From: Candidatus Methylomirabilota bacterium
GTDB lineage: Bacteria; Methylomirabilota; Methylomirabilia; Methylomirabilales; Methylomirabilaceae
Assembly: GCA_016207095.1 (NCBI GenBank)
Contig: JACQQF010000027.1
Span: 1 to 64,000 of the forward strand
Reading direction: 5' to 3'
Length of the DNA: 64,000 nucleotides
Position numbers and translations under genes: made by a program. Of the stretch, positions 1 through 64,000 are shown in pieces. The notes beneath the pieces are model-generated. The model saw only the letters and a list, made by a program, of their open reading frames with translations, had not been told where the DNA came from and ran no database searches. Position 1 is the stretch's first letter, and every line of letters starts with the position of its first letter.

Positions 1-196
1 CGGCACTAATCGCCGACAAGTATCCTGCAAAACGGTCGTTCAGACACCGCTTTTCCCAGTGCCGTTCCAACTGTTTGGCCTCACAACACAATGATGTGTA
101 GGCAACTTAATCGGCCTCTGCACAGCGTCAGTATTTGTCCGAAAAAGTTGGAACGGCACGAGCCTCACCTTTTTGGCATAGGTAGTCGGAACGATA
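1..196. repeat. MITE-like element (copy A), with a second element nested inside
   Basis: Positions 59-159 have terminal inverted repeats GTGCCGTTCCAACT and AGTTGGAACGGCAC around a roughly 70 bp core with no ORF. The flanks (about 15-57 and 162-193) resemble the interior of the separate copy at 11297-11411: both contain GTATCCTGC, an ACGGTCG block, CCTCACC and TTGGC in the same order. The 101 bp unit therefore appears to have inserted into an older copy of the same family. The window begins with CGGCACTA, which is itself an element end. It lies directly downstream of the citrate synthase stop and could act as a hairpin terminator. Mobility is inferred. Confidence 0.7.
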
Positions 197-1486
197 TCAG
201 CCGCGTTTCTCGATCGACACCACGTCTCGCAGAGCATGCCCCACGTAAACCTGCCGGGGCCTGGCGATCTTCTGCTCCGAATCCAACAGCATCTCCTCCC
301 ACTGCGCCATCCAGCCCGATGTTCTCGGGATCGCGAACAGCACCGGGAAGATATCCACCGGAAAGCCCATCGCCTGGTAGATAATCCCCGAATAGAAATC
401 GACGTTCGGGTAGAGCTTTCGCTTTACGAAGTAGTCGTCCTGCAGCGCGATCCGCTCCAGTTCAACGGCCATCTCCAGCAACGGGTTCGTCCCCGTCACC
501 TCGAATACCTGCTCCGCCAGCCGTTTGATGATCCTTGCCCTGGGGTCGTAGTTCTTATAGACGCGATGGCCGAACCCCATCAAGCGCCCCTCCCCGGCCT
601 TCGCCCTCTTGATGAACTCGGGGATGCGGTCCTTCGACCCGATCTCGTTGAGCATCCGGAGCACCGCCTCGTTGGCGCCGCCGTGCAGGGGTCCGTAGAG
701 GGCTGCGGTCGCTGCCGCCACAGCCGAGTACGGGTTGACCTGGGAGCTTCCGACGCTCCTCATGGCGTTGGCGCTGCAGTTCTGCTCGTGGTCCGCGTGA
801 AGGATGAACAGAACATCGAGGGCCTTCTCGAGGACCGGATTGGGCTTGTACTTCGACTCGGCCATCTTGAAGAGCATGCTGAGAAAGTTTCCAGTGTAAC
901 TCAGGTCGTTGTCCGGGTACACGTACGGCAGACCCAGGCTCTGTCGATAGGCGAAGGCGGCAATCGTCGGCATCTTGGCCACCAGCCGCTGGATCTGCTT
1001 CTTGCGGGACTCGGGGTCCATGACCTGCTTGGCATCAGGGTAGAACGTGGAGAGTGCTCCCACCGTCCCGACGAGAATCCCCATCGGGTGAGCATCGTAA
1101 CGAAAGCCGTCCATGAACTTCTTGATGTTCTCGTGGATCATGGTGTGGTGAGTGATGTTCCAGACCCAGTCATCGAGCTGCGCCCTGGTGGGCAGCTCTC
1201 CGTGCAGGATCAGGTAGGCGACCTCGAGGTAGCTGCACCGCTCAGCGAGCTGCTCGATCGGGTACCCTCGATAACGCAAGATCCCCTTGTCGCCGTCGAT
1301 GAACGTGATCTTGCTCTTGCACGAGGCTGTGTTCATGAACGCCGGGTCATAGCTCATCACCCCGAATTCGTCGTCCGTGACCTTGATCTGCCGAAGATCC
1401 ATGGCCCGGATGGTCCCTTGCTGAACCGGGATCTCGTAGCTCTTTCCATTCCGGTTGTCGGTAATGGTCAAGGTGTCTTTGCTCAT
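197..1486 (-). CDS. gltA: Citrate synthase (type II-like, 429 aa)
   Basis: Condenses acetyl-CoA and oxaloacetate to citrate at the entry of the TCA cycle, in the cytoplasm. Visible family motifs are HADHEQNCSANAMR, GPLHGGANEAVLRML and MGFGHRVYKNYDPRA, which carry the catalytic histidines; the catalytic aspartate region near VDFYSGIIY is also present. Length matches hexameric bacterial citrate synthases. The ORF track extends 26 codons further upstream, but the ATG giving MSKDTLTI is preceded by GAAAGGAGCACGGCG, a good ribosome site, so I start there. The gene is immediately followed by the inverted-repeat element at the window edge. Acetyl-CoA for it could come from the PFOR encoded at 31-35 kb. 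Family assignment is certain; gltA is by homology. Confidence 0.96.
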   Translation of the reverse strand: MSKDTLTITDNRNGKSYEIPVQQGTIRAMDLRQIKVTDDEFGVMSYDPAFMNTASCKSKITFIDGDKGILRYRGYPIEQLAERCSYLEVAYLILHGELPTRAQLDDWVWNITHHTMIHENIKKFMDGFRYDAHPMGILVGTVGALSTFYPDAKQVMDPESRKKQIQRLVAKMPTIAAFAYRQSLGLPYVYPDNDLSYTGNFLSMLFKMAESKYKPNPVLEKALDVLFILHADHEQNCSANAMRSVGSSQVNPYSAVAAATAALYGPLHGGANEAVLRMLNEIGSKDRIPEFIKRAKAGEGRLMGFGHRVYKNYDPRARIIKRLAEQVFEVTGTNPLLEMAVELERIALQDDYFVKRKLYPNVDFYSGIIYQAMGFPVDIFPVLFAIPRTSGWMAQWEEMLLDSEQKIARPRQVYVGHALRDVVSIEKRG

Positions 1487-1602
1487 CGCCGTGCTCCTTT
1501 CTCTGCTCAGGCCGCTAGGGGCCTGCTGTTGAAAGACGAGGGAATGAACGGAATGATCCTCCACCTCAGAACACTCGGGGTCTCCGGCATGTCCATGGAA
1601 GG

Positions 1603-2190
1603 TTACTGCCCTGCTCCCAACGGGAGCTTCACGCTGACCGCCCCCCGAAGGTCGGCGACCTGGTATCCGGTGGCCTTATCGTCCGGATAGAGGCGCCGCA
1701 ACTCCGCTTGAACGTCCGGCGGGATATCCCGAGGGCCGCCGTGGCAGTTCAGACAGACCGGGCTTCCCATCACGATCGGCCTCATGTAGCGCAGGTACGT
1801 TCGCCCTTCATCGCTGACAACCTCGGCATGCTCGGTATCAATCCCGAGCTCCCCCCTGGCCTTCAACGCCGCGAACTCCCCGAGCACCCTCACCTCATAG
1901 TCGTCCGGCGCATCCGCGGGGCTACGGTACTTGACGCTGACCCGGCGAACACGCCATCCCTCGTGCTCGTGCTGCTTGGCCAGACCGAGGGCAATATTCG
2001 AACACTGCTGCAGCGCCCCAGCCGGCCCCCGAGCCCGCACCTCGATCTGCATCAAGTCGCGCGTTTCTTCGATGATCCTCAACGCCACTTCGCGAGCCGC
2101 CCGAAGGCCCGGCAGATCCGACGCGGCCGCCCACGAAAGAAGCGACACGCTCATGACGAGACAGCCGATTCCGATGTGCCTCCTGTTCAT
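1603..2190 (-). CDS. Exported c-type heme protein, Tll0287/DUF3365-like
   Basis: 195 aa. It starts with an export signal (basic MNRRHIG, then a hydrophobic stretch ending near AAA at residue 23), so it is probably periplasmic. Near residue 147 there is one CLNCHG heme-c attachment motif. The segment from LRYMRPIVMGSPVC to the end resembles the Tll0287-like (DUF3365) heme/sensor domain, a PAS-like fold found alone or on sensor kinases. The start has a good GAGAGGTGATGAA ribosome site. It lies 26 bp downstream of the formate dehydrogenase gene on the same strand, so it is probably cotranscribed; a redox or electron-transfer role beside the dehydrogenase is an inference. No other cytochrome gene is nearby. 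Confidence 0.75.
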   Translation of the reverse strand: MNRRHIGIGCLVMSVSLLSWAAASDLPGLRAAREVALRIIEETRDLMQIEVRARGPAGALQQCSNIALGLAKQHEHEGWRVRRVSVKYRSPADAPDDYEVRVLGEFAALKARGELGIDTEHAEVVSDEGRTYLRYMRPIVMGSPVCLNCHGGPRDIPPDVQAELRRLYPDDKATGYQVADLRGAVSVKLPLGAGQ

Positions 2191-2216
2191 TTCATCACCT
2201 CTCTTGCGTCCTCAGC

Positions 2217-4925
2217 TTAGCCGTTCAGCGGCTCAAGGCGGGCCGCGCATACCTTGAACTCGGGAATCAGGGCCACCGGATCAAGCGCAGGGTTGGTCAA
2301 GCGGTTGGCGGGCGCCTCCGAGAAGTGAAAGGTCGTGAAGATCACCCCCGGTGGCGTCCCCGCTTCCACGCGGGTCTTGGCGACGATTTGACCACGTCGC
2401 GTCACCACAGCGACCTTCTGGCCCTCTCTGGCACCGAGGCGGTCAGCATCGATCGGATTCACCTCGATATACGGTTCAGGTTCTAGAAGATGCAACCCAT
2501 CCGACCGCCGAGACATCGTCCCGGTGTGGTATTGAAAGAGGGTGCGGCCGGTGGTCAGGACGAAGGGGAAGTCGCTATCGGGCACCTCATCGGGCGGAAG
2601 CCACTCGACAGGATGGAAGCGGCCCCGGCCGCGTGGGAATCGGTTGGCGTACAAGACCGGCGTCCCGGGGTGGTCGCGGTGCGGACACGGCCACTGCAGG
2701 CTCACGGACTCCAGCCGGTCATACGAGATTCCGCCGTAGATCGGGACCAGACGGGCGATCTCAGCCATGATCTCGCCCGGGTGGCCATACATCATCGGCG
2801 TCCCAAGTCGCCGGCTCAGGGCGCAGACGATCTGCCAGTCGGCCATCGCCTGCCCGGGAGGCTCGACCGCTTTCCTGATCCGCTGGACCCGGCGCTCCGT
2901 ATTGGTGAAGGTCCCGTCCTTCTCAGCGAAGCTGGCCGCCGGCAGCACCACGTGCGCCAGTCTGGCCGTCTCGGTCAAGAAGAGATCCTGGACCACCAGC
3001 AAATCGAGGCTGCGCAGGACCGCCTCGGTCTCGGTCATGTCCGGCTCCGCCAGGAGCGCATTCTCTCCCACGAGATACAGGCCACGGATCGCACCCTGCC
3101 GCTCTCGGCCGAGGATCTGGGTCAATGCGAGGCCCGGCCGCTTCGGGACCGGGCGGCCCCATACAGACTCGAACCGCTCCCGGACGTTCGGGTCGTCGAG
3201 TGACTGATACCCGGGAAGGGCGTCGGGCAGGGCGCCCATATCGCAGGCCCCCTGGACGTTATTCTGTCCACGGAGCGGGTTGATGCCTGCGCCCGGCTTT
3301 CCCAGATTCCCGGTCAGCAGGGCCAAGTTGGCGAGCGCCAGGACCGTTTGGTGCCCGCTCGTATGCTGGGTCACCCCCATAGTGTAGTAGATCGAGGCCG
3401 GGCGTCTGGTGGCGTAGAGGCGGGCCGCGCGGCGCAGCAGTTCCGGATCGATCCCGGCGATAGAGGCCGCGACCTCCGGCGGATAGCGGCGAGCCGTCTC
3501 CTGCATCGCTTCGAACCCCTCGGTCCGGTCCTGCACGAACGTCCGATCCCAAAGTCCTTCCTCGAGGATCACGTGAGCCATCCCGTTCAGGACCGCCAGG
3601 TCGGTGCCGGGTCGTATCGCCAGGTGCACCGTGGCGAGTCGGGCCAACTCGATCCGCCGGGGATCGATCACAATGAGAGGGACGCCCCTCGCGACGAGAC
3701 GCTTCATCGGCAGGGCGGCGATCGGATGCTGCTCCGTGGTATTTGATCCGACAACCAGCAACGCCTCGGCCTCCTCCAGATCCGCGAAAGAGTTCGTCCC
3801 CGCCGGGCTTCCAAAGGCGGATAACAAGGCCGTCCCGGTTGGCGCATGGCAGAGGCGGGCACAGTGGTCCACATTATTCGTGCCGAGGACCGCTCTGGCC
3901 AGCTTCTGGAGCAGATAGTTCTCTTCGTTCGTGGCCTTGGCCGAGGCGGCCACGCCGATGGCATCGGCACCGTGGCGCGCTGCAATCTCGCGGAGCCCCG
4001 CGGCAACCAGGTCGAGAGCCTCCTCCCACGTCGCCTCCCGGAACCCGCTCCCCTCCAGGATCAGCGGCATTGTCAGACGATCCGGGCTATGAATGAACTG
4101 AAATCCGAACCGCCCTTTCGCGCAGAGACTGCCCCTGTTGGCCGGCCCGTCGAAGTTCGAACCGACCGTCACCACCTGGCCATCCTTGACGTGCAGGTCC
4201 AGTTGGCAGCCACACCCACAATAGGGGCAGATCGTCGTGATCGCCTGATGCGCCCCAACCTCTTCATTCCAGGCGGGACCCTTTTCAGCAAGAGCGCCTG
4301 TCGGGCAATAGGCGACGCACTCACCACACGAGACGCAGGTCGATTCGCCCAACGGTTTGCCATCGTCGGCGATCACGACGCTCCGGTCTCCACGTTCCGC
4401 GATTCCCAGGACATGATGGCCCTGGATCTCGCCGCAGGCCCGAACGCACCGCCGACAGAGAATACATCTATTGAGATCCATTCTGATCAGAGGGTGAGAG
4501 TCGTCGATCGGAAACGGAGCCCGTTGTCTGGCGAAGCGGCTGCCGGAAAAAAGATGATGGCGTTTGGCGAGGGCATGCAGCTCGCACCGACCTCCCCTCT
4601 CTTCCGGGAGGCAATCGACCGGATGATCAGCCAGCAGCATTTCAAGCACGAACGTCCGTGCGTTGACAGCCTCTTCGGCTTCGGTCAGGACCTCCATCCC
4701 TTCCGTCACCGGCGTGGAGCAGGCGGTCCTCAGGTGGACAGCCCCATCCTGGGCCACTTGGACCAAGCACACTCGACAGCCTGGCTGCGCTGGAAGTGAT
4801 GGGACCTGACAGAGTGTCGGGATGGCGATCCGTAGCGAGCGCGCAGCATCAAGGAGAGTGGTCCCCTGCGGGACCATGGTAGGACGGCTGTCGATCGTCA
4901 GGGATATGGTCGAGGCGTCTCTCAC
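2217..4925 (-). CDS. fdhA: Formate dehydrogenase alpha subunit, NuoG-like N-terminus, Cys-type
   Basis: About 902 aa molybdo/tungsto-bis-MGD enzyme oxidising formate to CO2. Domain order: an N-terminal [2Fe-2S] ferredoxin domain (CRVCLVQV near 50), a NuoG-type His/Cys [4Fe-4S] site (HPVDCLPEERGGRC), two [4Fe-4S] motifs (CILCRRCVRAC, CVSCGECVAYC), then the catalytic domain opening with CPYCGCGC. The molybdenum ligand is cysteine in CARLCHAPT, although a selenocysteine tRNA is encoded at 41.2 kb. The GTG giving VRDASTIS is chosen because AAGGAG lies 6 nt upstream; the tracked start five codons earlier overlaps this site. No FdhB diaphorase subunit lies beside it, so its electron acceptor is unknown. 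A sigma54-type promoter and paired palindromes lie upstream. Confidence 0.93.
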   Translation of the reverse strand: MRDASTISLTIDSRPTMVPQGTTLLDAARSLRIAIPTLCQVPSLPAQPGCRVCLVQVAQDGAVHLRTACSTPVTEGMEVLTEAEEAVNARTFVLEMLLADHPVDCLPEERGGRCELHALAKRHHLFSGSRFARQRAPFPIDDSHPLIRMDLNRCILCRRCVRACGEIQGHHVLGIAERGDRSVVIADDGKPLGESTCVSCGECVAYCPTGALAEKGPAWNEEVGAHQAITTICPYCGCGCQLDLHVKDGQVVTVGSNFDGPANRGSLCAKGRFGFQFIHSPDRLTMPLILEGSGFREATWEEALDLVAAGLREIAARHGADAIGVAASAKATNEENYLLQKLARAVLGTNNVDHCARLCHAPTGTALLSAFGSPAGTNSFADLEEAEALLVVGSNTTEQHPIAALPMKRLVARGVPLIVIDPRRIELARLATVHLAIRPGTDLAVLNGMAHVILEEGLWDRTFVQDRTEGFEAMQETARRYPPEVAASIAGIDPELLRRAARLYATRRPASIYYTMGVTQHTSGHQTVLALANLALLTGNLGKPGAGINPLRGQNNVQGACDMGALPDALPGYQSLDDPNVRERFESVWGRPVPKRPGLALTQILGRERQGAIRGLYLVGENALLAEPDMTETEAVLRSLDLLVVQDLFLTETARLAHVVLPAASFAEKDGTFTNTERRVQRIRKAVEPPGQAMADWQIVCALSRRLGTPMMYGHPGEIMAEIARLVPIYGGISYDRLESVSLQWPCPHRDHPGTPVLYANRFPRGRGRFHPVEWLPPDEVPDSDFPFVLTTGRTLFQYHTGTMSRRSDGLHLLEPEPYIEVNPIDADRLGAREGQKVAVVTRRGQIVAKTRVEAGTPPGVIFTTFHFSEAPANRLTNPALDPVALIPEFKVCAARLEPLNG

Positions 4926-5000
4926 ACCATGCTCCTTCACTAGCCCCGAGAGTGGTGTACAACTTCATATTCCTAAAACGCTCCCCTGCGGTGCCAACAG

Positions 5001-5016
5001 AGCAATGACAATGCCA
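5001..5016 (-). promoter_or_regulatory. Sigma54 (-24/-12) promoter for fdhA
   Basis: On the minus strand the sequence reads TGGCATTGTCATTGCT. The invariant GG and GC are exactly 10 nt apart and the -12 TTGC box is perfect. Transcription would start near 4990, about 65 nt before the GTG of fdhA. The same TGGyAT-N5-TTGC core occurs upstream of three other operons in this window, with the same upstream palindrome geometry. Formate dehydrogenase control by sigma54 has precedent in E. coli fdhF. Confidence 0.8.
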
Positions 5017-5130
5017 AGCCCGCCAAAAGAGACGCTTGTGCCTGGCCCGAAGACTCCCCTTTAGATCCAATAAGATGGCTGACCCATGCTGGCGTAGATG
5101 TCAATCGGACACCGGCCGATCCGAGCACTG

Positions 5131-5148
5131 TGGGGCAACTCCTCCCCA
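5131..5148. promoter_or_regulatory. Upstream activator palindrome, proximal, fdhA
   Basis: TGGGGCA-ACTC-CTCCCCA, an imperfect palindrome whose near edge is 115 bp upstream of the sigma54 core. It matches the shared TGGGGCA-N4-TGCCCCA pattern at 12-13 of 14 arm positions. It is likely an enhancer-binding-protein site. Confidence 0.7.
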
Positions 5149-5200
5149 CTAGAAGACCATGGGGACTCTCTAACTTACTGTGATTGAAAGCCAGAACCGG

Positions 5201-5218
5201 TGGGTACTATCCGCCCCA
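5201..5218. promoter_or_regulatory. Upstream activator palindrome, distal, fdhA
   Basis: TGGGTAC-TATC-CGCCCCA, starting exactly 70 bp from the proximal site. It is weaker than the proximal copy (left arm TGGGTAC), but the spacing matches that of the pairs at the other three sigma54 promoters. Confidence 0.6.
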
Positions 5219-5732
5219 CAACGCGGCAGGCTGTCCCGATCTGAAAGGATAACCAGGTCTGGGAAGCTTTACAAGGAACGCATTCTGGCCGGGTCCTTCG
5301 ACCCCGCAGCCGTTCATCCCAAGCCCTGAGTTTATCGAAAGGTGTACGCCTGGGCTATTATGCGCCCTTCGACATTCTCAGGGCAAACGCTATTGCGGGG
5401 GCATCTCTTAGGGTCACGATATTATGAAGTGGACAGGCCTTGAATCTTGGGGAGGAGCGTCCTATATTAATTGTGAGGGAGCCTTAAGGGGGCTAAGGCC
5501 GACCAAGAGAGAGGCGGCAGTTGCCTGCAGAACCTAAGGGGTTGTCCTTGGAGCCTGTGCCGTGCTGAGGAGGCTTCCTCGAGAGAGCCACGAGGCGTCG
5601 GGCGAAAGCCCGGAGGTGATGTAGTTGCCGGATGCCTTGTGGCTTTTGCTTTCCGGCGGATCTGAGGTTCGGCGCAAGATCAACCACCTCGCCGCCCACC
5701 TGCTCCGGGAGCTAGGCCATGGGCTCCGCCGG
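5219..5732. other. Gene-free stretch between the fdhA control region and hsp20
   Basis: No ORF here is convincing. Around 5290-5390 there are degenerate copies of the CCTTCGAC...CTCAGGG palindromic repeat. From about 5465 to 5700 there is GC-rich sequence with short self-complementary parts, such as GGGCGAAAGCCC near 5598 and GGGCT...AGCCC just past the hsp20 stop. It could hold a structured RNA, but I recognise no known RNA family and see no clear terminator with a T-run. Confidence 0.4.
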
Positions 5733-6230
5733 CTAGCCCTTAATCGGGATCTTTTTCCCGGCTGGCTCCTTCACCTTGGGAAGGGTGACGGTGAGTATGC
5801 CTTCTTTCATCTCTGCCCGGACCTTCTCGGGGACCACGGTAGCCGGAAGGGCGATAGACCGATAGAGCCTTCCTTGGTGGAACTCGCAGAACTGGAGATC
5901 CCCCTCCTCCTTCCGATGCTCGTGTTTGGTGGCCACCCGCACCGTGAGCCGGTCGCGTTCGACCTGGACCTCGACATCCTTCGCCGCGATGCCCGCCATG
6001 ACAAAGCTTGCACGAAGGGTATTGTCCGTTTCTGTGAGCTCCGCGCAGGGGCGCCACAAGAGCTCCCTTTCGGCTTGGAGCCAATCAGCGAGATTGTGGC
6101 CAAGCAGCCATCCTCGATTCTCGAAGAGCTCGAAGGCCCGCTCGGAAAGCTGTCGCTCAATCTCCGTCAGCTCATCGAACAGTGAACCAACCTTCTTCAC
6201 CGGTGTGACCGGAACCGCGCGACCTGCCAT
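5733..6230 (-). CDS. Small heat-shock protein Hsp20 with DUF2934-like N-terminus
   Basis: 165 aa ATP-independent holdase chaperone, cytoplasmic. Residues about 30-60 (FELFENRGWLLGHNLADWLQAE) look like the short DUF2934 segment often found on stress proteins. The rest is an alpha-crystallin domain with the typical GIAAKDVEVQVERDRLTVRV strands and the A-x-x-x-n-G-I/V-L motif near the end (AEMKEGILTVTLPK). The C-terminal IPIKG supplies the I-x-I tail motif. I chose the ATG preceded by GGAGGAGAGAC, 17 codons inside the tracked ORF. The gene follows ppsA by 65 bp; a TATAAT overlaps the ppsA stop region and may be its own -10 box. Confidence 0.9.
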   Translation of the reverse strand: MAGRAVPVTPVKKVGSLFDELTEIERQLSERAFELFENRGWLLGHNLADWLQAERELLWRPCAELTETDNTLRASFVMAGIAAKDVEVQVERDRLTVRVATKHEHRKEEGDLQFCEFHQGRLYRSIALPATVVPEKVRAEMKEGILTVTLPKVKEPAGKKIPIKG

Positions 6231-6295
6231 GTCTCTCCTCCTTCGCCTGCCGTTTCGTATCCAATGAAACACACCAGCCACAACCTGGCAAGCGA

Positions 6296-8713
6296 TTATA
6301 CCGAGCGTGTTTCTCCCATCTTTTGCTCGATCTCTACGACCTTCACCATCGTCTTCATGACAGCGTCCGGATTCAACGACATACTGTCGATCCCTTCTTC
6401 AACGAGGAACTGAGCGAACTCGGGGTAGTCGCTGGGGGCCTGACCACAGATCCCGATCTTCACGCCGTGCGCCCGGGCCGTCCTGATCACCGAGGACACA
6501 AGCTTCTTGACGGCCGGATTCCGCTCATCGAAGATTCGGGCGACCAGCTCCGAGTCTCTATCGACCCCCAGCGTCAACTGGGTGAGGTCGTTCGACCCGA
6601 TCGAGAAGCCGTCGAATATCCTCGCGAACTCATCGGCCAGCAACACGTTGCTGGGGATCTCGCACATCACGTAGACCTCAAGGTCGTTCTCTCCACGGTT
6701 GAGTCCGTGCTTCGCCATCTCCGCCAGGACACGTTCGCCCTCTTCGAGCGTCCGGACGAACGGGATCATCAGCTTGATGTTGGTAAGACCCATTTCCTCC
6801 CGGGCCTTCCTCATGGCACGGCATTCCAGGGCGAACCCCTCGCGATAGCGGTCGTCGTAATACCGGGAGGCCCCGCGGAAGCCGAGCATGGGGTTTTCTT
6901 CCCTCGGCTCGAACTCCGTGCCGCCGATCAGGTTGGCGTATTCGTTGCTCTTGAAGTCACTCAGACGGACGATGACGTCCCTGGGGTAGAAGGCGGCGGC
7001 GATCATCCCCACGCCCTCCGCCAGCTTGTCCACGAAGTACTGCGATTTATCGGCATAGCCGGCAGTCAGCCGGGCGATCTCGACCTTGGCGGTCTGGTCC
7101 GTCAAGCTATCGAAACGGATCAACGCCATCGGATGGATCCGGATGGCGTGGCTGATGATAAGCTCTTCCCGCGCCAGGCCGACGCCGTCGTTGGGGATGG
7201 CCGACAAGGCAAACACCCCTGCGGGATCGGCGACGTTCAGCATGATCTTGGTCCGGGGCCGGCCAAGCTGACCCAAATCGATCTCTCGAACCGAGAACTT
7301 CAGGAGACCCCGGTAGACGTACCCCGAGTCGCCTTCCGCGCTGGAGACGGTAACCGCCTCGCCGTTACTCAGGACCTCGGTCGCCCGCTCCGTTCCGACG
7401 ACTGCGGGGATCCCCAGCTCGCGGCTGACGATGGCCGCGTGGGAGGTCCGCCCGCCCCGGTTGGTGACGATGGCGGCCGTCTTCTTCATGACCGGCTCCC
7501 AGTCCGGGTCGGTCTTGTCAGTGACCAGGACTTCACCTTCCTGAAACTCGTCAAGGTGATGCACGTCCTTGATGACCCGGGCCCTCCCGTGCCCGATCAT
7601 CTCTCCCACGCTCTTGCCTTCGAGCAGTCGCTCGCCGCCCTCCTCCAGCCGATAGATCTGCAGCAGATCCCGACGCTTGACCGAGTGCACCGTCTCGGGG
7701 CGCGCCTGGAGGATGAACAGCTCGCCGGTCTTGCCATCCTTGGCCCACTCGATGTCCATCGGTGTATGCCGTCCGCTTTTCCTGCTATAGTGCTCCTCGA
7801 TGACGCACCCCCAGCGCGCCAGTTGCAGGATGTCGTCATCATCGATGGCGAAGCGCTGGCGATCGGCCGCAGGCACCGCCGCGTTCTTGGTCTGCTTGCT
7901 TCCTTCCTCGTCATACACCAGCTTCCACTCCTTGCTCCCCAACGTCCGCTGGAGGATGGGACGGAAGCCCTTGAGCAGGGTAGGCTTAAAGACATAGACC
8001 TCATCCGGCGTCACTGCGCCCTGGACCACATTCTCGCCAAGGCCGTACGCCGCATTGATCAGGATGCAGTCGCGGAACCCGCTTTCGGTGTCGATGGTGA
8101 ACAGGACGCCTGAGGATCCGAGATCAGAGCGAACCATCTTCTGCACCCCGATGGAGAGGGCGATGCTCAGGTGATCAAACCCTTTGTCCACACGGTAGGA
8201 GATCGCCCGATCGGTGAAGAGCGAGGCGAAACACTTCCGGCAGGCCTCCAACAGGCCCGGCACCCCGTGGACATTCAGGTAGGTCTCCTGCTGTCCTGCG
8301 AAGCTGGCATCGGGCAGGTCCTCGGCGGTGGCGCTGCTCCGCACCGCGACGTCGGTGTTCGGCCCATACCCCCGGCAAAGGCGCTCGTAGGCGGCCACGA
8401 TCTCCATCTGAAGCCCGGGAGGCAGGGGGGCTTCAAGGAGGATCCTCCGGATCGCCTTGCCGCGGGCGCGCAGGTTCTGGATGTCACGGGTGTCCAGTCC
8501 TTTCAATTGCTCCCCGATCCTGGCCTCGCAACCACTCTCTCTGAGGAAGCGTCGGTACGCTGCCGCAGTGATGGCAAAGCCGTAGGGGACCCGCACGCCT
8601 TGATCCTTCAGGTTTCGATACATCTCCCCGAGCGACGCGTTCTTGCCGCCCACCAGCGGGATATCCTCCAGGCCGATCTCGTCAAACCAGCGCACCAGAG
8701 CTTCCGCGCTCAC
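6296..8713 (-). CDS. ppsA: Phosphoenolpyruvate synthase
   Basis: 805 aa, the usual length. It converts pyruvate, ATP and water to PEP, AMP and phosphate, starting gluconeogenesis from pyruvate. The order is N-terminal nucleotide-binding domain (GGKNASLGEMYRNL), central phosphohistidine domain (GGRTSHAAIVSRELGIPAVVG, with the swivelling His) and a C-terminal PEP/pyruvate TIM barrel (SNDLTQLTLGVDRDS, GICGQAPSDYPEFA). It starts at GTG with AAGGAGGATGAT directly upstream. Together with PFOR at 31-35 kb it would form the acetyl-CoA to pyruvate to PEP route if PFOR runs in the reductive direction. ppsA next to hsp20 and lon is typical of low-oxygen stress islands. Confidence 0.96.
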   Translation of the reverse strand: MSAEALVRWFDEIGLEDIPLVGGKNASLGEMYRNLKDQGVRVPYGFAITAAAYRRFLRESGCEARIGEQLKGLDTRDIQNLRARGKAIRRILLEAPLPPGLQMEIVAAYERLCRGYGPNTDVAVRSSATAEDLPDASFAGQQETYLNVHGVPGLLEACRKCFASLFTDRAISYRVDKGFDHLSIALSIGVQKMVRSDLGSSGVLFTIDTESGFRDCILINAAYGLGENVVQGAVTPDEVYVFKPTLLKGFRPILQRTLGSKEWKLVYDEEGSKQTKNAAVPAADRQRFAIDDDDILQLARWGCVIEEHYSRKSGRHTPMDIEWAKDGKTGELFILQARPETVHSVKRRDLLQIYRLEEGGERLLEGKSVGEMIGHGRARVIKDVHHLDEFQEGEVLVTDKTDPDWEPVMKKTAAIVTNRGGRTSHAAIVSRELGIPAVVGTERATEVLSNGEAVTVSSAEGDSGYVYRGLLKFSVREIDLGQLGRPRTKIMLNVADPAGVFALSAIPNDGVGLAREELIISHAIRIHPMALIRFDSLTDQTAKVEIARLTAGYADKSQYFVDKLAEGVGMIAAAFYPRDVIVRLSDFKSNEYANLIGGTEFEPREENPMLGFRGASRYYDDRYREGFALECRAMRKAREEMGLTNIKLMIPFVRTLEEGERVLAEMAKHGLNRGENDLEVYVMCEIPSNVLLADEFARIFDGFSIGSNDLTQLTLGVDRDSELVARIFDERNPAVKKLVSSVIRTARAHGVKIGICGQAPSDYPEFAQFLVEEGIDSMSLNPDAVMKTMVKVVEIEQKMGETRSV

Positions 8714-8770
8714 ATCATCCTCCTTTAGGCCGAGAGGAATGTCTCATTCCAGATGCCGAGGTCAGCGTCA

Positions 8771-11218
8771 TCACGCTTCGGTTTCGGCAGCCTCCTTGTC
8801 GCGGTCTCGCCGCGGCGACACCTGACCGTCGCCCCCATAGGCGCGCGCCCGCTCGGCCATCTCCCGCAGTCGCCCCTGCACGAGGGCGTTCACGCTCCCC
8901 TCCGGAAAGGTCCTGTCCGGGCCGCGTTCCCCCGCCTCTCGCCCGGTCAGTAACGCGATCCCCTCGTCGATGGTGCGGACAGGGTAGACGTGAAATTGTC
9001 CTGCGGCGACCGCTTCCACGACATCCTCGCGGAGCATGAGGTTTCGGACGTTGCTCGCCGGGATCAGAACGCCTTGTTTTCCCGTCAATCCTTTCGCGCG
9101 GCAGATGTCAAAGAACCCCTCGACCTTGGCGTTGACGGCCCCAATGGCCTGGACCTCTCCTTGCTGATTCACCGATCCCGTGACCGCCAGCCCTTGGTTG
9201 ATGGGTAGTCCCGACAGGCCGGAAAGGATGGCGTACAGCTCCGCCGATGATGCGCTGTCCCCCTCCACCTCCTCATAAAGCTGCTCGAAGGCGACGCTCG
9301 CCGACAGCGCAAGGGGGACATCCTCGGCGTAGCGGCCGCCGAGGTGTCCCGAGAGGATCAGAACACCCTTGCTGTGGATCCGGCCACCCATCCGGGCCTC
9401 GCGCTCGATGTCGATGATGCCACCCCGTCCGAGGAAGGTCCGCGCGGTGATCCGCGACGGCTTCCCAAAGTGGTACTCTCCAAGGGGGATGACGGCGATC
9501 CCGTTCACTTGACCGACCGCGGCGCCGGCAGTATCGACCAACAGGGTCCCCTCGGTGATCAGCTCCTGCAGCCGTTCCTCCAGTCGGTTGGATCGCCTGA
9601 TCTTGGCCTCGATAGCCCGGCGAACATCTTGTCCCGTCACCCGGTCGCGCCCGTCTTGCCCGGCCAGGAAGCTGGCCTCTCTCGCGACATCCAGCAGATC
9701 GCTGAAGGTCGTCGCCAATCGCTCCTGATCCTCCACAAGACGAGAGCTGTGCTCCACGAGCTTCGCCACGGCCGACCGGTCGAATGGGCTGAGCCCCTCT
9801 TCCTGGCAGCGGGTCGCGAGCAGCCTGGCAAAGGCGTGGATGTTCTCGGGTGTCCGGGCGACGAACTCGCCGAACTCAACCTGGACCTTGAACAGTTCGC
9901 GAAACTCCGGATCGAGAGTGTGCAGAAGATAGTAGAGCCATGGGCTGCCGATAAGCACGACCTTCACGTGCAGAGGGATCGGCTCCGGCTCCAGGGTCAT
10001 CGTGCTGTAGAGGCGAAACTGCTCGCCGGGTTCTTCGATCTTGATCCGGCGGTCCTTGAGGGTCCGTTTCAGTTGGTCCCACGCGAAGAACTGCTTCAAC
10101 AGCTCGAGGCCCTCCAGGACCAGGAAGCCTCCATTGGCTCGATGCAAGGCGCCACCCTTGATCATCGTGAAGTTGGTGTAGAGGGCGCCCATGTGCACCT
10201 GATGCTCGATCCGGCCCATCACGTTCTGGCACGTGGGGTGGGTCTCAACCACGACCGGCGCGCCGCTGTCCCTGCCCTGTTCGATCAAGACATTCACCCG
10301 ATACCGATCGAAGGGATCTCGCCCGGGCTGCATCATGGTGATCAGCTCCGCCGGGCCCGACGCCCCGCCCTGTCCCCGACGGAAGAGATCCACGCTGGCG
10401 ATCACGTCCTCCCGCATCGCCTCGAAGTGCGCCTGCGCCTCCGGATGATCGGTATAGCGCTCTTTGACCTCTTCGATGAGATGATCGACGGCGGAGGTCG
10501 CCACCTCTCGGTCAAGGGCGTCGAGGCGATCCTTGGCCCCCCGCTCCATTTCCCGGACGCGGCGGTGCGTGGCGGCCATGTCTTTCTGGACCTCCTCACC
10601 CTTCAGGTTGACCTGCCGTTTGACATCCTCATCCAGGGCCTCGAAGGCCTCTTGCTCCAGGGGCTTCCCTCGGAGCATCGGGATCATCATGAACCCGCTG
10701 GCCGTCTTGACCAGCCCGAACCCCAGCGCCTCCGCCCGACGTTGCAACGCCTCCAGCTCGCCGCTCGTCTGTTTTTCCAGCTCCTCCAGGACCGCTCGAC
10801 GTTGCTGCTCGTAGGTTTCCGCCTCGAAGGCTCTCGGGACACCGGCCTTAAGCTCCGTCAGGAGTCGCTCGCAATCGGCCTGAAGGACGCGGGCGAGACC
10901 GGGCGGGAGGCGAAGCGCGCGGGGGCGCTGTGGATCGGCGAAGTTGTTCACGTAACACCAGTCCGGGGGAGTGGCGAGTTTGGACGCCTCGCGGGCCAGG
11001 AAGTGCTTGATCGCGGTGGTCTTCCCTGTCCCCGGAGGTCCCAGAACAAACAGGTTGAACCCGGCGCCCTGGATGCCGACGCCAAAGGTGATGGCCTCGA
11101 CGGCGCGGCCTTGGGCCACGACCTCCTCCAGGCGTTGCAGTTCCTCCGTTCCTGTAAACGGTAGGCTCTCGGGTTGGCAGACCCGGCGCAGCGCATCAGG
11201 CTTCAATGGAGTAACCAT
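8771..11218 (-). CDS. ATP-dependent Lon-family (S16) protease, AAA_32 type
   Basis: 815 aa. An N-terminal AAA part has Walker A GPPGTGKTTAI near residue 60, interrupted by a long helical insertion (about 120-280) rich in Glu/Arg, as in the AAA_32 branch (LonC/YcbZ-like) rather than classical LonA. The C-terminal S16 domain has the catalytic Ser in GDSASSAEL and the Lys in GAVNAKVEGF. There is no transmembrane segment like that of archaeal LonB, so it is probably soluble. Start ATG follows GGTGAGGCG. Likely role is removal of damaged proteins, consistent with the neighbouring Hsp20 and stress genes. The tail is acidic and charged. Confidence 0.92.
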   Translation of the reverse strand: MVTPLKPDALRRVCQPESLPFTGTEELQRLEEVVAQGRAVEAITFGVGIQGAGFNLFVLGPPGTGKTTAIKHFLAREASKLATPPDWCYVNNFADPQRPRALRLPPGLARVLQADCERLLTELKAGVPRAFEAETYEQQRRAVLEELEKQTSGELEALQRRAEALGFGLVKTASGFMMIPMLRGKPLEQEAFEALDEDVKRQVNLKGEEVQKDMAATHRRVREMERGAKDRLDALDREVATSAVDHLIEEVKERYTDHPEAQAHFEAMREDVIASVDLFRRGQGGASGPAELITMMQPGRDPFDRYRVNVLIEQGRDSGAPVVVETHPTCQNVMGRIEHQVHMGALYTNFTMIKGGALHRANGGFLVLEGLELLKQFFAWDQLKRTLKDRRIKIEEPGEQFRLYSTMTLEPEPIPLHVKVVLIGSPWLYYLLHTLDPEFRELFKVQVEFGEFVARTPENIHAFARLLATRCQEEGLSPFDRSAVAKLVEHSSRLVEDQERLATTFSDLLDVAREASFLAGQDGRDRVTGQDVRRAIEAKIRRSNRLEERLQELITEGTLLVDTAGAAVGQVNGIAVIPLGEYHFGKPSRITARTFLGRGGIIDIEREARMGGRIHSKGVLILSGHLGGRYAEDVPLALSASVAFEQLYEEVEGDSASSAELYAILSGLSGLPINQGLAVTGSVNQQGEVQAIGAVNAKVEGFFDICRAKGLTGKQGVLIPASNVRNLMLREDVVEAVAAGQFHVYPVRTIDEGIALLTGREAGERGPDRTFPEGSVNALVQGRLREMAERARAYGGDGQVSPRRDRDKEAAETEA

Positions 11219-11296
11219 CGCCTCACCGTCGTCTTTCTGTCACGCTCACGTCTTCCGATCACGTTTTTCACGTTTCCTCGGCCTCTCTGTGGACCA

Positions 11297-11411
11297 CTAG
11301 TACCGTTCCAACCTGTTGAGGCTAATCGCATACGTATCCTGCTAGACGGTCGCTCATATATCACCGTTCCCGGCCTCACCATCTTGGCGTAAGTCGTTGG
11401 AACGCCACTAG
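11297..11411. repeat. MITE-like element (copy B) bounded by CTAG
   Basis: 115 bp unit with inverted ends CTAGTACCGTTCCAAC and GTTGGAACGCCACTAG (14 of 16 complementary). CTAG at each end could be a target-site duplication or part of the termini. No ORF inside. The right CTAG overlaps the TAG stop codon of the downstream-facing acetyltransferase gene, so the element defines that gene's end. Its interior shares several blocks with the window-edge copy. Confidence 0.75.
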
Positions 11412-11971
11412 AAAAGAACCATCGCCGGCTCGATCCGAAGGTTCTTTATCATCACCACAAGATTGCGCGCCTCTCCCACCTGGTCTTTCACATAGTTGAA
11501 GAAGACAGCCTCTTTTTCGAACCCCAGCCGCTTGAACGCGCTGAGCGCACCGGTTTGATCCGACATCAACTCGGCGACGAGTTGTTCAAGGCCTGCCTTC
11601 CGGGCAATGTGGATCAGCTCCTCGATCAGAACCATCCCCAGGCCCTTTCCGCGATAGTCTTTATCGATGACAAGGCGCACCTTTCCCACATGACTGGTCC
11701 AGCCGAATGTGCGCCGATGCAAGGTGGCATCGCCCACGATGTTCCCGCCCACTTCGGCCACCAGTGGGAGAACCTTCCCATAATCGAGCTCCTGGGTCCA
11801 CGAATCGATCACATCCCGTATAGACACATCGTCACGCAGAAAGAGACGATCCTCTCTGGGCACCCTGGAGAAAAACGCATAGAGCTTATCCGCATCCTCT
11901 TTCACCATCGGGCGGATCGTGACACTCGTCCCACTCTGAAGTCGCACCTTCTTTGGATATCCGGTTAGCAT
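11408..11971 (-). CDS. GNAT-family N-acetyltransferase (paralogue 1)
   Basis: 187 aa. The acetyl-CoA binding region is visible as VRLVIDKDYRGKGLGMVLIEELI (R/Q-x-x-G-x-G/A) near residues 95-115. The N-terminus has the family-specific block IRPMVKEDADKLYAFFSRVPREDRLFLRDDV, shared by three paralogues in this window. Substrate is unknown; GNATs of this length acetylate small molecules or protein N-termini or lysines. Ribosome site GGAGGGGGTGCC precedes the ATG. The TAG stop is contributed by the repeat element that abuts it. The C-terminal LRIEPAMVLF varies between paralogues. Confidence 0.88.
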   Translation of the reverse strand: MLTGYPKKVRLQSGTSVTIRPMVKEDADKLYAFFSRVPREDRLFLRDDVSIRDVIDSWTQELDYGKVLPLVAEVGGNIVGDATLHRRTFGWTSHVGKVRLVIDKDYRGKGLGMVLIEELIHIARKAGLEQLVAELMSDQTGALSAFKRLGFEKEAVFFNYVKDQVGEARNLVVMIKNLRIEPAMVLF

Positions 11972-12052
11972 GGCACCCCCTCCGCTTTCGTCACCTCATT
12001 GAATACCGGTTCCTGCGTGATCCCATCTCGGCCCCCACCGCTCGATTCAAAA

Positions 12053-12622
12053 TCAGTAGAAGCAGGTCTCGGGCTGGTTGGCCGTCGAGATGTCGGCCGT
12101 GAGCAACAACAGGTCCTGTGGCGCGTTGTTCTGATCACGGGCGAAGCCCGGGAGGTGAGCCATCCGCTCGAACCCGGCCCGCTCGAACGCCCTGACGGCC
12201 GCGATCTCGCTGGCGATCAGCTCCGCGAAGAGGCGTTCGAGCTTCGAGTCGATGGCTAGAAGCATCAGGTCCTCGATCAGCAGGCTGCCCAACCCTTTGC
12301 GCCGATACTCGGGATCGACGACGATGCGGATCTCCCCCACATGCTGAAGCCACCCGAACTTCCTCCTGTGCAGGGTGGCGTCGGCTACGATCTTCCCGCC
12401 AGCCTCAGCGAGGATAGGGATGACCCGATTGTAGTCGATCTGTCGGCACCAGTTGGCGACCACGGCGCGATGCGCCACGTCCTCCTTCAAGAGCTTGCGA
12501 TCCTCTTCGGGGATCCGGCAGAAAAATTCGTGTAGGCGAGCCTCGTCGCGGGGCTCCATCGGCCAAAGGGTCACCTTGGTCCAATCCTTGAGGCTAACCT
12601 GCTTCGGATAGATCCTGAGCAT
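12053..12622 (-). CDS. GNAT-family N-acetyltransferase (paralogue 2)
   Basis: 189 aa. Same layout as its paralogues: LWPMEPRDEARLHEFFCRIPEEDRKLLKEDV at the N-terminus, then IVVDPEYRRKGLGSLLIEDL as the acetyl-CoA loop, and a C-terminal half with the ASEIAAVRAFERAGFER strand-helix. The start is well supported by AAAGGAGGGCGGAC before ATG. It sits 81 bp upstream of paralogue 1 in the same direction and just after the broken UspA gene, so it is probably in one stress transcription unit. No substrate can be assigned. Confidence 0.88.
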   Translation of the reverse strand: MLRIYPKQVSLKDWTKVTLWPMEPRDEARLHEFFCRIPEEDRKLLKEDVAHRAVVANWCRQIDYNRVIPILAEAGGKIVADATLHRRKFGWLQHVGEIRIVVDPEYRRKGLGSLLIEDLMLLAIDSKLERLFAELIASEIAAVRAFERAGFERMAHLPGFARDQNNAPQDLLLLTADISTANQPETCFY

Positions 12623-12719
12623 GTCCGCCCTCCTTTCACGATGCTATAACACCAATCTCACAAAAGCCATCATCGACTCCCACCCAAGACGCGCACCAGA
12701 AGAATCCCCCACTCAACCC

Positions 12720-13198
12720 TCACCTCGCGGCCCTCCTCATCCTGGGCGGTCTGACGACGAGGACCGGGCAGTGGGCCAGCCGGACTACGCGCTCGGCCAC
12801 GCTCCCCAACATGAGATGAAACATCCCGGTCGTCCCGTGGGTCGAGATCACAATGAGATCGACGTGCATCCGAGAGGCGATCCGCACGATCTCTTGATAC
12901 GGGGAACCGGCCCCCAAGGCCGTCCGAATCTTCACCCCCGCCAGCGGCTTCGAACGGGTCTCCCGCTCCAGATCCGCCCTGGCCCGTTCCTCCTGAAGCT
13001 TCAGCGTTTGCTGCCAGTCAGGGGAAGGATGAGGGGATACGAATCTCCATTGGGGCCGCCCAGGGTCGCCTGAGGGACGACATGGAGCAGCACCAGCTCC
13101 GCTCCGGAGGCCCTGGCCACCGTCGCTGCTCGGCGGACCGCGTACCGGGAGTGTCTCGAAAAATCAGTCGGGCACAAAATCCGCTTGGCTCTGTGCAT
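12720..13198 (-). pseudogene. Universal stress protein UspA, frameshifted
   Basis: Two ORFs together make one UspA protein. The first (start MHRAKRILCPTDFS, reading LVLLHVVPQ) runs to a stop after PLTGSKR. The second frame carries PDWQQTLKLQEERARADLE, then KIRTALGAGSPYQEIV, DLIVISTHGTTGMFH and GSVAERVVRLAHCPVLVVR, which contains the ATP-binding G-x2-G-x9-GS motif. The frames join with a one-base loss in the cytosine-rich stretch near 13010-13030 (minus-strand ATCCTTCCCCTG). Without the shift it would be about 158 aa and similar to the intact UspA at 22.5 kb. It is either a recent pseudogene or a sequencing error in a C-run. Confidence 0.85.
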
Positions 13199-13253
13199 GG
13201 CACCTCCTTGTTCCGGCCCAGATTGCGAGCATCGCTACAGGCATCGCCCCGTG

Positions 13254-13640
13254 TCATCGCCTCCGCCGTCCGGCGCTGTCCTCTGGAAAATACTGCGCGA
13301 GGGCCAGTTCTATCAGCCTTGACGGCGTGACGCTGCGCTGGGCAGCCTGACTCCGAAGCCGCACGAGCAGGGAGCGCGGAAGGTGGATGGTCAGGGCTGC
13401 TTGTAGGTTCTGCGAGCCGAGATCCACCCGCGCCTCTTCCGCACGCACCCTTGCTTCAAGGGAGGCCAGGACAAGATCCTCCGCGTCGCGCGGCATCTCG
13501 CCCTCTGTCCTACGCACGCCAGTCGCCTCCTTCGACCCTTCGATGAACTCAGGGCTCGCGATGAACACCCGGCGCGTCGAAGGGTCTGAGCGAGTTAATC
13601 TCGCCCGTCGCGCTTGCGATGATGCGGCTTTTCGCTTCAT
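13254..13640 (-). CDS. Small ribbon-helix-helix-like protein with a repeat-encoded insert
   Basis: 128 aa. The C-terminal 45 residues (LTIHLPRSLLVRLRSQAAQRSVTPSRLIELALAQYF) fit an Arc/CopG-type ribbon-helix-helix or similar DNA-binding fold; the preceding part is helical and charged. Residues about 19-40 (STRRVFIASPEFIEGSKEA) are the translation of the TTCGA...CTCAGG palindrome, so the repeat appears to have been inserted in frame. The start ATG overlaps the P-type ATPase stop (ATGA) and has AGGAGGGGACCAC upstream, favouring this long start; a second ATG at residue 49, after the insert, is an alternative. Function is not known; a regulator of the upstream ATPase is possible. Confidence 0.65.
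   Translation of the reverse strand: MKRKAASSQARRARLTRSDPSTRRVFIASPEFIEGSKEATGVRRTEGEMPRDAEDLVLASLEARVRAEEARVDLGSQNLQAALTIHLPRSLLVRLRSQAAQRSVTPSRLIELALAQYFPEDSAGRRRR
13529..13583. repeat. TTCGA/CTCAGG palindromic repeat inside a coding region
   Basis: Contains CCTTCGACCCTTCGATGAA, CTCAGGGCTCGCGATGAAC and GCGTCGAAGG, arranged as an imperfect palindrome. The same family is found around 5290-5390, 47490-47580 and 51600-51740. Here it lies within the ribbon-helix-helix-like gene and keeps its frame. Confidence 0.75.
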
Positions 13641-16393
13641 GTGGTCCCCTCCTGATAGCGAAGGTTTCTACCCATGTCATGGCGGCGACCCAACCCCTTT
13701 CTTGCTTCTTCGGCGAGCAGAAGCAGGGCCGCGAAGACAAGAAGAGGCCACCAGAACCTTCCGTCGAAGGGGGCGGTCGTGAAGATCCGGTGCCCGACCG
13801 GGTGGTAGACGATCAGCCCGAGCAAACCGAGCTCCACCGCCACGCCCCAGAGGAGAAGGCGGTTGGTGAAGAGGCTCCAGGAAAAGCTCGAGGCTCGCGG
13901 GCTGCGGCAGGCAAAGACATTCGCCACCTGGCAAAGGACGATGGCGGCGAAACAGACTGTCGTCGCCTGCCTGTAGAGCGGGCTCCCCGAGGGAAGGCGC
14001 ATCCCCCATTGCCATCCGCCATCGGCCAGGTACCAGAGCCCCGCTCCCACGGCCGCAGCCGCCTCGATAGGACCCAGGAAAAGGTACGACCGGGCCAGCA
14101 GCGGGAGGTTGAGGAGCCGCTCCTCCTTCGACCTTGGCGGGCGATCCATAGTTCGAGCATCCGGCGGCTCTGCCCCGAGCCCCAGGGCGGGAAGCATATC
14201 GGTGCCCAGGTCAACGCCGAGGATCTGGACCACCGTGAGGAGCAGAGGGATCCGAAAGACCACCGAGGCCAGGTACGGCACCAGCTCCGGGATGTTGCTG
14301 GCGAGGATGTAGGTCACGAACTTGCGGATATTTTCATAGACCGCGCGCCCCTCCTCGACCGCGTTGACGATCGTGGCGAAATTATCATCGAGCACGACGA
14401 TGTCCGCCGCCTCCTTCGCCACATCGGTGCCGGCGATCCCCATCGCGATACCGATGTCGGCTTTCTTCAAGGCCGGAGCGTCGTTCACCCCATCACCGGT
14501 GACCGCCACGACGTTTCCCATCTCCTTGAGGATGGAAACGACCCGCATCTTCTGCGTAGGGGTCATCCGGGCAAAGAGGATCTCCGGAATGTCAAGTGCA
14601 GCCTTCAGTTCCTCGTCCCGGATCGCCTCAACCCTGAATCCTTCCAGAACCGCAGCGTTCTCCCCCCGGACCATCCCGATGGCCCGGGCGATGGCCAGGG
14701 CCGTGCGGCTGTTGTCGCCGGTGATCATGATCGTCTTGATCCCGGCCTTCCTGCACCGCGCCACCGCCTCGGGAACCTCAGGCCGCGGCGGATCGATCAT
14801 GGCAACCAGACCGACAAAGGTCAGATCCCGCTCCACCTCCTCCATCGCCATCAAGGGCGTACCGTCTGGCAGCTCTCGATAGGCCAGAGCCAATACCCGA
14901 TAGGCCGCCCCGGCGAATCTATCCAGGCGGTCGAGGATCTTGGTGCGCTCCGCCTCCTCCAGAGCGGTTGCCTTTCCATCGCGATGGACGAAGCGACAGA
15001 GCGGAAGCAACACCTCTGGCGCGCCCTTCACGTAGGCGACCCCCTTTCCGGACGCCGTCAGGTGGACCGTGGTCATTCGCTTTCGGTCGGCATCGAAGGA
15101 GAGCTCCTGAATCCGGGGAGACCGATCGTCCTTGTGTGGCAGCACATTGCCCGCGAACTGCAGGAGGGCGATCTCTGTCGGGTCGCCAACGAATGTTGGA
15201 TCTGTCCCGTCTCGGTTGTCGTGGCGTCTGGCGTTGTTACACCCGCTCGCGATAGCGAAGAGTGGGGCCCACCGGGCAAGGAGGTCCGGAGGCACCGGCG
15301 CGCCATCCGTATTGCGGAGGGACCCTCCCGATACCTCAACCTCGCGTCCATCGATATACACTCGGGTTACGGCCACCTTGTTCTCTGTGAGGGTCCCGGT
15401 CTTATCCGTGCAGATCACGGTGGCACACCCCAACGTCTCCACTGAGGGAAGGTTCTTAATCAGAGCCTTCCGCTTCGCCATCCGCTGAGCGCCCACAGCC
15501 AGAGAAAGGGTCACCGTCGGGAGGAGCCCCTCCGGCACGTTGGCCACTAGGATTCCTACCGCAAAGATAAAGTTTTCCCAGAAGTTTCTCCCGATCGCCA
15601 TGCCGAGGCCGAAAAACGCGAGGCCGATTCCGATGGAGAGCGCGGCGATCAGTCGAGTGACCCTGACGATCTCACGCTGAAGGGGACTCATTTGGGTCTC
15701 GACCCCGGAGGCCAGGTGGGCGACCTTGCCGAACTCGGTATTCATCCCTGTCGCGAATATCACCGCCCTCGCCGTCCCCGAAAGGACGTTTGTGCCGGCG
15801 AACACGATGTTCGCGCTCTCCAGGAGCGCCCCATCCTTGGCGGCCTCGGTCCGGCGCGCCTTGGGGATCGACTCGCCCGTGAGCGGCGCGTTGTTGACCC
15901 GGACCTGGGCTGCGCCAATGACCCTCCCATCGGCAGGGACCCGATCGCCCTCTGCAAGGATCACGACATCTCCCGGGACTAGGTTGGACGCCGAGGCCTC
16001 CCGTATCTCCCCCGATCGGAGGACCTTCACGTGAAGAGGGAGGAGGCGCCGCAGGGCAATGATCGCCCGCTCCGCCCTGTACTCTTGGACAAAAGAAAAA
16101 AGCGCATTCACCACGATCACCCCTATGATGGCCCAGCCGAGCAGATCCATTCCCTCCCCCGGCTTCATCCAATCCGCGGCGAACGCCAAGGCCGCCGCAG
16201 CCCACAGCAGAATAGCCAGGAAATGGGTGAACTGCCTTCCCAACATAGCGAGATAGCGGATCTGTTCCGCGGCCTGAAGCTCGTTGGCGCCGAATTCACC
16301 GAGCCTCCTGGCCGCCTCGGCGTCGGTCAACCCCTGGTCCGAGGTGCCAAGCGCCTTCAGCGCCTCTTCGGGCGACAGGCGATGAATCTGCAT
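13637..16393 (-). CDS. Cation-transporting P-type ATPase (type II)
   Basis: About 918 aa membrane pump that uses ATP to move cations. N-terminal cation-ATPase domain (SPEEALKALGTSDQGLTDAEA), actuator with TGES (APLTGESIPKA), phosphorylation site CTDKTGTLTEN, hinge MTGDGVNDAPALKKADIG and C-terminal membrane helices are all present. The M4 motif is VPEGLLPTVTLSL, with PEGLL as in Na,K-ATPase-like type IIC pumps; calcium pumps have PEGLP. Cation specificity remains uncertain. I prefer the ATG giving MQIHRLS, with GGGGGAG just before it, over the one four codons upstream. The stop overlaps the start of the next gene by 4 bp. Confidence 0.92.
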   Translation of the reverse strand: MQIHRLSPEEALKALGTSDQGLTDAEAARRLGEFGANELQAAEQIRYLAMLGRQFTHFLAILLWAAAALAFAADWMKPGEGMDLLGWAIIGVIVVNALFSFVQEYRAERAIIALRRLLPLHVKVLRSGEIREASASNLVPGDVVILAEGDRVPADGRVIGAAQVRVNNAPLTGESIPKARRTEAAKDGALLESANIVFAGTNVLSGTARAVIFATGMNTEFGKVAHLASGVETQMSPLQREIVRVTRLIAALSIGIGLAFFGLGMAIGRNFWENFIFAVGILVANVPEGLLPTVTLSLAVGAQRMAKRKALIKNLPSVETLGCATVICTDKTGTLTENKVAVTRVYIDGREVEVSGGSLRNTDGAPVPPDLLARWAPLFAIASGCNNARRHDNRDGTDPTFVGDPTEIALLQFAGNVLPHKDDRSPRIQELSFDADRKRMTTVHLTASGKGVAYVKGAPEVLLPLCRFVHRDGKATALEEAERTKILDRLDRFAGAAYRVLALAYRELPDGTPLMAMEEVERDLTFVGLVAMIDPPRPEVPEAVARCRKAGIKTIMITGDNSRTALAIARAIGMVRGENAAVLEGFRVEAIRDEELKAALDIPEILFARMTPTQKMRVVSILKEMGNVVAVTGDGVNDAPALKKADIGIAMGIAGTDVAKEAADIVVLDDNFATIVNAVEEGRAVYENIRKFVTYILASNIPELVPYLASVVFRIPLLLTVVQILGVDLGTDMLPALGLGAEPPDARTMDRPPRSKEERLLNLPLLARSYLFLGPIEAAAAVGAGLWYLADGGWQWGMRLPSGSPLYRQATTVCFAAIVLCQVANVFACRSPRASSFSWSLFTNRLLLWGVAVELGLLGLIVYHPVGHRIFTTAPFDGRFWWPLLVFAALLLLAEEARKGLGRRHDMGRNLRYQEGTT

Positions 16394-16450
16394 GGTCTCC
16401 CCCATCCCCTGCTTGGTCAGGCCGCCTCGGCACTGCCTTCAGATGCCGCT

Positions 16451-17095
16451 CTACCGGACGAATTCACTGACGACCTGGGGATAGCCACGCTCCGCCAGGG
16501 CGCTGACCACGCCGTCCGGATTGATGGTCCGAAGTCTCATAATCAGCAGGCGCCTTGCCCCCCCTCGAGCCGGCAGGGTCACCAGGCTGGCGATCTCCGC
16601 CTGCTGACCCTCGAGGGTCCGGATGACATCGGTGAGGACCCCAGGGTTTGCGGGGACCTCGATTTCAAGTCGCGACGCAGTCCTGGTCGCGCCCATCATC
16701 TCGGCCAGCACGCCAAGGACATCGGTCTCGGTGATGATCCCGACCAGCCTGCCCTCCTGGACGACCGGCAGAGCGCCGATTCGCTTCTCGAACATCAGAG
16801 CGGCCGCCTCCTCGATGGGACAGTGGGGGGAGGTTGTCACCACCTCCTTCGACATGACCTCCTTGACGGTCACCGCAGAGGTGAACCGGACGAATTCCTG
16901 CGCGGTATCGCGATCGAATGGGGATGGCGCAGCCTTCTTGAGGTCTCGGTCCGAGACGATGCCAACCACCCTGTCTCCCTCGACCACCGGGAGATGCCGA
17001 ACCTTCCAGGTCTCCATGGTCCTCAGTGCATGGTGCAGCGTATCGGACCGGCTGACACTGACCGGCGATCGTCGCATTCGATCCATCACTCGCAT
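16451..17095 (-). CDS. CBS-pair protein with C-terminal ACT domain (AcuB-like)
   Basis: 214 aa. Two CBS motifs (residues about 5-60 and 80-135, each ending in GIVSDRDLKK / GIITETDVL) form a nucleotide-binding Bateman module. They are followed by an ACT-like domain (SRLEIEVPANPGVLTDVIRTL to the end), as in AcuB-type proteins. CBS pairs bind adenylates or SAM and usually sense energy state. Start chosen at MRVMDRM, preceded by GAGAGGGACGCGACG; the tracked ORF adds 19 unsupported codons. It lies between the methionine adenosyltransferase gene and the P-type ATPase on the same strand; a regulatory role for either is a guess. Confidence 0.88.
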   Translation of the reverse strand: MRVMDRMRRSPVSVSRSDTLHHALRTMETWKVRHLPVVEGDRVVGIVSDRDLKKAAPSPFDRDTAQEFVRFTSAVTVKEVMSKEVVTTSPHCPIEEAAALMFEKRIGALPVVQEGRLVGIITETDVLGVLAEMMGATRTASRLEIEVPANPGVLTDVIRTLEGQQAEIASLVTLPARGGARRLLIMRLRTINPDGVVSALAERGYPQVVSEFVR

Positions 17096-17117
17096 CGTCG
17101 CGTCCCTCTCTTTCTCC

Positions 17118-18322
17118 TCAACAGACCGGATACCGCCCCTCAGTAAGCTCAACGCAGAAGTCCGACACGCGCGCCAGCTCCTGGCCGATCACCAGCCGGG
17201 TCTCTCGGCCGATCTTCTCGAACTCCGCCTCCGAAGCGGGAATCAGTTGCGCTGCCACCCAGGGTTGATCGATCGGTCGCCCGATCTGACCGACAAGCCA
17301 GACGTAGATCTCGCGCACCCCCGCTACTCGTTGGTAGATCTGCTCCGCCATCCGGTGCGACAGTACATTATAGATTTTGCCTATGTGGCTGACCGGGTTC
17401 TTCCCGGCGGCCGCCTCCCCGCTGACGGGCCGGTTGAGCGGGATCAACCCGTTCACCCGGTTGCCCCTCCCCACCTGCCCGGAATCGGCATCCTCCGCGG
17501 ATGTCCCAAGAAGCGAGAGATATACCCCACCAAGCCCTCGGCCCGGCCGGTCGAGACCGTTCAGGGTGAGGTGAATGTCGTCGAGGCTTGACGAAGGCGG
17601 CAGGGCCAGACGCAGCGCCTCCACGACCTCCTCCTTCTTCCGGAAATAGGCCGCCTCTGACGCGATAGCCGGGCACAGGAGCGGCATGGCGACCGTCAGG
17701 TTGAGTCCGCGATCCGCGCGCACCCCCATGACCTTCACATCCTCCCCCGTTTCGGGGAACGCCGCCTTGAAGGCAGGAGAGTTGAGATATCGCTCCACCC
17801 AAAGGACCATTTGCTCGGTCTCGCTCAGGGGGGCGTAGCCGACCGCCGCCGACGTATCATTGGCCTCATGGACCTCAGACCCCCGCTGGAAGATGGCCGT
17901 GAGCTCCTCGGATCCCTCCGAGAGGACGATCCGGTAACGAACGTGCGCTCTGCGTCCATATGGCGAAGATGCTTCCGAAGCCATTCCCTGGCCGTCTCGG
18001 CGGCGATCTCTCTGATCGGTATCCTGATCTTTCCCACGCGGAAGCTGGCCCGGTCGCCCACGATCAGCTCCATCGGCCGGAGCACCCGGCCCCCGCCGAA
18101 CCGCCTCCGCACCCGCCCGGCCACCAGGAGCCCTTTGTCGATGTTGTTATGAAGGATCCGGCCGAACCGCCGGTGATACTCGCCGTTGATTGCCTTCGAG
18201 ATCTCCTCCATGACCGCGTCGCAGATCGAGTCGGGATGCCCCAAACCCTTCCGTTCCACGATCTCCACCCGCTGCTCGCCGATGGGCGGGCGCTCCAACC
18301 GTTCCAGCACGACCTCATCCAT
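17118..18322 (-). pseudogene. mat: Archaeal-type methionine adenosyltransferase, frameshifted
   Basis: Makes S-adenosylmethionine from ATP and methionine. The N-terminal ORF contains EIVERKGLGHPDSICDAVME and LHNNIDKGLLVAGRVRRRFGGG; the C-terminal ORF carries ANDTSAAVGYAPLSETE, DVKVMGVR, GTSAEDADSGQVGRGNRVNG and GKNPVSHIGKIYN. Together they cover the roughly 400 aa family typical of archaea and unlike bacterial MetK. The two frames cross at about 17960: HMDAERTF continues as VRYRIVLSEGSEEL only after stepping back one base. As read, the gene cannot make a full protein. Either the organism has another MetK or this is a sequence error. The initiation region has no strong ribosome site. Confidence 0.88.
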
Positions 18323-18334
18323 CGAAGTCCCCCG

Positions 18335-18856
18335 TCAGCGCTCCCATTGCACCCGCAGGAACTTGTCGTTGTGCGACCATCCGTAGGTCACCCTCCCCCC
18401 GCAGGCCTTGCGAAGCTCCCGCCCTATCCGCTGCGCCAGCTTTTCATCCGTCGTGGTGATGTCGAGCTGTCCGCTCTTCTGGCTGAGGCTCATGATCCTC
18501 TGCAGGGGATTCGTCCCCCTGGCCCGCTGCTCTTCGTTCTTGATGATCCGCAGGATCTCCTCCCGATGCTCAGCCAGGAATGGTCCCTTCAGGGTCACCT
18601 GCCCGCTCGGGTAGCCGTCGCGAATCTTTTCACACGCAGGGCAGAACACCTGCCTCGCCGTCCCCGCCTGCACGTGCTTGGCATAGGCCGCCTCGTCCAG
18701 GCGCCATCGCTTGCCTGTCGAGAGGGCGTGGCATCCGGGACAAATCACCATCTTGCCCGGCGCACCTTTCGGCAGGTAGGAATCGGTTTGGGTGTCCACC
18801 TTCTTCTTGAACGATCCCGGGTTGTAGCGCTTCCGTCTTATGATGGGTGTCTTCAT
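18335..18856 (-). CDS. BCAM0308-family zinc-motif protein
   Basis: 173 aa. Two Cys pairs, CPGCH near residue 39 and CPACEKIRDGYPSG near 72, look like a treble-clef or rubredoxin-like zinc site. After these come LKGPFLAEHREEILRIIKNEE and a basic C-terminal domain (ITTTDEKLAQRIGRELRKACGG). I recognise this layout as the BCAM0308 family, named after a gene of the Burkholderia low-oxygen-activated island; its function is unknown, and the NMD3-like zinc motif suggests RNA or ribosome contact. It is 12 bp upstream of the MAT gene, hence probably cotranscribed. The family call is from memory of the sequence pattern. Confidence 0.75.
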   Translation of the reverse strand: MKTPIIRRKRYNPGSFKKKVDTQTDSYLPKGAPGKMVICPGCHALSTGKRWRLDEAAYAKHVQAGTARQVFCPACEKIRDGYPSGQVTLKGPFLAEHREEILRIIKNEEQRARGTNPLQRIMSLSQKSGQLDITTTDEKLAQRIGRELRKACGGRVTYGWSHNDKFLRVQWER

Positions 18857-18924
18857 TCTTCAACCTTCCGGAGGGAGGCTCCCTCCTCCCCCCCGGTATG
18901 TAGCGTTCCCTCAGGGACCACGCC

Positions 18925-19488
18925 TCAAAATGAGATTGGTTCCGGCTCCTCCTCGAGATCGCGGATCAGGATCACCAGGTCCTGAGGCCGGCCCGCTCGG
19001 TCCTTGACGTGACGGTACAGGACGGCCGCCCGCTCGAAGCCAAGATGACGGAAGGCAGCCAGTGCGGCCTGTTGACCGCCGGTCAGCTCCACGACCAACC
19101 GTTCCAGCTTGAGGCCCTTGCCGATCTCGAGCAGCTCCTTGACCAGCAAGCTGCCAAGCCCTTTCTGCCGATACCGCGAATCGATCACCAGCCGCACCTT
19201 TCCCAAGTGGCGGGTCCAGCCCAACCTCCGCCGATGCAGCGTCGCGTCCCCGACCACCCGCCCATCGACCAGTGCCAGGAGCGGCAAGACCCGTTCGTAG
19301 TCCAGCTCGTCCACCCAAGACTGAATGGTCGCCGGTTTCGAGACATCATCCCTCAGGAAGAGGCGGTCTTCCTTCGGGACCCTTTGGAAGAACTCGTAGA
19401 GGGCATGCTGGTCCTTTTTCACCATCAGCCTCAGCGACACCTGAGTGCCATCGCGGAGTTTCGCGCGCTTGGGGTACCGTTTGATCAT
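18925..19488 (-). CDS. GNAT-family N-acetyltransferase (paralogue 3)
   Basis: 187 aa. Same N-terminal signature (LRLMVKKDQHALYEFFQRVPKEDRLFLRDDV) and acetyl-CoA loop (VRLVIDSRYRQKGLGSLLVKELL) as the three other copies in this window. Start is set at MIKRYPKRAKL because GAGGAGGGTCGTT lies just upstream; the tracked ORF begins 24 codons earlier inside the preceding gene. It follows paralogue 4 by 31 bp, so the two are an adjacent pair and probably cotranscribed with the UspA-led operon above. Substrate unknown. Confidence 0.87.
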   Translation of the reverse strand: MIKRYPKRAKLRDGTQVSLRLMVKKDQHALYEFFQRVPKEDRLFLRDDVSKPATIQSWVDELDYERVLPLLALVDGRVVGDATLHRRRLGWTRHLGKVRLVIDSRYRQKGLGSLLVKELLEIGKGLKLERLVVELTGGQQAALAAFRHLGFERAAVLYRHVKDRAGRPQDLVILIRDLEEEPEPISF

Positions 19489-19519
19489 AACGACCCTCCT
19501 CGTCAATCTTCCATCAGCA

Positions 19520-20104
19520 TTAGAAGTAGTACCAGTCAGGGAGAAGCGCGGTGGACACATCCAAGACCATCACGACCAAGTCCTGATACCTGCCGCCCTG
19601 GTCCTTCACGATCCCCGGCAGGACCGCCACCTGCTCAAAGTTAAACCGCCGAAACGCCCGGATCGCCGCCGTCTCCTCCGCGACTATTTCGGCGACCAGC
19701 TTTTCCAGCCCCGCGTCGGCCGCGATAAGGATCAACTCTTCCAGCATGTGGCTCCCGAGGCCCTTGCGCCGGTAGGCCGGATCGATGACAAGTCGCACCT
19801 CGCCCACGTGCTTCAGCCAGCCGCTGCTCCGGCGATGCAGGGTCGCGTCCCCGACAATCTTCCCGTTGACTTCGGCCAGCAGGGGAAGCACCCGCCCGTA
19901 GTTGATATCCTTGAGCCAGGAATCGATCACCTCTCGCTTCGACACGTCGTGCTTCAGGAACTTTCGATCCTCCTCCTGGATTCGCGCGAAGAATTCATGA
20001 AGCCCCTCCCGGTCGTTGTGGGTCATCGTCTTCAATACCACCTTGGTCCCGTCCTTGAGCACAGTGGTCTTTGGGTACTGATCCTCGATTCGCTTCTCGC
20101 TCAT
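19520..20104 (-). CDS. GNAT-family N-acetyltransferase (paralogue 4)
   Basis: 194 aa. Layout MTHNDREGLHEFFARIQEEDRKFLKHDV, then VRLVIDPAYRRKGLGSHMLEELI, then ETAAIRAFRRFNFEQVAVLPG. The C-terminal segment DVSTALLPDWYYF is close to the end of paralogue 2 (DISTANQPETCFY), so these two may be closest relatives. The GGAGGGAAC before the ATG supports the start. It lies 19 bp downstream of a short CBS-ACT gene. The function is inferred only from the fold. Confidence 0.87.
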   Translation of the reverse strand: MSEKRIEDQYPKTTVLKDGTKVVLKTMTHNDREGLHEFFARIQEEDRKFLKHDVSKREVIDSWLKDINYGRVLPLLAEVNGKIVGDATLHRRSSGWLKHVGEVRLVIDPAYRRKGLGSHMLEELILIAADAGLEKLVAEIVAEETAAIRAFRRFNFEQVAVLPGIVKDQGGRYQDLVVMVLDVSTALLPDWYYF

Positions 20105-20123
20105 GTTCCCTCCTTGTTCGCAG

Positions 20124-20546
20124 CTACACGGCGGCGGAGAGGACGGGGTATCCGGCCTTCTCGATCGCCTTCACGGTCTCTTCAGGGTCATCGGTCTCAA
20201 TCCTAACGATCAGGACCTTGCGTTCCTCTCCTCTGTACGTTGCCCCGGCGGTCATAATGCTCGCAATGTCACCCGCCCGCTCCCTCACGATATCGCCTAT
20301 GGCGTACAGAGCGGCTGGGGTATCCTCCACCACAATCTCCACCCGCGAGACCGAGAGGTTCGTGGCAGGTGACGGCGAGACGCGCTTCAGATCGCGATCG
20401 GTCAGGATCCCCACCAGCCTTCCGCCCCTCACGACCGGGAGGTGCCGGATCTTGTGCTGGCGCAACAGCCGCGAGGCCTCCAGAATGCCGGTCTCCGGGC
20501 TGATCGTAATCGGATCGCGCTTCATCCGGTTCTCTACTAACATCAT
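20124..20546 (-). CDS. Shortened CBS-ACT protein (one CBS motif)
   Basis: 140 aa. One CBS motif (residues 5-55, IRHLPVVRGGRLVGILTDRDLKRVSPSP) leads directly into an ACT-like domain (VSRVEIVVEDTPAALYAIGDIV). Compared with the 214 aa CBS-ACT protein at 16.4 kb, the second CBS motif is missing and the join is clean, as if deleted in frame. A single CBS cannot make a Bateman pair alone, so it would need to dimerise. Good AAGGAG before ATG; the start overlaps the stop of the upstream gene (ATGATG). Confidence 0.82.
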   Translation of the reverse strand: MMLVENRMKRDPITISPETGILEASRLLRQHKIRHLPVVRGGRLVGILTDRDLKRVSPSPATNLSVSRVEIVVEDTPAALYAIGDIVRERAGDIASIMTAGATYRGEERKVLIVRIETDDPEETVKAIEKAGYPVLSAAV

Positions 20547-20818
20547 GCCTCTCCTTCTTCCAGATCTCGCTCGGCCGCCTGCCGCTCACAATGTCTCAGG
20601 TACAGCTCGCAACAGGCATGCTCGGCCGTCGTACATAGCTCGCGAAACTCCTCGACGGTTACGACCCTCAGTCCCCCCTTACGTGAGGCCAAGCAGTAAC
20701 CCTCGATCGTATACCGGGGAATCTGCTTGGCCCGCTGTAGATACGGGCACGACGGACTTTGCCTGTCCACCCCGCCCTCGACAGACGGCGCCTCCGGGTT
20801 CCAGAGTGTTTTCATCAC
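20543..20818 (-). CDS. Small cysteine-rich protein of unknown function
   Basis: 91 aa. Six cysteines: SCPYL, GYCLA, LCTTAEHACCELYLRHC. The clustered C-terminal cysteines could bind zinc or iron-sulfur, or form a redox site. I do not recognise the family. It overlaps its neighbours on both sides by 4 bp (the CysC-like gene upstream and CBS-ACT gene downstream), so it is translationally coupled in the stress operon. It has no signal peptide and no membrane segment, so it is probably cytosolic. Confidence 0.6.
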   Translation of the reverse strand: MMKTLWNPEAPSVEGGVDRQSPSCPYLQRAKQIPRYTIEGYCLASRKGGLRVVTVEEFRELCTTAEHACCELYLRHCERQAAERDLEEGEA

Positions 20819-21426
20819 CTTTCCTTCCCAGGCCGATAGCCTCGCCGATCCACGCCCAGAGATATTTCCACCTGCCCACTCGGAAATACTCCAAGAAACC
20901 TCACCAGCCGTTCCACGGCCTCCGCGACAGTAAGTTGCTCGGTATCAAGCACGAGCTCGGGATGGAGGGGCGGCTCGTACGTCTCATCGACGCCCGGGAC
21001 GGTCGATCCTTCCCGACCCGCCTGCCCGTAGACATCCTGTGGGGCGAAGCTCCCGCGCCGGTCCCTCGCCCGCTCCCGGCACTTGGCCAACGAGGCGCGC
21101 AGGTGGATCTCCGCGAAATGGGGGATCATGGCGCGGGCCAAGTCACGGAATCGCCGCCTGTGGCCGGTCGCATCGATGATCACCCTGACGCCCTCCTCAT
21201 AGAGCAGCAATGCCATATAGGCCAGGGCGCGGTACACCACCTCGCGTTCCTCCGAGGTATAGCGCGGCGAGGGCGTCACAACCCTCCGTATCTCGTCGAG
21301 CTCCAACACCCGCACCCTGACGCCGATCGCCATCAGGCGAGCAGCGGCCTCACGTGCCACGCTGCTCTTGCCGCTACCCGGAAGTCCTGTGAGCCAGGCG
21401 ACCCATACCATGACGACATCATTCAT
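20815..21426 (-). CDS. Adenylylsulfate-kinase-like P-loop kinase (CysC family)
   Basis: 203 aa. Walker A is GLPGSGKSS at residues 13-21; the region GRVRVLELDEIRR resembles the APS-kinase D-G-D-x-x-R block with a changed ending. VIIDATGHRRRFRDLARAMI and VPGVDETYEPPLHPELVLDT fit the CysC family. There are no sulfate-assimilation genes beside it; instead it is coupled by 4 bp to an APH-fold kinase. Some CysC paralogues phosphorylate other small molecules, so APS as substrate is unproven. Confidence 0.78.
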   Translation of the reverse strand: MNDVVMVWVAWLTGLPGSGKSSVAREAAARLMAIGVRVRVLELDEIRRVVTPSPRYTSEEREVVYRALAYMALLLYEEGVRVIIDATGHRRRFRDLARAMIPHFAEIHLRASLAKCRERARDRRGSFAPQDVYGQAGREGSTVPGVDETYEPPLHPELVLDTEQLTVAEAVERLVRFLGVFPSGQVEISLGVDRRGYRPGKER

Positions 21427-22535
21427 GCCAGATAGCGATTGAGATCCCTGTAGTCAAACTGCTCGACTCGGAGCATCGCCTGCACGAATCGAAAGAGCTT
21501 CAGCCGCACCTCTTCCGAGAGGTTGGGATACCAAACCGGGCTGGCAATGACCAGGGCGCGGAAGACATAAAACGGGGGGATCACCTGGTTCAGCTCCTGA
21601 TCCTGGGTCCGATCAAGGTAGTCGCCGTAGAATCGATCGTACAGCTCCGTGAACGGCGCCTCCATTTTGCCGCGCCGCAGCAGCGAGAAGAAGATATAGT
21701 TGATGCTGAGGGCCGCGACATCATCGGCCGGCTCCCCCCATTCTCCCCGGCTCCTATCGAGCAACGTGAAGTCGGTCCCCTCCCGGAAGAGGATGTTCCA
21801 GGGGTGAAAGTCGCCGTGGACGATGCTGAGGCGCTTCACCTTCTCCTTCAGGTGATGCCGCCAGGCGAGACAGCCGGCCTCGACGACGTACTGTTGCTTG
21901 GCCGGGAGCAACGGGTAATCTGCCGGGTAGCCATCCAGGATCCCCATGATCCCTTCTCCGTGGCCGAGCAGATCGCGAGTCCGTCGGAAGTAGAGCTGCA
22001 CGTCGTGACCTTTCCGCGCATGGATCTTCGCCAGATAGGCCGACAGCGCGCCGGTCCGATCGAGGTCCAGAGATGTCGTCGTTCCCTTGCGGCGGATCCG
22101 TTGAAGATCCGCGCAGTACGACGCGCCCTCCACCTTTTCCATCAGGAGGAAGAACTCCTCGGCGCCCCCGGCCGATCGCAACTCACCCTCCCGCGTGATG
22201 AAGCCGACGTCGAGGCTCTTGACGTGGCGTGGCAGTCTCCCGTAAGCGTCATGCGCCCAAATCAGCGCCCCTGCCCGGTCGGCGAAGTGATCGTGGCCGA
22301 AGCCGGACCCGACCCGCATGGTGGAAAGGACGTAGGACCGCGGAACGCCGTCGAGGAGAAGGTCAATCTGGATCGGCCGCCCGTAGCCAAACGCCTTGGG
22401 GTCGCCGGTCCCTCGCGCCCCAGACTCCCTCGGATCGGCCGTCGGTCCATCGATCCCCAGCGGCCGAAGCGCCCGCACCTCAACGGAGCCGGCGAGGGCG
22501 GCCTCGAGGTACCAGGTCAGTGCATCGCGGCGCAT
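21423..22535 (-). CDS. Aminoglycoside phosphotransferase-fold kinase
   Basis: 370 aa from MRRDALTWYL, preceded by GAGAGGGACAACG; the tracked ORF starts 25 codons earlier inside the UspA gene. Kinase-like motifs: catalytic loop IVHGDFHPWNIL (HGD-x-H-x2-N) and metal site TLLDRSRGEWGEPADDVA, where the usual ID is LD followed by R. The N-terminal lobe (VRALRPLG ... LSTMRVGSGFGHDHF) is less standard. It may phosphorylate a small hydroxylated metabolite; antibiotic resistance is not implied. It lies between uspA and the CysC-like gene in one operon. Confidence 0.82.
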   Translation of the reverse strand: MRRDALTWYLEAALAGSVEVRALRPLGIDGPTADPRESGARGTGDPKAFGYGRPIQIDLLLDGVPRSYVLSTMRVGSGFGHDHFADRAGALIWAHDAYGRLPRHVKSLDVGFITREGELRSAGGAEEFFLLMEKVEGASYCADLQRIRRKGTTTSLDLDRTGALSAYLAKIHARKGHDVQLYFRRTRDLLGHGEGIMGILDGYPADYPLLPAKQQYVVEAGCLAWRHHLKEKVKRLSIVHGDFHPWNILFREGTDFTLLDRSRGEWGEPADDVAALSINYIFFSLLRRGKMEAPFTELYDRFYGDYLDRTQDQELNQVIPPFYVFRALVIASPVWYPNLSEEVRLKLFRFVQAMLRVEQFDYRDLNRYLA

Positions 22536-22546
22536 CGTTGTCCCTC

Positions 22547-23005
22547 TCACCTCTTCTTCTTCGGCTTGACACCCTTGCCTTGGGGTGGCTTCACGGTCAA
22601 GACCGGGCAAGGGGCGTAGCGAACCACCCGTTCCGCAACGCTGCCAAGAAAGGCATGAGCTAAGCCGGTCCGCCCGTGGGTCCCCATCACGATCAGATCG
22701 ATCTTCTCCTTCTCCGCAAGCTTCGTAATCTCCTGGTACTCCGCGCCGACCCGCACCTCGGGGTGGAAGCTCACCTGTGTCTCGGCTGTTTTTTGCATCA
22801 GCTTTTTCAGGTTCCTCTCAGCCCGCTTGACCAGCCCATCAAGGACCCGCCCGATATCGAACTCAGGCATCTGCGGGGGAAAGTAGACCACATGCAAGAG
22901 GTAGAGCTCTGATCCAAAGTCGCGTGCGAAGGCCAGCGCATACAGGAAGGCATACTCGGAATTCTCCGAAAAGTCCGTGGGAAACAGAATCCGTTTCATC
23001 TCCAT
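22547..23005 (-). CDS. Universal stress protein UspA
   Basis: 152 aa single-domain Usp. KRILFPTDFSENSEYAF opens the fold; DLIVMGTHGRTGLAHAFLGSVAERVVRYAPCPVLTVKPP holds the G-x2-G-x9-G-S/T ATP-binding motif, so it is probably the nucleotide-binding type. ATG follows GGGAGGGGAGC. It leads a run of minus-strand genes (APH-like, CysC-like, Cys-rich, CBS-ACT, two GNATs) with very short gaps. The upstream region has a sigma54-like core and two palindromes at the same spacing as at three other operons here. Confidence 0.93.
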   Translation of the reverse strand: MEMKRILFPTDFSENSEYAFLYALAFARDFGSELYLLHVVYFPPQMPEFDIGRVLDGLVKRAERNLKKLMQKTAETQVSFHPEVRVGAEYQEITKLAEKEKIDLIVMGTHGRTGLAHAFLGSVAERVVRYAPCPVLTVKPPQGKGVKPKKKR

Positions 23006-23140
23006 GCTCCCCTCCCATTCTCGCCCCAGTAGATGCTACCAGTGGACCTCGACAAGCAGGCCTCTGACGCAGTGGGCGTTCACGAAATCATTCTTGCCTC
23101 TCGGAGTTCTGCACACAGTGCGTTTTCATAATCAGTGTAG

Positions 23141-23156
23141 AGCAAGATCAATACCA
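23141..23156 (-). promoter_or_regulatory. Sigma54-like promoter for the uspA operon
   Basis: Reads TGGTATTGATCTTGCT on the minus strand. GG and GC are 10 nt apart and TTGC is perfect; the -24 box is TGGTA instead of TGGCA, so it is the weakest of the four cores. Its reality is supported mostly by the two palindromes at the conserved distance. The leader would be about 125 nt. Confidence 0.6.
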
Positions 23157-23267
23157 GATCAACCTACATCGCCCAAGAATCTCACGCCAAGAACCTATTG
23201 ATTCTAAAGGACATATCCCCGTCTATTTCAGCTGGTTCAGGATGCGGCCGTTCGAACGCAAGGTAGG

Positions 23268-23285
23268 TGGGGCGTCGATGCCACA
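23268..23285. promoter_or_regulatory. Upstream activator palindrome, proximal, uspA
   Basis: TGGGGCG-TCGA-TGCCACA, 12 of 14 arm positions match TGGGGCA/TGCCCCA. Its near edge is 112 bp upstream of the sigma54-like core. Confidence 0.65.
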
Positions 23286-23337
23286 CCTGCAATAGGAAAG
23301 AACTCTTAATTGCTTGAAATTGGGGATTTGACACCGA

Positions 23338-23354
23338 TGGAGCAGCATGCCCCA
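23338..23354. promoter_or_regulatory. Upstream activator palindrome, distal, uspA
   Basis: TGGAGCA-GCA-TGCCCCA (three-base spacer), 13 of 14 arm positions. It starts exactly 70 bp from the proximal site. The rest of the 23006-23488 gap holds no convincing gene. Confidence 0.65.
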
Positions 23355-23488
23355 TACCGCGAAACAATGTCTCGATTTATTTCACGGGTGGGAGGGGTGA
23401 TCCTGCACGGCATTTTGAGTTTCAGGATTCGCTGTCGTGACACGAGCGTCACCTCGGGGATGATGGGGGATGGAGGCGGCCTTCTCGA

Positions 23489-24589
23489 TTACAGGGAGCG
23501 CTCCGAGCCGGCCGGAGGCTCTGGGGCGTAGGCGCAGAGCGGATCACTTCCCATGGGGTCGCCCGTCGCGGCGAAAGCGCGGGCCCGTGATCCCCCACAA
23601 ATTCCGTGGAACTCGCAGCGGCCGCACTTGCCGGTGTACCCCTCCACGGCCCTGAGACGGGTGAACAGATCGGAGTGGCGGTAGATCGCCACCGGCGTCT
23701 GTTGGCGCACGTTCCCGGCCGAGACAGGCAGGAACCCGGAGGGATAGACATCCCCGGTGTGCGAAATGAACATGATGCCGTTTCCGTCTCGGATGCCGAA
23801 GCCTCTCCCGATGGCGGTGCGCCGGATGGCGGCCTCGTCAAACCCTTCCGCCCGCATTCGAACGGACGCCACGCGGCGAAAGTGAGGGGCCTCCGTCGCC
23901 TTGATGGCGAACGGGGCAGTCTTGGAGAGGTCGTACAGCCAGTGGTGGAGCACCTCGCACTGGCTGGGCCGGATCTCCCGAAGATCTCGGCCACGCCCCG
24001 TGCCGATCAGATAGAAGAGACTCCACCGCATGATCCCCAGACCCAGGAGGAGCCCGTAGACTTCCGGCAGGCCCGCCACTGTCTCGGCGGTAACCAGGGT
24101 GTTGATCTGAAGAGGAATCCTCGCTTCCCTGATGTAACCTTCCGCCTGCATGGTGGACATGAAGCAGCCCTCCACCCCGCGGAACCGATCGTGGATCTCG
24201 GCCGTAGCACCGTCGATGCTGAGAGACATGCTCTGGACCCCGCTCGCTTTTAAGGAACGGACCGCATCCTCGGTGAGCAACCGGGTTCCGCTGGGAGCGA
24301 CCGAGACCGGGATCCCCAGGCCCACCCCATGCCCCACGAGCTCGAAGAAATCCGGTCGCTTCAGCGGGTCACCCCCTGTCATCACCAGTTGCGGGGGCGG
24401 GTTGCCGAACGCCCGGATCTCTTTGAGGAGGGCCTTCGCTTCACCTGTGCTCAGTTCCCGCGGGTCTCTTCGCTCGATCGCTTCGGCCCGGCAGTGCTTG
24501 CAGGCAAGATCGCAGGCCCGCGTGAGCTCCCAGTAGACAAGCCGGGGAGCATCGGAGAAGACGAGCCTGTCAGGTCCGACTGCATCCAT
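23489..24589 (-). CDS. Radical SAM/SPASM protein (AhbD/NirJ-like)
   Basis: About 366 aa. CDLACKHCRAEA near residue 25 is the radical-SAM CxxxCxxC cluster; MTGGDPLKRPDF is the GGE-like motif. The C-terminal part has SHTGDVYPSGFLPVSAGNVR and CGRCEFHGICGGSRARA, a SPASM-type auxiliary cluster with a last Cys in DPLCAY. The layout is like TIGR04053-type and heme-modifying (AhbD, NirJ) proteins; a role in heme d1 or peptide modification cannot be decided. The ATG giving MDAVGPD has GGAA upstream; the tracked start four codons earlier is TTG. No partner peptide gene is visible nearby. Confidence 0.85.
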   Translation of the reverse strand: MDAVGPDRLVFSDAPRLVYWELTRACDLACKHCRAEAIERRDPRELSTGEAKALLKEIRAFGNPPPQLVMTGGDPLKRPDFFELVGHGVGLGIPVSVAPSGTRLLTEDAVRSLKASGVQSMSLSIDGATAEIHDRFRGVEGCFMSTMQAEGYIREARIPLQINTLVTAETVAGLPEVYGLLLGLGIMRWSLFYLIGTGRGRDLREIRPSQCEVLHHWLYDLSKTAPFAIKATEAPHFRRVASVRMRAEGFDEAAIRRTAIGRGFGIRDGNGIMFISHTGDVYPSGFLPVSAGNVRQQTPVAIYRHSDLFTRLRAVEGYTGKCGRCEFHGICGGSRARAFAATGDPMGSDPLCAYAPEPPAGSERSL

Positions 24590-24639
24590 GTCAGATTCCA
24601 ATGTAGGTTGTATGGAGAATCAGCGAATTCGCCACTTCG

Positions 24640-25119
24640 TTAAGGCGAGCCGCTCACTCTGAATCCGCTCATGGCGTCGGAAAGCCAGCACTTGCCGACC
24701 TCCTGCGCCTCTTCTCGCCCAGCCTCGAGCGAGGCTCGCAGCACGTCTCCCTCAGTGAGAATGCCAACCAGACGTTCCCCATCCACGACCGGCAGCCCCC
24801 CGATCTTGTGGGCCAAGAGGAGCGCGGCCGCAGCCTCAATCGAGCTCTCCGGCGTCACGCTGATCACTTTTCTGGTCATCACGGCCTGAACCTGCAATGT
24901 ATCGAACAGGCAGGAGAGCTCGTCTGCCTCAAGGCTTCCGGCATGCGCGGGAAGGGCGCGACGGATGTCCCGATCGGTGATGATCCCGACCAGTTTTCCA
25001 TCGCTCACCACCGGGAGATGCCGGACTCTCTTCTTGTCGAGGATGTGCTTGGCCAGGCTCACCCCCTCTTTGGGGCTGATAGTGATGACGTCTCTGCTCA
25101 TTCTATCTTCAACCTTCAC
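24640..25119 (-). CDS. CBS-pair domain protein
   Basis: 159 aa consisting of two CBS motifs (VRHLPVVSDGKLVGIITDRDIRRALP and IGGLPVVDGERLVGILTEGDVLRASLE) with no other domain. I start at GTG (VKVEDRMSRDV), because GGGAGGAGCAGCC is just upstream and nine codons in the tracked ORF are unsupported. Its first 34 residues closely match the N-terminus of the HD-GYP gene at 25.3 kb, showing duplication. It lies 50 bp upstream of the radical SAM gene. Confidence 0.88.
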   Translation of the reverse strand: MKVEDRMSRDVITISPKEGVSLAKHILDKKRVRHLPVVSDGKLVGIITDRDIRRALPAHAGSLEADELSCLFDTLQVQAVMTRKVISVTPESSIEAAAALLLAHKIGGLPVVDGERLVGILTEGDVLRASLEAGREEAQEVGKCWLSDAMSGFRVSGSP

Positions 25120-25242
25120 GGCTGCTCCTCCCGTCCAGTAGACCACGAGCCGGGCGCTCGCTACCTAGACAGGCCTTCGCTTCCCACGCTCAGTCGTCAT
25201 GGCGTGAGATAGACCATGCGGTTTCGGCGGTCAATCCGTTCT

Positions 25243-25386
25243 TCACTCACCGGGCACGGTAGCCACTTCCCCAACAGGGCAGTGGGCCTTGCGACGACAG
25301 CTCAGTGCGTTCAGTGGGCCGCAGGGGGTCTCACCCTCCTCCACCAGCTCAAAAGCAACGATTCCAGGCCTCTCCTTTCTCGCCAT
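25243..25386 (-). pseudogene. Fragment of the HTH/Cys-motif gene
   Basis: Encodes VAFELVEEGETPCGPLNALS and CRRKAHCPVGEVATVPGE, nearly the same as the C-terminus of the 94 aa protein at 26.7 kb, but the N-terminal helix-turn-helix part is absent and there is no ribosome site. It overlaps the tail of the HD-GYP ORF in another frame. It is most simply a leftover of a tandem duplication. Confidence 0.7.
25262..25343. repeat. Direct repeat, copy 1 (about 82 bp)
   Basis: Begins GCCACTTCCCCAACAGGGC and ends CTCACCCTCCTCCA. It matches 26765-26846 with few differences. The pair flanks the HD-GYP gene, 1.5 kb apart. Confidence 0.85.
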
Positions 25387-26555
25387 GAAAGCGCTAGACG
25401 GGATGGTGGTGCGGGGAGCCGAACGCGCCAAGTCCTGCGCCGGTCCTCGAAATGGGGGTCGTGTCCCTGTCGGGCAGAAGCGGGACGGGGATCGTTGCTG
25501 CCTTGTATGTGCCCCCTGGCGGCTAGACCAGTGATGTGGAGGAGAACCTCTTTGTTCAGATCGATCACCTTCGTCTGAGAGAGCTTTGCCCCGGAGGCAT
25601 CATACGAGACCTCGAGGACTGGGCGAAGCGGGCTGTCCTTGTTGGTGGCGACCACCTGCCCCATCTCGTCAGAGCTGAGGCGAACCCAGCTCCCCACCGG
25701 GTAGCACGAGATGGCGTTGAGAAACATCCTGAGGATCGCCCAGGAGAATCGTCCCCGCTCGGTTTCCAGAATCTCCCTCATGGCGTCGAATGGCTCGATC
25801 CCTTGCCGATGCGGACCCCCATGCGTTATCGCCTCATAGATATCGCAGATGCCGATGATCTTGGCGTACTCATGGATCTGATGGCTACGGAGCCCCTTCG
25901 GGTAGCCTGTTCGGCCTTTACGTTCGTGGTGCTGGAGGGCCACATCGGCCAACCATTCCCAGTTCTGGTCGAGCGTTCGAAGGATCTCGTAGCTGTTGAG
26001 GGGATGGGTATTAATCAGGTCACGCTCGTTCTTGGACAGCGGTCCTGGCTTGCTGAGTATGGCCTCGGGAATCCAGGTCAATCCGATGTCATGGAACATG
26101 CCGACGATCGCGAGTTCCGTGAGCTTTGTCAGAGGATAACCCAGCGCGACCCCGAACCTGAGCGCACAGATGGCGACGTTCAGGGAGTGGCGGACTAGGT
26201 CGAGCTTTTCAGGATCGCTGCCGAGAGTTTGCAGTATGAGTGTCCGGGGTCGTGAGAATGAGTTCTTAATGGCCTCTTCCGGACTCTCTTTGGCGACGAC
26301 CCTGGCCAGCCGTTCCGCCATCTCTGCCGCCGGCTCAATGGCAAAGGGTTCGCGGCGCCTCGCGGACTTGAATATGGGCCTGAGGGTCTTTTCGGCGGCG
26401 GCGTATAACTCATCGGAGCTAACATGCGCTGGCGGACCACTCATCGCACGGCGATGCCGGATCCCCTTCTCGTCGAGGGTGTGTTTTGCCACCGTCACCC
26501 CCTCTTTGGGGCTGATGGTGATAACCTCCTTGGTCATCTTCTCGCCGACTCTCAT
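25311..26555 (-). CDS. HD-GYP phosphodiesterase-like protein with truncated CBS N-terminus
   Basis: About 414 aa. Residues 1-35 (MRVGEKMTKEVITISPKEG...) are the start of a CBS domain, cut off after EKGIRH and fused to AMSGPPAHVSS. From about 110 to 290 it is an HD-GYP domain: MFHDIGLTWIPEAIL has the HD pair, HHERKGRTGYPKGL has the HH and GYP elements, and GICDIYEAIT carries the last metal aspartate. Such domains degrade cyclic di-GMP; the N-terminal part lacks a receiver. The final 70 residues after HITGL are Arg/Pro-rich and overlap a duplicated gene fragment, so the original stop has probably been lost. AAAGAGGACGAATC precedes the ATG. An alternative start at MSGPPAH would omit the CBS remnant. 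Confidence 0.8.
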   Translation of the reverse strand: MRVGEKMTKEVITISPKEGVTVAKHTLDEKGIRHRRAMSGPPAHVSSDELYAAAEKTLRPIFKSARRREPFAIEPAAEMAERLARVVAKESPEEAIKNSFSRPRTLILQTLGSDPEKLDLVRHSLNVAICALRFGVALGYPLTKLTELAIVGMFHDIGLTWIPEAILSKPGPLSKNERDLINTHPLNSYEILRTLDQNWEWLADVALQHHERKGRTGYPKGLRSHQIHEYAKIIGICDIYEAITHGGPHRQGIEPFDAMREILETERGRFSWAILRMFLNAISCYPVGSWVRLSSDEMGQVVATNKDSPLRPVLEVSYDASGAKLSQTKVIDLNKEVLLHITGLAARGHIQGSNDPRPASARQGHDPHFEDRRRTWRVRLPAPPSRLALSWRERRGLESLLLSWWRRVRPPAAH

Positions 26556-26739
26556 GATTCGTCCTCTTTCCGTCATAGACGTTCGATCTTCTCCACTATC
26601 CGCTACCCTCTTCAGCACCTTCTCCCCGCCTTCTGATCCAGTGGGCCACCCGCAGAGCTGGCGGCGACCAAGCGATCATTCACCTACGCACGGTAACGTC
26701 TCGGCGGTAAAACACCTGCCACCGGTTCTGGCCATCGAT

Positions 26740-27024
26740 TCATTCTCGCTCTCCCGGGACGTTGGCCACTTCCCCAACAGGGCAGTGGGCCTTCCGACGA
26801 CAGCCTAGTGCGTTCATGGGGCCGCAGGGGGTCTCACCCTCCTCCAAAAACTCGACAGCAGGGATTCGAATCCGCCCCTCTCTCGCGAGCTCCGTGAGCC
26901 AGTAGATAGCGCAGCACTCGGACACATCGAAGCGAGCAGCAAGGTCAGCCGGCGTTGCCGTGTGGCGCTTCCGTAAGAATTCCAGATACTCCCCTTCGAT
27001 CTCCTCCTTCCAGCCGGGGATCAT
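26740..27024 (-). CDS. Winged-helix protein with C-terminal Cys motif
   Basis: 94 aa. Residues 1-60 (LRKRHTATPADLAARFDVSECCAIYWLTELAREGRI) fit a winged helix-turn-helix. The C-terminus has CGPMNALGCRRKAHC, a C-x7-C-x5-C pattern that could hold an Fe-S or zinc site, somewhat like FeoC-type small regulators; that comparison is only by layout. GAGGAGGTGGAACC gives a strong ribosome site. The C-terminal third is duplicated at 25.2-25.4 kb. It may be an iron or redox sensor for the CBS/HD-GYP genes downstream. Confidence 0.7.
   Translation of the reverse strand: MIPGWKEEIEGEYLEFLRKRHTATPADLAARFDVSECCAIYWLTELAREGRIRIPAVEFLEEGETPCGPMNALGCRRKAHCPVGEVANVPGERE
26765..26846. repeat. Direct repeat, copy 2 (about 82 bp)
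   Basis: Near-identical to 25262-25343; lies inside the 3' part of the intact winged-helix gene, so this copy is probably the parent. Confidence 0.85.
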
Positions 27025-27272
27025 GGTTCCACCTCCTCACGGTCAGGCCATCATCAAAGCCCCCTCCCACGAACCTCTGAACCACCTCAGCCGTTTACCC
27101 TTTCACGCGGCTCGATAGAAGGCGGCAAGGTGAACTGTGCGTAAACTGATAGAGATGGCCCCTGTTCCCGGAAAGAACCTCATCTTCTCTGAAAATACCC
27201 ATCTGAGGAACCTGTTACCCATCGCCGCGTCCTGTTCAATCGCGAAATAGTCTTGGCTCGTCGGCTCACGCC

Positions 27273-28253
27273 CTACTTCGCCTTCGACAGGGGCGCAGCG
27301 TGTCCTCCGTGGGATGCTGACTTCCGCGCCTCGGTCACCACTGGGACCAGGAGGCCACCCGGGTACTGCCCGTCGTTGGTGACGTGGGGGACAACGTGAC
27401 AGTGAAAAAGCCAGAGCCCGGGGTTGGTCGCGGCAAAAACCAGATCATACCGTTCGCCGGGCCCGATGAGCAGGGCGTCCTGTTCCTGAGGCACCTTGAT
27501 GCGACGGCCGTCCCGGTGGGTGACGACGAACGAATGACCATGTAAGTGCATAGAGTGGGCCTGATACCCTACATTGATCATCCGGACACGCACCTTCTCT
27601 CCCCGCAGCAACTTGATGGGCTCTACACCAGGAAACGCCTTTCCATTCACGGTGAAGTAATTAGCCTGGTGGATCATGGCGGGGTGGGCCATCGCCTCGT
27701 GCCCGCCGTTGTCGTTGATGTACCAATCGTCGATCAGCAGCACCGTCTCCTTGTCCACTTTGGGCTCGCCCCGCTTGTCCTTGGGCTCAACAATCAAGAC
27801 CCCCACCATCCCCATATCGATATGTTGGGGGGAGTTGACGTGACAGTGGTACATGTGGGTCCCCGCCGGGTCGGCCACGAACTCATAGGTGTGCGTTTCC
27901 CCAGGCTTGACCTCAAGGTGGCTCAGGTGGCCATACGCGACGCCATCCATCTCGTTGGAGACGTTCAACCCATGGAAGTGCAGGGTGTGGTTGGAGGTGT
28001 GGTTATTGGTGAAGAGTACCCGCACCAGATCCCCCTCCGTGACCCGCAGGGTGGGGCCTGGGACTTTCCCGTTGAACGCCCACGCCTGGATCTTCGGTCC
28101 GCCGGGGTAGAATTCGTGCTCCGTCTCTGCGACGGCGATGGAGAATTCTTTCACCGGCCGCTTCGGGGCGGCCTCCGTCCTCTGAATGCCGCCCAGAATG
28201 AACAGAGCGGCGAGAACCACTGTCAACCAAACGCGACTTCTCAATACCTGCAT
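27273..28253 (-). CDS. Two-domain multicopper oxidase, exported
   Basis: 326 aa with a signal peptide (basic start, VVLAALFILGGI, cleavage near TEAA). Two cupredoxin domains. Domain 1 has LHFHGLNV and HMYHCHVNSPQHIDMGM; the Cys, His and Met provide a type 1 copper site. Domain 2 has HSMHLHGHSF and LWLFHCHVVPHVTNDGQYPGG, giving trinuclear histidines but without a Met axial ligand. This is the layout of small laccase-like two-domain oxidases, which also resemble nitrite reductases. It lacks the typical NirK domain-1 Cys-Ala-Pro motif, so copper or phenol oxidation with O2 is more likely. AAGGAGGTTGCC is a strong ribosome site. Upstream lies a sigma54 core with paired palindromes. Confidence 0.88.
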   Translation of the reverse strand: MQVLRSRVWLTVVLAALFILGGIQRTEAAPKRPVKEFSIAVAETEHEFYPGGPKIQAWAFNGKVPGPTLRVTEGDLVRVLFTNNHTSNHTLHFHGLNVSNEMDGVAYGHLSHLEVKPGETHTYEFVADPAGTHMYHCHVNSPQHIDMGMVGVLIVEPKDKRGEPKVDKETVLLIDDWYINDNGGHEAMAHPAMIHQANYFTVNGKAFPGVEPIKLLRGEKVRVRMINVGYQAHSMHLHGHSFVVTHRDGRRIKVPQEQDALLIGPGERYDLVFAATNPGLWLFHCHVVPHVTNDGQYPGGLLVPVVTEARKSASHGGHAAPLSKAK

Positions 28254-28323
28254 GGCAACCTCCTTGATAACGAAGGGATGCGAATCCCGATCTGACTAAT
28301 GGTCGTCCCCTCGTCAGCGAGAG

Positions 28324-28338
28324 GCAATTGAGATGCCA
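28324..28338 (-). promoter_or_regulatory. Sigma54 promoter for the multicopper oxidase
   Basis: Minus strand TGGCATCTCAATTGC, with GG and GC 10 nt apart and perfect TGGCA and TTGC boxes. The likely start is near 28312, giving a leader of about 60 nt. Confidence 0.8.
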
Positions 28339-28459
28339 AGGGAGCTGGTTTGGAGCCGAAGGCAAGGAAAAACCGAAAGGGAGCGTGAGTTTTTAGATAG
28401 ATAGCGAGAAGGTAAGCTTATCCCGAAGGACTGTCGAAGCGATAAGAGCCCCTTCTAGC

Positions 28460-28477
28460 TGAGGCAGGCATTCCGCA
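28460..28477. promoter_or_regulatory. Upstream activator palindrome, proximal, multicopper oxidase
   Basis: TGAGGCA-GGCA-TTCCGCA, 11 of 14 arm positions match the consensus. Its near edge is 122 bp from the sigma54 core. It is the weakest proximal site, but lies at the predicted place. Confidence 0.5.
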
Positions 28478-28529
28478 ATGACTGACAGAGAAATCCCAAG
28501 AACATAATGATAATGGCATCTTATGCTGA

Positions 28530-28547
28530 TGGGGCAGCCGCTCCCCT
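28530..28547. promoter_or_regulatory. Upstream activator palindrome, distal, multicopper oxidase
   Basis: TGGGGCA-GCCG-CTCCCCT, 12 of 14 arm positions. It starts exactly 70 bp from the proximal site. The rest of the 28254-28590 gap holds no gene. Confidence 0.6.
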
Positions 28548-28590
28548 AGCTTCAATAAGATTCCACAATGCGTGAGGCTGTAGAGCCAGC

Positions 28591-28947
28591 TTATCGAGCG
28601 CGCCCTATCCTCCGAGGTCGCGATCTGCTCTCGCTATCCAGGATGTCGCTGACCCAGGTGAAGGCTGCGACTGTGGTTGGCAAACCGAGAGTCGGGATCG
28701 CAAGGAGGACCGCATGTCTGATCTCTTGCGGCGACGCCCCCGCATGAAGCGCCTTGCGGACGTGCGAGTGGACGGCGCCCTCGGAACGAGCCGCGATCGA
28801 CATCCCGAGCTTGATCAGCTCGCGCGTCTTGGCATCCAAGGGACCCGACATGTGGCAGGCTTGGCCGAGACGTTCGTAGGCGGCGTAGGCCTTGGGAAAC
28901 TCCTTGGTGAATCGTTGGAAAGGTGCGGCTGTCGGCTTCGGCGGCAT
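28591..28947 (-). CDS. AhpD/carboxymuconolactone decarboxylase-fold protein without redox cysteines
   Basis: 118 aa. KTRELIKLGMSIAARSEGAVHSHVRKALHAGASPQEIRHAVLLAIP is the CMD-like helical core. The usual E-x3-C-x2-C-x3-H redox site reads SEGAVHSHV here, so both cysteines are absent while a His remains. It therefore probably does not act as an AhpD-type peroxidase partner. AAAGGGGGAACCG precedes ATG. It lies downstream of a degraded propeller gene and upstream of the oxidase control region on the same strand, and may be alone in transcription. Confidence 0.82.
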   Translation of the reverse strand: MPPKPTAAPFQRFTKEFPKAYAAYERLGQACHMSGPLDAKTRELIKLGMSIAARSEGAVHSHVRKALHAGASPQEIRHAVLLAIPTLGLPTTVAAFTWVSDILDSESRSRPRRIGRAR

Positions 28948-29022
28948 CGGTTCCCCCTTTCAGAATTGGAGATGAGCGTTCCTGTCGAACCCGGTTCCTC
29001 ACGGTGCGTCCGGGCCCCCATT

Positions 29023-29272
29023 TCATCGAGCGAAGATGACATCGCAAGCCCGAGGACCTATTCCGGAGATCTGGTCTACGATTTTTCCGGAATCGAGATC
29101 CAACACAAAGATGGTGCTTTCTCTTGCGGTCCAGGGCGAAATCCAACCCGCACAGCCTCTTGGCGACCGGGATGCTTCCGGTGACCGTCTCGGAGGTGGG
29201 GTTAAACTCGTAGATTCTACCATCCTTCATGTCCGTGAGGTAGAGCATTTGTCGGTGAAGCAGGAAGGGAGG
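29023..29272 (-). pseudogene. Remnant of a beta-propeller (YncE-like) gene
   Basis: One frame reads EPPFLLHRQMLYLTDMKDGR and NPTSETVTGSIPVAKRLCGLDFALD. After a one-base shift it continues STIFVLDLDSGKIVDQISGI and ends GPRACDVIFAR with a stop. These are two propeller blades of the YVTN type, similar in kind to the intact gene at 35.7 kb. There is no start codon or ribosome site in the proper place, and the 5' part is missing, so it is a decayed 3' fragment. Confidence 0.65.
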
Positions 29273-29381
29273 CTCTTGTGACCCTGATGCTTGTCACACT
29301 CACAGTAGCAGTAGAGAATGAGGGGGGCCTTGCACTGTCACGATCTCAATCCAGCCAATTCCTGCAGTCCGCGCCGGTTCT

Positions 29382-30560
29382 CTATCGCTCGACGACCATG
29401 GCGATCCCCTGCCCTCCGCCGATGCACAAGGTGGCCAGTCCGACGTGCTTATCCAGGCGCTTCATGCCGTAGAGGAGGGTCACGAGGAGTCGGCAGCCGC
29501 TCGCCCCGATGGGATGCCCAAGGGCCACGGCGCCGCCATTGATGTTGGTGCGCTCCGGCTTGAACTTGAGGGCCTTCGCGACGCACAGGGCCTGAACCGC
29601 GAAGGCCTCATTTGCCTCGACGAGATCGATCTCGTCAATCGACAGCCCTGTCTTCTCCAGGACCTTCTTGACGGCTGCGATGGGACCGGTCCCCATGATC
29701 TGGGGATCGACCCCGGCCGTCGCATATGCCCGGATGCTCGCCAGGGGGGCGACATCCTCGGCCTCAGCCTTCTCTCTCGCCATCAGCACAACCGCTGCCG
29801 CCCCATCGCTGATCCCAGAGGCTGTTCCCGAGGTCACCGTCCCTTCCTTCTTGAAGGCCGGGCGCAGGCCGGCCATGGCCTCCGGGGTGGGCCTGGTGCG
29901 GGGGAATTCATCCACGTCGAAAATGAATGGGCTTCCCCGCTTCTGGGGGATCTCGATGGGAACGATCTCCTCCCGAAACGCCTGCTGATCGATCGCCGCC
30001 AAAGCCCTCCGAATGCTTTCGTTGGCAAAGGCATCCTGATCCTCGCGCCCGATCCGGAAGCGCTCGGCGAGGTTCTCGGCCGTGATCCCCATGTGGACCT
30101 GGCTGAACGCATCGAGGAGGCCGTCTTTGAGCATCGAATCCACGACCGTTTCATCGCCCATTCGAAAGCCCCAACGGCCCTTCGGAATCAGGTAGGGCGC
30201 ATTCGTCATGCTCTCCGTGCCGCCGGCAACCACCACATCGCTCTCGCCAACGGAGATGGCGAGCGCCCCCAACGCGACGGCCTTGAGCCCCGAGCCGCAC
30301 AGCTTGTTGATGGTGTAGGACGGAACCTCCACCGGGATGCCCGCCCTCACCGCGCACTGGCGGGCCGGGTTTTCTCCGAGCCCCGCCTGAAGCACGTTCC
30401 CCATGATTACCTCGTCCACCGATCCCGGCGTGAGATCGGCCCGTTTCAGCGCCTCCCGGACAACGATCGCTCCCAGGTCGGTGGCCGAGAACTCCTTCAG
30501 GCTGCCGCCGAATGTGCCGATGGCCGTTCTGGCAGCCCCAACGATGACGACGTCCCTCAT
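29382..30560 (-). CDS. Acetyl-CoA C-acetyltransferase (thiolase)
   Basis: 392 aa, normal length. It condenses two acetyl-CoA to acetoacetyl-CoA or does the reverse. The nucleophilic Cys is in NKLCGSGLKAV (about residue 88), the His in NINGGAVALGHPIGASG and the second Cys in CIGGGQGIAMVVER. Both thiolase halves are complete. It lies 34 bp after a CBS gene and 0.6 kb downstream of the PFOR beta gene, so acetyl-CoA made by PFOR is the obvious substrate. No PhaB or 3-hydroxyacyl-CoA dehydrogenase gene is adjacent, so polyhydroxybutyrate synthesis cannot be claimed. Confidence 0.95.
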   Translation of the reverse strand: MRDVVIVGAARTAIGTFGGSLKEFSATDLGAIVVREALKRADLTPGSVDEVIMGNVLQAGLGENPARQCAVRAGIPVEVPSYTINKLCGSGLKAVALGALAISVGESDVVVAGGTESMTNAPYLIPKGRWGFRMGDETVVDSMLKDGLLDAFSQVHMGITAENLAERFRIGREDQDAFANESIRRALAAIDQQAFREEIVPIEIPQKRGSPFIFDVDEFPRTRPTPEAMAGLRPAFKKEGTVTSGTASGISDGAAAVVLMAREKAEAEDVAPLASIRAYATAGVDPQIMGTGPIAAVKKVLEKTGLSIDEIDLVEANEAFAVQALCVAKALKFKPERTNINGGAVALGHPIGASGCRLLVTLLYGMKRLDKHVGLATLCIGGGQGIAMVVER

Positions 30561-30594
30561 GGTCGTTCCCGTGCGCCAACAACCTGACCAGGCA

Positions 30595-31041
30595 TCACAG
30601 ATCGACGACAGTCACAGTCCGGCGAGCGTAATCCGGCGCGATCCGTTCAAGGGTGGCCGTCTCAACGATCTCGACGAAAGCCTTCAAAAGGTCCGTCTCG
30701 GTGATGATTCCGACCAGCTTTCCCTCCCTTTGCACTGGCAATCCACCGATGCGATGGGTCACCATCAGTTTCGCCGCCTCTTGAACCCGTGTGGCTGGGG
30801 TGACCATGATGAGGTTTCTCGTCATGATCTCGCCCACCTTGACCTGCCCCAGCGAGGAAGCGGGCGCAGCCGACCGGATGTCACGGTCGGTGATAATCCC
30901 CACCGGGTTGCCGTCCTCGACGACCGGCAGGTGCCGGATCCGATGGTGATCGAGGAGGGACCTAGCCTTGGCCAAGCTGGCACCTGGACCGATGGTGATA
31001 AACCGTGGACTCATCCGGTCCTTCACGAGCATCACGAGCAT
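30595..31041 (-). CDS. CBS-pair domain protein
   Basis: 148 aa; two CBS motifs (IRHLPVVEDGNPVGIITDRDIRSAAP; IGGLPVQREGKLVGIITETDLLKAFVE). Start ATG is supported by GGAGGATCGAG. It sits between the PFOR beta gene and thiolase, all on the minus strand, and is one of six CBS genes in the window. It probably senses adenylate status and adjusts a neighbour enzyme; the partner is not known. Confidence 0.9.
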   Translation of the reverse strand: MLVMLVKDRMSPRFITIGPGASLAKARSLLDHHRIRHLPVVEDGNPVGIITDRDIRSAAPASSLGQVKVGEIMTRNLIMVTPATRVQEAAKLMVTHRIGGLPVQREGKLVGIITETDLLKAFVEIVETATLERIAPDYARRTVTVVDL

Positions 31042-31171
31042 CTCGATCCTCCTTTGCCTCTACCCGCTGCCGGTCTTGCGCCGGTGTCCTGCTGACAGAC
31101 TTTGACCGTCCTTAGCGCGTAGATATCCTCTTTCCCTTCGCTTCCAGAGGCGAGGGACCGGGTCATTCCGA

Positions 31172-32857
31172 CTATCGCAATCCAGCCAATTCTTGCAGGC
31201 GCCGCCAGTTTTGCCGCCGATCGGCTTGGGCGGCCAGAAGCGCCTCGGAGGGGCGACCATTGTGATCGAACTGCTTGGCGAAGCGCCCCTCCGTCCTGGC
31301 GAAGGCGAGGAAGTCGATCACCTCGCCTGTCGTTGGCACCTTGTACCAGTCGTCAGTCACCGCCGGGTTGCTGACCAGGCTGAGCCGCTCTTTGGTCTTC
31401 TCCCCCCTGCGGGGATCATAGACAAAAAGCGGAAATGCTCGCGAATCGACCGCCAGCTTGGCCTGATGTGAGGACCGGTCGTCCGCCACGCCGTGCTCGG
31501 GCTGGCAGGTCGTATAGACATTCACCACGGCCGGGCCACGGTACTCATTGGCCGCTATGATGGCGCGGTAAAAATGGTTGATGTGGGCCGCCGTGGTCTG
31601 CGCGACAAAGGTATCCGGGTGCATCATTGCGATCAGCGCTAACTCTTTTCGCCGCTCCTGCTTCCCCGGCACCGACTTGCCGAAGCTGGCCATTTTCGCG
31701 TCCTGGCCGGTATAGGTGGCCGTGGAAGCCTGGCCGCCGGTATTCGAGTAAACCTGGGTATCCAGGATCAGCACCTTGATGTCCATCCCCGAGGCCAGCA
31801 TCCGCGACAGCGACTGGAAGCCGATGTCGTACATCGCGCCGTCCCCCCCGATGACCCAGAGTTTCTTCTCCTGCCATCCGCGCTGATCCCACTTGCCCCG
31901 GATGCCCATCGCCACGGCCGGCGCGTTCTCGAACAAGGAGTTGGTCCAGGGAACCAGGAACGGGTTGTACGGATAGGTCGAGCTGTAGACCGTGTTGCAC
32001 CCTGTCGCCGCCACGATCCCGATCCGCTCCGCGCCGTGAACGAATCCGGTCGCGGCCAACATCATCCGGATCGCCGTCGCCTCACCACACCCCATGCACG
32101 AGCCTGCCCCGCCGACGTACAGCAGCGCCGCCTCTTCGGCCAGCATCATGTCCGCCAGCGCTCGCTCGTTGATGTAGCCGGCAGGGGTAGGGCCGACCTG
32201 GCGAAAGAAGTTAAAGTGGCTTCGGTAGAGGGGAAGCGTCTTCTCGTCCTTCTTCACCATGGTGAGGGCATGATAGCCGAGGGCAGCGCAGACCTCGACG
32301 CACTCGGCGCACCCCTTGCACTTGGTCGGATCGATGAAGATGCCGAAAAGCGCTCCCTCCTCCCCCTTCTTCTCGTAGACGTCGCAGTATTTCCTCGTCA
32401 CCGCCCACTGAGCCCGGATCCCCTCCCGCTCCCGATCCTCGGTGATGGCGTTCAGTTCGGCCTCCAGGCGCGACCTGGGGATGGCCTTCCCCAGGATGGC
32501 GGTGTCGGGACATTCCGTCACGCAGGCCATGCAGCCGACACACCTCTCTCGGTCGAACTGGGGGATCTCGGGCGCAATGTAGCTGAAGTCTCGCAGGGCA
32601 CCGGTTCCGGGCGGGATCAAACTGCGGGCGACCCCGACATCAGCCGGTAGGCTTCGCTCTCCGGTCCCGGCCGCGTACGCCCCGATGATCCGCTCGTTGA
32701 AGTCGCCCACGTACTGCTCGATGTCCAGCTCTAGGAGCCCGGTCGGCAGCAAGGAGCTCTCGTGGAGCTCTTTCTCAAGCCCGCGATCCTTCGTCCCGGT
32801 GACCTGGGTGACGTGCTCCTCATCCAGGGGGTTGTATAGCGGCTCTTGGTCTGTCAT
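31172..32857 (-). CDS. Pyruvate:ferredoxin oxidoreductase, fused delta-beta subunit
   Basis: About 561 aa. The N-terminal part has two [4Fe-4S] motifs, CVGCMACVTECP and CKGCAECVEVC (delta, ferredoxin-like). The C-terminal part is the TPP-binding beta subunit with GAGSCMGCGEATAIRM, ATGCNTVYSSTYPYNP, WVIGGDGAMYDIGFQSLSR and DTQVYSNTGGQASTATYTGQ, the last of which binds TPP-Mg. The start is MTDQEPLYNP, preceded by AGAAAGGTTCAGCC; the tracked ORF is 44 codons longer and overlaps the CBS gene. It needs the alpha-gamma subunit encoded just upstream to oxidise pyruvate to acetyl-CoA and CO2, or to run in reverse. Confidence 0.94.
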   Translation of the reverse strand: MTDQEPLYNPLDEEHVTQVTGTKDRGLEKELHESSLLPTGLLELDIEQYVGDFNERIIGAYAAGTGERSLPADVGVARSLIPPGTGALRDFSYIAPEIPQFDRERCVGCMACVTECPDTAILGKAIPRSRLEAELNAITEDREREGIRAQWAVTRKYCDVYEKKGEEGALFGIFIDPTKCKGCAECVEVCAALGYHALTMVKKDEKTLPLYRSHFNFFRQVGPTPAGYINERALADMMLAEEAALLYVGGAGSCMGCGEATAIRMMLAATGFVHGAERIGIVAATGCNTVYSSTYPYNPFLVPWTNSLFENAPAVAMGIRGKWDQRGWQEKKLWVIGGDGAMYDIGFQSLSRMLASGMDIKVLILDTQVYSNTGGQASTATYTGQDAKMASFGKSVPGKQERRKELALIAMMHPDTFVAQTTAAHINHFYRAIIAANEYRGPAVVNVYTTCQPEHGVADDRSSHQAKLAVDSRAFPLFVYDPRRGEKTKERLSLVSNPAVTDDWYKVPTTGEVIDFLAFARTEGRFAKQFDHNGRPSEALLAAQADRRQNWRRLQELAGLR

Positions 32858-32880
32858 GGCTGAACCTTTCTTCTGTACAG

Positions 32881-33282
32881 TCACAACCTCCTGACGAGAT
32901 CGGTCACCGAGAGAATGCCGATCGGCTTCTCGTGAGTCCCGTGCCTCTCGGTCACTACCAGCCGGTGGATCTTCCTGTCGTGGAGACACGCCGCGGCGTC
33001 AGCAAGCGGCGTGGTATCCGAGACGCTGACGACCGGGGAGCTCATGAGGTGCCTAGCGGTCAGTCCACGCCAGTGCTTGAGATACGGCTCGACAAATCTG
33101 GCGTTGACGAGATCGGTGCGGGAGATCACGCCGATGGCGTCTCCTGCCTCGCCCACCACCACCAGGGCGCTGATATCGTGTGCCTTCATCGCGTCGGCCA
33201 CCGCCTGGATGGTCGCCTCAGGTCCACACGTGATCACACCCCGGTGCATCCAGTCCTTGACCAGCTCTTCCGCCATTGGCAT
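32881..33282 (-). CDS. CBS-pair protein gene placed between two PFOR subunit genes
   Basis: 133 aa; CBS motifs at residues 10-60 (ISALVVVGEAGDAIGVISRTDLVN) and 70-130 (IHRLVVTERHGTHEKPIGILSVTDLVRRL). It starts 2 bp after the PFOR alpha-gamma stop and ends 23 bp before the PFOR delta-beta start, so it is cotranscribed with both. Its presence inside the complex operon suggests it regulates PFOR by adenylate sensing, an inference. No other domain is seen. Confidence 0.88.
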   Translation of the reverse strand: MPMAEELVKDWMHRGVITCGPEATIQAVADAMKAHDISALVVVGEAGDAIGVISRTDLVNARFVEPYLKHWRGLTARHLMSSPVVSVSDTTPLADAAACLHDRKIHRLVVTERHGTHEKPIGILSVTDLVRRL

Positions 33283-33284
33283 CC

Positions 33285-35258
33285 CTATGCTGCCAGCCCC
33301 ACCCCCGCCATCATCTCCACCGGGACTTCGAAGACCTCGGTATAGCCTCGCTTCACCGCGGCCAGGTTGTCCTGAACCACCTGCTCACCCCGCCTGCCGA
33401 AATATTTTCGCAGCGATCGCTCTACCGCGGAGAAGACCTGCTCCTCGGAGAGACGCTGCTCCCGGAGAAACGGCGTGCAGCGGAGGAAGATCCCCAACAG
33501 GACAATCCCCTGCATTCGCTGCTCAAGATCGGGAGAGCTGGAGACCTCGCGTGCGATCTTTACGGTGTCCAGGGCAAGGACCCGGATGCGCCGCTCCCGG
33601 CTGATCTTCTTCGCATAGTCAGGGATCCGAGCCCAGACCTCCTCCGGCGTCGTCTTGTCGGTCTGGATAAAGACCATGCCCCCTTCCGCCAAGCCGGCCA
33701 GCGGGTTACCAAGATTAAAGGCATTGATGTCGTTGAGCGGCACGAAATCGACCTGTGTGAGCTCGCAATGGGTACGGATTCGCTCTTTGGCTACGGTCAG
33801 GTAGTATGTGGTGGGCAGTCCCTTTTTCTCCGAGCCGTATTTTGGGTAGGCCTGGACCTTCAAGCCGAAGAGGTCGCCGACGATAGTGGCGATCACCTTG
33901 TTGGTCGTCACCGATCCGAATCCGCCGACCGAATGGCCGCGCATCGAGAAGGCGCCGGCCGGCTGGACGTCCGGATCTTCGGAGGGCAAGAGCGCCAAGC
34001 CGTGCTTGATCCCCAGGACGAAGTAGCGAGGCCCACCAGCGTCGCGCCGCATGTTGTCAAGAACCGCCACGAAGTCCCCGGGGCGGATGTCCCTGCTCCC
34101 GAGGCCGGCAGACCCCGAGTAGATGACCGGGATGCGTTCGATTGCCGGGTACCCGGGGGCGCCCGTCAGCGCATCGGCGAACGCCGCCTTGATCTCGGCG
34201 GTGAGAGGGTTCGACTGGGCGGTGGGATTGTCCATCCGCTCGAGGACCGCCATAGCCCTGAGGTGCTTCGTCGCCTCGACGATCTGCGGGCCAGGAAATG
34301 GGCGAAAGCAGGTCACGTGGAGGGCGCCAGCTCGAACTGCGCGGCGAGCCCGGAGGTAATCGACGGTGGCCATGGCGGTCTCGACCATCCCCCCCATCCC
34401 CACGATGGCATATTCCGCGTCCTCCAGTCGGTATGGCTCGACGACGCCGTAGCGGCGGCCCGTCAGCAGATAGAACCGCTCCACCGTCCGCTCGACGATC
34501 GCCGGAAGACGATCGTAGAAGAACCGCTGGGCGATCTTTCCCTTCATGTAGCTGTCCTGATTCTGGACGACGCCGCTCATGATCGGCTTGGATGGGTTCA
34601 TGAGGTTGCGCAGGCGTGTGGCGGCGTATGGGTCCCCGATGAACTCCTTCATCAGCTCGGGCTCAGGGAGCAGGACGTTCTCGAGTGTGTGGGTCGTGAG
34701 GAAGCCGTCCTGCACAGTCATGAAGGGGGTTTCGCCCTCTTCTGCGGCGCGCCTCGCAATGAGGGCCAGATCGCCGGCATCCTGGGCGTTCTTGGCAAAG
34801 AGGATGCCCCAGCCGGTGTCAGCCACGGCCATCACGTCGTCGTGACCTGCGTGGACGTTCAGGGACTGAGAGGTGAGGGCGCGGGCGCCGATGTGAAAGA
34901 CAGCCGGGAGACGCTTCCCGGCGATGGTGTAGAGGACCTCCTTCATCAGGACCAGCCCCTGACCGGAGGTAAAGTTCGAGACTCGCCCCCCGGCCAGGGC
35001 AAAACCCTCACACGAGGACGCGGAGCTATGCTCTGACTCGGGCTCGATGAAGAAGAGCGGCTCACCCCAGAGGTTGCGTTTGCCATTCGCGACCTCCGTC
35101 TGGTACCCGGTCCCCATGTTGGTGGAGGGTGTGATCGGATAGGCACAGGCCCCCTGGGTGATATGGGAATCGACCCAGACCACGGCGGCCGACCCGTCCG
35201 CCGTGGCCGGAATGCCGGGATAGGGGAATGTCGCTACGTCATGCCCGAGATCCGTCAT
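33285..35258 (-). CDS. Pyruvate:ferredoxin oxidoreductase, fused alpha-gamma subunit
   Basis: 657 aa. The alpha part (1 to about 410) has GACAYPITPSTNMG, SEHSSASSCEGFALAGG, SGQGLVLMKEVLYTIAGKRLPAVFHI and NPLTAEI, typical of 2-oxoacid oxidoreductases. The gamma part (about 430-640) starts FSMRGHSVGGFGSVTTNKVIA and covers the pyruvate/ferredoxin-oxidoreductase gamma domain. Alpha followed by gamma in one chain and delta-beta in the other reproduces a two-chain PFOR. It follows a CBS gene by 45 bp in the operon that starts with a receiver protein. Pyruvate is the likely substrate, but 2-oxoglutarate or another oxoacid cannot be excluded. Confidence 0.92.
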   Translation of the reverse strand: MTDLGHDVATFPYPGIPATADGSAAVVWVDSHITQGACAYPITPSTNMGTGYQTEVANGKRNLWGEPLFFIEPESEHSSASSCEGFALAGGRVSNFTSGQGLVLMKEVLYTIAGKRLPAVFHIGARALTSQSLNVHAGHDDVMAVADTGWGILFAKNAQDAGDLALIARRAAEEGETPFMTVQDGFLTTHTLENVLLPEPELMKEFIGDPYAATRLRNLMNPSKPIMSGVVQNQDSYMKGKIAQRFFYDRLPAIVERTVERFYLLTGRRYGVVEPYRLEDAEYAIVGMGGMVETAMATVDYLRARRAVRAGALHVTCFRPFPGPQIVEATKHLRAMAVLERMDNPTAQSNPLTAEIKAAFADALTGAPGYPAIERIPVIYSGSAGLGSRDIRPGDFVAVLDNMRRDAGGPRYFVLGIKHGLALLPSEDPDVQPAGAFSMRGHSVGGFGSVTTNKVIATIVGDLFGLKVQAYPKYGSEKKGLPTTYYLTVAKERIRTHCELTQVDFVPLNDINAFNLGNPLAGLAEGGMVFIQTDKTTPEEVWARIPDYAKKISRERRIRVLALDTVKIAREVSSSPDLEQRMQGIVLLGIFLRCTPFLREQRLSEEQVFSAVERSLRKYFGRRGEQVVQDNLAAVKRGYTEVFEVPVEMMAGVGLAA

Positions 35259-35303
35259 GTGACCCTCCCCGCGATCGGGCCTTCGAAGGATCGGCGCGGG
35301 TGA

Positions 35304-35738
35304 TCATGCCTGGTCTTCCGCCTCGGGGGCCTGCTCTCCGCGGACTAGTATCTCCAGGAGGTCTGCCTGGGTCACGATCCCGACCAGTTGATTCCCATCC
35401 ACCACGGGAAGACAGCCGATCTTCTCGCTAACCATCACCTTGGCTGCCTCACGGATCGTCGTGGTGGGGGAGGCCGTGATCAGCTTGCGCGACATGACCT
35501 CCAATACCTTCAGCTCGTCCATGAACTCCTGTCTTTCGCTGATTGTCAGCGGCGACTTGGAGGAGGGTGCTGCCTGTCGGAGGTCGCGGTCGGTGACGAT
35601 TCCCACCAGACGTTTGCCATCCACCACCAGCAGGTGCCGTATCCGATGCTGGTCCAGAATTCGGCGGGCCCTGCGAAGGGAGGCCTGCTTGTCCACCGTG
35701 ACCAGATCCCGATTCATGATCTCCGAGAGCTGTGCCAT
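35304..35738 (-). CDS. CBS-pair domain protein
   Basis: 144 aa; IRHLLVVDGKRLVGIVTDRDLRQAAP and IGCLPVVDGNQLVGIVTQADLLEILV are the two CBS motifs. It is 17 bp downstream of the propeller gene and 45 bp upstream of the PFOR alpha-gamma gene, in one operon. GAGGCGAGAA before ATG is a moderate ribosome site. Like the other CBS proteins here it has no enzyme domain. Confidence 0.9.
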   Translation of the reverse strand: MAQLSEIMNRDLVTVDKQASLRRARRILDQHRIRHLLVVDGKRLVGIVTDRDLRQAAPSSKSPLTISERQEFMDELKVLEVMSRKLITASPTTTIREAAKVMVSEKIGCLPVVDGNQLVGIVTQADLLEILVRGEQAPEAEDQA

Positions 35739-35755
35739 TTCTCGCCTCGCCTGCC

Positions 35756-36865
35756 TTACCGCAGTCTGATCCCGCCGGGCCGCTTGCCGACCGGAATCCG
35801 CCCCGCCGGCTCCTGCGTGAGCAGGTTGATCACTGAGATGTCATCCGATCCGGTGTTGGCCACAAACGCATACCGGCCGTCGCCAGAGATCACGATGTCG
35901 TGAGGACGGGTCCCGACGGGGATCATCTTTACCACGGCGCTGGTTCGTGTAGAGATCACCGAGAGATCGTTGGAGCCGATGTTGGTAACATAGATGTAGT
36001 GTCCCGATGGGGTGATGTCGGCATCGCTGGGCTCTTTCCCCACCGGGACTGTCGCCATCACCTGGCGGCTCGCCATCTGGATCACGCTCAGGTTATTCGA
36101 CCCTCGGTTCAGGACGTAGGCGAAGCTCCCGCCGGGGCCGAATACCAGATGGTACGGGTCGTCACCGACGGGAATCCGGCGCATCACCTTATGGGTCCCC
36201 ATCTCGATGACAGTGATATTGTTCGAACCGGCTCCTGAGACCAGCAGGTACTTCCCATCGGTGGAGATCGCGACAGCATACGGCTTGACGCCTGCCGGGA
36301 GCTCCGATGCGACGACATGTAACGACAGGTTCAGCACGGCGACCGTATTAGAGCGCTCACTGGGGACGTAGGCGTGGCCCCCATCCGGGGCGATCTCGAT
36401 CTTGGTGGGGAGCTCCCCCACCGGGATCAGCGCGACCCGTCTCCCGGTGGCGACCTCGATGACGGTGACTCGGCTCTCGAGGCTATTGGTCACGTAGGCA
36501 TAGGTCCCGCCATATCCGAATAGGGCTTGCCCCCCTGGACCCGTGGCGTCAGGCACGACAGCGACGACGGTGTGCGCCGGAAGAGCCAGGATCCAGACCT
36601 CCTTGGAGCGAGCGCAGGTCACGAGTGCGTAGCTCCTATCGGGGCTGATTGCAACGTGCTGCGGCCCGGCGCCCACCGGGATGGTGGCCGTCACCTTCAT
36701 CGATCCGACATCGATGACCGAGACCGTATCCGAGCCTTCGTTCGCAACATAGACCGTCTGGGACCCGCGGGCACCTGGCTGATACGAGAGAACGCTCGAA
36801 AGGGAGAAAAGCAACCAGGCTACCGCCGGAAGACCGATGCTGACCGCGCGTCGAATCCTGGTCAC
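35756..36865 (-). CDS. Secreted YVTN/YncE-like beta-propeller
   Basis: 369 aa. A signal sequence (IGLPAVAWLLFSLSSVLSY) is followed by seven or eight blades of about 42 residues with repeated YVANEGSDTVSVIDVGS, VTNSLESRVTVIEVATG, VLNRGSNNLSVIQMAS and NIGSNDLSVISTRT units. Export to the periplasm is likely. No catalytic motif can be seen; such propellers bind proteins or nucleic acid. Start GTG overlaps the receiver gene stop by 4 bp, so the two are translationally coupled. A decayed relative is at 29.0-29.3 kb. Its role in a PFOR operon is unclear. Confidence 0.85.
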   Translation of the reverse strand: MTRIRRAVSIGLPAVAWLLFSLSSVLSYQPGARGSQTVYVANEGSDTVSVIDVGSMKVTATIPVGAGPQHVAISPDRSYALVTCARSKEVWILALPAHTVVAVVPDATGPGGQALFGYGGTYAYVTNSLESRVTVIEVATGRRVALIPVGELPTKIEIAPDGGHAYVPSERSNTVAVLNLSLHVVASELPAGVKPYAVAISTDGKYLLVSGAGSNNITVIEMGTHKVMRRIPVGDDPYHLVFGPGGSFAYVLNRGSNNLSVIQMASRQVMATVPVGKEPSDADITPSGHYIYVTNIGSNDLSVISTRTSAVVKMIPVGTRPHDIVISGDGRYAFVANTGSDDISVINLLTQEPAGRIPVGKRPGGIRLR

Positions 36866-37305
36866 GTCACTGATCCTTTCTCCGCCCCCGATCCGGTTTT
36901 CGGAGCGCCTTCATCGATCCCCGATGCGAGTCGTTTGCCTGGCGCAAGGGCGGTCCGCACAACCTGGTCGAGTTCCTCTAAATCAAACGGCTTGAGGAGG
37001 TAATAGAACACACCGTGCTGAAGGACCTGGCGACCCGTTTCGATCGAATGATCGCCGGACAGGACAATCACGGGCAGCCGAGGCCGGATCTTTCGAAGGA
37101 TCTCAACGGTCTTTGTCCCGGACGGCTCCTGGAGTGACAGGTCCACAATAACCAATCTAATGTTGTCCTCGGCGACGGCCAGCAGAACATCGCTACCCCG
37201 CTCAACGGCGGCGGCCCGATACCCCTGAGCCGATAGCCAATCAATAATCTGCTGCTTGGTTGATGGCTCTGGTGTCGCGATCAGGATTATCCGATGATCC
37301 TTCAT
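36862..37305 (-). CDS. Stand-alone response-regulator receiver with degenerate acidic pocket
   Basis: 147 aa single REC domain. The phosphoacceptor Asp is in LVIVDLSLQEPSG, the Thr/Ser is in VIVLSGDHS and the conserved Lys in LLKPFDLEE. The N-terminal acidic pair usually seen as DD is replaced by ATPEPS, so magnesium binding may be weakened. There is no output domain. I chose MKDHRIILIA because the tracked start at 37371 lies upstream of the sigma54 core. It is the first gene of the propeller-CBS-PFOR operon. The ribosome site is weak (GACTGACTGGG). Confidence 0.82.
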   Translation of the reverse strand: MKDHRIILIATPEPSTKQQIIDWLSAQGYRAAAVERGSDVLLAVAEDNIRLVIVDLSLQEPSGTKTVEILRKIRPRLPVIVLSGDHSIETGRQVLQHGVFYYLLKPFDLEELDQVVRTALAPGKRLASGIDEGAPKTGSGAEKGSVT

Positions 37306-37338
37306 CCCAGTCAGTCCCAGTCTCCTCCGTGTCTTGGG

Positions 37339-37354
37339 AGCAATAGGGATGCCA
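37339..37354 (-). promoter_or_regulatory. Sigma54 promoter for the receiver/PFOR operon
   Basis: Minus-strand TGGCATCCCTATTGCT, with perfect TGGCA and TTGC boxes and GG/GC spacing of 10 nt. Transcription would begin near 37328, about 23 nt before the receiver ATG. Confidence 0.8.
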
Positions 37355-37471
37355 ACACTCGAGGAAGCCACCCGACCCGGAATTCAGGCTCTAACTCTTT
37401 GAATCCATTAGCGTCTGCTGAGAACCCGATGCCTGCCAGTCGCCAGATAGCTCGGCGCCTCTCTTCGGGGT

Positions 37472-37488
37472 TGGGAAGAGCTGCCCCA
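37472..37488. promoter_or_regulatory. Upstream activator palindrome, proximal, PFOR operon
   Basis: TGGGAAG-AGC-TGCCCCA; its near edge is 118 bp upstream of the sigma54 core. The right arm is a perfect TGCCCCA. Confidence 0.65.
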
Positions 37489-37539
37489 CTTTGGAGAGAG
37501 GGAATGTGATAACCGATTGAAAACTAAAGAAAGGGATTT

Positions 37540-37557
37540 TGGGACAGCCATGCCCCA
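37540..37557. promoter_or_regulatory. Upstream activator palindrome, distal, PFOR operon
   Basis: TGGGACA-GCCA-TGCCCCA, 13 of 14 arm positions. It starts 68 bp from the proximal site. Between 37558 and 37826 I see no gene. Confidence 0.7.
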
Positions 37558-37826
37558 CGAAGAGACCGGATGTCCCGCAGAGGGAAGCGTACTCGGCACC
37601 CTGTAATCGTGTTTTATAGTCCTCTAGTGATCGAGCAGTTCGTACAACAACAGCCGATTCGCAGACCTGCGCGTCCCTATATCGCTGGGCCGATGATGTT
37701 GAAACGGAAGCAGTGTCCTGGGTGATACAGTAGGGTCAGAAGATCCCCTGGCGCCAGTCTATACGGGGGGGAGAAGGGTGAGGTGAGTAGGTGGAGGGTT
37801 TCAGGCGCGTGTGTGGATAATCCGGG

Positions 37827-37925
37827 CTAGTGCCGTTCCAACTATTTGGGTAACAGAACATCTCTTGGCGATTAGCCGAAACGAGTTAGAACGGCATTAG
37901 CCGAAACGAGTTGGAACGGCACTAG
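37827..37925. repeat. MITE-like element (copy C) with internal tandem duplication
   Basis: 99 bp unit from CTAGTGCCGTTCCAACT to AGTTGGAACGGCACTAG. A 25 bp block (ATTAGCCGAAACGAGTTrGAACGGC) is repeated in tandem at 37871-37895 and 37896-37920, giving two right ends. The right CTAG supplies the TAG stop of the sigma54 activator gene, as in copy B. No ORF inside. Confidence 0.75.
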
Positions 37926-39304
37926 GAAGCCCTAATGCCGTACTTCTTTAGAAGGCGATGGATCGTCTTGCGGTCCACGCCGGCAGACTTTGCAGCCTGC
38001 GAGATATTCCCGTCGTGACGCTTCAGGAGCTGAACCAGGTACTCTCGCTCAAAAGAGGCCGCCCACTCCTCTTTCGCCCGCTTCAGCGGCAGATCCCTGG
38101 GCGAGATAGGTGAGACAGTCCCCATCCTTGTGTGGATATGCTCCGGCAGGTCTTCCGGGCGCAATAACTCATGCTCGGTCAGCACAACCGCCCGCTCGAT
38201 GACATTCTGCAGCTCACGGACATTTCCGGGCCAGTGGTACTCCCCGAGCAACTGCATCGCCTCCGGAACGATCCCCTTGACCTCCTTCCCACTGCTGGCC
38301 ACGTACTTCTCGATGTAGTGGTGAGCGATCAATGGGATATCCCCCTTGCGGTCGCGCAAGGGCGGGAGCGGGATGGAGATCACATTCAGCCGATAGTAGA
38401 GGTCCTCCCGAAACTCGCCCTTTGCGACTGCTTGCGCCAGGTCGCGGTTCGTGGCGGAGATGACCCGCACGTCCACCTCGATGGTCCGGTTCGACCCGAC
38501 CCGCCGCACCTCCCGTTCCTGGAGGACGCGAAGGAGCTTGGCCTGAAGATTCATGCCGACATCGCCTACCTCGTCCAGGAAGATGGTCCCGCCGCTCGCG
38601 AATTCGAACAGGCCAGGGCGCGTAGCCTGCGCTCCTGTGAAGGCACCTTTCTCATGACCAAATAGCTCGCTCTCAAGTAGATTTTCGGGAAGAGAGGCGC
38701 AATCGACCGGGATAAAGGGCTTCGATGCCCTGCGGCTGTTGACGTGGAGGCTCCGCGCGATCAGCTCCTTTCCGGTCCCGGTCTCGCCAACGATCAGAAT
38801 GTTGGCCTCACTCTTGGCGACCTTCTTGATCGTCTCGAAGACCTGAAGCATCGGCAAACTCCTGCCGATGATCTTATCGAACCGGTAGGTTTCGGTGAGC
38901 TGCTCCAGGAGTCGTCGGTTCTCTTCCCGAAGCCGACGTTGCTCCAGCGCCCGTTCAATGCAGACCCTGAGCTGGTCGCCAGAGAATGGCTTGGGCAGGT
39001 AATCGAACGCGCCCTCCTTCACGGCCTCCACAGCGGTCTCGATGGTGGCGAACGCGGTAATCAGGATGACCGTGGCCGAGGGATCAATGGCGCGGATAGC
39101 CCGCAAGACCCCCAGCCCGTCGAGGCCCGGCATCCGTAGGTCGGTGAGCACCAAGTCGGGCCTCTCTCGCTCGAACATCGTGGGGGCCTTGGTGCTGTCA
39201 GCCTCCGTCACCACCAGGTAGCCAAGGTGTGACAGCAATCGAGCGCAGCTCTCCAACATGTCCAGTTCATCATCGATCACGAGGACCCGGGCCGACTTTG
39301 GCAT
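37922..39304 (-). CDS. Sigma54-dependent response regulator (NtrC/AtoC type)
   Basis: 460 aa enhancer-binding protein. REC domain ([12 protein letters not shown], phospho-Asp in [17 protein letters not shown]), central AAA+ domain with Walker [12 protein letters not shown], the sigma54-contacting GAFTGA in [10 protein letters not shown], Walker [10 protein letters not shown] and an arginine-finger region, then a Fis-type helix-turn-helix ([25 protein letters not shown]). It is 19 bp downstream of a histidine kinase, so they form a two-component pair. Its stop codon lies in a repeat element. It is the obvious candidate to bind the paired palindromes found upstream of four operons in this window. 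Confidence 0.95.
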
Positions 39305-39323
39305 CGCGTGATCTCTCCAGTCG

Positions 39324-41045
39324 CTACCGATCGGCTACCGGCAAGCCGATCGTAAACGTGGTGCCCTTTCCCACTTCGCTCTCGACCTCCAGGGTCCCCC
39401 CATGCTCCTTGATGATCCCATAGCTGATCGATAGGCCAAGCCCGGTCCCGCCCGCCTTGGTGGTGAAAAACGGATCGAAGATCCGCTCTGCCAGCTCAGC
39501 CGGGATCCCCTTCCCGGTGTCGGCAATCACGATCTGGACGCGGGCGCCGTCCGGGCTCATCCGGCTCTCCACGCGGAGCCGATCGCCAACCGTCATCGCG
39601 TCCCTGGCATTGGTGATCAGATTCAGCAGGACTTGCTCCAGATGGTTTGGGCTCCCCATCACCTTCGGCAGATCGGAGGCGAGACACCGCTCCAGGGCAA
39701 TCTGCTCCCTTAGGAGCTGCTTCTCGATCAGCAGGAGCGTCTCCTCGACGACCTGGTTTGCGTCCACCGGCACCAGACGCCAGGTGGTCTGGCGAGAGAA
39801 GGACAGCAGCCCTTGAGCAATCCGAGCCGCCCGATGGGCATGTTTATCGATCACCTTCAGGTCATCGAGAAGCTGCTTGGGGATGTCCTTGCCTTCAGCT
39901 TCCATCAAGGCCACCTCGACTCGCGAGGTGATGATCCCGAGCGGGTTGTTGATCTCATGGGCGAGGCCGGCCGAAAGGGTTCCCAGGGCGGTCAGTTTCT
40001 CGGCCTGGCGCATCTGCCGCTCCAAGGCGACCCGGCTCGTCACATCCTCGATGACCAGCACCGCCCCCCGGAGGGTCCCGTTCGCGTCCCGCAAGGAGTA
40101 GCCGTCAATATTAACAGTGATCTTTCCCTCCTTCTGGGTGTGATGCTCCAACTCGCGCAAGTGCATCGCGTTCGATTCCCCAAGGAGCAGCCCGCGCAGG
40201 GTCTCCGTCACCCCTTCTTGCTCAAGCGCGGGCAACACCTCCGTTAGTTGGCGTCCGATAGCCTCTGCCGATCTGATACCATTCCGGCTCTCTACGACCC
40301 GATTCCACGCGCTGACACGCCCCTGGCGGTCCACGGCGATGATCCCGTTGGTGATGCTCGACATGATGTTCTCCAGGTGCTCCTGGAGATCGCGCTGCTG
40401 CGCGTACGCCTCCTCCAAACGGGCCGACTTTTCCCTCATCTCACGATTGACCGCCTCCAGCTCGCGCCGCCTCCGCCATTCTCGCTCCGACAGGACACCC
40501 AGTGAGACAACCACCAGGGCCATGAACCCGAGGCGCAAGGAAACGACGCTGGCAGACGTGGGCTGCCACGTCGGCCAAACAATGATCACGTAGAGGATGC
40601 AGAGGGACAGCAGCACTCCGATGCCGCGCCTGATGCCATAATAGAAGGCCTGTATGGCAGCGATGAGGTAGAGGGCTGGGATAAATGGACTTTCGACCCC
40701 CCCCGTGACCCGAATCAGCGCGAAGGCAAATGCGAGATCTATCGCCAGCACCAAGGGGCTAAACCGCAATACCCTGCCTTGCCACCGAGCAATCAAGCAG
40801 TACAAGAGAAGGCTGTAGGCAGAAAAAGCATGCAGCAAGAGGGCGATGATTCTTCGGTCCGCCGCAACGAGAGGGAGGAAAAAGAGCCAGCCATAACACC
40901 CGAGGATGACTGCAGCCCGAAGGGCGACGAAGTCGTAGATCGGGGAGGGCTGGTTCCCTCTCATCACAACCGCAAGAATCCCGTCGGTCATCTTCGTTAC
41001 AGCTTTTCTCAACTGGACAAGACGCTCCTGGAGATAACGTGACAT
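39324..41045 (-). CDS. Membrane sensor histidine kinase with PAS domain
   Basis: About 573 aa. Around six hydrophobic helices lie in the first 190 residues, with little periplasmic loop, so the sensing signal may be in the membrane or cytosol. Next is a coiled segment (EWRRRRELEAVNREMREKSARLEEAYAQQ), a PAS domain (IMSSITNGIIAVDRQGRVSAWNR), HisKA with LSAGLAHEINNPLGII (phospho-His), and HATPase with NLITNARDAM, IADTGKGIP and GGTGLGLSISYGIIKEHGG. Start is uncertain: the ATG giving MSRYLQERL has GGTGAAG before it; the tracked ORF adds 20 codons. It transmits to the sigma54 activator encoded directly downstream. Confidence 0.92.
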   Translation of the reverse strand: MSRYLQERLVQLRKAVTKMTDGILAVVMRGNQPSPIYDFVALRAAVILGCYGWLFFLPLVAADRRIIALLLHAFSAYSLLLYCLIARWQGRVLRFSPLVLAIDLAFAFALIRVTGGVESPFIPALYLIAAIQAFYYGIRRGIGVLLSLCILYVIIVWPTWQPTSASVVSLRLGFMALVVVSLGVLSEREWRRRRELEAVNREMREKSARLEEAYAQQRDLQEHLENIMSSITNGIIAVDRQGRVSAWNRVVESRNGIRSAEAIGRQLTEVLPALEQEGVTETLRGLLLGESNAMHLRELEHHTQKEGKITVNIDGYSLRDANGTLRGAVLVIEDVTSRVALERQMRQAEKLTALGTLSAGLAHEINNPLGIITSRVEVALMEAEGKDIPKQLLDDLKVIDKHAHRAARIAQGLLSFSRQTTWRLVPVDANQVVEETLLLIEKQLLREQIALERCLASDLPKVMGSPNHLEQVLLNLITNARDAMTVGDRLRVESRMSPDGARVQIVIADTGKGIPAELAERIFDPFFTTKAGGTGLGLSISYGIIKEHGGTLEVESEVGKGTTFTIGLPVADR

Positions 41046-41238
41046 CTTCACCAACCCGTTTTCACAATCGGCGCTATCAAGCATGGGCACTGTCGGTGTG
41101 ACCAAAGGTCTGGCCTAGGCTGCAAGAGCTCCAACGGTCTCAAAAGATTACCTAGGACGGTTGGACGCATAACGGCGAATGATGCCAACCCCATCGTCAA
41201 GACGTGACATGTTTCCGTGAACGGATACAGATAAAGAT

Positions 41239-41333
41239 TGGCGGAGGCGTGTGGGGGTCGAACCCACCAACCCGTTATTAGCGGGTTCGCTGGTTTTGAA
41301 GACCAGGAGGGCCACCGGGCCCATTCCGCCTCC
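41239..41333 (-). tRNA. selC: tRNA-Sec (anticodon UCA), CCA encoded
   Basis: 95 nt on the minus strand, starting GGAGGCG and ending CGCCTCCGCCA. The anticodon arm reads CTGGT-CTTCAAA-ACCAG with TCA as anticodon. There is a long variable arm (GAACCCGCTAATAACGGGTT), an extended D arm and a T loop with GGTTCGACCCC. The length and long extra arm fit selenocysteine tRNA rather than a suppressor. It implies that the genome makes selenoproteins. A TGGACA-N18-TATTCT promoter-like pair lies upstream. No selA, selB or selD is in this window. Confidence 0.95.
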
Positions 41334-41399
41334 GAACCCTCTCAGAATAGCGAAGAGAACAAGATGCTGTCCAGCTATTTCCGGCGGCTAGAAGCGGCG

Positions 41400-41428
41400 T
41401 TGTCATCTGGCTTGGTTTTTGATACGAT
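41400..41428 (+). promoter_or_regulatory. Probable sigma70 promoter for the cupin gene
   Basis: TTGTCA, 17 nt spacer, TACGAT. The leader to the ATG would be about 85 nt. Box quality is moderate. Confidence 0.45.
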
Positions 41429-41518
41429 CCGCATGTAGGGGCATTTATTCGTCGAGATCGCAAGGGCACTATGGTCAAGAGAAGCAGTACACCTTAACTC
41501 CACCTGCAGGAGGGAGCC

Positions 41519-41944
41519 ATGAAGCGAACACCGATTTTGATCAGCTTGGCCTTGGTAGCCGGCATTGTGGTGGGATGCATCGGGACCCAGATCCTGGCCG
41601 ACAAAGACGAGCTGGTAAGGGGCAAGGAGCTCCAGCGAACGGCACTCGCGGGAGCCAAAGGGAGGGAAGTGGTCTTGGTCCTGCGGGAGCTGCCGCCGGG
41701 GAAGGAGAGCGGGAAGCACACTCAGTCCGGGACCGAGGTGGCCTATATCCTCGAAGGCTCCGTGATTTTCGAGATGCAGGGGAAACCGCCGGTCACCTTG
41801 AGGCAGGGGGATTCCTTTCAGACGGGGCCGCGCCAGATTCACAATGTGAAGAACGCCAGCACGACCGCTCCGGTCAAGGTCTTGGTGTTCTACATGGTCG
41901 AGAAGGGCAAGGCACTCTCCGACTTCTCGACTCCGGCGAAGTAA
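41519..41944 (+). CDS. Exported cupin-domain (lipo)protein
   Basis: 141 aa. The N-terminus (MKRTPILISLALVAGIVVGC) is a signal sequence with a possible lipobox ending at Cys20, so it may be lipid-anchored. Residues 55-125 form a small single cupin: ELPPGKESGKHTQSGTEVAYILEGSVIFEMQG and QGDSFQTGPRQIHNVKN. Metal-binding His and Glu residues are present. AGGAGGGAGCC before ATG is a strong ribosome site. It is plus-strand, opposite to the preceding genes, and adjacent to the tRNA-Sec. Its ligand is not known. Confidence 0.85.
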   Translation: MKRTPILISLALVAGIVVGCIGTQILADKDELVRGKELQRTALAGAKGREVVLVLRELPPGKESGKHTQSGTEVAYILEGSVIFEMQGKPPVTLRQGDSFQTGPRQIHNVKNASTTAPVKVLVFYMVEKGKALSDFSTPAK

Positions 41945-42035
41945 GAGGAAAAAAGAGGCCGGGAGAGTCCTCTGGACCGGTCCTGGGTCTTGGAACCGCT
42001 GGCGCCACCCTGTCCGCTTCCAATCCCGCAGTCGT

Positions 42036-42245
42036 CTATGCCCTGCGTCGCACCTTCTGCTGCTGGGCCCGTTGGGTAGTGGCGATCCAGCGCTCGATCG
42101 CGTCTTTCTTGAATCGCCAGACATTGCCCAACTTCCAGGCCGGAAGCGTCCCATCCCGGGCCATCCGGTAGACGGTGGATCTGTTGATCCGGAGGTAGCG
42201 CGCCACCTCCGCAAGGGTCATGACTGTCGGCCGCCGCTCCTGCAT
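42036..42245 (-). CDS. Excisionase-family HTH protein
   Basis: 69 aa MerR-like winged-helix of the HTH_17/excisionase type: MTLAEVARYLRINRSTVYRMARDGTLPAWKLGNVWRFKKDAIERWI. It binds DNA, probably as a small regulator or directionality factor. The start is chosen at MQERRPTV with GGGAGGATATC upstream; the tracked ORF adds ten Arg-rich codons. No integrase or phage gene lies nearby, so the excision role is unlikely. It faces the egt promoter region and may control that operon. Confidence 0.85.
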   Translation of the reverse strand: MQERRPTVMTLAEVARYLRINRSTVYRMARDGTLPAWKLGNVWRFKKDAIERWIATTQRAQQQKVRRRA

Positions 42246-42365
42246 GATATCCTCCCGCGTTCGCCGCCGACGCAATCGTGGCCCCCTGGTTGCAGCAGCA
42301 CGTCGCCAATGTCGGCTTCACTTTTTATCTTACTAAATGTGTCCCCTGGTTGCCTAGCGTAGCAA

Positions 42366-42395
42366 ACTCTATGTAATTGTGGTTAACATTGTCAA
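42366..42395 (-). promoter_or_regulatory. Probable sigma70 promoter for the HTH gene
   Basis: On the minus strand, TTGACA, 18 nt spacer, TAGAGT. It leads into the HTH gene with a leader of roughly 115 nt. Confidence 0.5.
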
Positions 42396-42569
42396 GTATT
42401 TTTTCACGAGGTTCAGATCCCCAGGTATGCGGGACACCCGGGATCCTACGCAGCGTGCGGCGCCGCCTGCCGCCCCTGCCCCACGCCGCACGGCTGTGGC
42501 CGAGCCATCTCCCCTGAACGCGCCCTTCTCGTACGCGCCTCCTCGGCGTCCCTCCCTGCGACGTTTCTC

Positions 42570-42597
42570 TTGACAGAGGGACAAAGACCGTTATCCT
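42570..42597 (+). promoter_or_regulatory. Sigma70 promoter for the egt-like operon
   Basis: Perfect TTGACA, 16 nt spacer, TATCCT. The GTG start of the EgtB-like gene is about 60 nt downstream, with GAGGAGGAG between. Confidence 0.65.
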
Positions 42598-42655
42598 GAG
42601 GATACGCCAGGGGCTCGGGGCGCGCCACGGGAGCAAGAGAGGAGGAGTGTGAGAG

Positions 42656-43990
42656 GTGCCAGTCAGAGTCGTGAAGAGCGCTGTCGCAGATGTGGCGCAC
42701 ACGTTGACCGATGCCCGCGCCAGAACGCTCGCTCTCATTGCAGATCTAACCGACGAGCAACTGATCGGTCCGCGCATCCCGATAGTGAACCCTCTGCTGT
42801 GGGAGATCGGACATCTTGCCTGGTTCCAGGAGCACTGGGTTCTGCGTCGCGTTGGAGGTGGTCAGCCGCTCTTGAAGGATGCGGATAGCCTGTACGACTC
42901 CGCCCGAGTCGCACACGACGACCGCTGGACACTGCCACTGCCTTCTCGGATTGATACACTGAGATACATGGAACAGGTTTTGGAGCGCATTCTGGATCGC
43001 CTCGCTCATATCCAGTTGAATGAAGAGGAGATCTATTTTCACCACTTGGCGACGTTTCACGAGGACATGCACGGCGAGGCGTTCACGTACACACGCCAAA
43101 CCCTCGGATACCCTCCTCCCCCCTTGGGGACTCCCGACGCGGGTGAATGTTCGGTCGCTCACGAAAGCGGCGGACCTTGCCCAGGAGATGTGGAAATACC
43201 TGGAGGCATCTACATGCTGGGCGGAACTCCGGACTTGCCCTTCGTGTTCGATAACGAGAAATGGGCACATCCAGTGCATGTTCGGCCGTTCCGGATAGCC
43301 CGGGCACCGGTGACCAATGCCGACTTTGCCGGGTTCGTGGATGACGGCGGCTATCAACGGCCGGAGCTGTGGAGTGAATCGGGTTGGGCCTGGCGGGATC
43401 GGACAAACGCGAAGCATCCTGTCTACTGGCAGCGCGGTCTTGGAACAGGCTGGCTGCGCCGTAGGTATGACCATGTCGCGCCGATTGAGGCGCACCTTCC
43501 CGTGATCCACGTTAACTGGTATGAGGCCCAAGCGTACTGCCGCTGGGCTGATCGCCGGCTGCCTACCGAGGCCGAGTGGGAGATGGCCGCCTCCTCGGAA
43601 CCGACCTCCGGCAGGCAGGCGCGTCCCATGCAGAAACGCCGATTCCCTTGGGGCAACGATCTGCCTGCCCCTGGGCGGGCACATCTCGACACCCGTACGG
43701 TTGGATGCATTCCGGTAAACCTGCTGGCGGGCGGCGACAGTGCCTTTGGCTGCCGACAAATGATCGGAAATGCGTGGGAGTGGACCGCGGACGATTTCGA
43801 GCCTTTCCCCGGCTTCACAATCGACCCGTACAAGGAGTACTCCGCGCCATGGTTCGGAGGAACCCACAAGGTCCTGCGCGGCGGTGCATTTGCCACCCGC
43901 TCACGCCTGATCCGCAACTCCCATCGGAACTTTTACACGCCAGACCGCCGTGACGTGTTGGCCGGCTTCCGCACCTGCAGCCTCGAATAA
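42656..43990 (+). CDS. EgtB/SenA-like nonheme-iron sulfoxide/selenoxide synthase
   Basis: 444 aa. N-terminal DinB-like domain with three probable iron histidines (GHLAWFQEH; TFHEDMHGEAF), then a formylglycine-generating-enzyme-like domain (IPGGIYMLGGTPD ... RGGAFATRSRLIRNS). EgtB joins hercynine to cysteine or gamma-Glu-Cys, using O2, in ergothioneine synthesis. Its HEDMHGEAFTYTRQTLGYP motif differs from the HEQQH-type EgtB motif and to my memory resembles selenoneine synthase SenA, so selenium rather than sulfur transfer is possible. GTG start with AGGAGG upstream. The adjacent EgtD makes hercynine, which both pathways use. No EgtC, SenB or SenC is in the window. Confidence 0.85.
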   Translation: MPVRVVKSAVADVAHTLTDARARTLALIADLTDEQLIGPRIPIVNPLLWEIGHLAWFQEHWVLRRVGGGQPLLKDADSLYDSARVAHDDRWTLPLPSRIDTLRYMEQVLERILDRLAHIQLNEEEIYFHHLATFHEDMHGEAFTYTRQTLGYPPPPLGTPDAGECSVAHESGGPCPGDVEIPGGIYMLGGTPDLPFVFDNEKWAHPVHVRPFRIARAPVTNADFAGFVDDGGYQRPELWSESGWAWRDRTNAKHPVYWQRGLGTGWLRRRYDHVAPIEAHLPVIHVNWYEAQAYCRWADRRLPTEAEWEMAASSEPTSGRQARPMQKRRFPWGNDLPAPGRAHLDTRTVGCIPVNLLAGGDSAFGCRQMIGNAWEWTADDFEPFPGFTIDPYKEYSAPWFGGTHKVLRGGAFATRSRLIRNSHRNFYTPDRRDVLAGFRTCSLE

Positions 43991-44043
43991 CGGATTAGGC
44001 CGTCTTGCCGGCTATCGCAGTATCCCAAGCAATGTGAGGTGAC

Positions 44044-45027
44044 ATGTCCGGATTGAGTAACGAAGTCCGGTACGTCAGCATTACCCTGAGGAGTGCTCAA
44101 GAGAATCTGGGCTTCGATGTCCAGCAGACACTCACGGCTCCCATCAAGTCGCTTCCGTGCAAATACTTCTACGACCAGCGAGGCATGGCACTGTTCGAGC
44201 AGATCTGTAGCCTGCCCGAGTATTACCTGACACGAGTCGAGACGGCCATCCTGAAGAACCGGGCCGCCCAAATCATCGAACGCTGCCCCACGGACCTGAG
44301 CCTCGTCGAATTGGGCAGCGGCAGCTCCACAAAGATCCGATTCTTGATCGAAGCGTGCCTCGCCCGGCAGCAGGAACTCGCCTACTATGCCATTGACATC
44401 TCGCCGGGCGGCTTGGAGAACGGGCTTCGACAACTACTACAGGAATACCCGCAACTTCGGGTTGTGGGCTTGGTAGGAGAATTTGCGGATGGGCTGAGCT
44501 ACCTCTCCACGCACGCAGGTCAGCCTCGGTTGGTCGCGTTTCTGGGATCCACAGTCGGCAACTTTGCTGAGGATGAGATCGCGCGATTTTTCACCATGCT
44601 CCGCCAGGAGTTGCGACCCGAGGACCGGCTACTCTTGGGGGTTGACCTGCTCAAGGCTCCCGTCGTGCTCGAGGCGGCCTACGACGATTCCCAGGGCATC
44701 ACGGCACAGTTCAATCTGAACATTCTCGCGCGTCTCAATCGGGAATTATCCGCGGACTTCGACCTGGCGGCGTTTCGGCATCGAGCGGTGCTCAATCGCG
44801 AGCGCAGCCGTATAGAGATGCACCTGGTTAGTGTACGCGATCAACGTGTGAGGATCGGCGATCTGGGACTGAACATCGATTTTCGTCAGGGTGAGAGCAT
44901 CCACACGGAAAACTGCTACAAGTATTCCCCGGCGCGGATGGAGTCACTGCTGGCTGACCACGGATTCCACGTCCTCTGTCGCTTTACCGATCCCCACGAC
45001 CAGTTTTGCCTCTTCTTGGTCTCCTGA
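44044..45027 (+). CDS. egtD: L-histidine N-alpha-methyltransferase
   Basis: 327 aa SAM-dependent enzyme that trimethylates histidine to hercynine. Motifs: PCKYFYDQRGMALFEQICSLPEYYLTRVETAIL, the SAM loop LVELGSGSSTKIRFLI, YAIDISPGGLE, FLGSTVGNF and the C-terminal IHTENCYKYSP. This is the complete EgtD/DUF2260 layout. GAGGTGAC precedes ATG. It lies 53 bp downstream of the EgtB/SenA-like gene and 79 bp upstream of the transporter, in one operon. SAM demand links it to the broken MAT gene at 17 kb. Confidence 0.95.
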   Translation: MSGLSNEVRYVSITLRSAQENLGFDVQQTLTAPIKSLPCKYFYDQRGMALFEQICSLPEYYLTRVETAILKNRAAQIIERCPTDLSLVELGSGSSTKIRFLIEACLARQQELAYYAIDISPGGLENGLRQLLQEYPQLRVVGLVGEFADGLSYLSTHAGQPRLVAFLGSTVGNFAEDEIARFFTMLRQELRPEDRLLLGVDLLKAPVVLEAAYDDSQGITAQFNLNILARLNRELSADFDLAAFRHRAVLNRERSRIEMHLVSVRDQRVRIGDLGLNIDFRQGESIHTENCYKYSPARMESLLADHGFHVLCRFTDPHDQFCLFLVS

Positions 45028-45106
45028 CCTCGCGTATCTGTTGAACCCGTGATCCGTTCCTCTCTCCTCACTGACACCAGCCCGCAAGTCGTGGTAAGGT
45101 GAGACC

Positions 45107-45868
45107 ATGGCAGCGTCGATTGAATTCGAGCACGTGCAATACAGGCTGCCCAGCGGCGTCGCGGTCCTTGACGACGTCAGCTTCACCGTGGAGCCCGGCG
45201 ACGTGCTCGTCCTGGTCGGTCGGAGCGGGGTCGGCAAGACAACCATCCTCCGGTTGATCAATCACCTCCTCCTGCCGAGCACGGGTGAGATCCGGGTCGA
45301 GGGACGCGCAACGACGGCGTGGGATCCGATCGCACTCCGCCGGCGAACCGGCTACGTGCTCCAGGAGGTGGGGCTCTTTCCGCACATGACCGTCGGCCGC
45401 AACATTGCGGTCGTCCCTCATCTGGAAGGATGGCCGGAGGCCCGCATTCGCGCACGCTGTGGCGAACTTCTGGAACTCGTCGGACTCGATCCCGTCAGTT
45501 ACAAAGGACGGTTCCCCCACGAGCTCTCAGGAGGACAGCGCCAGCGTGTCGGGGTCGCGAGGGCCCTTGCCGCCGACCCGCCGGTGCTGCTGATGGATGA
45601 GCCATTCGGCGCGCTCGACCCGCTCACTCGGTCCGAATTGCACCGCGAGTTTCGGCGCATCCAGGGACAGCTCCGCAAGACGGTCGTCATGGTGACTCAC
45701 GACATGGCTGAAGCCTTCGCGCTCGCAACCAGGCTTGGTGTGCTGGATCAAGGGCGCCTGGTGGCGCTCGACACGCCGGACGCAATCGCGCGGGCCGGCG
45801 ATCCGCGAATCCGGATGTTCCTCGAGGCGTTGCCTCCGATTCCGGTCATTGCCCGTGAACCTGATTAA
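45107..45868 (+). CDS. egtV: ABC transporter ATPase, EgtV/OpuCA-like
   Basis: 253 aa. Walker A GRSGVGKTTIL, signature LSGGQRQRVGVARAL, Walker B VLLMDEPFGALDPLT and the switch His in VMVTHDMAEAF. It belongs to the OpuCA-like group of osmolyte or quaternary-amine importers, but lacks a C-terminal CBS pair. AAGGTGAGACC precedes ATG. Its last 14 bases overlap the permease start. In the egt context an ergothioneine (EgtV) or selenoneine uptake role is more likely than osmoprotection; the symbol is by context. Confidence 0.85.
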   Translation: MAASIEFEHVQYRLPSGVAVLDDVSFTVEPGDVLVLVGRSGVGKTTILRLINHLLLPSTGEIRVEGRATTAWDPIALRRRTGYVLQEVGLFPHMTVGRNIAVVPHLEGWPEARIRARCGELLELVGLDPVSYKGRFPHELSGGQRQRVGVARALAADPPVLLMDEPFGALDPLTRSELHREFRRIQGQLRKTVVMVTHDMAEAFALATRLGVLDQGRLVALDTPDAIARAGDPRIRMFLEALPPIPVIAREPD

Positions 45869-47393
45869 CTTCTGGCTCTCGCATCGCCCCGAGATGCTGG
45901 TCGCGCTCGCCCAGCATGTCGTACTGGTGCTGGCAGCGACCGCCACAGCCATTGCGATCGGCCTGCCGCTCGGGATCGTTGCGGCCCGGAAGCCTCGACT
46001 GGGTGCGCCGCTGCTGGCCTTCACCAACATCGTCCAGACGGTGCCCAGCCTGGCGATGTTTGGGTTTCTGGTGGCTGTGCCGCTTATCGGGGGTGTGGGC
46101 GCACGGAGCGCGCTCATTGTGCTCATCCTCTACGGATTGTTGCCGGTCATGCGCAACACGGTTGCCGGCATCCAGGGCATCGATCGGGCCGTTCGCAACG
46201 CAGGCGTCGCCATGGGCATGACGGCGCGGCAGTTGCTGCTGCAGGTGGAGCTGCCGCTGGCGATGCCGACGATCGTTGCGGGCGTGCGCGTCGCGGCGGT
46301 GGTCGGGGTGGGGGCCGCAACGATTGCCGCCGCGATCGGCGCCGGAGGACTGGGCGACTTTATCTTCCGGGGACTCTCGATGACCGACCCGACCGTGATC
46401 CTCGCCGGCGCGGTTCCGGCTGCGGTTCTCGCGCTCGCGGTTGACGCCGGGCTTGGGTGGCTTGAGCGCGTCCTCACGCCAGGGGCCGCCAGACACCGAC
46501 GCCTGACCTTCAGGGCTGCGGCCGCTGGTATTATTGCGCTGATGGTGGTCGTTGCCGGCGGCTTCGCCCTGTCAGGACGCTGGGGGACCCGCGTCATCAT
46601 CGGGTCGAAGAATTTCACGGAGCAGGTCATTCTCGGGGAGCTCCTGGCCCAGGCGGTCGAGCGGGCGACCGATCTTCGCGTCGATCGTCGCCTCAATCTC
46701 GGGGGAACGTTCATCTCCGAGGAGGCACTGCGCGCCGGCGCCATCGACGCCTACATCGAGTATACGGGAACGGCGCTGACCGCGATCTTTCATCAGCCGA
46801 CGTCCCGAGATCGTGCTGAGGTCTATTCACGCGTCGCCGCAGCGTACGCCGAGAGCGGCCGAACGGTTTTGCCACCCCTCGGCTTCAACAATACGTTTGC
46901 CATTCTGGTGCGGACCGCCGACGCGCGCCGGCTCGGCCTCAAGACGATCAGCGACGTGGTGCCTCACGCGCCGAAGTGGAAGGCCGCATTCGGGTACGAA
47001 TTTTTGGAGCGTGAGGACGGCTACAAGGGGCTGGTGCGCACCTACGGGTTGCGATTCGCCGAGCCGCCGCGCGTGATGGACCTGACCCTGATCTACCGTG
47101 CCCTCGCAAGCGGTGCCGTCGATCTGATCGCCGGCGACGCGACCCATGGGCTCATCAAGGGACTCGATCTCTTCATGCTCGAGGATAATCGTCGATACTT
47201 TCCGCCCTACGATGCGGTACCCGTCGTCCGGACCCAGACGCTGGCGGCGCACCCGGAGCTTCGGACAGCCATCGAGCGACTCGCCGGGAAGATATCCGAG
47301 GAGACGATGCGAGAGATGAATTACGACGTCGACGTTCGCCGCCGCGATGCGTCTGCCGTCGTGCGCGAGTTCCTCGACAGGTTGGGATCGTGA
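45855..47393 (+). CDS. egtU: Fused permease and substrate-binding protein, EgtU-like
   Basis: About 512 aa from GTG (VNLINFWLSH). The N-terminal 210 residues form an OpuCB-like permease with several helices and an EAA-type loop (AGVAMGMTARQLLLQVELPLAMP). A linker helix (GIIALMVVVAGGFALSG) is followed by the binding domain: VIIGSKNFTEQVILGELLAQ and DAYIEYTGTALTAIF, ending in SEETMREMNYDVDV. Permease-SBP fusion is the defining layout of EgtU and of some OpuC/QAC importers. The domain order and the adjacent egt genes suggest an ergothioneine or hercynine importer. The aromatic ligand cage was not modelled. Confidence 0.85.
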   Translation: MNLINFWLSHRPEMLVALAQHVVLVLAATATAIAIGLPLGIVAARKPRLGAPLLAFTNIVQTVPSLAMFGFLVAVPLIGGVGARSALIVLILYGLLPVMRNTVAGIQGIDRAVRNAGVAMGMTARQLLLQVELPLAMPTIVAGVRVAAVVGVGAATIAAAIGAGGLGDFIFRGLSMTDPTVILAGAVPAAVLALAVDAGLGWLERVLTPGAARHRRLTFRAAAAGIIALMVVVAGGFALSGRWGTRVIIGSKNFTEQVILGELLAQAVERATDLRVDRRLNLGGTFISEEALRAGAIDAYIEYTGTALTAIFHQPTSRDRAEVYSRVAAAYAESGRTVLPPLGFNNTFAILVRTADARRLGLKTISDVVPHAPKWKAAFGYEFLEREDGYKGLVRTYGLRFAEPPRVMDLTLIYRALASGAVDLIAGDATHGLIKGLDLFMLEDNRRYFPPYDAVPVVRTQTLAAHPELRTAIERLAGKISEETMREMNYDVDVRRRDASAVVREFLDRLGS

Positions 47394-47431
47394 TCGCCGA
47401 AGGCATCGTCCACACATCCTTCAGATTGTAG

Positions 47432-47605
47432 GTGTGTAGGGGCGCTGCTTGGTGCGCCCTCTCTGGGCAGGGCAAGCCCTTCGACACACCCCAGCCGCTC
47501 GTCCTGAGTCCTTCGACAAAGCTCAGGACAGGCCTGTCGAAGCTTGTGGTGAGCCTCGTCGAACCAGAAGCGGCTGGGGCGGTCAGGATAGGCCCTGCCC
47601 TACAT
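47432..47605. repeat. Nested palindromic intergenic repeats
   Basis: An outer pair GTAGGGGCGCTGCTTGG ... GGCCCTGCCCTAC surrounds a 91 bp palindrome (47489-47579) with ends CCCCAGCCGCT and AGCGGCTGGGG. Inside is CCTTCGACAAAGCTCAGGAC with its reverse-complement-like partner. These belong to the same TTCGA/CTCAGG and GTAGGGGC families found at 48796 and in the pyr region. Nothing is coded. The hairpin may also end transcription of egtU. Confidence 0.7.
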
Positions 47606-47655
47606 TCCCGCTGGTCAAGCCGAATTCCCCGATGCGGTGGGCCGGGGGTTGGCGC

Positions 47656-48759
47656 ATGATCGAAGCGCACACAGACGTTGTTGGGAGCCTCCTTCGGCCA
47701 CCCGAGCTTCTCGAGGCGCAGCGAAAGCTCTCCTGCGGCGAGCTCACGCCTCACGAATTCAAGCGGATCGAGGATCGGGCCGTCGATGACGCAATACGGC
47801 TCCAGGAGGAGGTCGGCCTCGAGGTCGTGACCGACGGGGAGATGCGGCGCCTCTCCTTCCAGAGCCAGATGACGGCGGCAGTCGAGGGGTTCGGCGAGTG
47901 GGACCTCAACGCGTTTCTCTGGGGGGAGTGGCGAAGCGAGGAGCTCGGAGCGATGGTGATCGAGCGGCCCCCGATCGCCGTCGTGGAGAAGCTTCGCCGA
48001 AAGCGCTTCCTCTCGGCCGGGGAGTTCGCCTATGCGCGTGGCAAGACGAACAGGGTGTTGAAGGTTACGCTTCCAAGCCCGAGCCTCTTCGCCAACTTTT
48101 GGGATCCCAACCGCTCCAGCGGGGCGTACACACGCCTGGAAGATTTCCTCGGGGACGTGGCCGAGATCCTCCGCGAGGAGGTCGAGGAGCTCGTGCGGCT
48201 CGGAGCGACCTACATCCAGCTCGACGCCCCCCACTACCCGCTGCTCATCGATCCCCGCTACCGTAACTTCTACGAGAGCCGAGGCTGGCCGGCGGAGCGC
48301 TGGCTCGATCTCGGCCTCGAACTCGACAACCTGGTGATCGGACACCACCCACATGTCACCTTCGGCTTCCACCTCTGTCGCGGGAATCAGGCCAGCCGCT
48401 GGCTTGTCGCGGGCGGCTACGACTGGCTGGCGGGGCGTATCTTCCCCCGCATCCACGTCCAGCGACTGCTGCTGGAGTATGACGACCCCCGGTCCGGCAC
48501 GTTCGAGCCGCTCGCGGAGGTTCCGGGAGACAAGATGGCCGTCCTCGGGCTGGTCACGACCAAGACACCCCGGCGCGAGACAATCGAGGAGCTCGCGGGC
48601 CGGATCCGCGAGGCAAGCGCTTTCATCCCGCTCGAACGGCTTGCGCTCTCGCCGCAGTGCGGTTTTGCCACTTCTATCATCGGGAACACGCTCTCGCTCG
48701 ACGACCAACGGGCAAAGCTCCGAACGATCGTCGAGACGGCAGCCATCGTCTGGCCGTGA
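47656..48759 (+). CDS. MetE C-terminal-type (cobalamin-independent) methyltransferase
   Basis: 367 aa. It resembles the C-terminal catalytic barrel of MetE and stand-alone YxjG-like proteins: THTDVVGSLLRP-type start, RRLSFQSQMTAAVEGF, YIQLDAPHYPLL, then FHLCRGNQ and LSPQCGFATS, the H-x-C and C ligands of the zinc site. It is half the length of MetE, so the N-terminal folate-binding half is missing. Start MIEAHTDVVGS is the first in-frame ATG with the family N-terminus; no clear ribosome site. It could make methionine or accept a methyl group from an unknown donor, beside the egt genes. Confidence 0.82.
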   Translation: MIEAHTDVVGSLLRPPELLEAQRKLSCGELTPHEFKRIEDRAVDDAIRLQEEVGLEVVTDGEMRRLSFQSQMTAAVEGFGEWDLNAFLWGEWRSEELGAMVIERPPIAVVEKLRRKRFLSAGEFAYARGKTNRVLKVTLPSPSLFANFWDPNRSSGAYTRLEDFLGDVAEILREEVEELVRLGATYIQLDAPHYPLLIDPRYRNFYESRGWPAERWLDLGLELDNLVIGHHPHVTFGFHLCRGNQASRWLVAGGYDWLAGRIFPRIHVQRLLLEYDDPRSGTFEPLAEVPGDKMAVLGLVTTKTPRRETIEELAGRIREASAFIPLERLALSPQCGFATSIIGNTLSLDDQRAKLRTIVETAAIVWP

Positions 48760-48795
48760 CGATCGTCCTCGGAGAACGGTTACGTTGGCCGACAT

Positions 48796-48848
48796 GTAGG
48801 GGCAGGGCTTGCCCTGCCCTCGAAGGGCGCAGCAAGCAGCGCCCCTAC
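48796..48848. repeat. GTAGGGGC palindromic repeat
   Basis: 53 bp: GTAGGGGCAGGGCTTGCC at one end and CAGCAAGCAGCGCCCCTAC at the other. Partial copies lie at 47432 and near 55099-55141, the latter upstream of pyrK. Confidence 0.75.
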
Positions 48849-49168
48849 GGCTGACTTCGTCAGCCTCGCAACGACACATCACCTCTATTCTGATTTTGAA
48901 CTAGGAGAAGAGATCACGACGGTGACAAAAGGCTTGATCCGCAACTGCCCCAACCCTTCAGGTGCTTTTGTTGGGCCAGGGGCTTCCTGCCAGCGTGTTG
49001 ATGACCCAGAGAGCGCGCGCGCCGCAGCGAGCGCACGGGCGATCCCCCCTAACCCTTAGCAACAAAAGCGCGGCATCCACCCGAATCAAAAGGTGTTTCC
49101 AGCCAGACGGACTGGCTCCTTCCGGCGTGCGGCTACTCCCCATTGCAGTCCATTAGGTACAGCGGGAC
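48849..49168. other. Gene-free stretch
   Basis: Two opposed ORFs of 61-64 codons here have no homology I can recognise and no ribosome site. The gap holds no repeat of the families above, apart from the repeat immediately before it. Confidence 0.4.
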
Positions 49169-49414
49169 TCATTCGCCCGCGTCCTCGAGCCTGACACCTC
49201 GCCCAAAGCGCAGGCTTCGCCTTGCGGCTTCAATGCGCCGCAAAAAACGGGGATCGTGCTCCAGGCGGTAATCGAACCAATCATCTTCTGACTCGAAGCC
49301 GATCAGGACCCCGGCGGGCTTGCCATGCCGTGTGATGAGCACCTCCTCCTTCTCCGCCAGTCTTAGGAACTTCGAGAGGTCGTCCCTGACCTCGGAAAGC
49401 GCGACCTTCTTCAT
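49169..49414 (-). CDS. Phd/YefM-type antitoxin
   Basis: 81 aa. The N-terminus (VALSEVRDDLSKFLRLAEKEEVLITRHGKPAGVLIGF) is the Phd/YefM dimerisation and DNA-binding fold; the C-terminal half (DWFDYRLEHDPRFLRRIEAARR) would neutralise the toxin. The ATG overlaps the toxin stop by 4 bp, so it is translated second, the reverse of the usual order. It should repress its own operon by binding the palindrome at the promoter. Confidence 0.85.
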   Translation of the reverse strand: MKKVALSEVRDDLSKFLRLAEKEEVLITRHGKPAGVLIGFESEDDWFDYRLEHDPRFLRRIEAARRSLRFGRGVRLEDAGE

Positions 49415-49704
49415 GTGGGATCACCTCCCCTTCTCAGCCATGCATCGGCTTCCGACTTGAGGATAACGGCCAGGACTTCTACGGTGTCCTCTGAAACGTC
49501 GTAGAAGATTCGTGCGTCCCCCACCCGGAGGCGATATTGGGGACGCGACACACCTCTCAATCGTTTGATTCCACTCCGGCTTGTCCTGGTCGGCTGATGC
49601 CGCAAGTGCCTTTCGATCGCGTCGCGCACCATGGCACGAAGATGAGTCCTCAGACGCTTCAGGTCTTGCACTGCCTCCGGCGCGAGAACAATCTCGTATC
49701 GCAT
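49411..49704 (-). CDS. RelE/ParE-family toxin
   Basis: 97 aa. YEIVLAPEAVQDLKRLRTHLRAMVRDAIERHL and LRGVSRPQYRLRVGDARIFYDVSEDTVEVLAVILK are the helical hairpin and beta-sheet of RelE/ParE toxins. RelE-type mRNA cleavage or ParE-type gyrase poisoning cannot be told apart by eye. It is first in the operon. The ATG is only about 10 nt from the -10 box, so the transcript is leaderless or almost so. Autoregulation by the pair is likely. Confidence 0.85.
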   Translation of the reverse strand: MRYEIVLAPEAVQDLKRLRTHLRAMVRDAIERHLRHQPTRTSRSGIKRLRGVSRPQYRLRVGDARIFYDVSEDTVEVLAVILKSEADAWLRRGGDPT

Positions 49705-49742
49705 TCTGGCTAGATTATAGCCAGATTCTCAATACGAGTCAA
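49705..49742 (-). promoter_or_regulatory. Toxin-antitoxin promoter with overlapping operator
   Basis: On the minus strand TTGACT, 17 nt spacer, TATAAT. The palindrome TCTGGCTA-N5-TAGCCAGA covers the -10 box and abuts the start codon, as expected for an autoregulatory operator. The predicted transcription start is 2-4 nt from the ATG, so the mRNA is leaderless or nearly so. Confidence 0.8.
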
Positions 49743-49881
49743 GGGAGGACTCACCGTGCATATCTTTGACGAGAGAGCTTCAGTCGCTGCGTAACACTGC
49801 CAGCGAGGCCGCAGTCGGCTGCAGGTTTTCGTTACTGTAAGCTACTCGCCCGGGAGGGGAGGGAGCAGGCGCGACCCAAGA

Positions 49882-50568
49882 TCAAGCGGTCTTGTGCGGC
49901 CAGGGACAGAGGTGAAGGACCGGACAGCGGGGGCAGTCGGGTCGCTGGGCCTTGCAGATAGCGCGACCATGGAAGATGAGCAGGTGGGTGATCAGGGTCC
50001 ACGTCTCCCTTGGGATGACCCGACAGAGCTGTTGCTCGATTTCGTCCTGTTTCTCACTCTTGACTAGGCCAAGTCGGTTGGCCACCCGCGTAACATGAGT
50101 GTCCACTGCGATCCCCTCACTAAGGCCGAAGGCATTTCCCAGCACGATGTTGGCCGTCTTGCGCCAGACACCGGGTAAGCGGATCAACTCCTCCATCGTC
50201 CTCGGCACCTGACCTCCGTACTCCTCGACCAGCATCCTGCAACAGCCGATGATGCTTTTGGCTTTGTTCCGATAGAAACCGGTAGGGCGGATCGCCTCCT
50301 CCATCTCGGTCGGATCGGCTTCGGCAAACGCTTTTGGGGTCGGATAGCGTCTGAACAGGTCCTTTGTGACCCGATTGACGCGCTCGTCGGTGCACTGGGC
50401 CGCCAGGATGGTGGCGATGAGCAATTGAAACGGGTTCTTGAAGTCGAGCGTGACACGGGCATCGGGGTAGGTGGCTTCGAGGATGGCGAGGAGTTTTTTG
50501 GCGTGTGCGGGGGTTGACGGACTGCCGGTTGAGGTGGACCGGGGAGTCTTGGCGCGGGGTCGAGTCAT
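49882..50568 (-). CDS. nth: Endonuclease III
   Basis: 228 aa DNA glycosylase/AP lyase for oxidised pyrimidines. The helix-hairpin-helix is LIRLPGVWRKTANIVLGNAFG with the catalytic Lys; the usual GVGRKTA has Trp here. The catalytic Asp is in IAVDTHVTRVANRLG and the [4Fe-4S] cluster in CKAQRPDCPRCPVLHLCP. The N-terminal basic tail MTRPRAKTPRSTSTGSPST is longer than in E. coli. The start has a poor ribosome site. It lies 100 bp downstream of pyrD. Confidence 0.93.
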   Translation of the reverse strand: MTRPRAKTPRSTSTGSPSTPAHAKKLLAILEATYPDARVTLDFKNPFQLLIATILAAQCTDERVNRVTKDLFRRYPTPKAFAEADPTEMEEAIRPTGFYRNKAKSIIGCCRMLVEEYGGQVPRTMEELIRLPGVWRKTANIVLGNAFGLSEGIAVDTHVTRVANRLGLVKSEKQDEIEQQLCRVIPRETWTLITHLLIFHGRAICKAQRPDCPRCPVLHLCPWPHKTA

Positions 50569-50668
50569 AGGTACTCAGGGCAAAGCGACGATGCGTCCGG
50601 TCCCCATCTCCCCTCATCCTAGCCTTCTCCCGCAAGGGGAGAAGGGAACGTTGAGGGGCGTTCCGTGA

Positions 50669-51754
50669 CTAACTTGACCAGGCGGGGGCGTCGCGGGAGG
50701 TGCCGGTCAGGTCCACGCTCCCGACCAAGTCGGCAACGCGCGCGATCCGGTGTTCGACCAGATATGCCTCAATCCCGTCGATGACCTGCTGGGCCGCACT
50801 AGGTGTGGTGAAGTTGGCGGTCCCGACGGCCACAGCCGTAGCGCCTGCGATGAAGAACTCCAAAGCATCGTCCGCTGTCATGATGCCGCCCATCCCGATC
50901 AGCGGGAGCTTGACCACCCGCGCCACCTCCCAGACCATCCGCACGGCGATCGGCCGGATGGCAGGCCCGGAGAGACCGCCGGTCACATTGTTGATCTTCG
51001 GCCGTCGCGTTCGCACGTCGATCGCCATCCCAATTAGGGTGTTGATGAGGGAGAGCGCGTCGGCGCCGCCGTCCGCCAGCGCGCGGGCGATCTCGACCAC
51101 GTCCGTCACGTTGGGAGAAAGCTTCGGCATCAGCGGCAGCGTCGTGGCCTGCCGCACCCGCGCCATCAACCTATGGGCCAACGTCGGGTTGCACCCGAAG
51201 ATCAGTCCGTCAGCCACGTTGGGACAGGAGATGTTCAGCTCGATCCCGGCGACACCCTCCTGATCGCTCAACCGCTTCACCAGCTCGTAATAATCCTCGA
51301 TCGACTCCCCTGCGATGTTGACGAGAATTGGGGGACCCAGCTTCCTCAGGTACGGGAGCTTCTCCTCGATGAAGGCGTCGAGGCCGACGTTCTGAAGGCC
51401 GATCGCGTTCAGCATGCCGGCGGGCGTCTCGACGACCCGGGCGGGCTTCGCCCCGGCCCTCGGGAGCAGGGTGATCGTCTTGACTACGATGGCCCCCAGG
51501 CGGGACAGATCCAGATAGGGCTCGAACTCTTTGGCGTAGCCGAATGTCCCGGATGCCGTCATCACGGGATTCTGCATCCTGATCCCGGCGATTGAGATGC
51601 TGAGGTCAGGGCCCCTTCGCCTACGCTCAGGACTGGCGCTTCGCCCTTCGACAGGCTCAGGGCGAGCGGGGCGCGTCCTTCGGCTAAGCTCAGGGCGCGC
51701 TTTTGCGCGGCTAACGGCAGGCCCTTCGGCGCGGCTCAGGGCACGCTTTTTCAC
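50669..51754 (-). CDS. pyrD: Dihydroorotate dehydrogenase 1B catalytic subunit with repeat-encoded N-terminal extension
   Basis: 361 aa FMN enzyme oxidising dihydroorotate to orotate with PyrK as partner. Motifs: NPVMTASGTFGYAKEF, GIELNISCPNVADGL, LPLMPKLSPNVTD, LINTLIGMAID and GMGGIMTADDALEFFIAGATAVAVGT. The first 50 residues (MKKRALSRAEGPAVSR...) are Arg/Pro/Ala-rich and translate tandem TTCGA/CTCAGG-type repeats; PyrD normally starts near DLSISIAGIRM. The tracked GTG overlaps the pabC stop. Because no normal start exists next to the conserved region, the extension may truly be translated. Confidence 0.9.
   Translation of the reverse strand: MKKRALSRAEGPAVSRAKARPELSRRTRPARPEPVEGRSASPERRRRGPDLSISIAGIRMQNPVMTASGTFGYAKEFEPYLDLSRLGAIVVKTITLLPRAGAKPARVVETPAGMLNAIGLQNVGLDAFIEEKLPYLRKLGPPILVNIAGESIEDYYELVKRLSDQEGVAGIELNISCPNVADGLIFGCNPTLAHRLMARVRQATTLPLMPKLSPNVTDVVEIARALADGGADALSLINTLIGMAIDVRTRRPKINNVTGGLSGPAIRPIAVRMVWEVARVVKLPLIGMGGIMTADDALEFFIAGATAVAVGTANFTTPSAAQQVIDGIEAYLVEHRIARVADLVGSVDLTGTSRDAPAWSS
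51597..51750. repeat. Tandem TTCGA/CTCAGG-type palindromes at the pyrD 5' end
   Basis: At least four units of the type CCTTCGxCxxxGCTCAGGGC in varied states between 51612 and 51745. They are read through as the N-terminal extension of PyrD. Confidence 0.75.
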
Positions 51755-52674
51755 TTCGCACCTCGCACATCGGACCTCGGACCTCCCCGCCTCGCACGTC
51801 GCACCCCCCGTGAGCGCTCTTCTTCGACCGCTTCCCGGTATCGCTGCTGAAGCAGCCGCGTGATCGGGCCAGGACTCCCCGAGCCAATTCGCCGCTCGTC
51901 GATGGCGATGAGTGGCATGACCTCCTTCACCGAGCCGGTCAGGAAGGCTTCGTCCGACGCCAGCAGCTCCTCCAGCGGGAGCGGGGCTTCCCGAACATCC
52001 AATCCCTCTTTTCTCGCCAGCTCGATTACCACCTCTCGGGTAATGCCGGGCAGGAGCCCCGACTCTTCGGGCGTCGTCGTCAGGGTCCCGTTCGCTGCCG
52101 AGAACACATTGCTCGTGGCCCCTTCCACGACCGAGCCATCCGACGCGACAAAGAGCGCTTCGTGCGCGCCTTGCTCTCTCGCCCGGACCATCGCCAGCAT
52201 ATGATAGAGGTAGCCCAGCGACTTGATGCCGAAGGGATTGAAGGGGTCACCCCACTGGACCGTGACCACCCCGATCCCGACCTGCTGCCGTTCCGCGATG
52301 GTTCCCTCGACAGGCCGGGCAATCAGGAAAAGGGTCGGTGAGGGCGCGGTCTCAGGAGGCAAGAGGGTGCCAAGGATATCCATCCCCCTCGTCACCGTCA
52401 AGCGAAGCGAGCTGTCGGCGTTCGTCAATTCGTTGCGCCGAATGAGCCGGCTCATCACGCGCCGCCAGTGCCCGACATCGCTATCGAACTGAAGTCCGAT
52501 CTGTGCCGCGCCCCTCCCAAGACGCCGCAGATGCCGGTCCAACCCAAAGACCCATCCCGAGTAGGCTCGGAGCGTCTCGAAGAGACCATCGCCGTAGGAG
52601 AAGCCTCGGTCGAAGGCCGAGACTTTCGCTCGCTCAGCTTGCAGATAACGCCCGTTGAGATAGACAACCGCCAT
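51751..52674 (-). CDS. pabC: Class IV aminotransferase, probable aminodeoxychorismate lyase
   Basis: 307 aa PLP enzyme. YLNGRYLQAERAKVSAFDRGFSYGDGLFETLRAY opens the fold-type IV family; GIKSLGYLYHML has the PLP lysine, EALFVASDGSVVEGATSNVF and LPGITREVVIELA follow. The adjacent PabB gene (8 bp away) favours 4-amino-4-deoxychorismate lyase in folate synthesis over branched-chain aminotransferase. The last 20 residues (GVRRARRGGPRSDVRGAK) come from heptanucleotide repeats extending the C-terminus; its stop overlaps the pyrD start. ATG follows a weak site. Confidence 0.88.
   Translation of the reverse strand: MAVVYLNGRYLQAERAKVSAFDRGFSYGDGLFETLRAYSGWVFGLDRHLRRLGRGAAQIGLQFDSDVGHWRRVMSRLIRRNELTNADSSLRLTVTRGMDILGTLLPPETAPSPTLFLIARPVEGTIAERQQVGIGVVTVQWGDPFNPFGIKSLGYLYHMLAMVRAREQGAHEALFVASDGSVVEGATSNVFSAANGTLTTTPEESGLLPGITREVVIELARKEGLDVREAPLPLEELLASDEAFLTGSVKEVMPLIAIDERRIGSGSPGPITRLLQQRYREAVEEERSRGVRRARRGGPRSDVRGAK
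51752..51807. repeat. Heptanucleotide tandem repeats, pabC 3' end
   Basis: Degenerate copies of the GCGAGGT / GTCCGAG type, minus strand, from the end of pabC to the start of pyrD. This family recurs at 54109-54144, 54408-54482, 54840-54880, 55138-55197, 59745-59832 and 61600-61628. Confidence 0.75.
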
Positions 52675-52682
52675 TTTCCGCT

Positions 52683-54170
52683 CTATCCTTTCGGACCTCG
52701 TCCGACGCCCAGGGTCCGAAAAAAGGTCTCCGCCTTCAACAGGGTCTCCTCGTACTCCCGCTTCGGCGACGAGTCTGCCACGATCCCCCCGCCGGTCTGG
52801 AAATAAATCCGTTCTCCCGTCACGATCGCGGTGCGGATGACGATATTCAGGTCCATCTTCCCGGAGAACCCGATGAATCCGATCGCCCCGGTGTACAGGC
52901 CTCGAGCCGTCGGCTCCACCTCGTCGATGATCTCCATGGCGCGAATCTTCGGGGCCCCGGTGATGGAGCCGCCCGGAAAGGTGGCCCGGAGGCAGTCGAT
53001 CGGCCCGATCCCTTCCTCGAGGGTGCCTGCGACGGTCGAGACCATGTGGTGCAGGGTGTGGTAGGTCTCGATGACCTCGAACTGCTCGACATGGACGGAG
53101 CCGACCTTGCAGATCTTCCCCAAGTCGTTACGCTCCAGGTCCACGATCATAACATGCTCGGCGCGCTCTTTTGGGTCCCGTCGGAGGTGGCCGATCATCC
53201 GCGCATCGTCTTCCACGGTCATCCCGCGAGGGCGAGTCCCCTTGATCGGGCAAGTGGAGATCTGGCCGTCCTCCACAAGCAGAAACCGTTCAGGGGAGTT
53301 CGACAGAACCTGAAAATGTCCGCAGTCCAGGTAGGCCCCGAAGGACGCGGGAAAGCGAGTCCGAAGCCGCCCATAGAGCGCCCAGGGGTCGCCCTGGAAG
53401 CGGGTCGCGAAGCGTTGCGAGATGTTGGCCTGATAGATGTCGCCGGCGGCGATATATTCCAACACCGCCTCCAGCGCCTTGAAATAGCCTTCCTTCGACA
53501 TGTTGCTCTCGAGGGGGGCGTCATTGTGTGGCGACTCGGGCGGTGTCCTCTGACCGGCGAGCCGGGCGCGCCGGATCAGGTCGAGGCCGTCCTGCAACCG
53601 CTCGCGAGCGCGCCGCCTCCGGTCGGCGCCCGGGGGAAACGGTAGGCCCGAGGAGGTGATGCACAGTCGGTTGCTTGCGGGGTCGAACCAGAAGAGGAGG
53701 TCGTAGAAATTCAACACGCAGTCCGGGAGCTGAAGGTCATCCACGGCCACTGCCGGCAGTTTTTCAAGGTGGTGACGAAGATCATACCCGAAGTAGCCAA
53801 TGGCACCGGAGCCGGGATGTCCCTCAACAGACTCGCCATCGGCATACTGCCGAAACAGGCCGTGGAGGTAGCTGAATGGATCGCCCCTGAGACCGCGTGA
53901 CTGGCCCTGGAGGGACACGGTGATCCCATGCCCTTTCGAGGAAAAGGTGAGGAACGGATCGTATCCGAAGCACGCGGAATGCCATCGATTCACGGCGTAG
54001 GGGTCGGGATCCAGGAAGCTGGCGCCTGGCCTTCGAGCGATCAGGTCAAACAGTTCTGCCAGTGCAGGCGGATTCGGGACTTCCTCGACCAGGAGATCCG
54101 AAGAGTAGTCCGAGGTGCGAGGTGCGAGGTGCGAGGTGTGGGAACCAGGAATGAGAGGTGACGAGGTCAT
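52683..54170 (-). CDS. pabB: Aminodeoxychorismate synthase component I
   Basis: 495 aa chorismate-binding enzyme. The hallmark lysine is in CPIKGTRPRG (PIKGT, as in PabB; anthranilate synthase has PIAGT). It also has YQANISQRF, RNDLGKIC, TFPGGSITGAPKIRAMEI and YTGAIGFIG. It works with a PabA glutaminase not seen in this window. The first 24 residues include SHTSHLAPRTSDYSS, the translation of heptanucleotide repeats, preceding the normal DLLVEEVPNPP start. It lies in the pyrimidine operon between pyrK and pabC. Confidence 0.92.
   Translation of the reverse strand: MTSSPLIPGSHTSHLAPRTSDYSSDLLVEEVPNPPALAELFDLIARRPGASFLDPDPYAVNRWHSACFGYDPFLTFSSKGHGITVSLQGQSRGLRGDPFSYLHGLFRQYADGESVEGHPGSGAIGYFGYDLRHHLEKLPAVAVDDLQLPDCVLNFYDLLFWFDPASNRLCITSSGLPFPPGADRRRRARERLQDGLDLIRRARLAGQRTPPESPHNDAPLESNMSKEGYFKALEAVLEYIAAGDIYQANISQRFATRFQGDPWALYGRLRTRFPASFGAYLDCGHFQVLSNSPERFLLVEDGQISTCPIKGTRPRGMTVEDDARMIGHLRRDPKERAEHVMIVDLERNDLGKICKVGSVHVEQFEVIETYHTLHHMVSTVAGTLEEGIGPIDCLRATFPGGSITGAPKIRAMEIIDEVEPTARGLYTGAIGFIGFSGKMDLNIVIRTAIVTGERIYFQTGGGIVADSSPKREYEETLLKAETFFRTLGVGRGPKG
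54109..54144. repeat. Heptanucleotide repeats at the pabB 5' end
   Basis: Three and a half copies of the GCGAGGT unit, encoding SHLAPRT in the PabB N-terminus. Confidence 0.8.
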
Positions 54171-54183
54171 GGGTAGTTACCTG

Positions 54184-55068
54184 CTATGCCCAGAGGATGT
54201 GGTGAGCGTCGAACACAGGCCCGTCCTTGCAGACAAGCCTGTAAGTCCGGTGTCCTTCACCACCCTTGACCGGCACGACGCAGCCCACGCAGGCGCCGAA
54301 CCCGCAGGCCATGTTCGCCTCCAGGGAGGCCTGGTACGGCAGGTCATATTTCTCAGCGATCGGCATCAGGGCCGCCAGCATTGGGTGTGGGCCGCAGGCA
54401 TAGAGGACAGTGCGAGGTGCGAGGTGCGAGGTGCGACCGGACAAGTGCGCTGTGCGAGGTGCGAGGTGCGAGGTGCGTAGGAACTCTTCCACTGCTTCAG
54501 TCACCAGACCTTTGTAACCGGAGCTACCATCTTCCGTCGCCATGTGGACCTTTGCACCGGCCCTTCTAAAATCGGCGGCGCAAAGCAGGTCAGCCTTCGA
54601 TCTTCCCCCGAGGAAAACAGTCATCTCCGTCCGACGGGACGTCCTTCGCTTGGCGAGGGATTCGGCAAGGGCGGCAATCGGGGGAACGCCGATTCCGCCC
54701 GCCACCATAATGACGCCCGTCGCCGAACGGGGGACCTCGAAGGCATTGCCGAGCGGACCGAGCGCCCGAAGAAACCGTCCCGGACGCATCGCTGCCAACA
54801 GCGCGGTGCCGCGGCCGTAAATCTTGTAGAGGATCTCCACCTCCCACCCCGCACTTCGCACCCCGCACTTCGCACTTCTAATGCTCATGGCCCGGGGCAG
54901 GAACGGATCACACCCCTCGTCCCATCCGAGCATGAGGAACTCGCCCGGGCGGAATCGCGCCAGGCGCGGGGGGACGGCCAGTCGCATCGAGAAATACGAC
55001 GGGGCGATTTCTCGATTGGCGACGACCTCAACGCGAACGTCAGATGATCTGGGCACCGGACTCGTCAC
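54184..55068 (-). CDS. pyrK: Dihydroorotate dehydrogenase electron-transfer subunit, with two repeat-encoded inserts
   Basis: About 294 aa. FAD-binding (RAMSI), NAD-binding (GVIMVAGGIGVPPIAALAESL, YACGPHPMLAAL) and a C-terminal [2Fe-2S] site (MACGFGACVGCVVP ... VCKDGPVF) identify PyrK, which passes electrons from PyrD to NAD+. Two Ser/Arg-rich stretches do not belong to the family: [12 protein letters not shown] after AMSI and TSHLAPRTAHLSGRTSHLAP before the ACGP motif. Both are the translation of heptanucleotide repeats and keep the frame. I start at GTG (VTSPVPRSSD); the tracked TTG start lies in a GTAGGGGC repeat. Confidence 0.87.
   Translation of the reverse strand: MTSPVPRSSDVRVEVVANREIAPSYFSMRLAVPPRLARFRPGEFLMLGWDEGCDPFLPRAMSIRSAKCGVRSAGWEVEILYKIYGRGTALLAAMRPGRFLRALGPLGNAFEVPRSATGVIMVAGGIGVPPIAALAESLAKRRTSRRTEMTVFLGGRSKADLLCAADFRRAGAKVHMATEDGSSGYKGLVTEAVEEFLRTSHLAPRTAHLSGRTSHLAPRTVLYACGPHPMLAALMPIAEKYDLPYQASLEANMACGFGACVGCVVPVKGGEGHRTYRLVCKDGPVFDAHHILWA
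54408..54482. repeat. Heptanucleotide array inside pyrK
   Basis: Two blocks of GCGAGGT units separated by GACCGGACAAGTGCGCTGT. Three 7-nt units make 21 nt, so the protein gains seven-residue SHLAPRT repeats without frame loss. A shorter block lies at 54840-54880. Confidence 0.85.
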
Positions 55069-55098
55069 CGATCTATTCGAACGATTCTTGCGCGCCCC

Positions 55099-55189
55099 GT
55101 ACCACGCGCCCTGACAAGGGCGCAGCAAGCAGCGCCCCTACCTCGCACCCCGCACTCTAATCGTCGCACCCCGCACCCCGCACTTCGCA

Positions 55190-55197
<8 letters not shown>
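55099..55197. repeat. Mixed repeats between carB and pyrK
   Basis: A GTAGGGGC-type half (AAGGGCGCAGCAAGCAGCGC near 55119-55138) is followed by CTCGCACCCCGCAC-type heptanucleotide units reaching the carB stop. The carB C-terminus EVRSA derives from them. Confidence 0.75.
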
Positions 55198-58480
<3,283 letters not shown>

Positions 58481-59140
58481 TTAACGCACCCTAATGCCGT
58501 AGGCGAGGCCGTCGCCTAGCGGCAGGACCTGGGCCAGAAGCTGGGGGTGGTGGACGAAGTAGTCGTTGAAGCTTCGAAGCGCCTCGGTTGAGCGGCGGTA
58601 GTAGCCAGCCAGCAAACTCCCGCCGGCCACTTGCCCCTTCCAGAGGACATTGTCGCAGATGAAAACCCCACCCATCCTGGTCAGCGGCAGCGCAAGGTCA
58701 AGGTAGGCTCGATACTCCTCCTTCACCGCATCAAGGTAGACCAGGTCGAACGGCCCCTCCAGTGTCGGGATGACCGCCAGGGCCGGGCCTTTGTGGAACG
58801 CTACCCGGTCCCCCAAACCCGCCCGCTTCACGTACTCCTTCGCCCTCCCGATCATGTCGTCGCTGACGTCGATCGTGACGACCGTTCCATCAGGTGCCAT
58901 CGCGCGCGCCATAAAGATGTCGGCATACCCGATCGCGGTCCCGACCTCAAGGACCCGCTTGGCCTGGATCGCCCGCACCGTCGTCTCCAGAAACATCGCG
59001 ACCTCGGGGTCGGCGATCGGGACCCCGTTCTCCTCGGCATATCGCTCCATTTCAGCCAGGAGGCCATCCCGCTTCGGCAGGAGGCGTCCCAGGTACTCCT
59101 CTTGCTCCCGATGGATGATGAGACCAAGCTGGTCCTTCAT
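58481..59140 (-). CDS. Class I SAM-dependent O-methyltransferase (caffeoyl-CoA OMT-like)
   Basis: 219 aa. SAM loop VLEVGTAIGYADIFMARAM near residue 83, metal-binding block DLVYLDAVKEEYRAYLDLALPL, ICDNVLWKG and the final RSFNDYFVHHPQLLAQVLPLGDGLAYGI fit the small cation-dependent OMT family (YrrM/CCoAOMT type). Its substrate, probably a catechol or hydroxylated small molecule, is unknown. The gene is squeezed between carA (7 bp) and carB (0 bp), so it is translated with pyrimidine genes, for no obvious metabolic reason. Confidence 0.88.
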   Translation of the reverse strand: MKDQLGLIIHREQEEYLGRLLPKRDGLLAEMERYAEENGVPIADPEVAMFLETTVRAIQAKRVLEVGTAIGYADIFMARAMAPDGTVVTIDVSDDMIGRAKEYVKRAGLGDRVAFHKGPALAVIPTLEGPFDLVYLDAVKEEYRAYLDLALPLTRMGGVFICDNVLWKGQVAGGSLLAGYYRRSTEALRSFNDYFVHHPQLLAQVLPLGDGLAYGIRVR

Positions 59141-59147
59141 CCGCTTA

Positions 59148-60371
59148 TCATGTCCTCTCGACTGGTGCGCCCGTTCCCTTGCGTTCTCTTGCCATCATGT
59201 CCACGAAGCGCTGAAAGAGATAGCTGGCGTCGTGGGGGCCGGGAGAGGCCTCCGGGTGGTACTGCACCGAGAAGATCGGCAGGCGTCGATGTCGCATCCC
59301 CTCTACTGTTCGGTCGTTGAGATTGATGTGGGTCAGCTCGACCTCTTTATCCGGGATCGAGGCGATATCCACCGCGAAACCGTGGTTCTGTGTGGTGATC
59401 TCGACCTTCCCGGTCGTCAGATCCTTGACCGGTTGGTTGCCGCCGTGATGTCCAAACTTGAGCTTATAGGTCCGCCCACCGAAGGCCAGCCCCAAGATCT
59501 GATGCCCAAGGCAGATGCCGAAGATCGGTTTGGTTCCGATCAGCTTCCGGACGTTGTCGATCAAGTATGGCACGCCCTCTGGGTCACCCGGGCCGTTGCT
59601 CAGGAAGATCCCATCCGGGTCCATGCCCAGCACCCCGGCGGCAGACGTCTCCGCCGGGACCACGGTCACGTCGCACCCCGCCTCCACCAGCTTTCGCAAG
59701 ATATTCCACTTGATTCCACAGTCGTAGGCCACCACTCTAAACGGTGCGGGGTGCGGGGTGCGGGGTGCGGGAAAGAGGCTGAGTTGATCTTCTGGCCTCG
59801 CACCTCGCACTTCGGACCTCGCACCCTCCTCGTAGCCCGTTCCCAATCGCCACGACCCCTGTTGCCAGGTGTAGGGCTCGGCGCAGGCGACCTCCTTCAC
59901 CAAATCGCGGCCGATCAGGCCCGGCGAGGCCTTGGCCTTGGCAACAAGGCTGTCGGGATTGAGGTCTCTCGTTGAGAGCACCCCTTCCATCGCCCCGTGA
60001 TCCCGAAGATGTCTAGTCAGGGCCCGGGTGTCGATCCCCTGAATCCCTACAACTCCATGCTCTTGTAGATAGGCATCGAGACCTCGCGCGCTCCGCCAGT
60101 TGCTCGGACAGGGGCTGGCCTCTTTCACGATGAACCCTTCCACCGCCGGCGCCTTCGACTCAACGTCTTCCAGGTTGATCCCATAGTTCCCGATCAGGGG
60201 ATACGTCATGACCACCATCTGGCCCTTGTACGACGGGTCCGTCAGGACCTCCTGATATCCGGTCATGCTGGTGTTGAAGACCACCTCGCCGACGGTTTCC
60301 CCCTCTGCTCCGAAGGACGCGCCCTCGAAGAGGGTGCCATCGGCCAGCGCCAACAACGCTTTTTTCACCAC
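59148..60371 (-). CDS. carA: Carbamoyl-phosphate synthase small subunit with repeat-encoded insert
   Basis: About 407 aa glutaminase subunit. N-terminal part [33 protein letters not shown]; GATase with nucleophile Cys in [13 protein letters not shown] and His-Glu in [11 protein letters not shown]. Between GTGYEE and [13 protein letters not shown] there is [20 protein letters not shown] followed by PRTPHPAP, heptanucleotide-repeat translation, about 30 residues not present in normal CarA. The reading frame is intact. Start GTG-GTG overlaps the pyrC stop (TAGTG), with GGGAAG upstream. Symbol by homology. Confidence 0.95.
59745..59832. repeat. Heptanucleotide array inside carA
   Basis: GCGGGGT units at one side and GCGAGGT/TCCGAAG units at the other (minus-strand orientation), with a non-repeat middle. 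All in frame within the carA linker between its two domains. Confidence 0.85.
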
Positions 60372-61732
60372 TATGCTTCCCACACGACCTTGCCCGCAAC
60401 GATCGTCGCCACCGTGCCTCCCTTCAGCTCCCACCCATGAAACGGGGTGTTTCGGCTTTTCGACGCAAAGCCAAAGGCGTCCACCGTCCAGTCACGATCC
60501 GGATCGAAAATCGTCAGGTCGGCGTCCGCACCTTCGGCGATCCGGCCCTTTGGCAGCTTGAGGATGCGCGCGGGCTCGCTGGTCAGTTTTGCGATCGCCT
60601 GGTTCAGAGGCAGCACCCCCGATGCGACAAGCGTGCTCAGCGTCAGGGCGAGCGCCGTCTCCGAACCGATGACGCCGAAGGGGGCCACGTCGAACTCCTG
60701 TTCCTTCTCCTGAGCCGTGTGGGGGGCATGGTCTGTGGCGATCACATCAATCGTCCCGTCGCGCAGGCCGGCCAGGATGGCTTGTCGGTCCGACTCGGAT
60801 CGAAGAGGCGGATTCATTTTTGCGTTGGTATTGAACCCGCGGACCGCCTCCTCCGTCAGCGCGAAGTGGTGCGGTGTGGCCTCACAGCTTACCTGGACCC
60901 CGCGGGCTTTGGCCTCGCGGATCAGACGCACCGATTCGGCGGCGCTGACGTGGGCAATGTGCAGCCTGGCGCCGGTCAGCTCCGCCAACAGAATATCCCG
61001 CGCCACCATCGCCGCCTCCGAGGCCGAGGGGACGCCATGCAGTCCAAGCTCGGTCGAGACGATTCCCTCGTGGACCACTCCATTGCCGCTCAGATGCAGA
61101 TCCTCGCAATGGGAGATCACCGGGAGATCGAACATCCCTGCGTACTCCATCGCCCGCCGCATCAGCTCCGCGTTCATCACCGGGCGACCATCGTCTGACA
61201 CGGCAACGCAGCCGGACTCGAAGAGTTCACCGATCTCGGCCAACTCCTCTCCCCTCAGCCCCTTGGTGATGGCACCAACGGGGTAGACGTGGACGGCTCC
61301 CTCCCGCTTCGCGGTGTCCAGGATGAATTCGGTGACAGAGCGGGTATCGTTGACCGGATCGGTGTTCGGCATGCAGCAGACAGCAGTGAACCCTCCCCGC
61401 GCGGCAGCCAGCGTCCCGGTAGCGATCGTCTCCTTGTCTTCCCGACCCGGCTGGCGCAGGTGGACATGCATATCGATCAAGCCCGGACACACGACCAACC
61501 CCGCCGCGTCCATCACCCGATCCACGTTGATCGCGGATTCCGAGTTCTTCGCCGCTTTCGACCGCCTTCCTTTACTTGCGTCCGGGGGTTCGGCACCTTG
61601 CACCCCGGACCTCGCACCTCGCACGTCTTTCCCAATTCGTACGATCCTCCCGTCCTCGATGAGCAAATCGACGACCTCATCGACCCCGCTGGCGGGATCG
61701 ATGACGCGTCCTCCGGCAATCAATATCCGCAT
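60371..61732 (-). CDS. pyrC: Dihydroorotase (class I) with repeat-encoded insert
   Basis: 453 aa zinc amidohydrolase that closes carbamoyl aspartate to dihydroorotate. Zinc ligands: [43 protein letters not shown] and [12 protein letters not shown]. Normal family members run from GRIVRIG directly to the D-A-x-G-x-x-V-x-P-G block; here [20 protein letters not shown] and further residues up to RVMDAAG are added, about 38 residues, part of it heptanucleotide-repeat translation. Frame is kept. ATG follows GGAGCGTTC. Confidence 0.95.
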
Positions 61733-61751
61733 GAACGCTCCATTCCCCGCA

Positions 61752-62681
61752 TCAGCCCGCCTGCGGGGCGCCGGCCAGGAGGTACAGCAGCGCCATTCGA
61801 ACTGCGACCCCGTTCTCGACCTGATTGAGGATCAGTGAATAGGGGCCGTCGGCGACCTCCGGCGCAATCTCCACACCCCGATTGATCGGGCCGGGATGCA
61901 TGATCAGCACATCGGACTTCGCGCCCTTCAGCCGCGGGAGCGTCAGACCGAACAGACGCGAGTACTCGCGCAACGAAGGGAACAGGCCGGCCTGCTGCCG
62001 CTCGATCTGCAGCCTGAGCATCATGATAATGTCCACATCGGCGATGGCCCGTTCGAGGTCTGTGAAGACCTCCACCCCAAGTCGGTCGATGAAGCAGGGC
62101 AGCATCGTCCTCGGCCCCGCGACCCGCACCTCCATCCCCACCTTCCGCATCCCGTGGATGTTGCTCCTGGCCACCCTGCTGTGAGCGATGTCGCCCACAA
62201 TGGCCGCTTTGAGTCCTTCCAGACGCCCCTTCTTCTCCCGGATGGTAAACAGGTCGAGGAGGGCTTGGGTGGGATGCTCGTGGGCTCCATCCCCGGCGTT
62301 GATGACCGACGCGGCGAGCTGCTTGGCCAGGAATTCGGCAGCCCCGGACGCCGGATGGCGAAGGACGACGATGTCCGGGTGCATCGCTTGCAGCGTCAGG
62401 CCCGTATCCTTCAAACTCTCACCCTTTGCCACCGAACTCGACGAGGTCGAGACGTTGATCACGTCGGCACTTAGCCACTTCCCCGCGATCTCAAAGGACA
62501 TCCGGGTCCGAGTGCTGGCTTCGTAGAAGAGGTTGATCAGGGTCTTGCCACGCAGCGCCGGCACCTTCTTGATGTCGCGGCCGGCCACCTGCTTCATCGA
62601 CTCTGCCGTGTCCAGGATCAGCCGGATCTCGTCAGCCGTCAGCTCCTGCATGCGTAGAAGGTCTTTTCGCGTGAGGCCCAT
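61752..62681 (-). CDS. pyrB: Aspartate carbamoyltransferase catalytic chain
   Basis: 309 aa. It transfers carbamoyl phosphate to aspartate. Carbamoyl-phosphate loop [42 protein letters not shown] and [11 protein letters not shown] are conserved. No regulatory PyrI chain is adjacent, so activity is presumably the catalytic trimer alone, as is usual in PyrR-regulated operons. It begins 11 bp after pyrR, and the gene has no repeat inserts, unlike most genes downstream. Confidence 0.97.
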
Positions 62682-62692
62682 CGCCCTCTCCC

Positions 62693-63289
<597 letters not shown>

Positions 63290-63342
63290 TCAAAGTACAA
63301 CCGACGACAATGACCTGGAGAACTCCCACTCGACCCCCTTTT

Positions 63343-63360
63343 CGAACCTCACTGAGTTCG
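63343..63360 (-). promoter_or_regulatory. PyrR-binding hairpin (anti-antiterminator)
   Basis: On the minus strand CGAACTCAGTGAGGTTCG, stem CGAAC/GTTCG. The inner AACTCAGTGAGGTT matches the PyrR consensus ARUCCNGNGAGGYU at 12 of 14 positions. It lies between the promoter and the terminator, in the classical position of a PyrR attenuation system. Confidence 0.85.
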
Positions 63361-63376
63361 ATTAAAAGGCTACTTC

Positions 63377-63404
63377 ATCATAACAAGAAGCACGTTATTG
63401 TCAA
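63377..63404 (-). promoter_or_regulatory. Sigma70 promoter of the pyr operon
   Basis: TTGACA, 16 nt spacer, TATGAT on the minus strand. The RNA start is about 20 nt before the PyrR hairpin. It is the only promoter-like sequence before pyrR. Confidence 0.85.
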
Positions 63405-63427
63405 GAGAATTTTCCGAGCCGTTGCCG

Positions 63428-63859
63428 TTACTTTTTCTGGCTGTAATCCCATGTGACGACCTTCTTGGGGATGACCTTCATGAGGAGAGGATCGCCACCA
63501 CTGACCAGGTACTTGTAGCCCGGATGCTCGCTGGTGCCGAAGTAGCGCTGTGCCATCGCCTCGCGGAATCGCGCCAGCATCTTCTTATCCTTCACGAACT
63601 CTACCCTTCCTTGGATCATGACCCCTTTGTAGGCATCAAAACTGTCGCCGGTATCGACCACCAGCGCCATCTTGGGATTAGCCTTGAGGTTCAGGCCTTT
63701 CTTCGAATTGGGCGAGGTTTCAATGTACAGGTCGCCATCCAGCAGGATGTGCCAGACGGGCACCACGTGCGGCTGACCGAAGCGATCCACAGTGGCCAGC
63801 CGGCAGAGCTTCTGCTCTCCCAAAAACATCTTCATGGCCTGTCGGCTTAGCGTTGCCAT
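63428..63859 (-). CDS. Pyridoxamine 5'-phosphate oxidase-fold protein
   Basis: 143 aa split-barrel flavin/F420/heme-binding family protein. Visible core: KLCRLATVDRFGQPHVVPVWHILLDGDLYIET, KMALVVDTGDSF and KGVMIQGRVEFV. This is the general PNPOx-like fold; no pyridoxine function is implied. The 3' end overlaps no promoter feature, but lies 24 bp from the pyr -35 box. ATG follows GGGAGAG. Confidence 0.87.
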   Translation of the reverse strand: MATLSRQAMKMFLGEQKLCRLATVDRFGQPHVVPVWHILLDGDLYIETSPNSKKGLNLKANPKMALVVDTGDSFDAYKGVMIQGRVEFVKDKKMLARFREAMAQRYFGTSEHPGYKYLVSGGDPLLMKVIPKKVVTWDYSQKK

Positions 63860-63869
63860 CTCTCTCCCT

Positions 63870-64000
63870 CTAGCCCTGGGGTGTCGTGGCCCGTCGCACC
63901 TCGATCAATTCCCGGACAGCAGGAACCAGGTAGATCGTCGAAAGATCGAATCGTGCCAGGCAGTCGGCTAAGACGCGGATCCGATCGCTCGGAGGAAGCC
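63870..64000 (-). CDS. C-terminal end of a gene cut by the window edge
   Basis: One frame is open over the last 131 bases of the window and ends in TAG: DRIRVLADCLARFDLSTIYL continuing to RRATTPQG. It reads like the helical end of a soluble protein and lies 10 bp upstream of the PNPOx-fold gene in the same direction. The family cannot be recognised from 42 residues. Confidence 0.45.
   Translation of the reverse strand, partial: LPPSDRIRVLADCLARFDLSTIYLVPAVRELIEVRRATTPQG

Follow-up and report, generated by a model that had tools for sequence, protein, structure and literature searches.

A probable enhancer-dependent sigma-54 promoter upstream of the uspA gene cluster in a Candidatus Methylomirabilota (NC10) genome

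The region 23141-23354 is very probably an enhancer-driven sigma-54 promoter of the uspA gene cluster, acting with IHF under the response regulator encoded at 37922-39304; protein binding and the dependence on RpoN are predicted from the DNA. The source was the genome bin of an uncultured methane-oxidising Candidatus Methylomirabilota (NC10) bacterium, 2.90 Mb in 103 contigs, and the window, that is the whole 64-kb stretch of DNA analysed, lies on contig C100. The features are summarized in Table 1. In the proposed mechanism the promoter would transcribe leftward into uspA and then into the kinase, CBS-ACT and GNAT genes. The phosphorylated regulator would bind both palindromes as oligomers, and a bend made by IHF at 23191-23203 would bring the bound activator into contact with RNA polymerase-sigma-54 at -24/-12, to drive ATP-dependent open-complex formation. 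At least seven other promoters in the genome may be under the same module.

Table 1. Features of the uspA promoter, its gene cluster, the sister promoters in the window and the candidate regulatory pair
Feature	Position	Strand	Details
Sigma-54 core (-24/-12), TGGTAT-N5-TTGCT, TGGTATTGATCTTGCT	23156-23141	-	exact TGGYAY-N5-TTGCW match
IHF-like site, AATCAATAGGTTC	23191-23203	-	8/9 positions of WATCAANNNNTTR; 34 bp upstream of core
UAS1, promoter-proximal palindrome TGTGGC-N6-GCCCCA, TGTGGCATCGACGCCCCA	23268-23285		111 bp upstream of core
UAS2, distal palindrome, 17-bp variant TGGGGC-N5-GCTCCA, TGGGGCATGCTGCTCCA	23338-23354		181 bp upstream of core
uspA, universal stress protein, first gene of unit	22547-23005	-	Pfam Usp 2.9e-37
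APH-like kinase, overlaps uspA	21423-22610	-	Pfam APH 6.1e-9
APS-kinase (CysC)-like P-loop kinase, overlaps APH gene	20815-21426	-	Pfam APS_kinase 2.2e-23
Small Cys-rich ORF, 91 aa, closing the apparent kinase/CBS-ACT gap	20543-20818	-	reading frame
CBS-ACT protein	20124-20546	-	Pfam CBS 7.8e-16
Two overlapping GNAT acetyltransferases (19520-20104 and 18925-19560)	18925-20104	-	Pfam Acetyltransf_1
Probable distal part: NMD3-like, S-adenosylmethionine synthetase (two frames), CBS pair, P-type ATPase	13637-18856	-	spacing
Sister promoter upstream of REC gene	37339-37557	-	core 37339-37354, UAS1 37471-37488, UAS2 37540-37557
Sister promoter upstream of multicopper oxidase gene	28323-28547	-	core 28323-28338, UAS1 28460-28477, UAS2 28530-28547
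Sister promoter upstream of formate dehydrogenase alpha gene (NCBIfam name)	5001-5218	-	core 5001-5016, UAS1 5131-5148, UAS2 5201-5218
NtrC-type response regulator, REC-AAA+-HTH_8, probable activator	37922-39304	-	Pfam; palindrome linkage elsewhere
Partner membrane PAS histidine kinase	39324-41105	-	Pfam HisKA/HATPase/PAS; hydrophobic N-terminal part

The core promoter had been labelled weak and doubtful in an earlier sequence-only reading. This label was too harsh, since the core has 0 mismatches to TGGYAY-N5-TTGCW and the strict pattern gave 22 matches genome-wide (2.9 Mb), compared to 8 when the control pattern, its reverse, was used. The core also keeps the GG-N10-GC spacing, and the predicted start near 23130 would give a leader of about 125 nt. 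The genome carries one rpoN gene (PF04552, E 1.6e-59). A scan of 12000-24700 gave no sigma-70-like match on the minus strand, and an Rfam scan of 22500-24000 gave no match. The possibility that the DNA upstream of uspA is a copy of another promoter of the same genome was rejected, as only chance-level matches of 15-23 bp were obtained.

The palindromes were scored against the code TGGGGC-N6-GCCCCA, which was derived from the other promoters of the window. UAS1 agreed at 11 of the 12 positions, and UAS2 likewise at 11/12 when read as a 17-bp variant whose half-sites are 5 bp apart and not 6. With a scoring matrix built on 14 sites from promoters other than that of uspA, the five top-ranking sites of the window were all promoter-linked and UAS1 took rank 2 among all 64-kb positions; UAS2 ranked 193 as an 18-mer and 2 among the 17-bp variants. 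At random genomic positions, a score of at least 11 in the right interval occurred with a frequency of 0.0007 for UAS1 and 0.0005 for UAS2, and both together at 18 of 400,000 positions, true sites being part of this background. Dinucleotide shuffling of the upstream DNA, repeated 20,000 times, gave such a UAS1 0 times and such a UAS2 once. The common phase of about 70 bp that had been proposed for the two palindromes holds as regards spacing (69.5 bp centre to centre, compared to 70, 70 and 69 bp at the other window promoters); the distal site itself has the 17-bp and not the 18-bp form. UAS2 is judged a real but atypical site, one base short of the usual length.

The IHF-like site, overlooked in the earlier reading, lies between the core and the enhancers. 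Its 34-bp offset is also found at the promoters C63_4139 and C65_27498. Three HU/IHF proteins are encoded in the genome, one most like IHF-alpha and another most like IHF-beta, with best NCBIfam matches of 101 and 105 bits against cut-offs of 111 and 115. Classical sigma-54 promoters of the NtrC/NifA type have a -24/-12 core, palindromic enhancers 100-220 bp upstream and an IHF site between the two. The uspA promoter has the same layout and differs in the pair spacing near 70 bp and in its own palindrome sequence.

The offsets of core, UAS1, UAS2 and IHF site were measured at ten candidate promoters of the genome. The values for UAS1, UAS2 and IHF were 111, 181 and 34 bp at uspA and 112, 181 and 34 bp at C63_4139, while C65_27498 showed UAS1 at 112 and IHF at 34 bp and no good second site. 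Paired sites were 68-70 bp apart in most candidates and 65 bp apart in C35. The combined pattern of core and palindrome gave 7 matches in this genome and 0 control matches. A common architecture is convincingly indicated for at least eight promoters, that of uspA included (8/10 candidates). C19_59567 was not counted (UAS1 9/12, UAS2 7/12, and an 878-aa open frame beginning inside the core), nor was C65_31352, with UAS1 at only 7/12. Beyond the genes named in Table 1, the promoter at 37339 is followed after the REC gene by YncE-like, CBS and 2-oxoacid:ferredoxin oxidoreductase genes. The target of the C63 promoter is an ADP-forming acyl-CoA synthetase, that of C103 an Fe-S plus NrfD membrane oxidoreductase and that of C35 a CBS plus pyridine nucleotide oxidoreductase; the C65 targets are small unknown proteins.

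The decisive evidence for the predicted uspA promoter is considered to be a gap-free footprint in a second sequence. A search with the uspA upstream DNA of the window matched a 3.4-kb contig with the order CBS-rSAM-ORF-uspA (G003:C12, L252), and the alignment was gap-free from UAS2 to the core. Identity was 83-88% at the regulatory sites (UAS2 15/17, UAS1 15/18, IHF region 15/17) and 27-41% in the UAS1-IHF spacer (21/57), the IHF-core spacer (15/37) and the leader (34/126); the UAS2-UAS1 spacer gave 34/52 and the core 11/16. UAS2 has the 17-bp spacing there as well. TGGTAT and TGC of the core are retained at the same offset, the -12 box GTGC carrying one mismatch. Bin G003 holds two rSAM-uspA loci, C12 with sigma-54 sites and C167 (L139) without them. 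Since the latter is an ordinary uspA-APH locus, C12 is either a paralogue or a mis-binned contig, and may be a piece of another species; the sequence is independent in either case. The CBS protein encoded on C12 resembles that of G002 most closely.

The core and palindromes were found upstream of the uspA-APH locus in 0 of the 11 other genus genomes read, so the control of uspA appears to be lineage-restricted. The sister genome G002 stood outside this comparison, its uspA upstream region being on none of the contigs found. The rSAM-uspA intergenic regions of L135-L145, where the sigma-54 sites are absent, share a block conserved in front of uspA, CAGATGCTCTAGCCGATTGG..., which is probably another promoter or regulator site. 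The different block in other members of the genus, together with the poor score of UAS2 as an 18-mer, would suit the view that a chance sigma-54-like string stands beside unrelated palindromes and that another promoter type drives uspA, as apparently in the other genus genomes. This is very improbable in the face of the gap-free footprint in a second genome, the low site frequencies and the lack of a minus-strand sigma-70-like match in the interval scanned. The earlier argument that the site geometry rescues a doubtful core was borne out for the sigma-54 promoter by the leave-out matrix, by this footprint and by four further genomic promoters, which have paired sites or the same UAS1 and IHF offsets as the uspA promoter.

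The regulator at 37922-39304 is the likely activator of the palindromes, which it is predicted to bind. The regulator and kinase genes lie upstream of the REC promoter, and close orthologues of the regulator are present in Candidatus Methylomirabilota, NC10. The uspA promoter shows the core and a pair about 70 bp apart as at the regulator-linked promoters, the 17-bp spacing of UAS2 being the departure. The palindrome was scored within 1.5 kb of each regulator orthologue against twelve control palindromes. At nine distant NC10 and Rokubacteria loci, with 55-70% identity to the regulator, it reached 10-12/12, compared to control maxima of 8-10; in loci from f3, f4 and Rokubacteria, a sigma-54 core with palindrome comes directly after the orthologue of the activator. 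A core was absent from the range at two loci of 54-55% identity and at three of the four closest orthologues. Regulator and REC gene are not neighbours in the genus genomes, and therefore no promoter is expected beside the regulator. Seven other genomes of the genus (L228-L234) carry the module of the REC promoter in front of their REC orthologue, with a core, activator sites at about 114 and 184 bp and an IHF-like site that mostly stands at about 36 bp; in L227 (G004) the REC orthologue is present and no core passed the REC-promoter scan. In G002, a bin 81% complete, the regulator is present and no REC match was obtained.

The genome encodes about 18 sigma-54 activators (PF00158), hence the probable assignment to 37922-39304 rests on linkage and conservation. 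With so many candidates and a palindrome-regulator link predicted from sequence, a genuine sigma-54 promoter could have palindromes that belong to another activator. This is unlikely, as palindrome and core adjoin the orthologue in the nine loci of 55-70% identity, whereas among the relatives listed none below 55% identity had a palindrome above 9/12. Further, the genus genomes without a close regulator orthologue (G001, G008, G011, G012, G013) are also without the REC gene that carries the sites.

The closest described case found was NmpRSTU of Myxococcus xanthus, in which NmpR, an NtrC-like regulator, acts with sigma-54 through pairs of dyad sites that precede the core (PMC11841059). Its targets include a CBS-domain protein, a universal stress protein and a P-type ATPase operon, one target being hypoxia-induced (PMC11841059). 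The logic is the same and the targets are similar; site and sensor differ. NmpR recognises GCGCA-N5-TGCGC in pairs mostly 14-15 nt apart and is served by a heme protoglobin kinase sensor, and pair spacings of 10-15 bp are given for several NtrC-like regulators (PMC11841059). The NC10 system, in contrast, has TGGGGC-N6-GCCCCA, 69-70 bp within pairs, a membrane PAS kinase and many fermentation-type targets. Neither palindrome of the uspA promoter is a GCGCA-N5-TGCGC site, both being of TGGGGC/GCYCCA types. The best NCBIfam match of the regulator was AtoC (NF008469, 518.5 bits against a cut-off of 714) and that of the kinase AtoS (NF008468, 302 bits against 646). Both are far below the curated cut-offs, so neither protein is an AtoC or AtoS, and the targets of the NC10 regulator have no relation to acetoacetate use. 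The region was therefore assigned to a lineage-specific regulon as one of its enhancer-dependent sigma-54 promoters, as the NmpR site and sensor differ and AtoC is below cut-off.

Between uspA and the second GNAT, neighbouring genes overlap or are separated by gaps of at most about 20 bp, and gaps onward to 13637 are at most 68 bp. This packing resembles one operon, whose extent is a prediction; no terminator-like site was found on the minus strand before 13935. The earlier proposal that the same activator controls the APH-like and CysC-like kinases, CBS-ACT and the GNATs is plausible on these grounds. Only the window and G002 have CBS-ACT and the two GNATs at this place in the cluster; elsewhere among the genus stretches read, the kinase is followed by an NMD3-like or CBS gene. 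Since CBS-ACT and the GNATs are absent from that gene order, they were inserted or lost as a block. Their restricted occurrence would agree with a promoter that drives uspA and the two kinases only, CBS-ACT, the GNATs and later genes having promoters of their own. Such a shorter unit, compatible with the main promoter explanation, is rather unlikely, because no spacer separates the two parts, the 91-aa ORF filling the gap with overlapping ends, and the minus strand showed no terminator-like site before 13935. The 91-aa ORF is weakly similar (38%) to the C-terminal part of the ORF just upstream of uspA in G003:C12. The archaeal-type S-adenosylmethionine synthetase (17118-18322, minus strand) is split into two frames meeting near 17945 and is one frame in the genus genomes checked, which reflects either a frameshift in the genome or an assembly error.

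The signal of the regulon is probably energy or redox limitation, or is oxygen-related, judging from the targets and from NmpR. It is quite possible, if somewhat short of probable, that NC10 and Rokubacteria have their own sigma-54 activator with the TGGGGC-N6-GCCCCA code, in this genus with enhancer pairs near 70 bp, for a broad response to low energy or low electron acceptor, and that the uspA-kinase-acetyltransferase operon was recruited to it in this lineage. Such a response would span ferredoxin-linked 2-oxoacid oxidation, formate dehydrogenase, ADP-forming acyl-CoA synthetase, stress kinases and acetyltransferases. The uspA operon would lie inside the regulon in one lineage and apparently outside it in relatives. 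Judging from the literature searched, little seems to have been published on a sigma-54 control layer in NC10 methane oxidisers. The site code with a named activator makes a regulon of at least eight promoters checkable and offers a candidate link, for this phylum, by which energy status could be coupled to fermentation-type enzymes, acetyltransferases and stress proteins.

Further promoters of this kind were noted in other genomes. The usp genes lie downstream of such promoters also in f3 (L213, L215) and f6 (L247). In G019 of family f6 (L235, L236, L246, L247, L248) many promoters have the same architecture, including those of two REC paralogues and of CBS, usp and ADP-forming acyl-CoA synthetase genes. 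In G005 a core at L205:3325 (minus strand), near the activator pair, is preceded at 109 and 174 bp by palindromes that each score 11/12, and it points into a long ORF whose start resembles a TAT signal.
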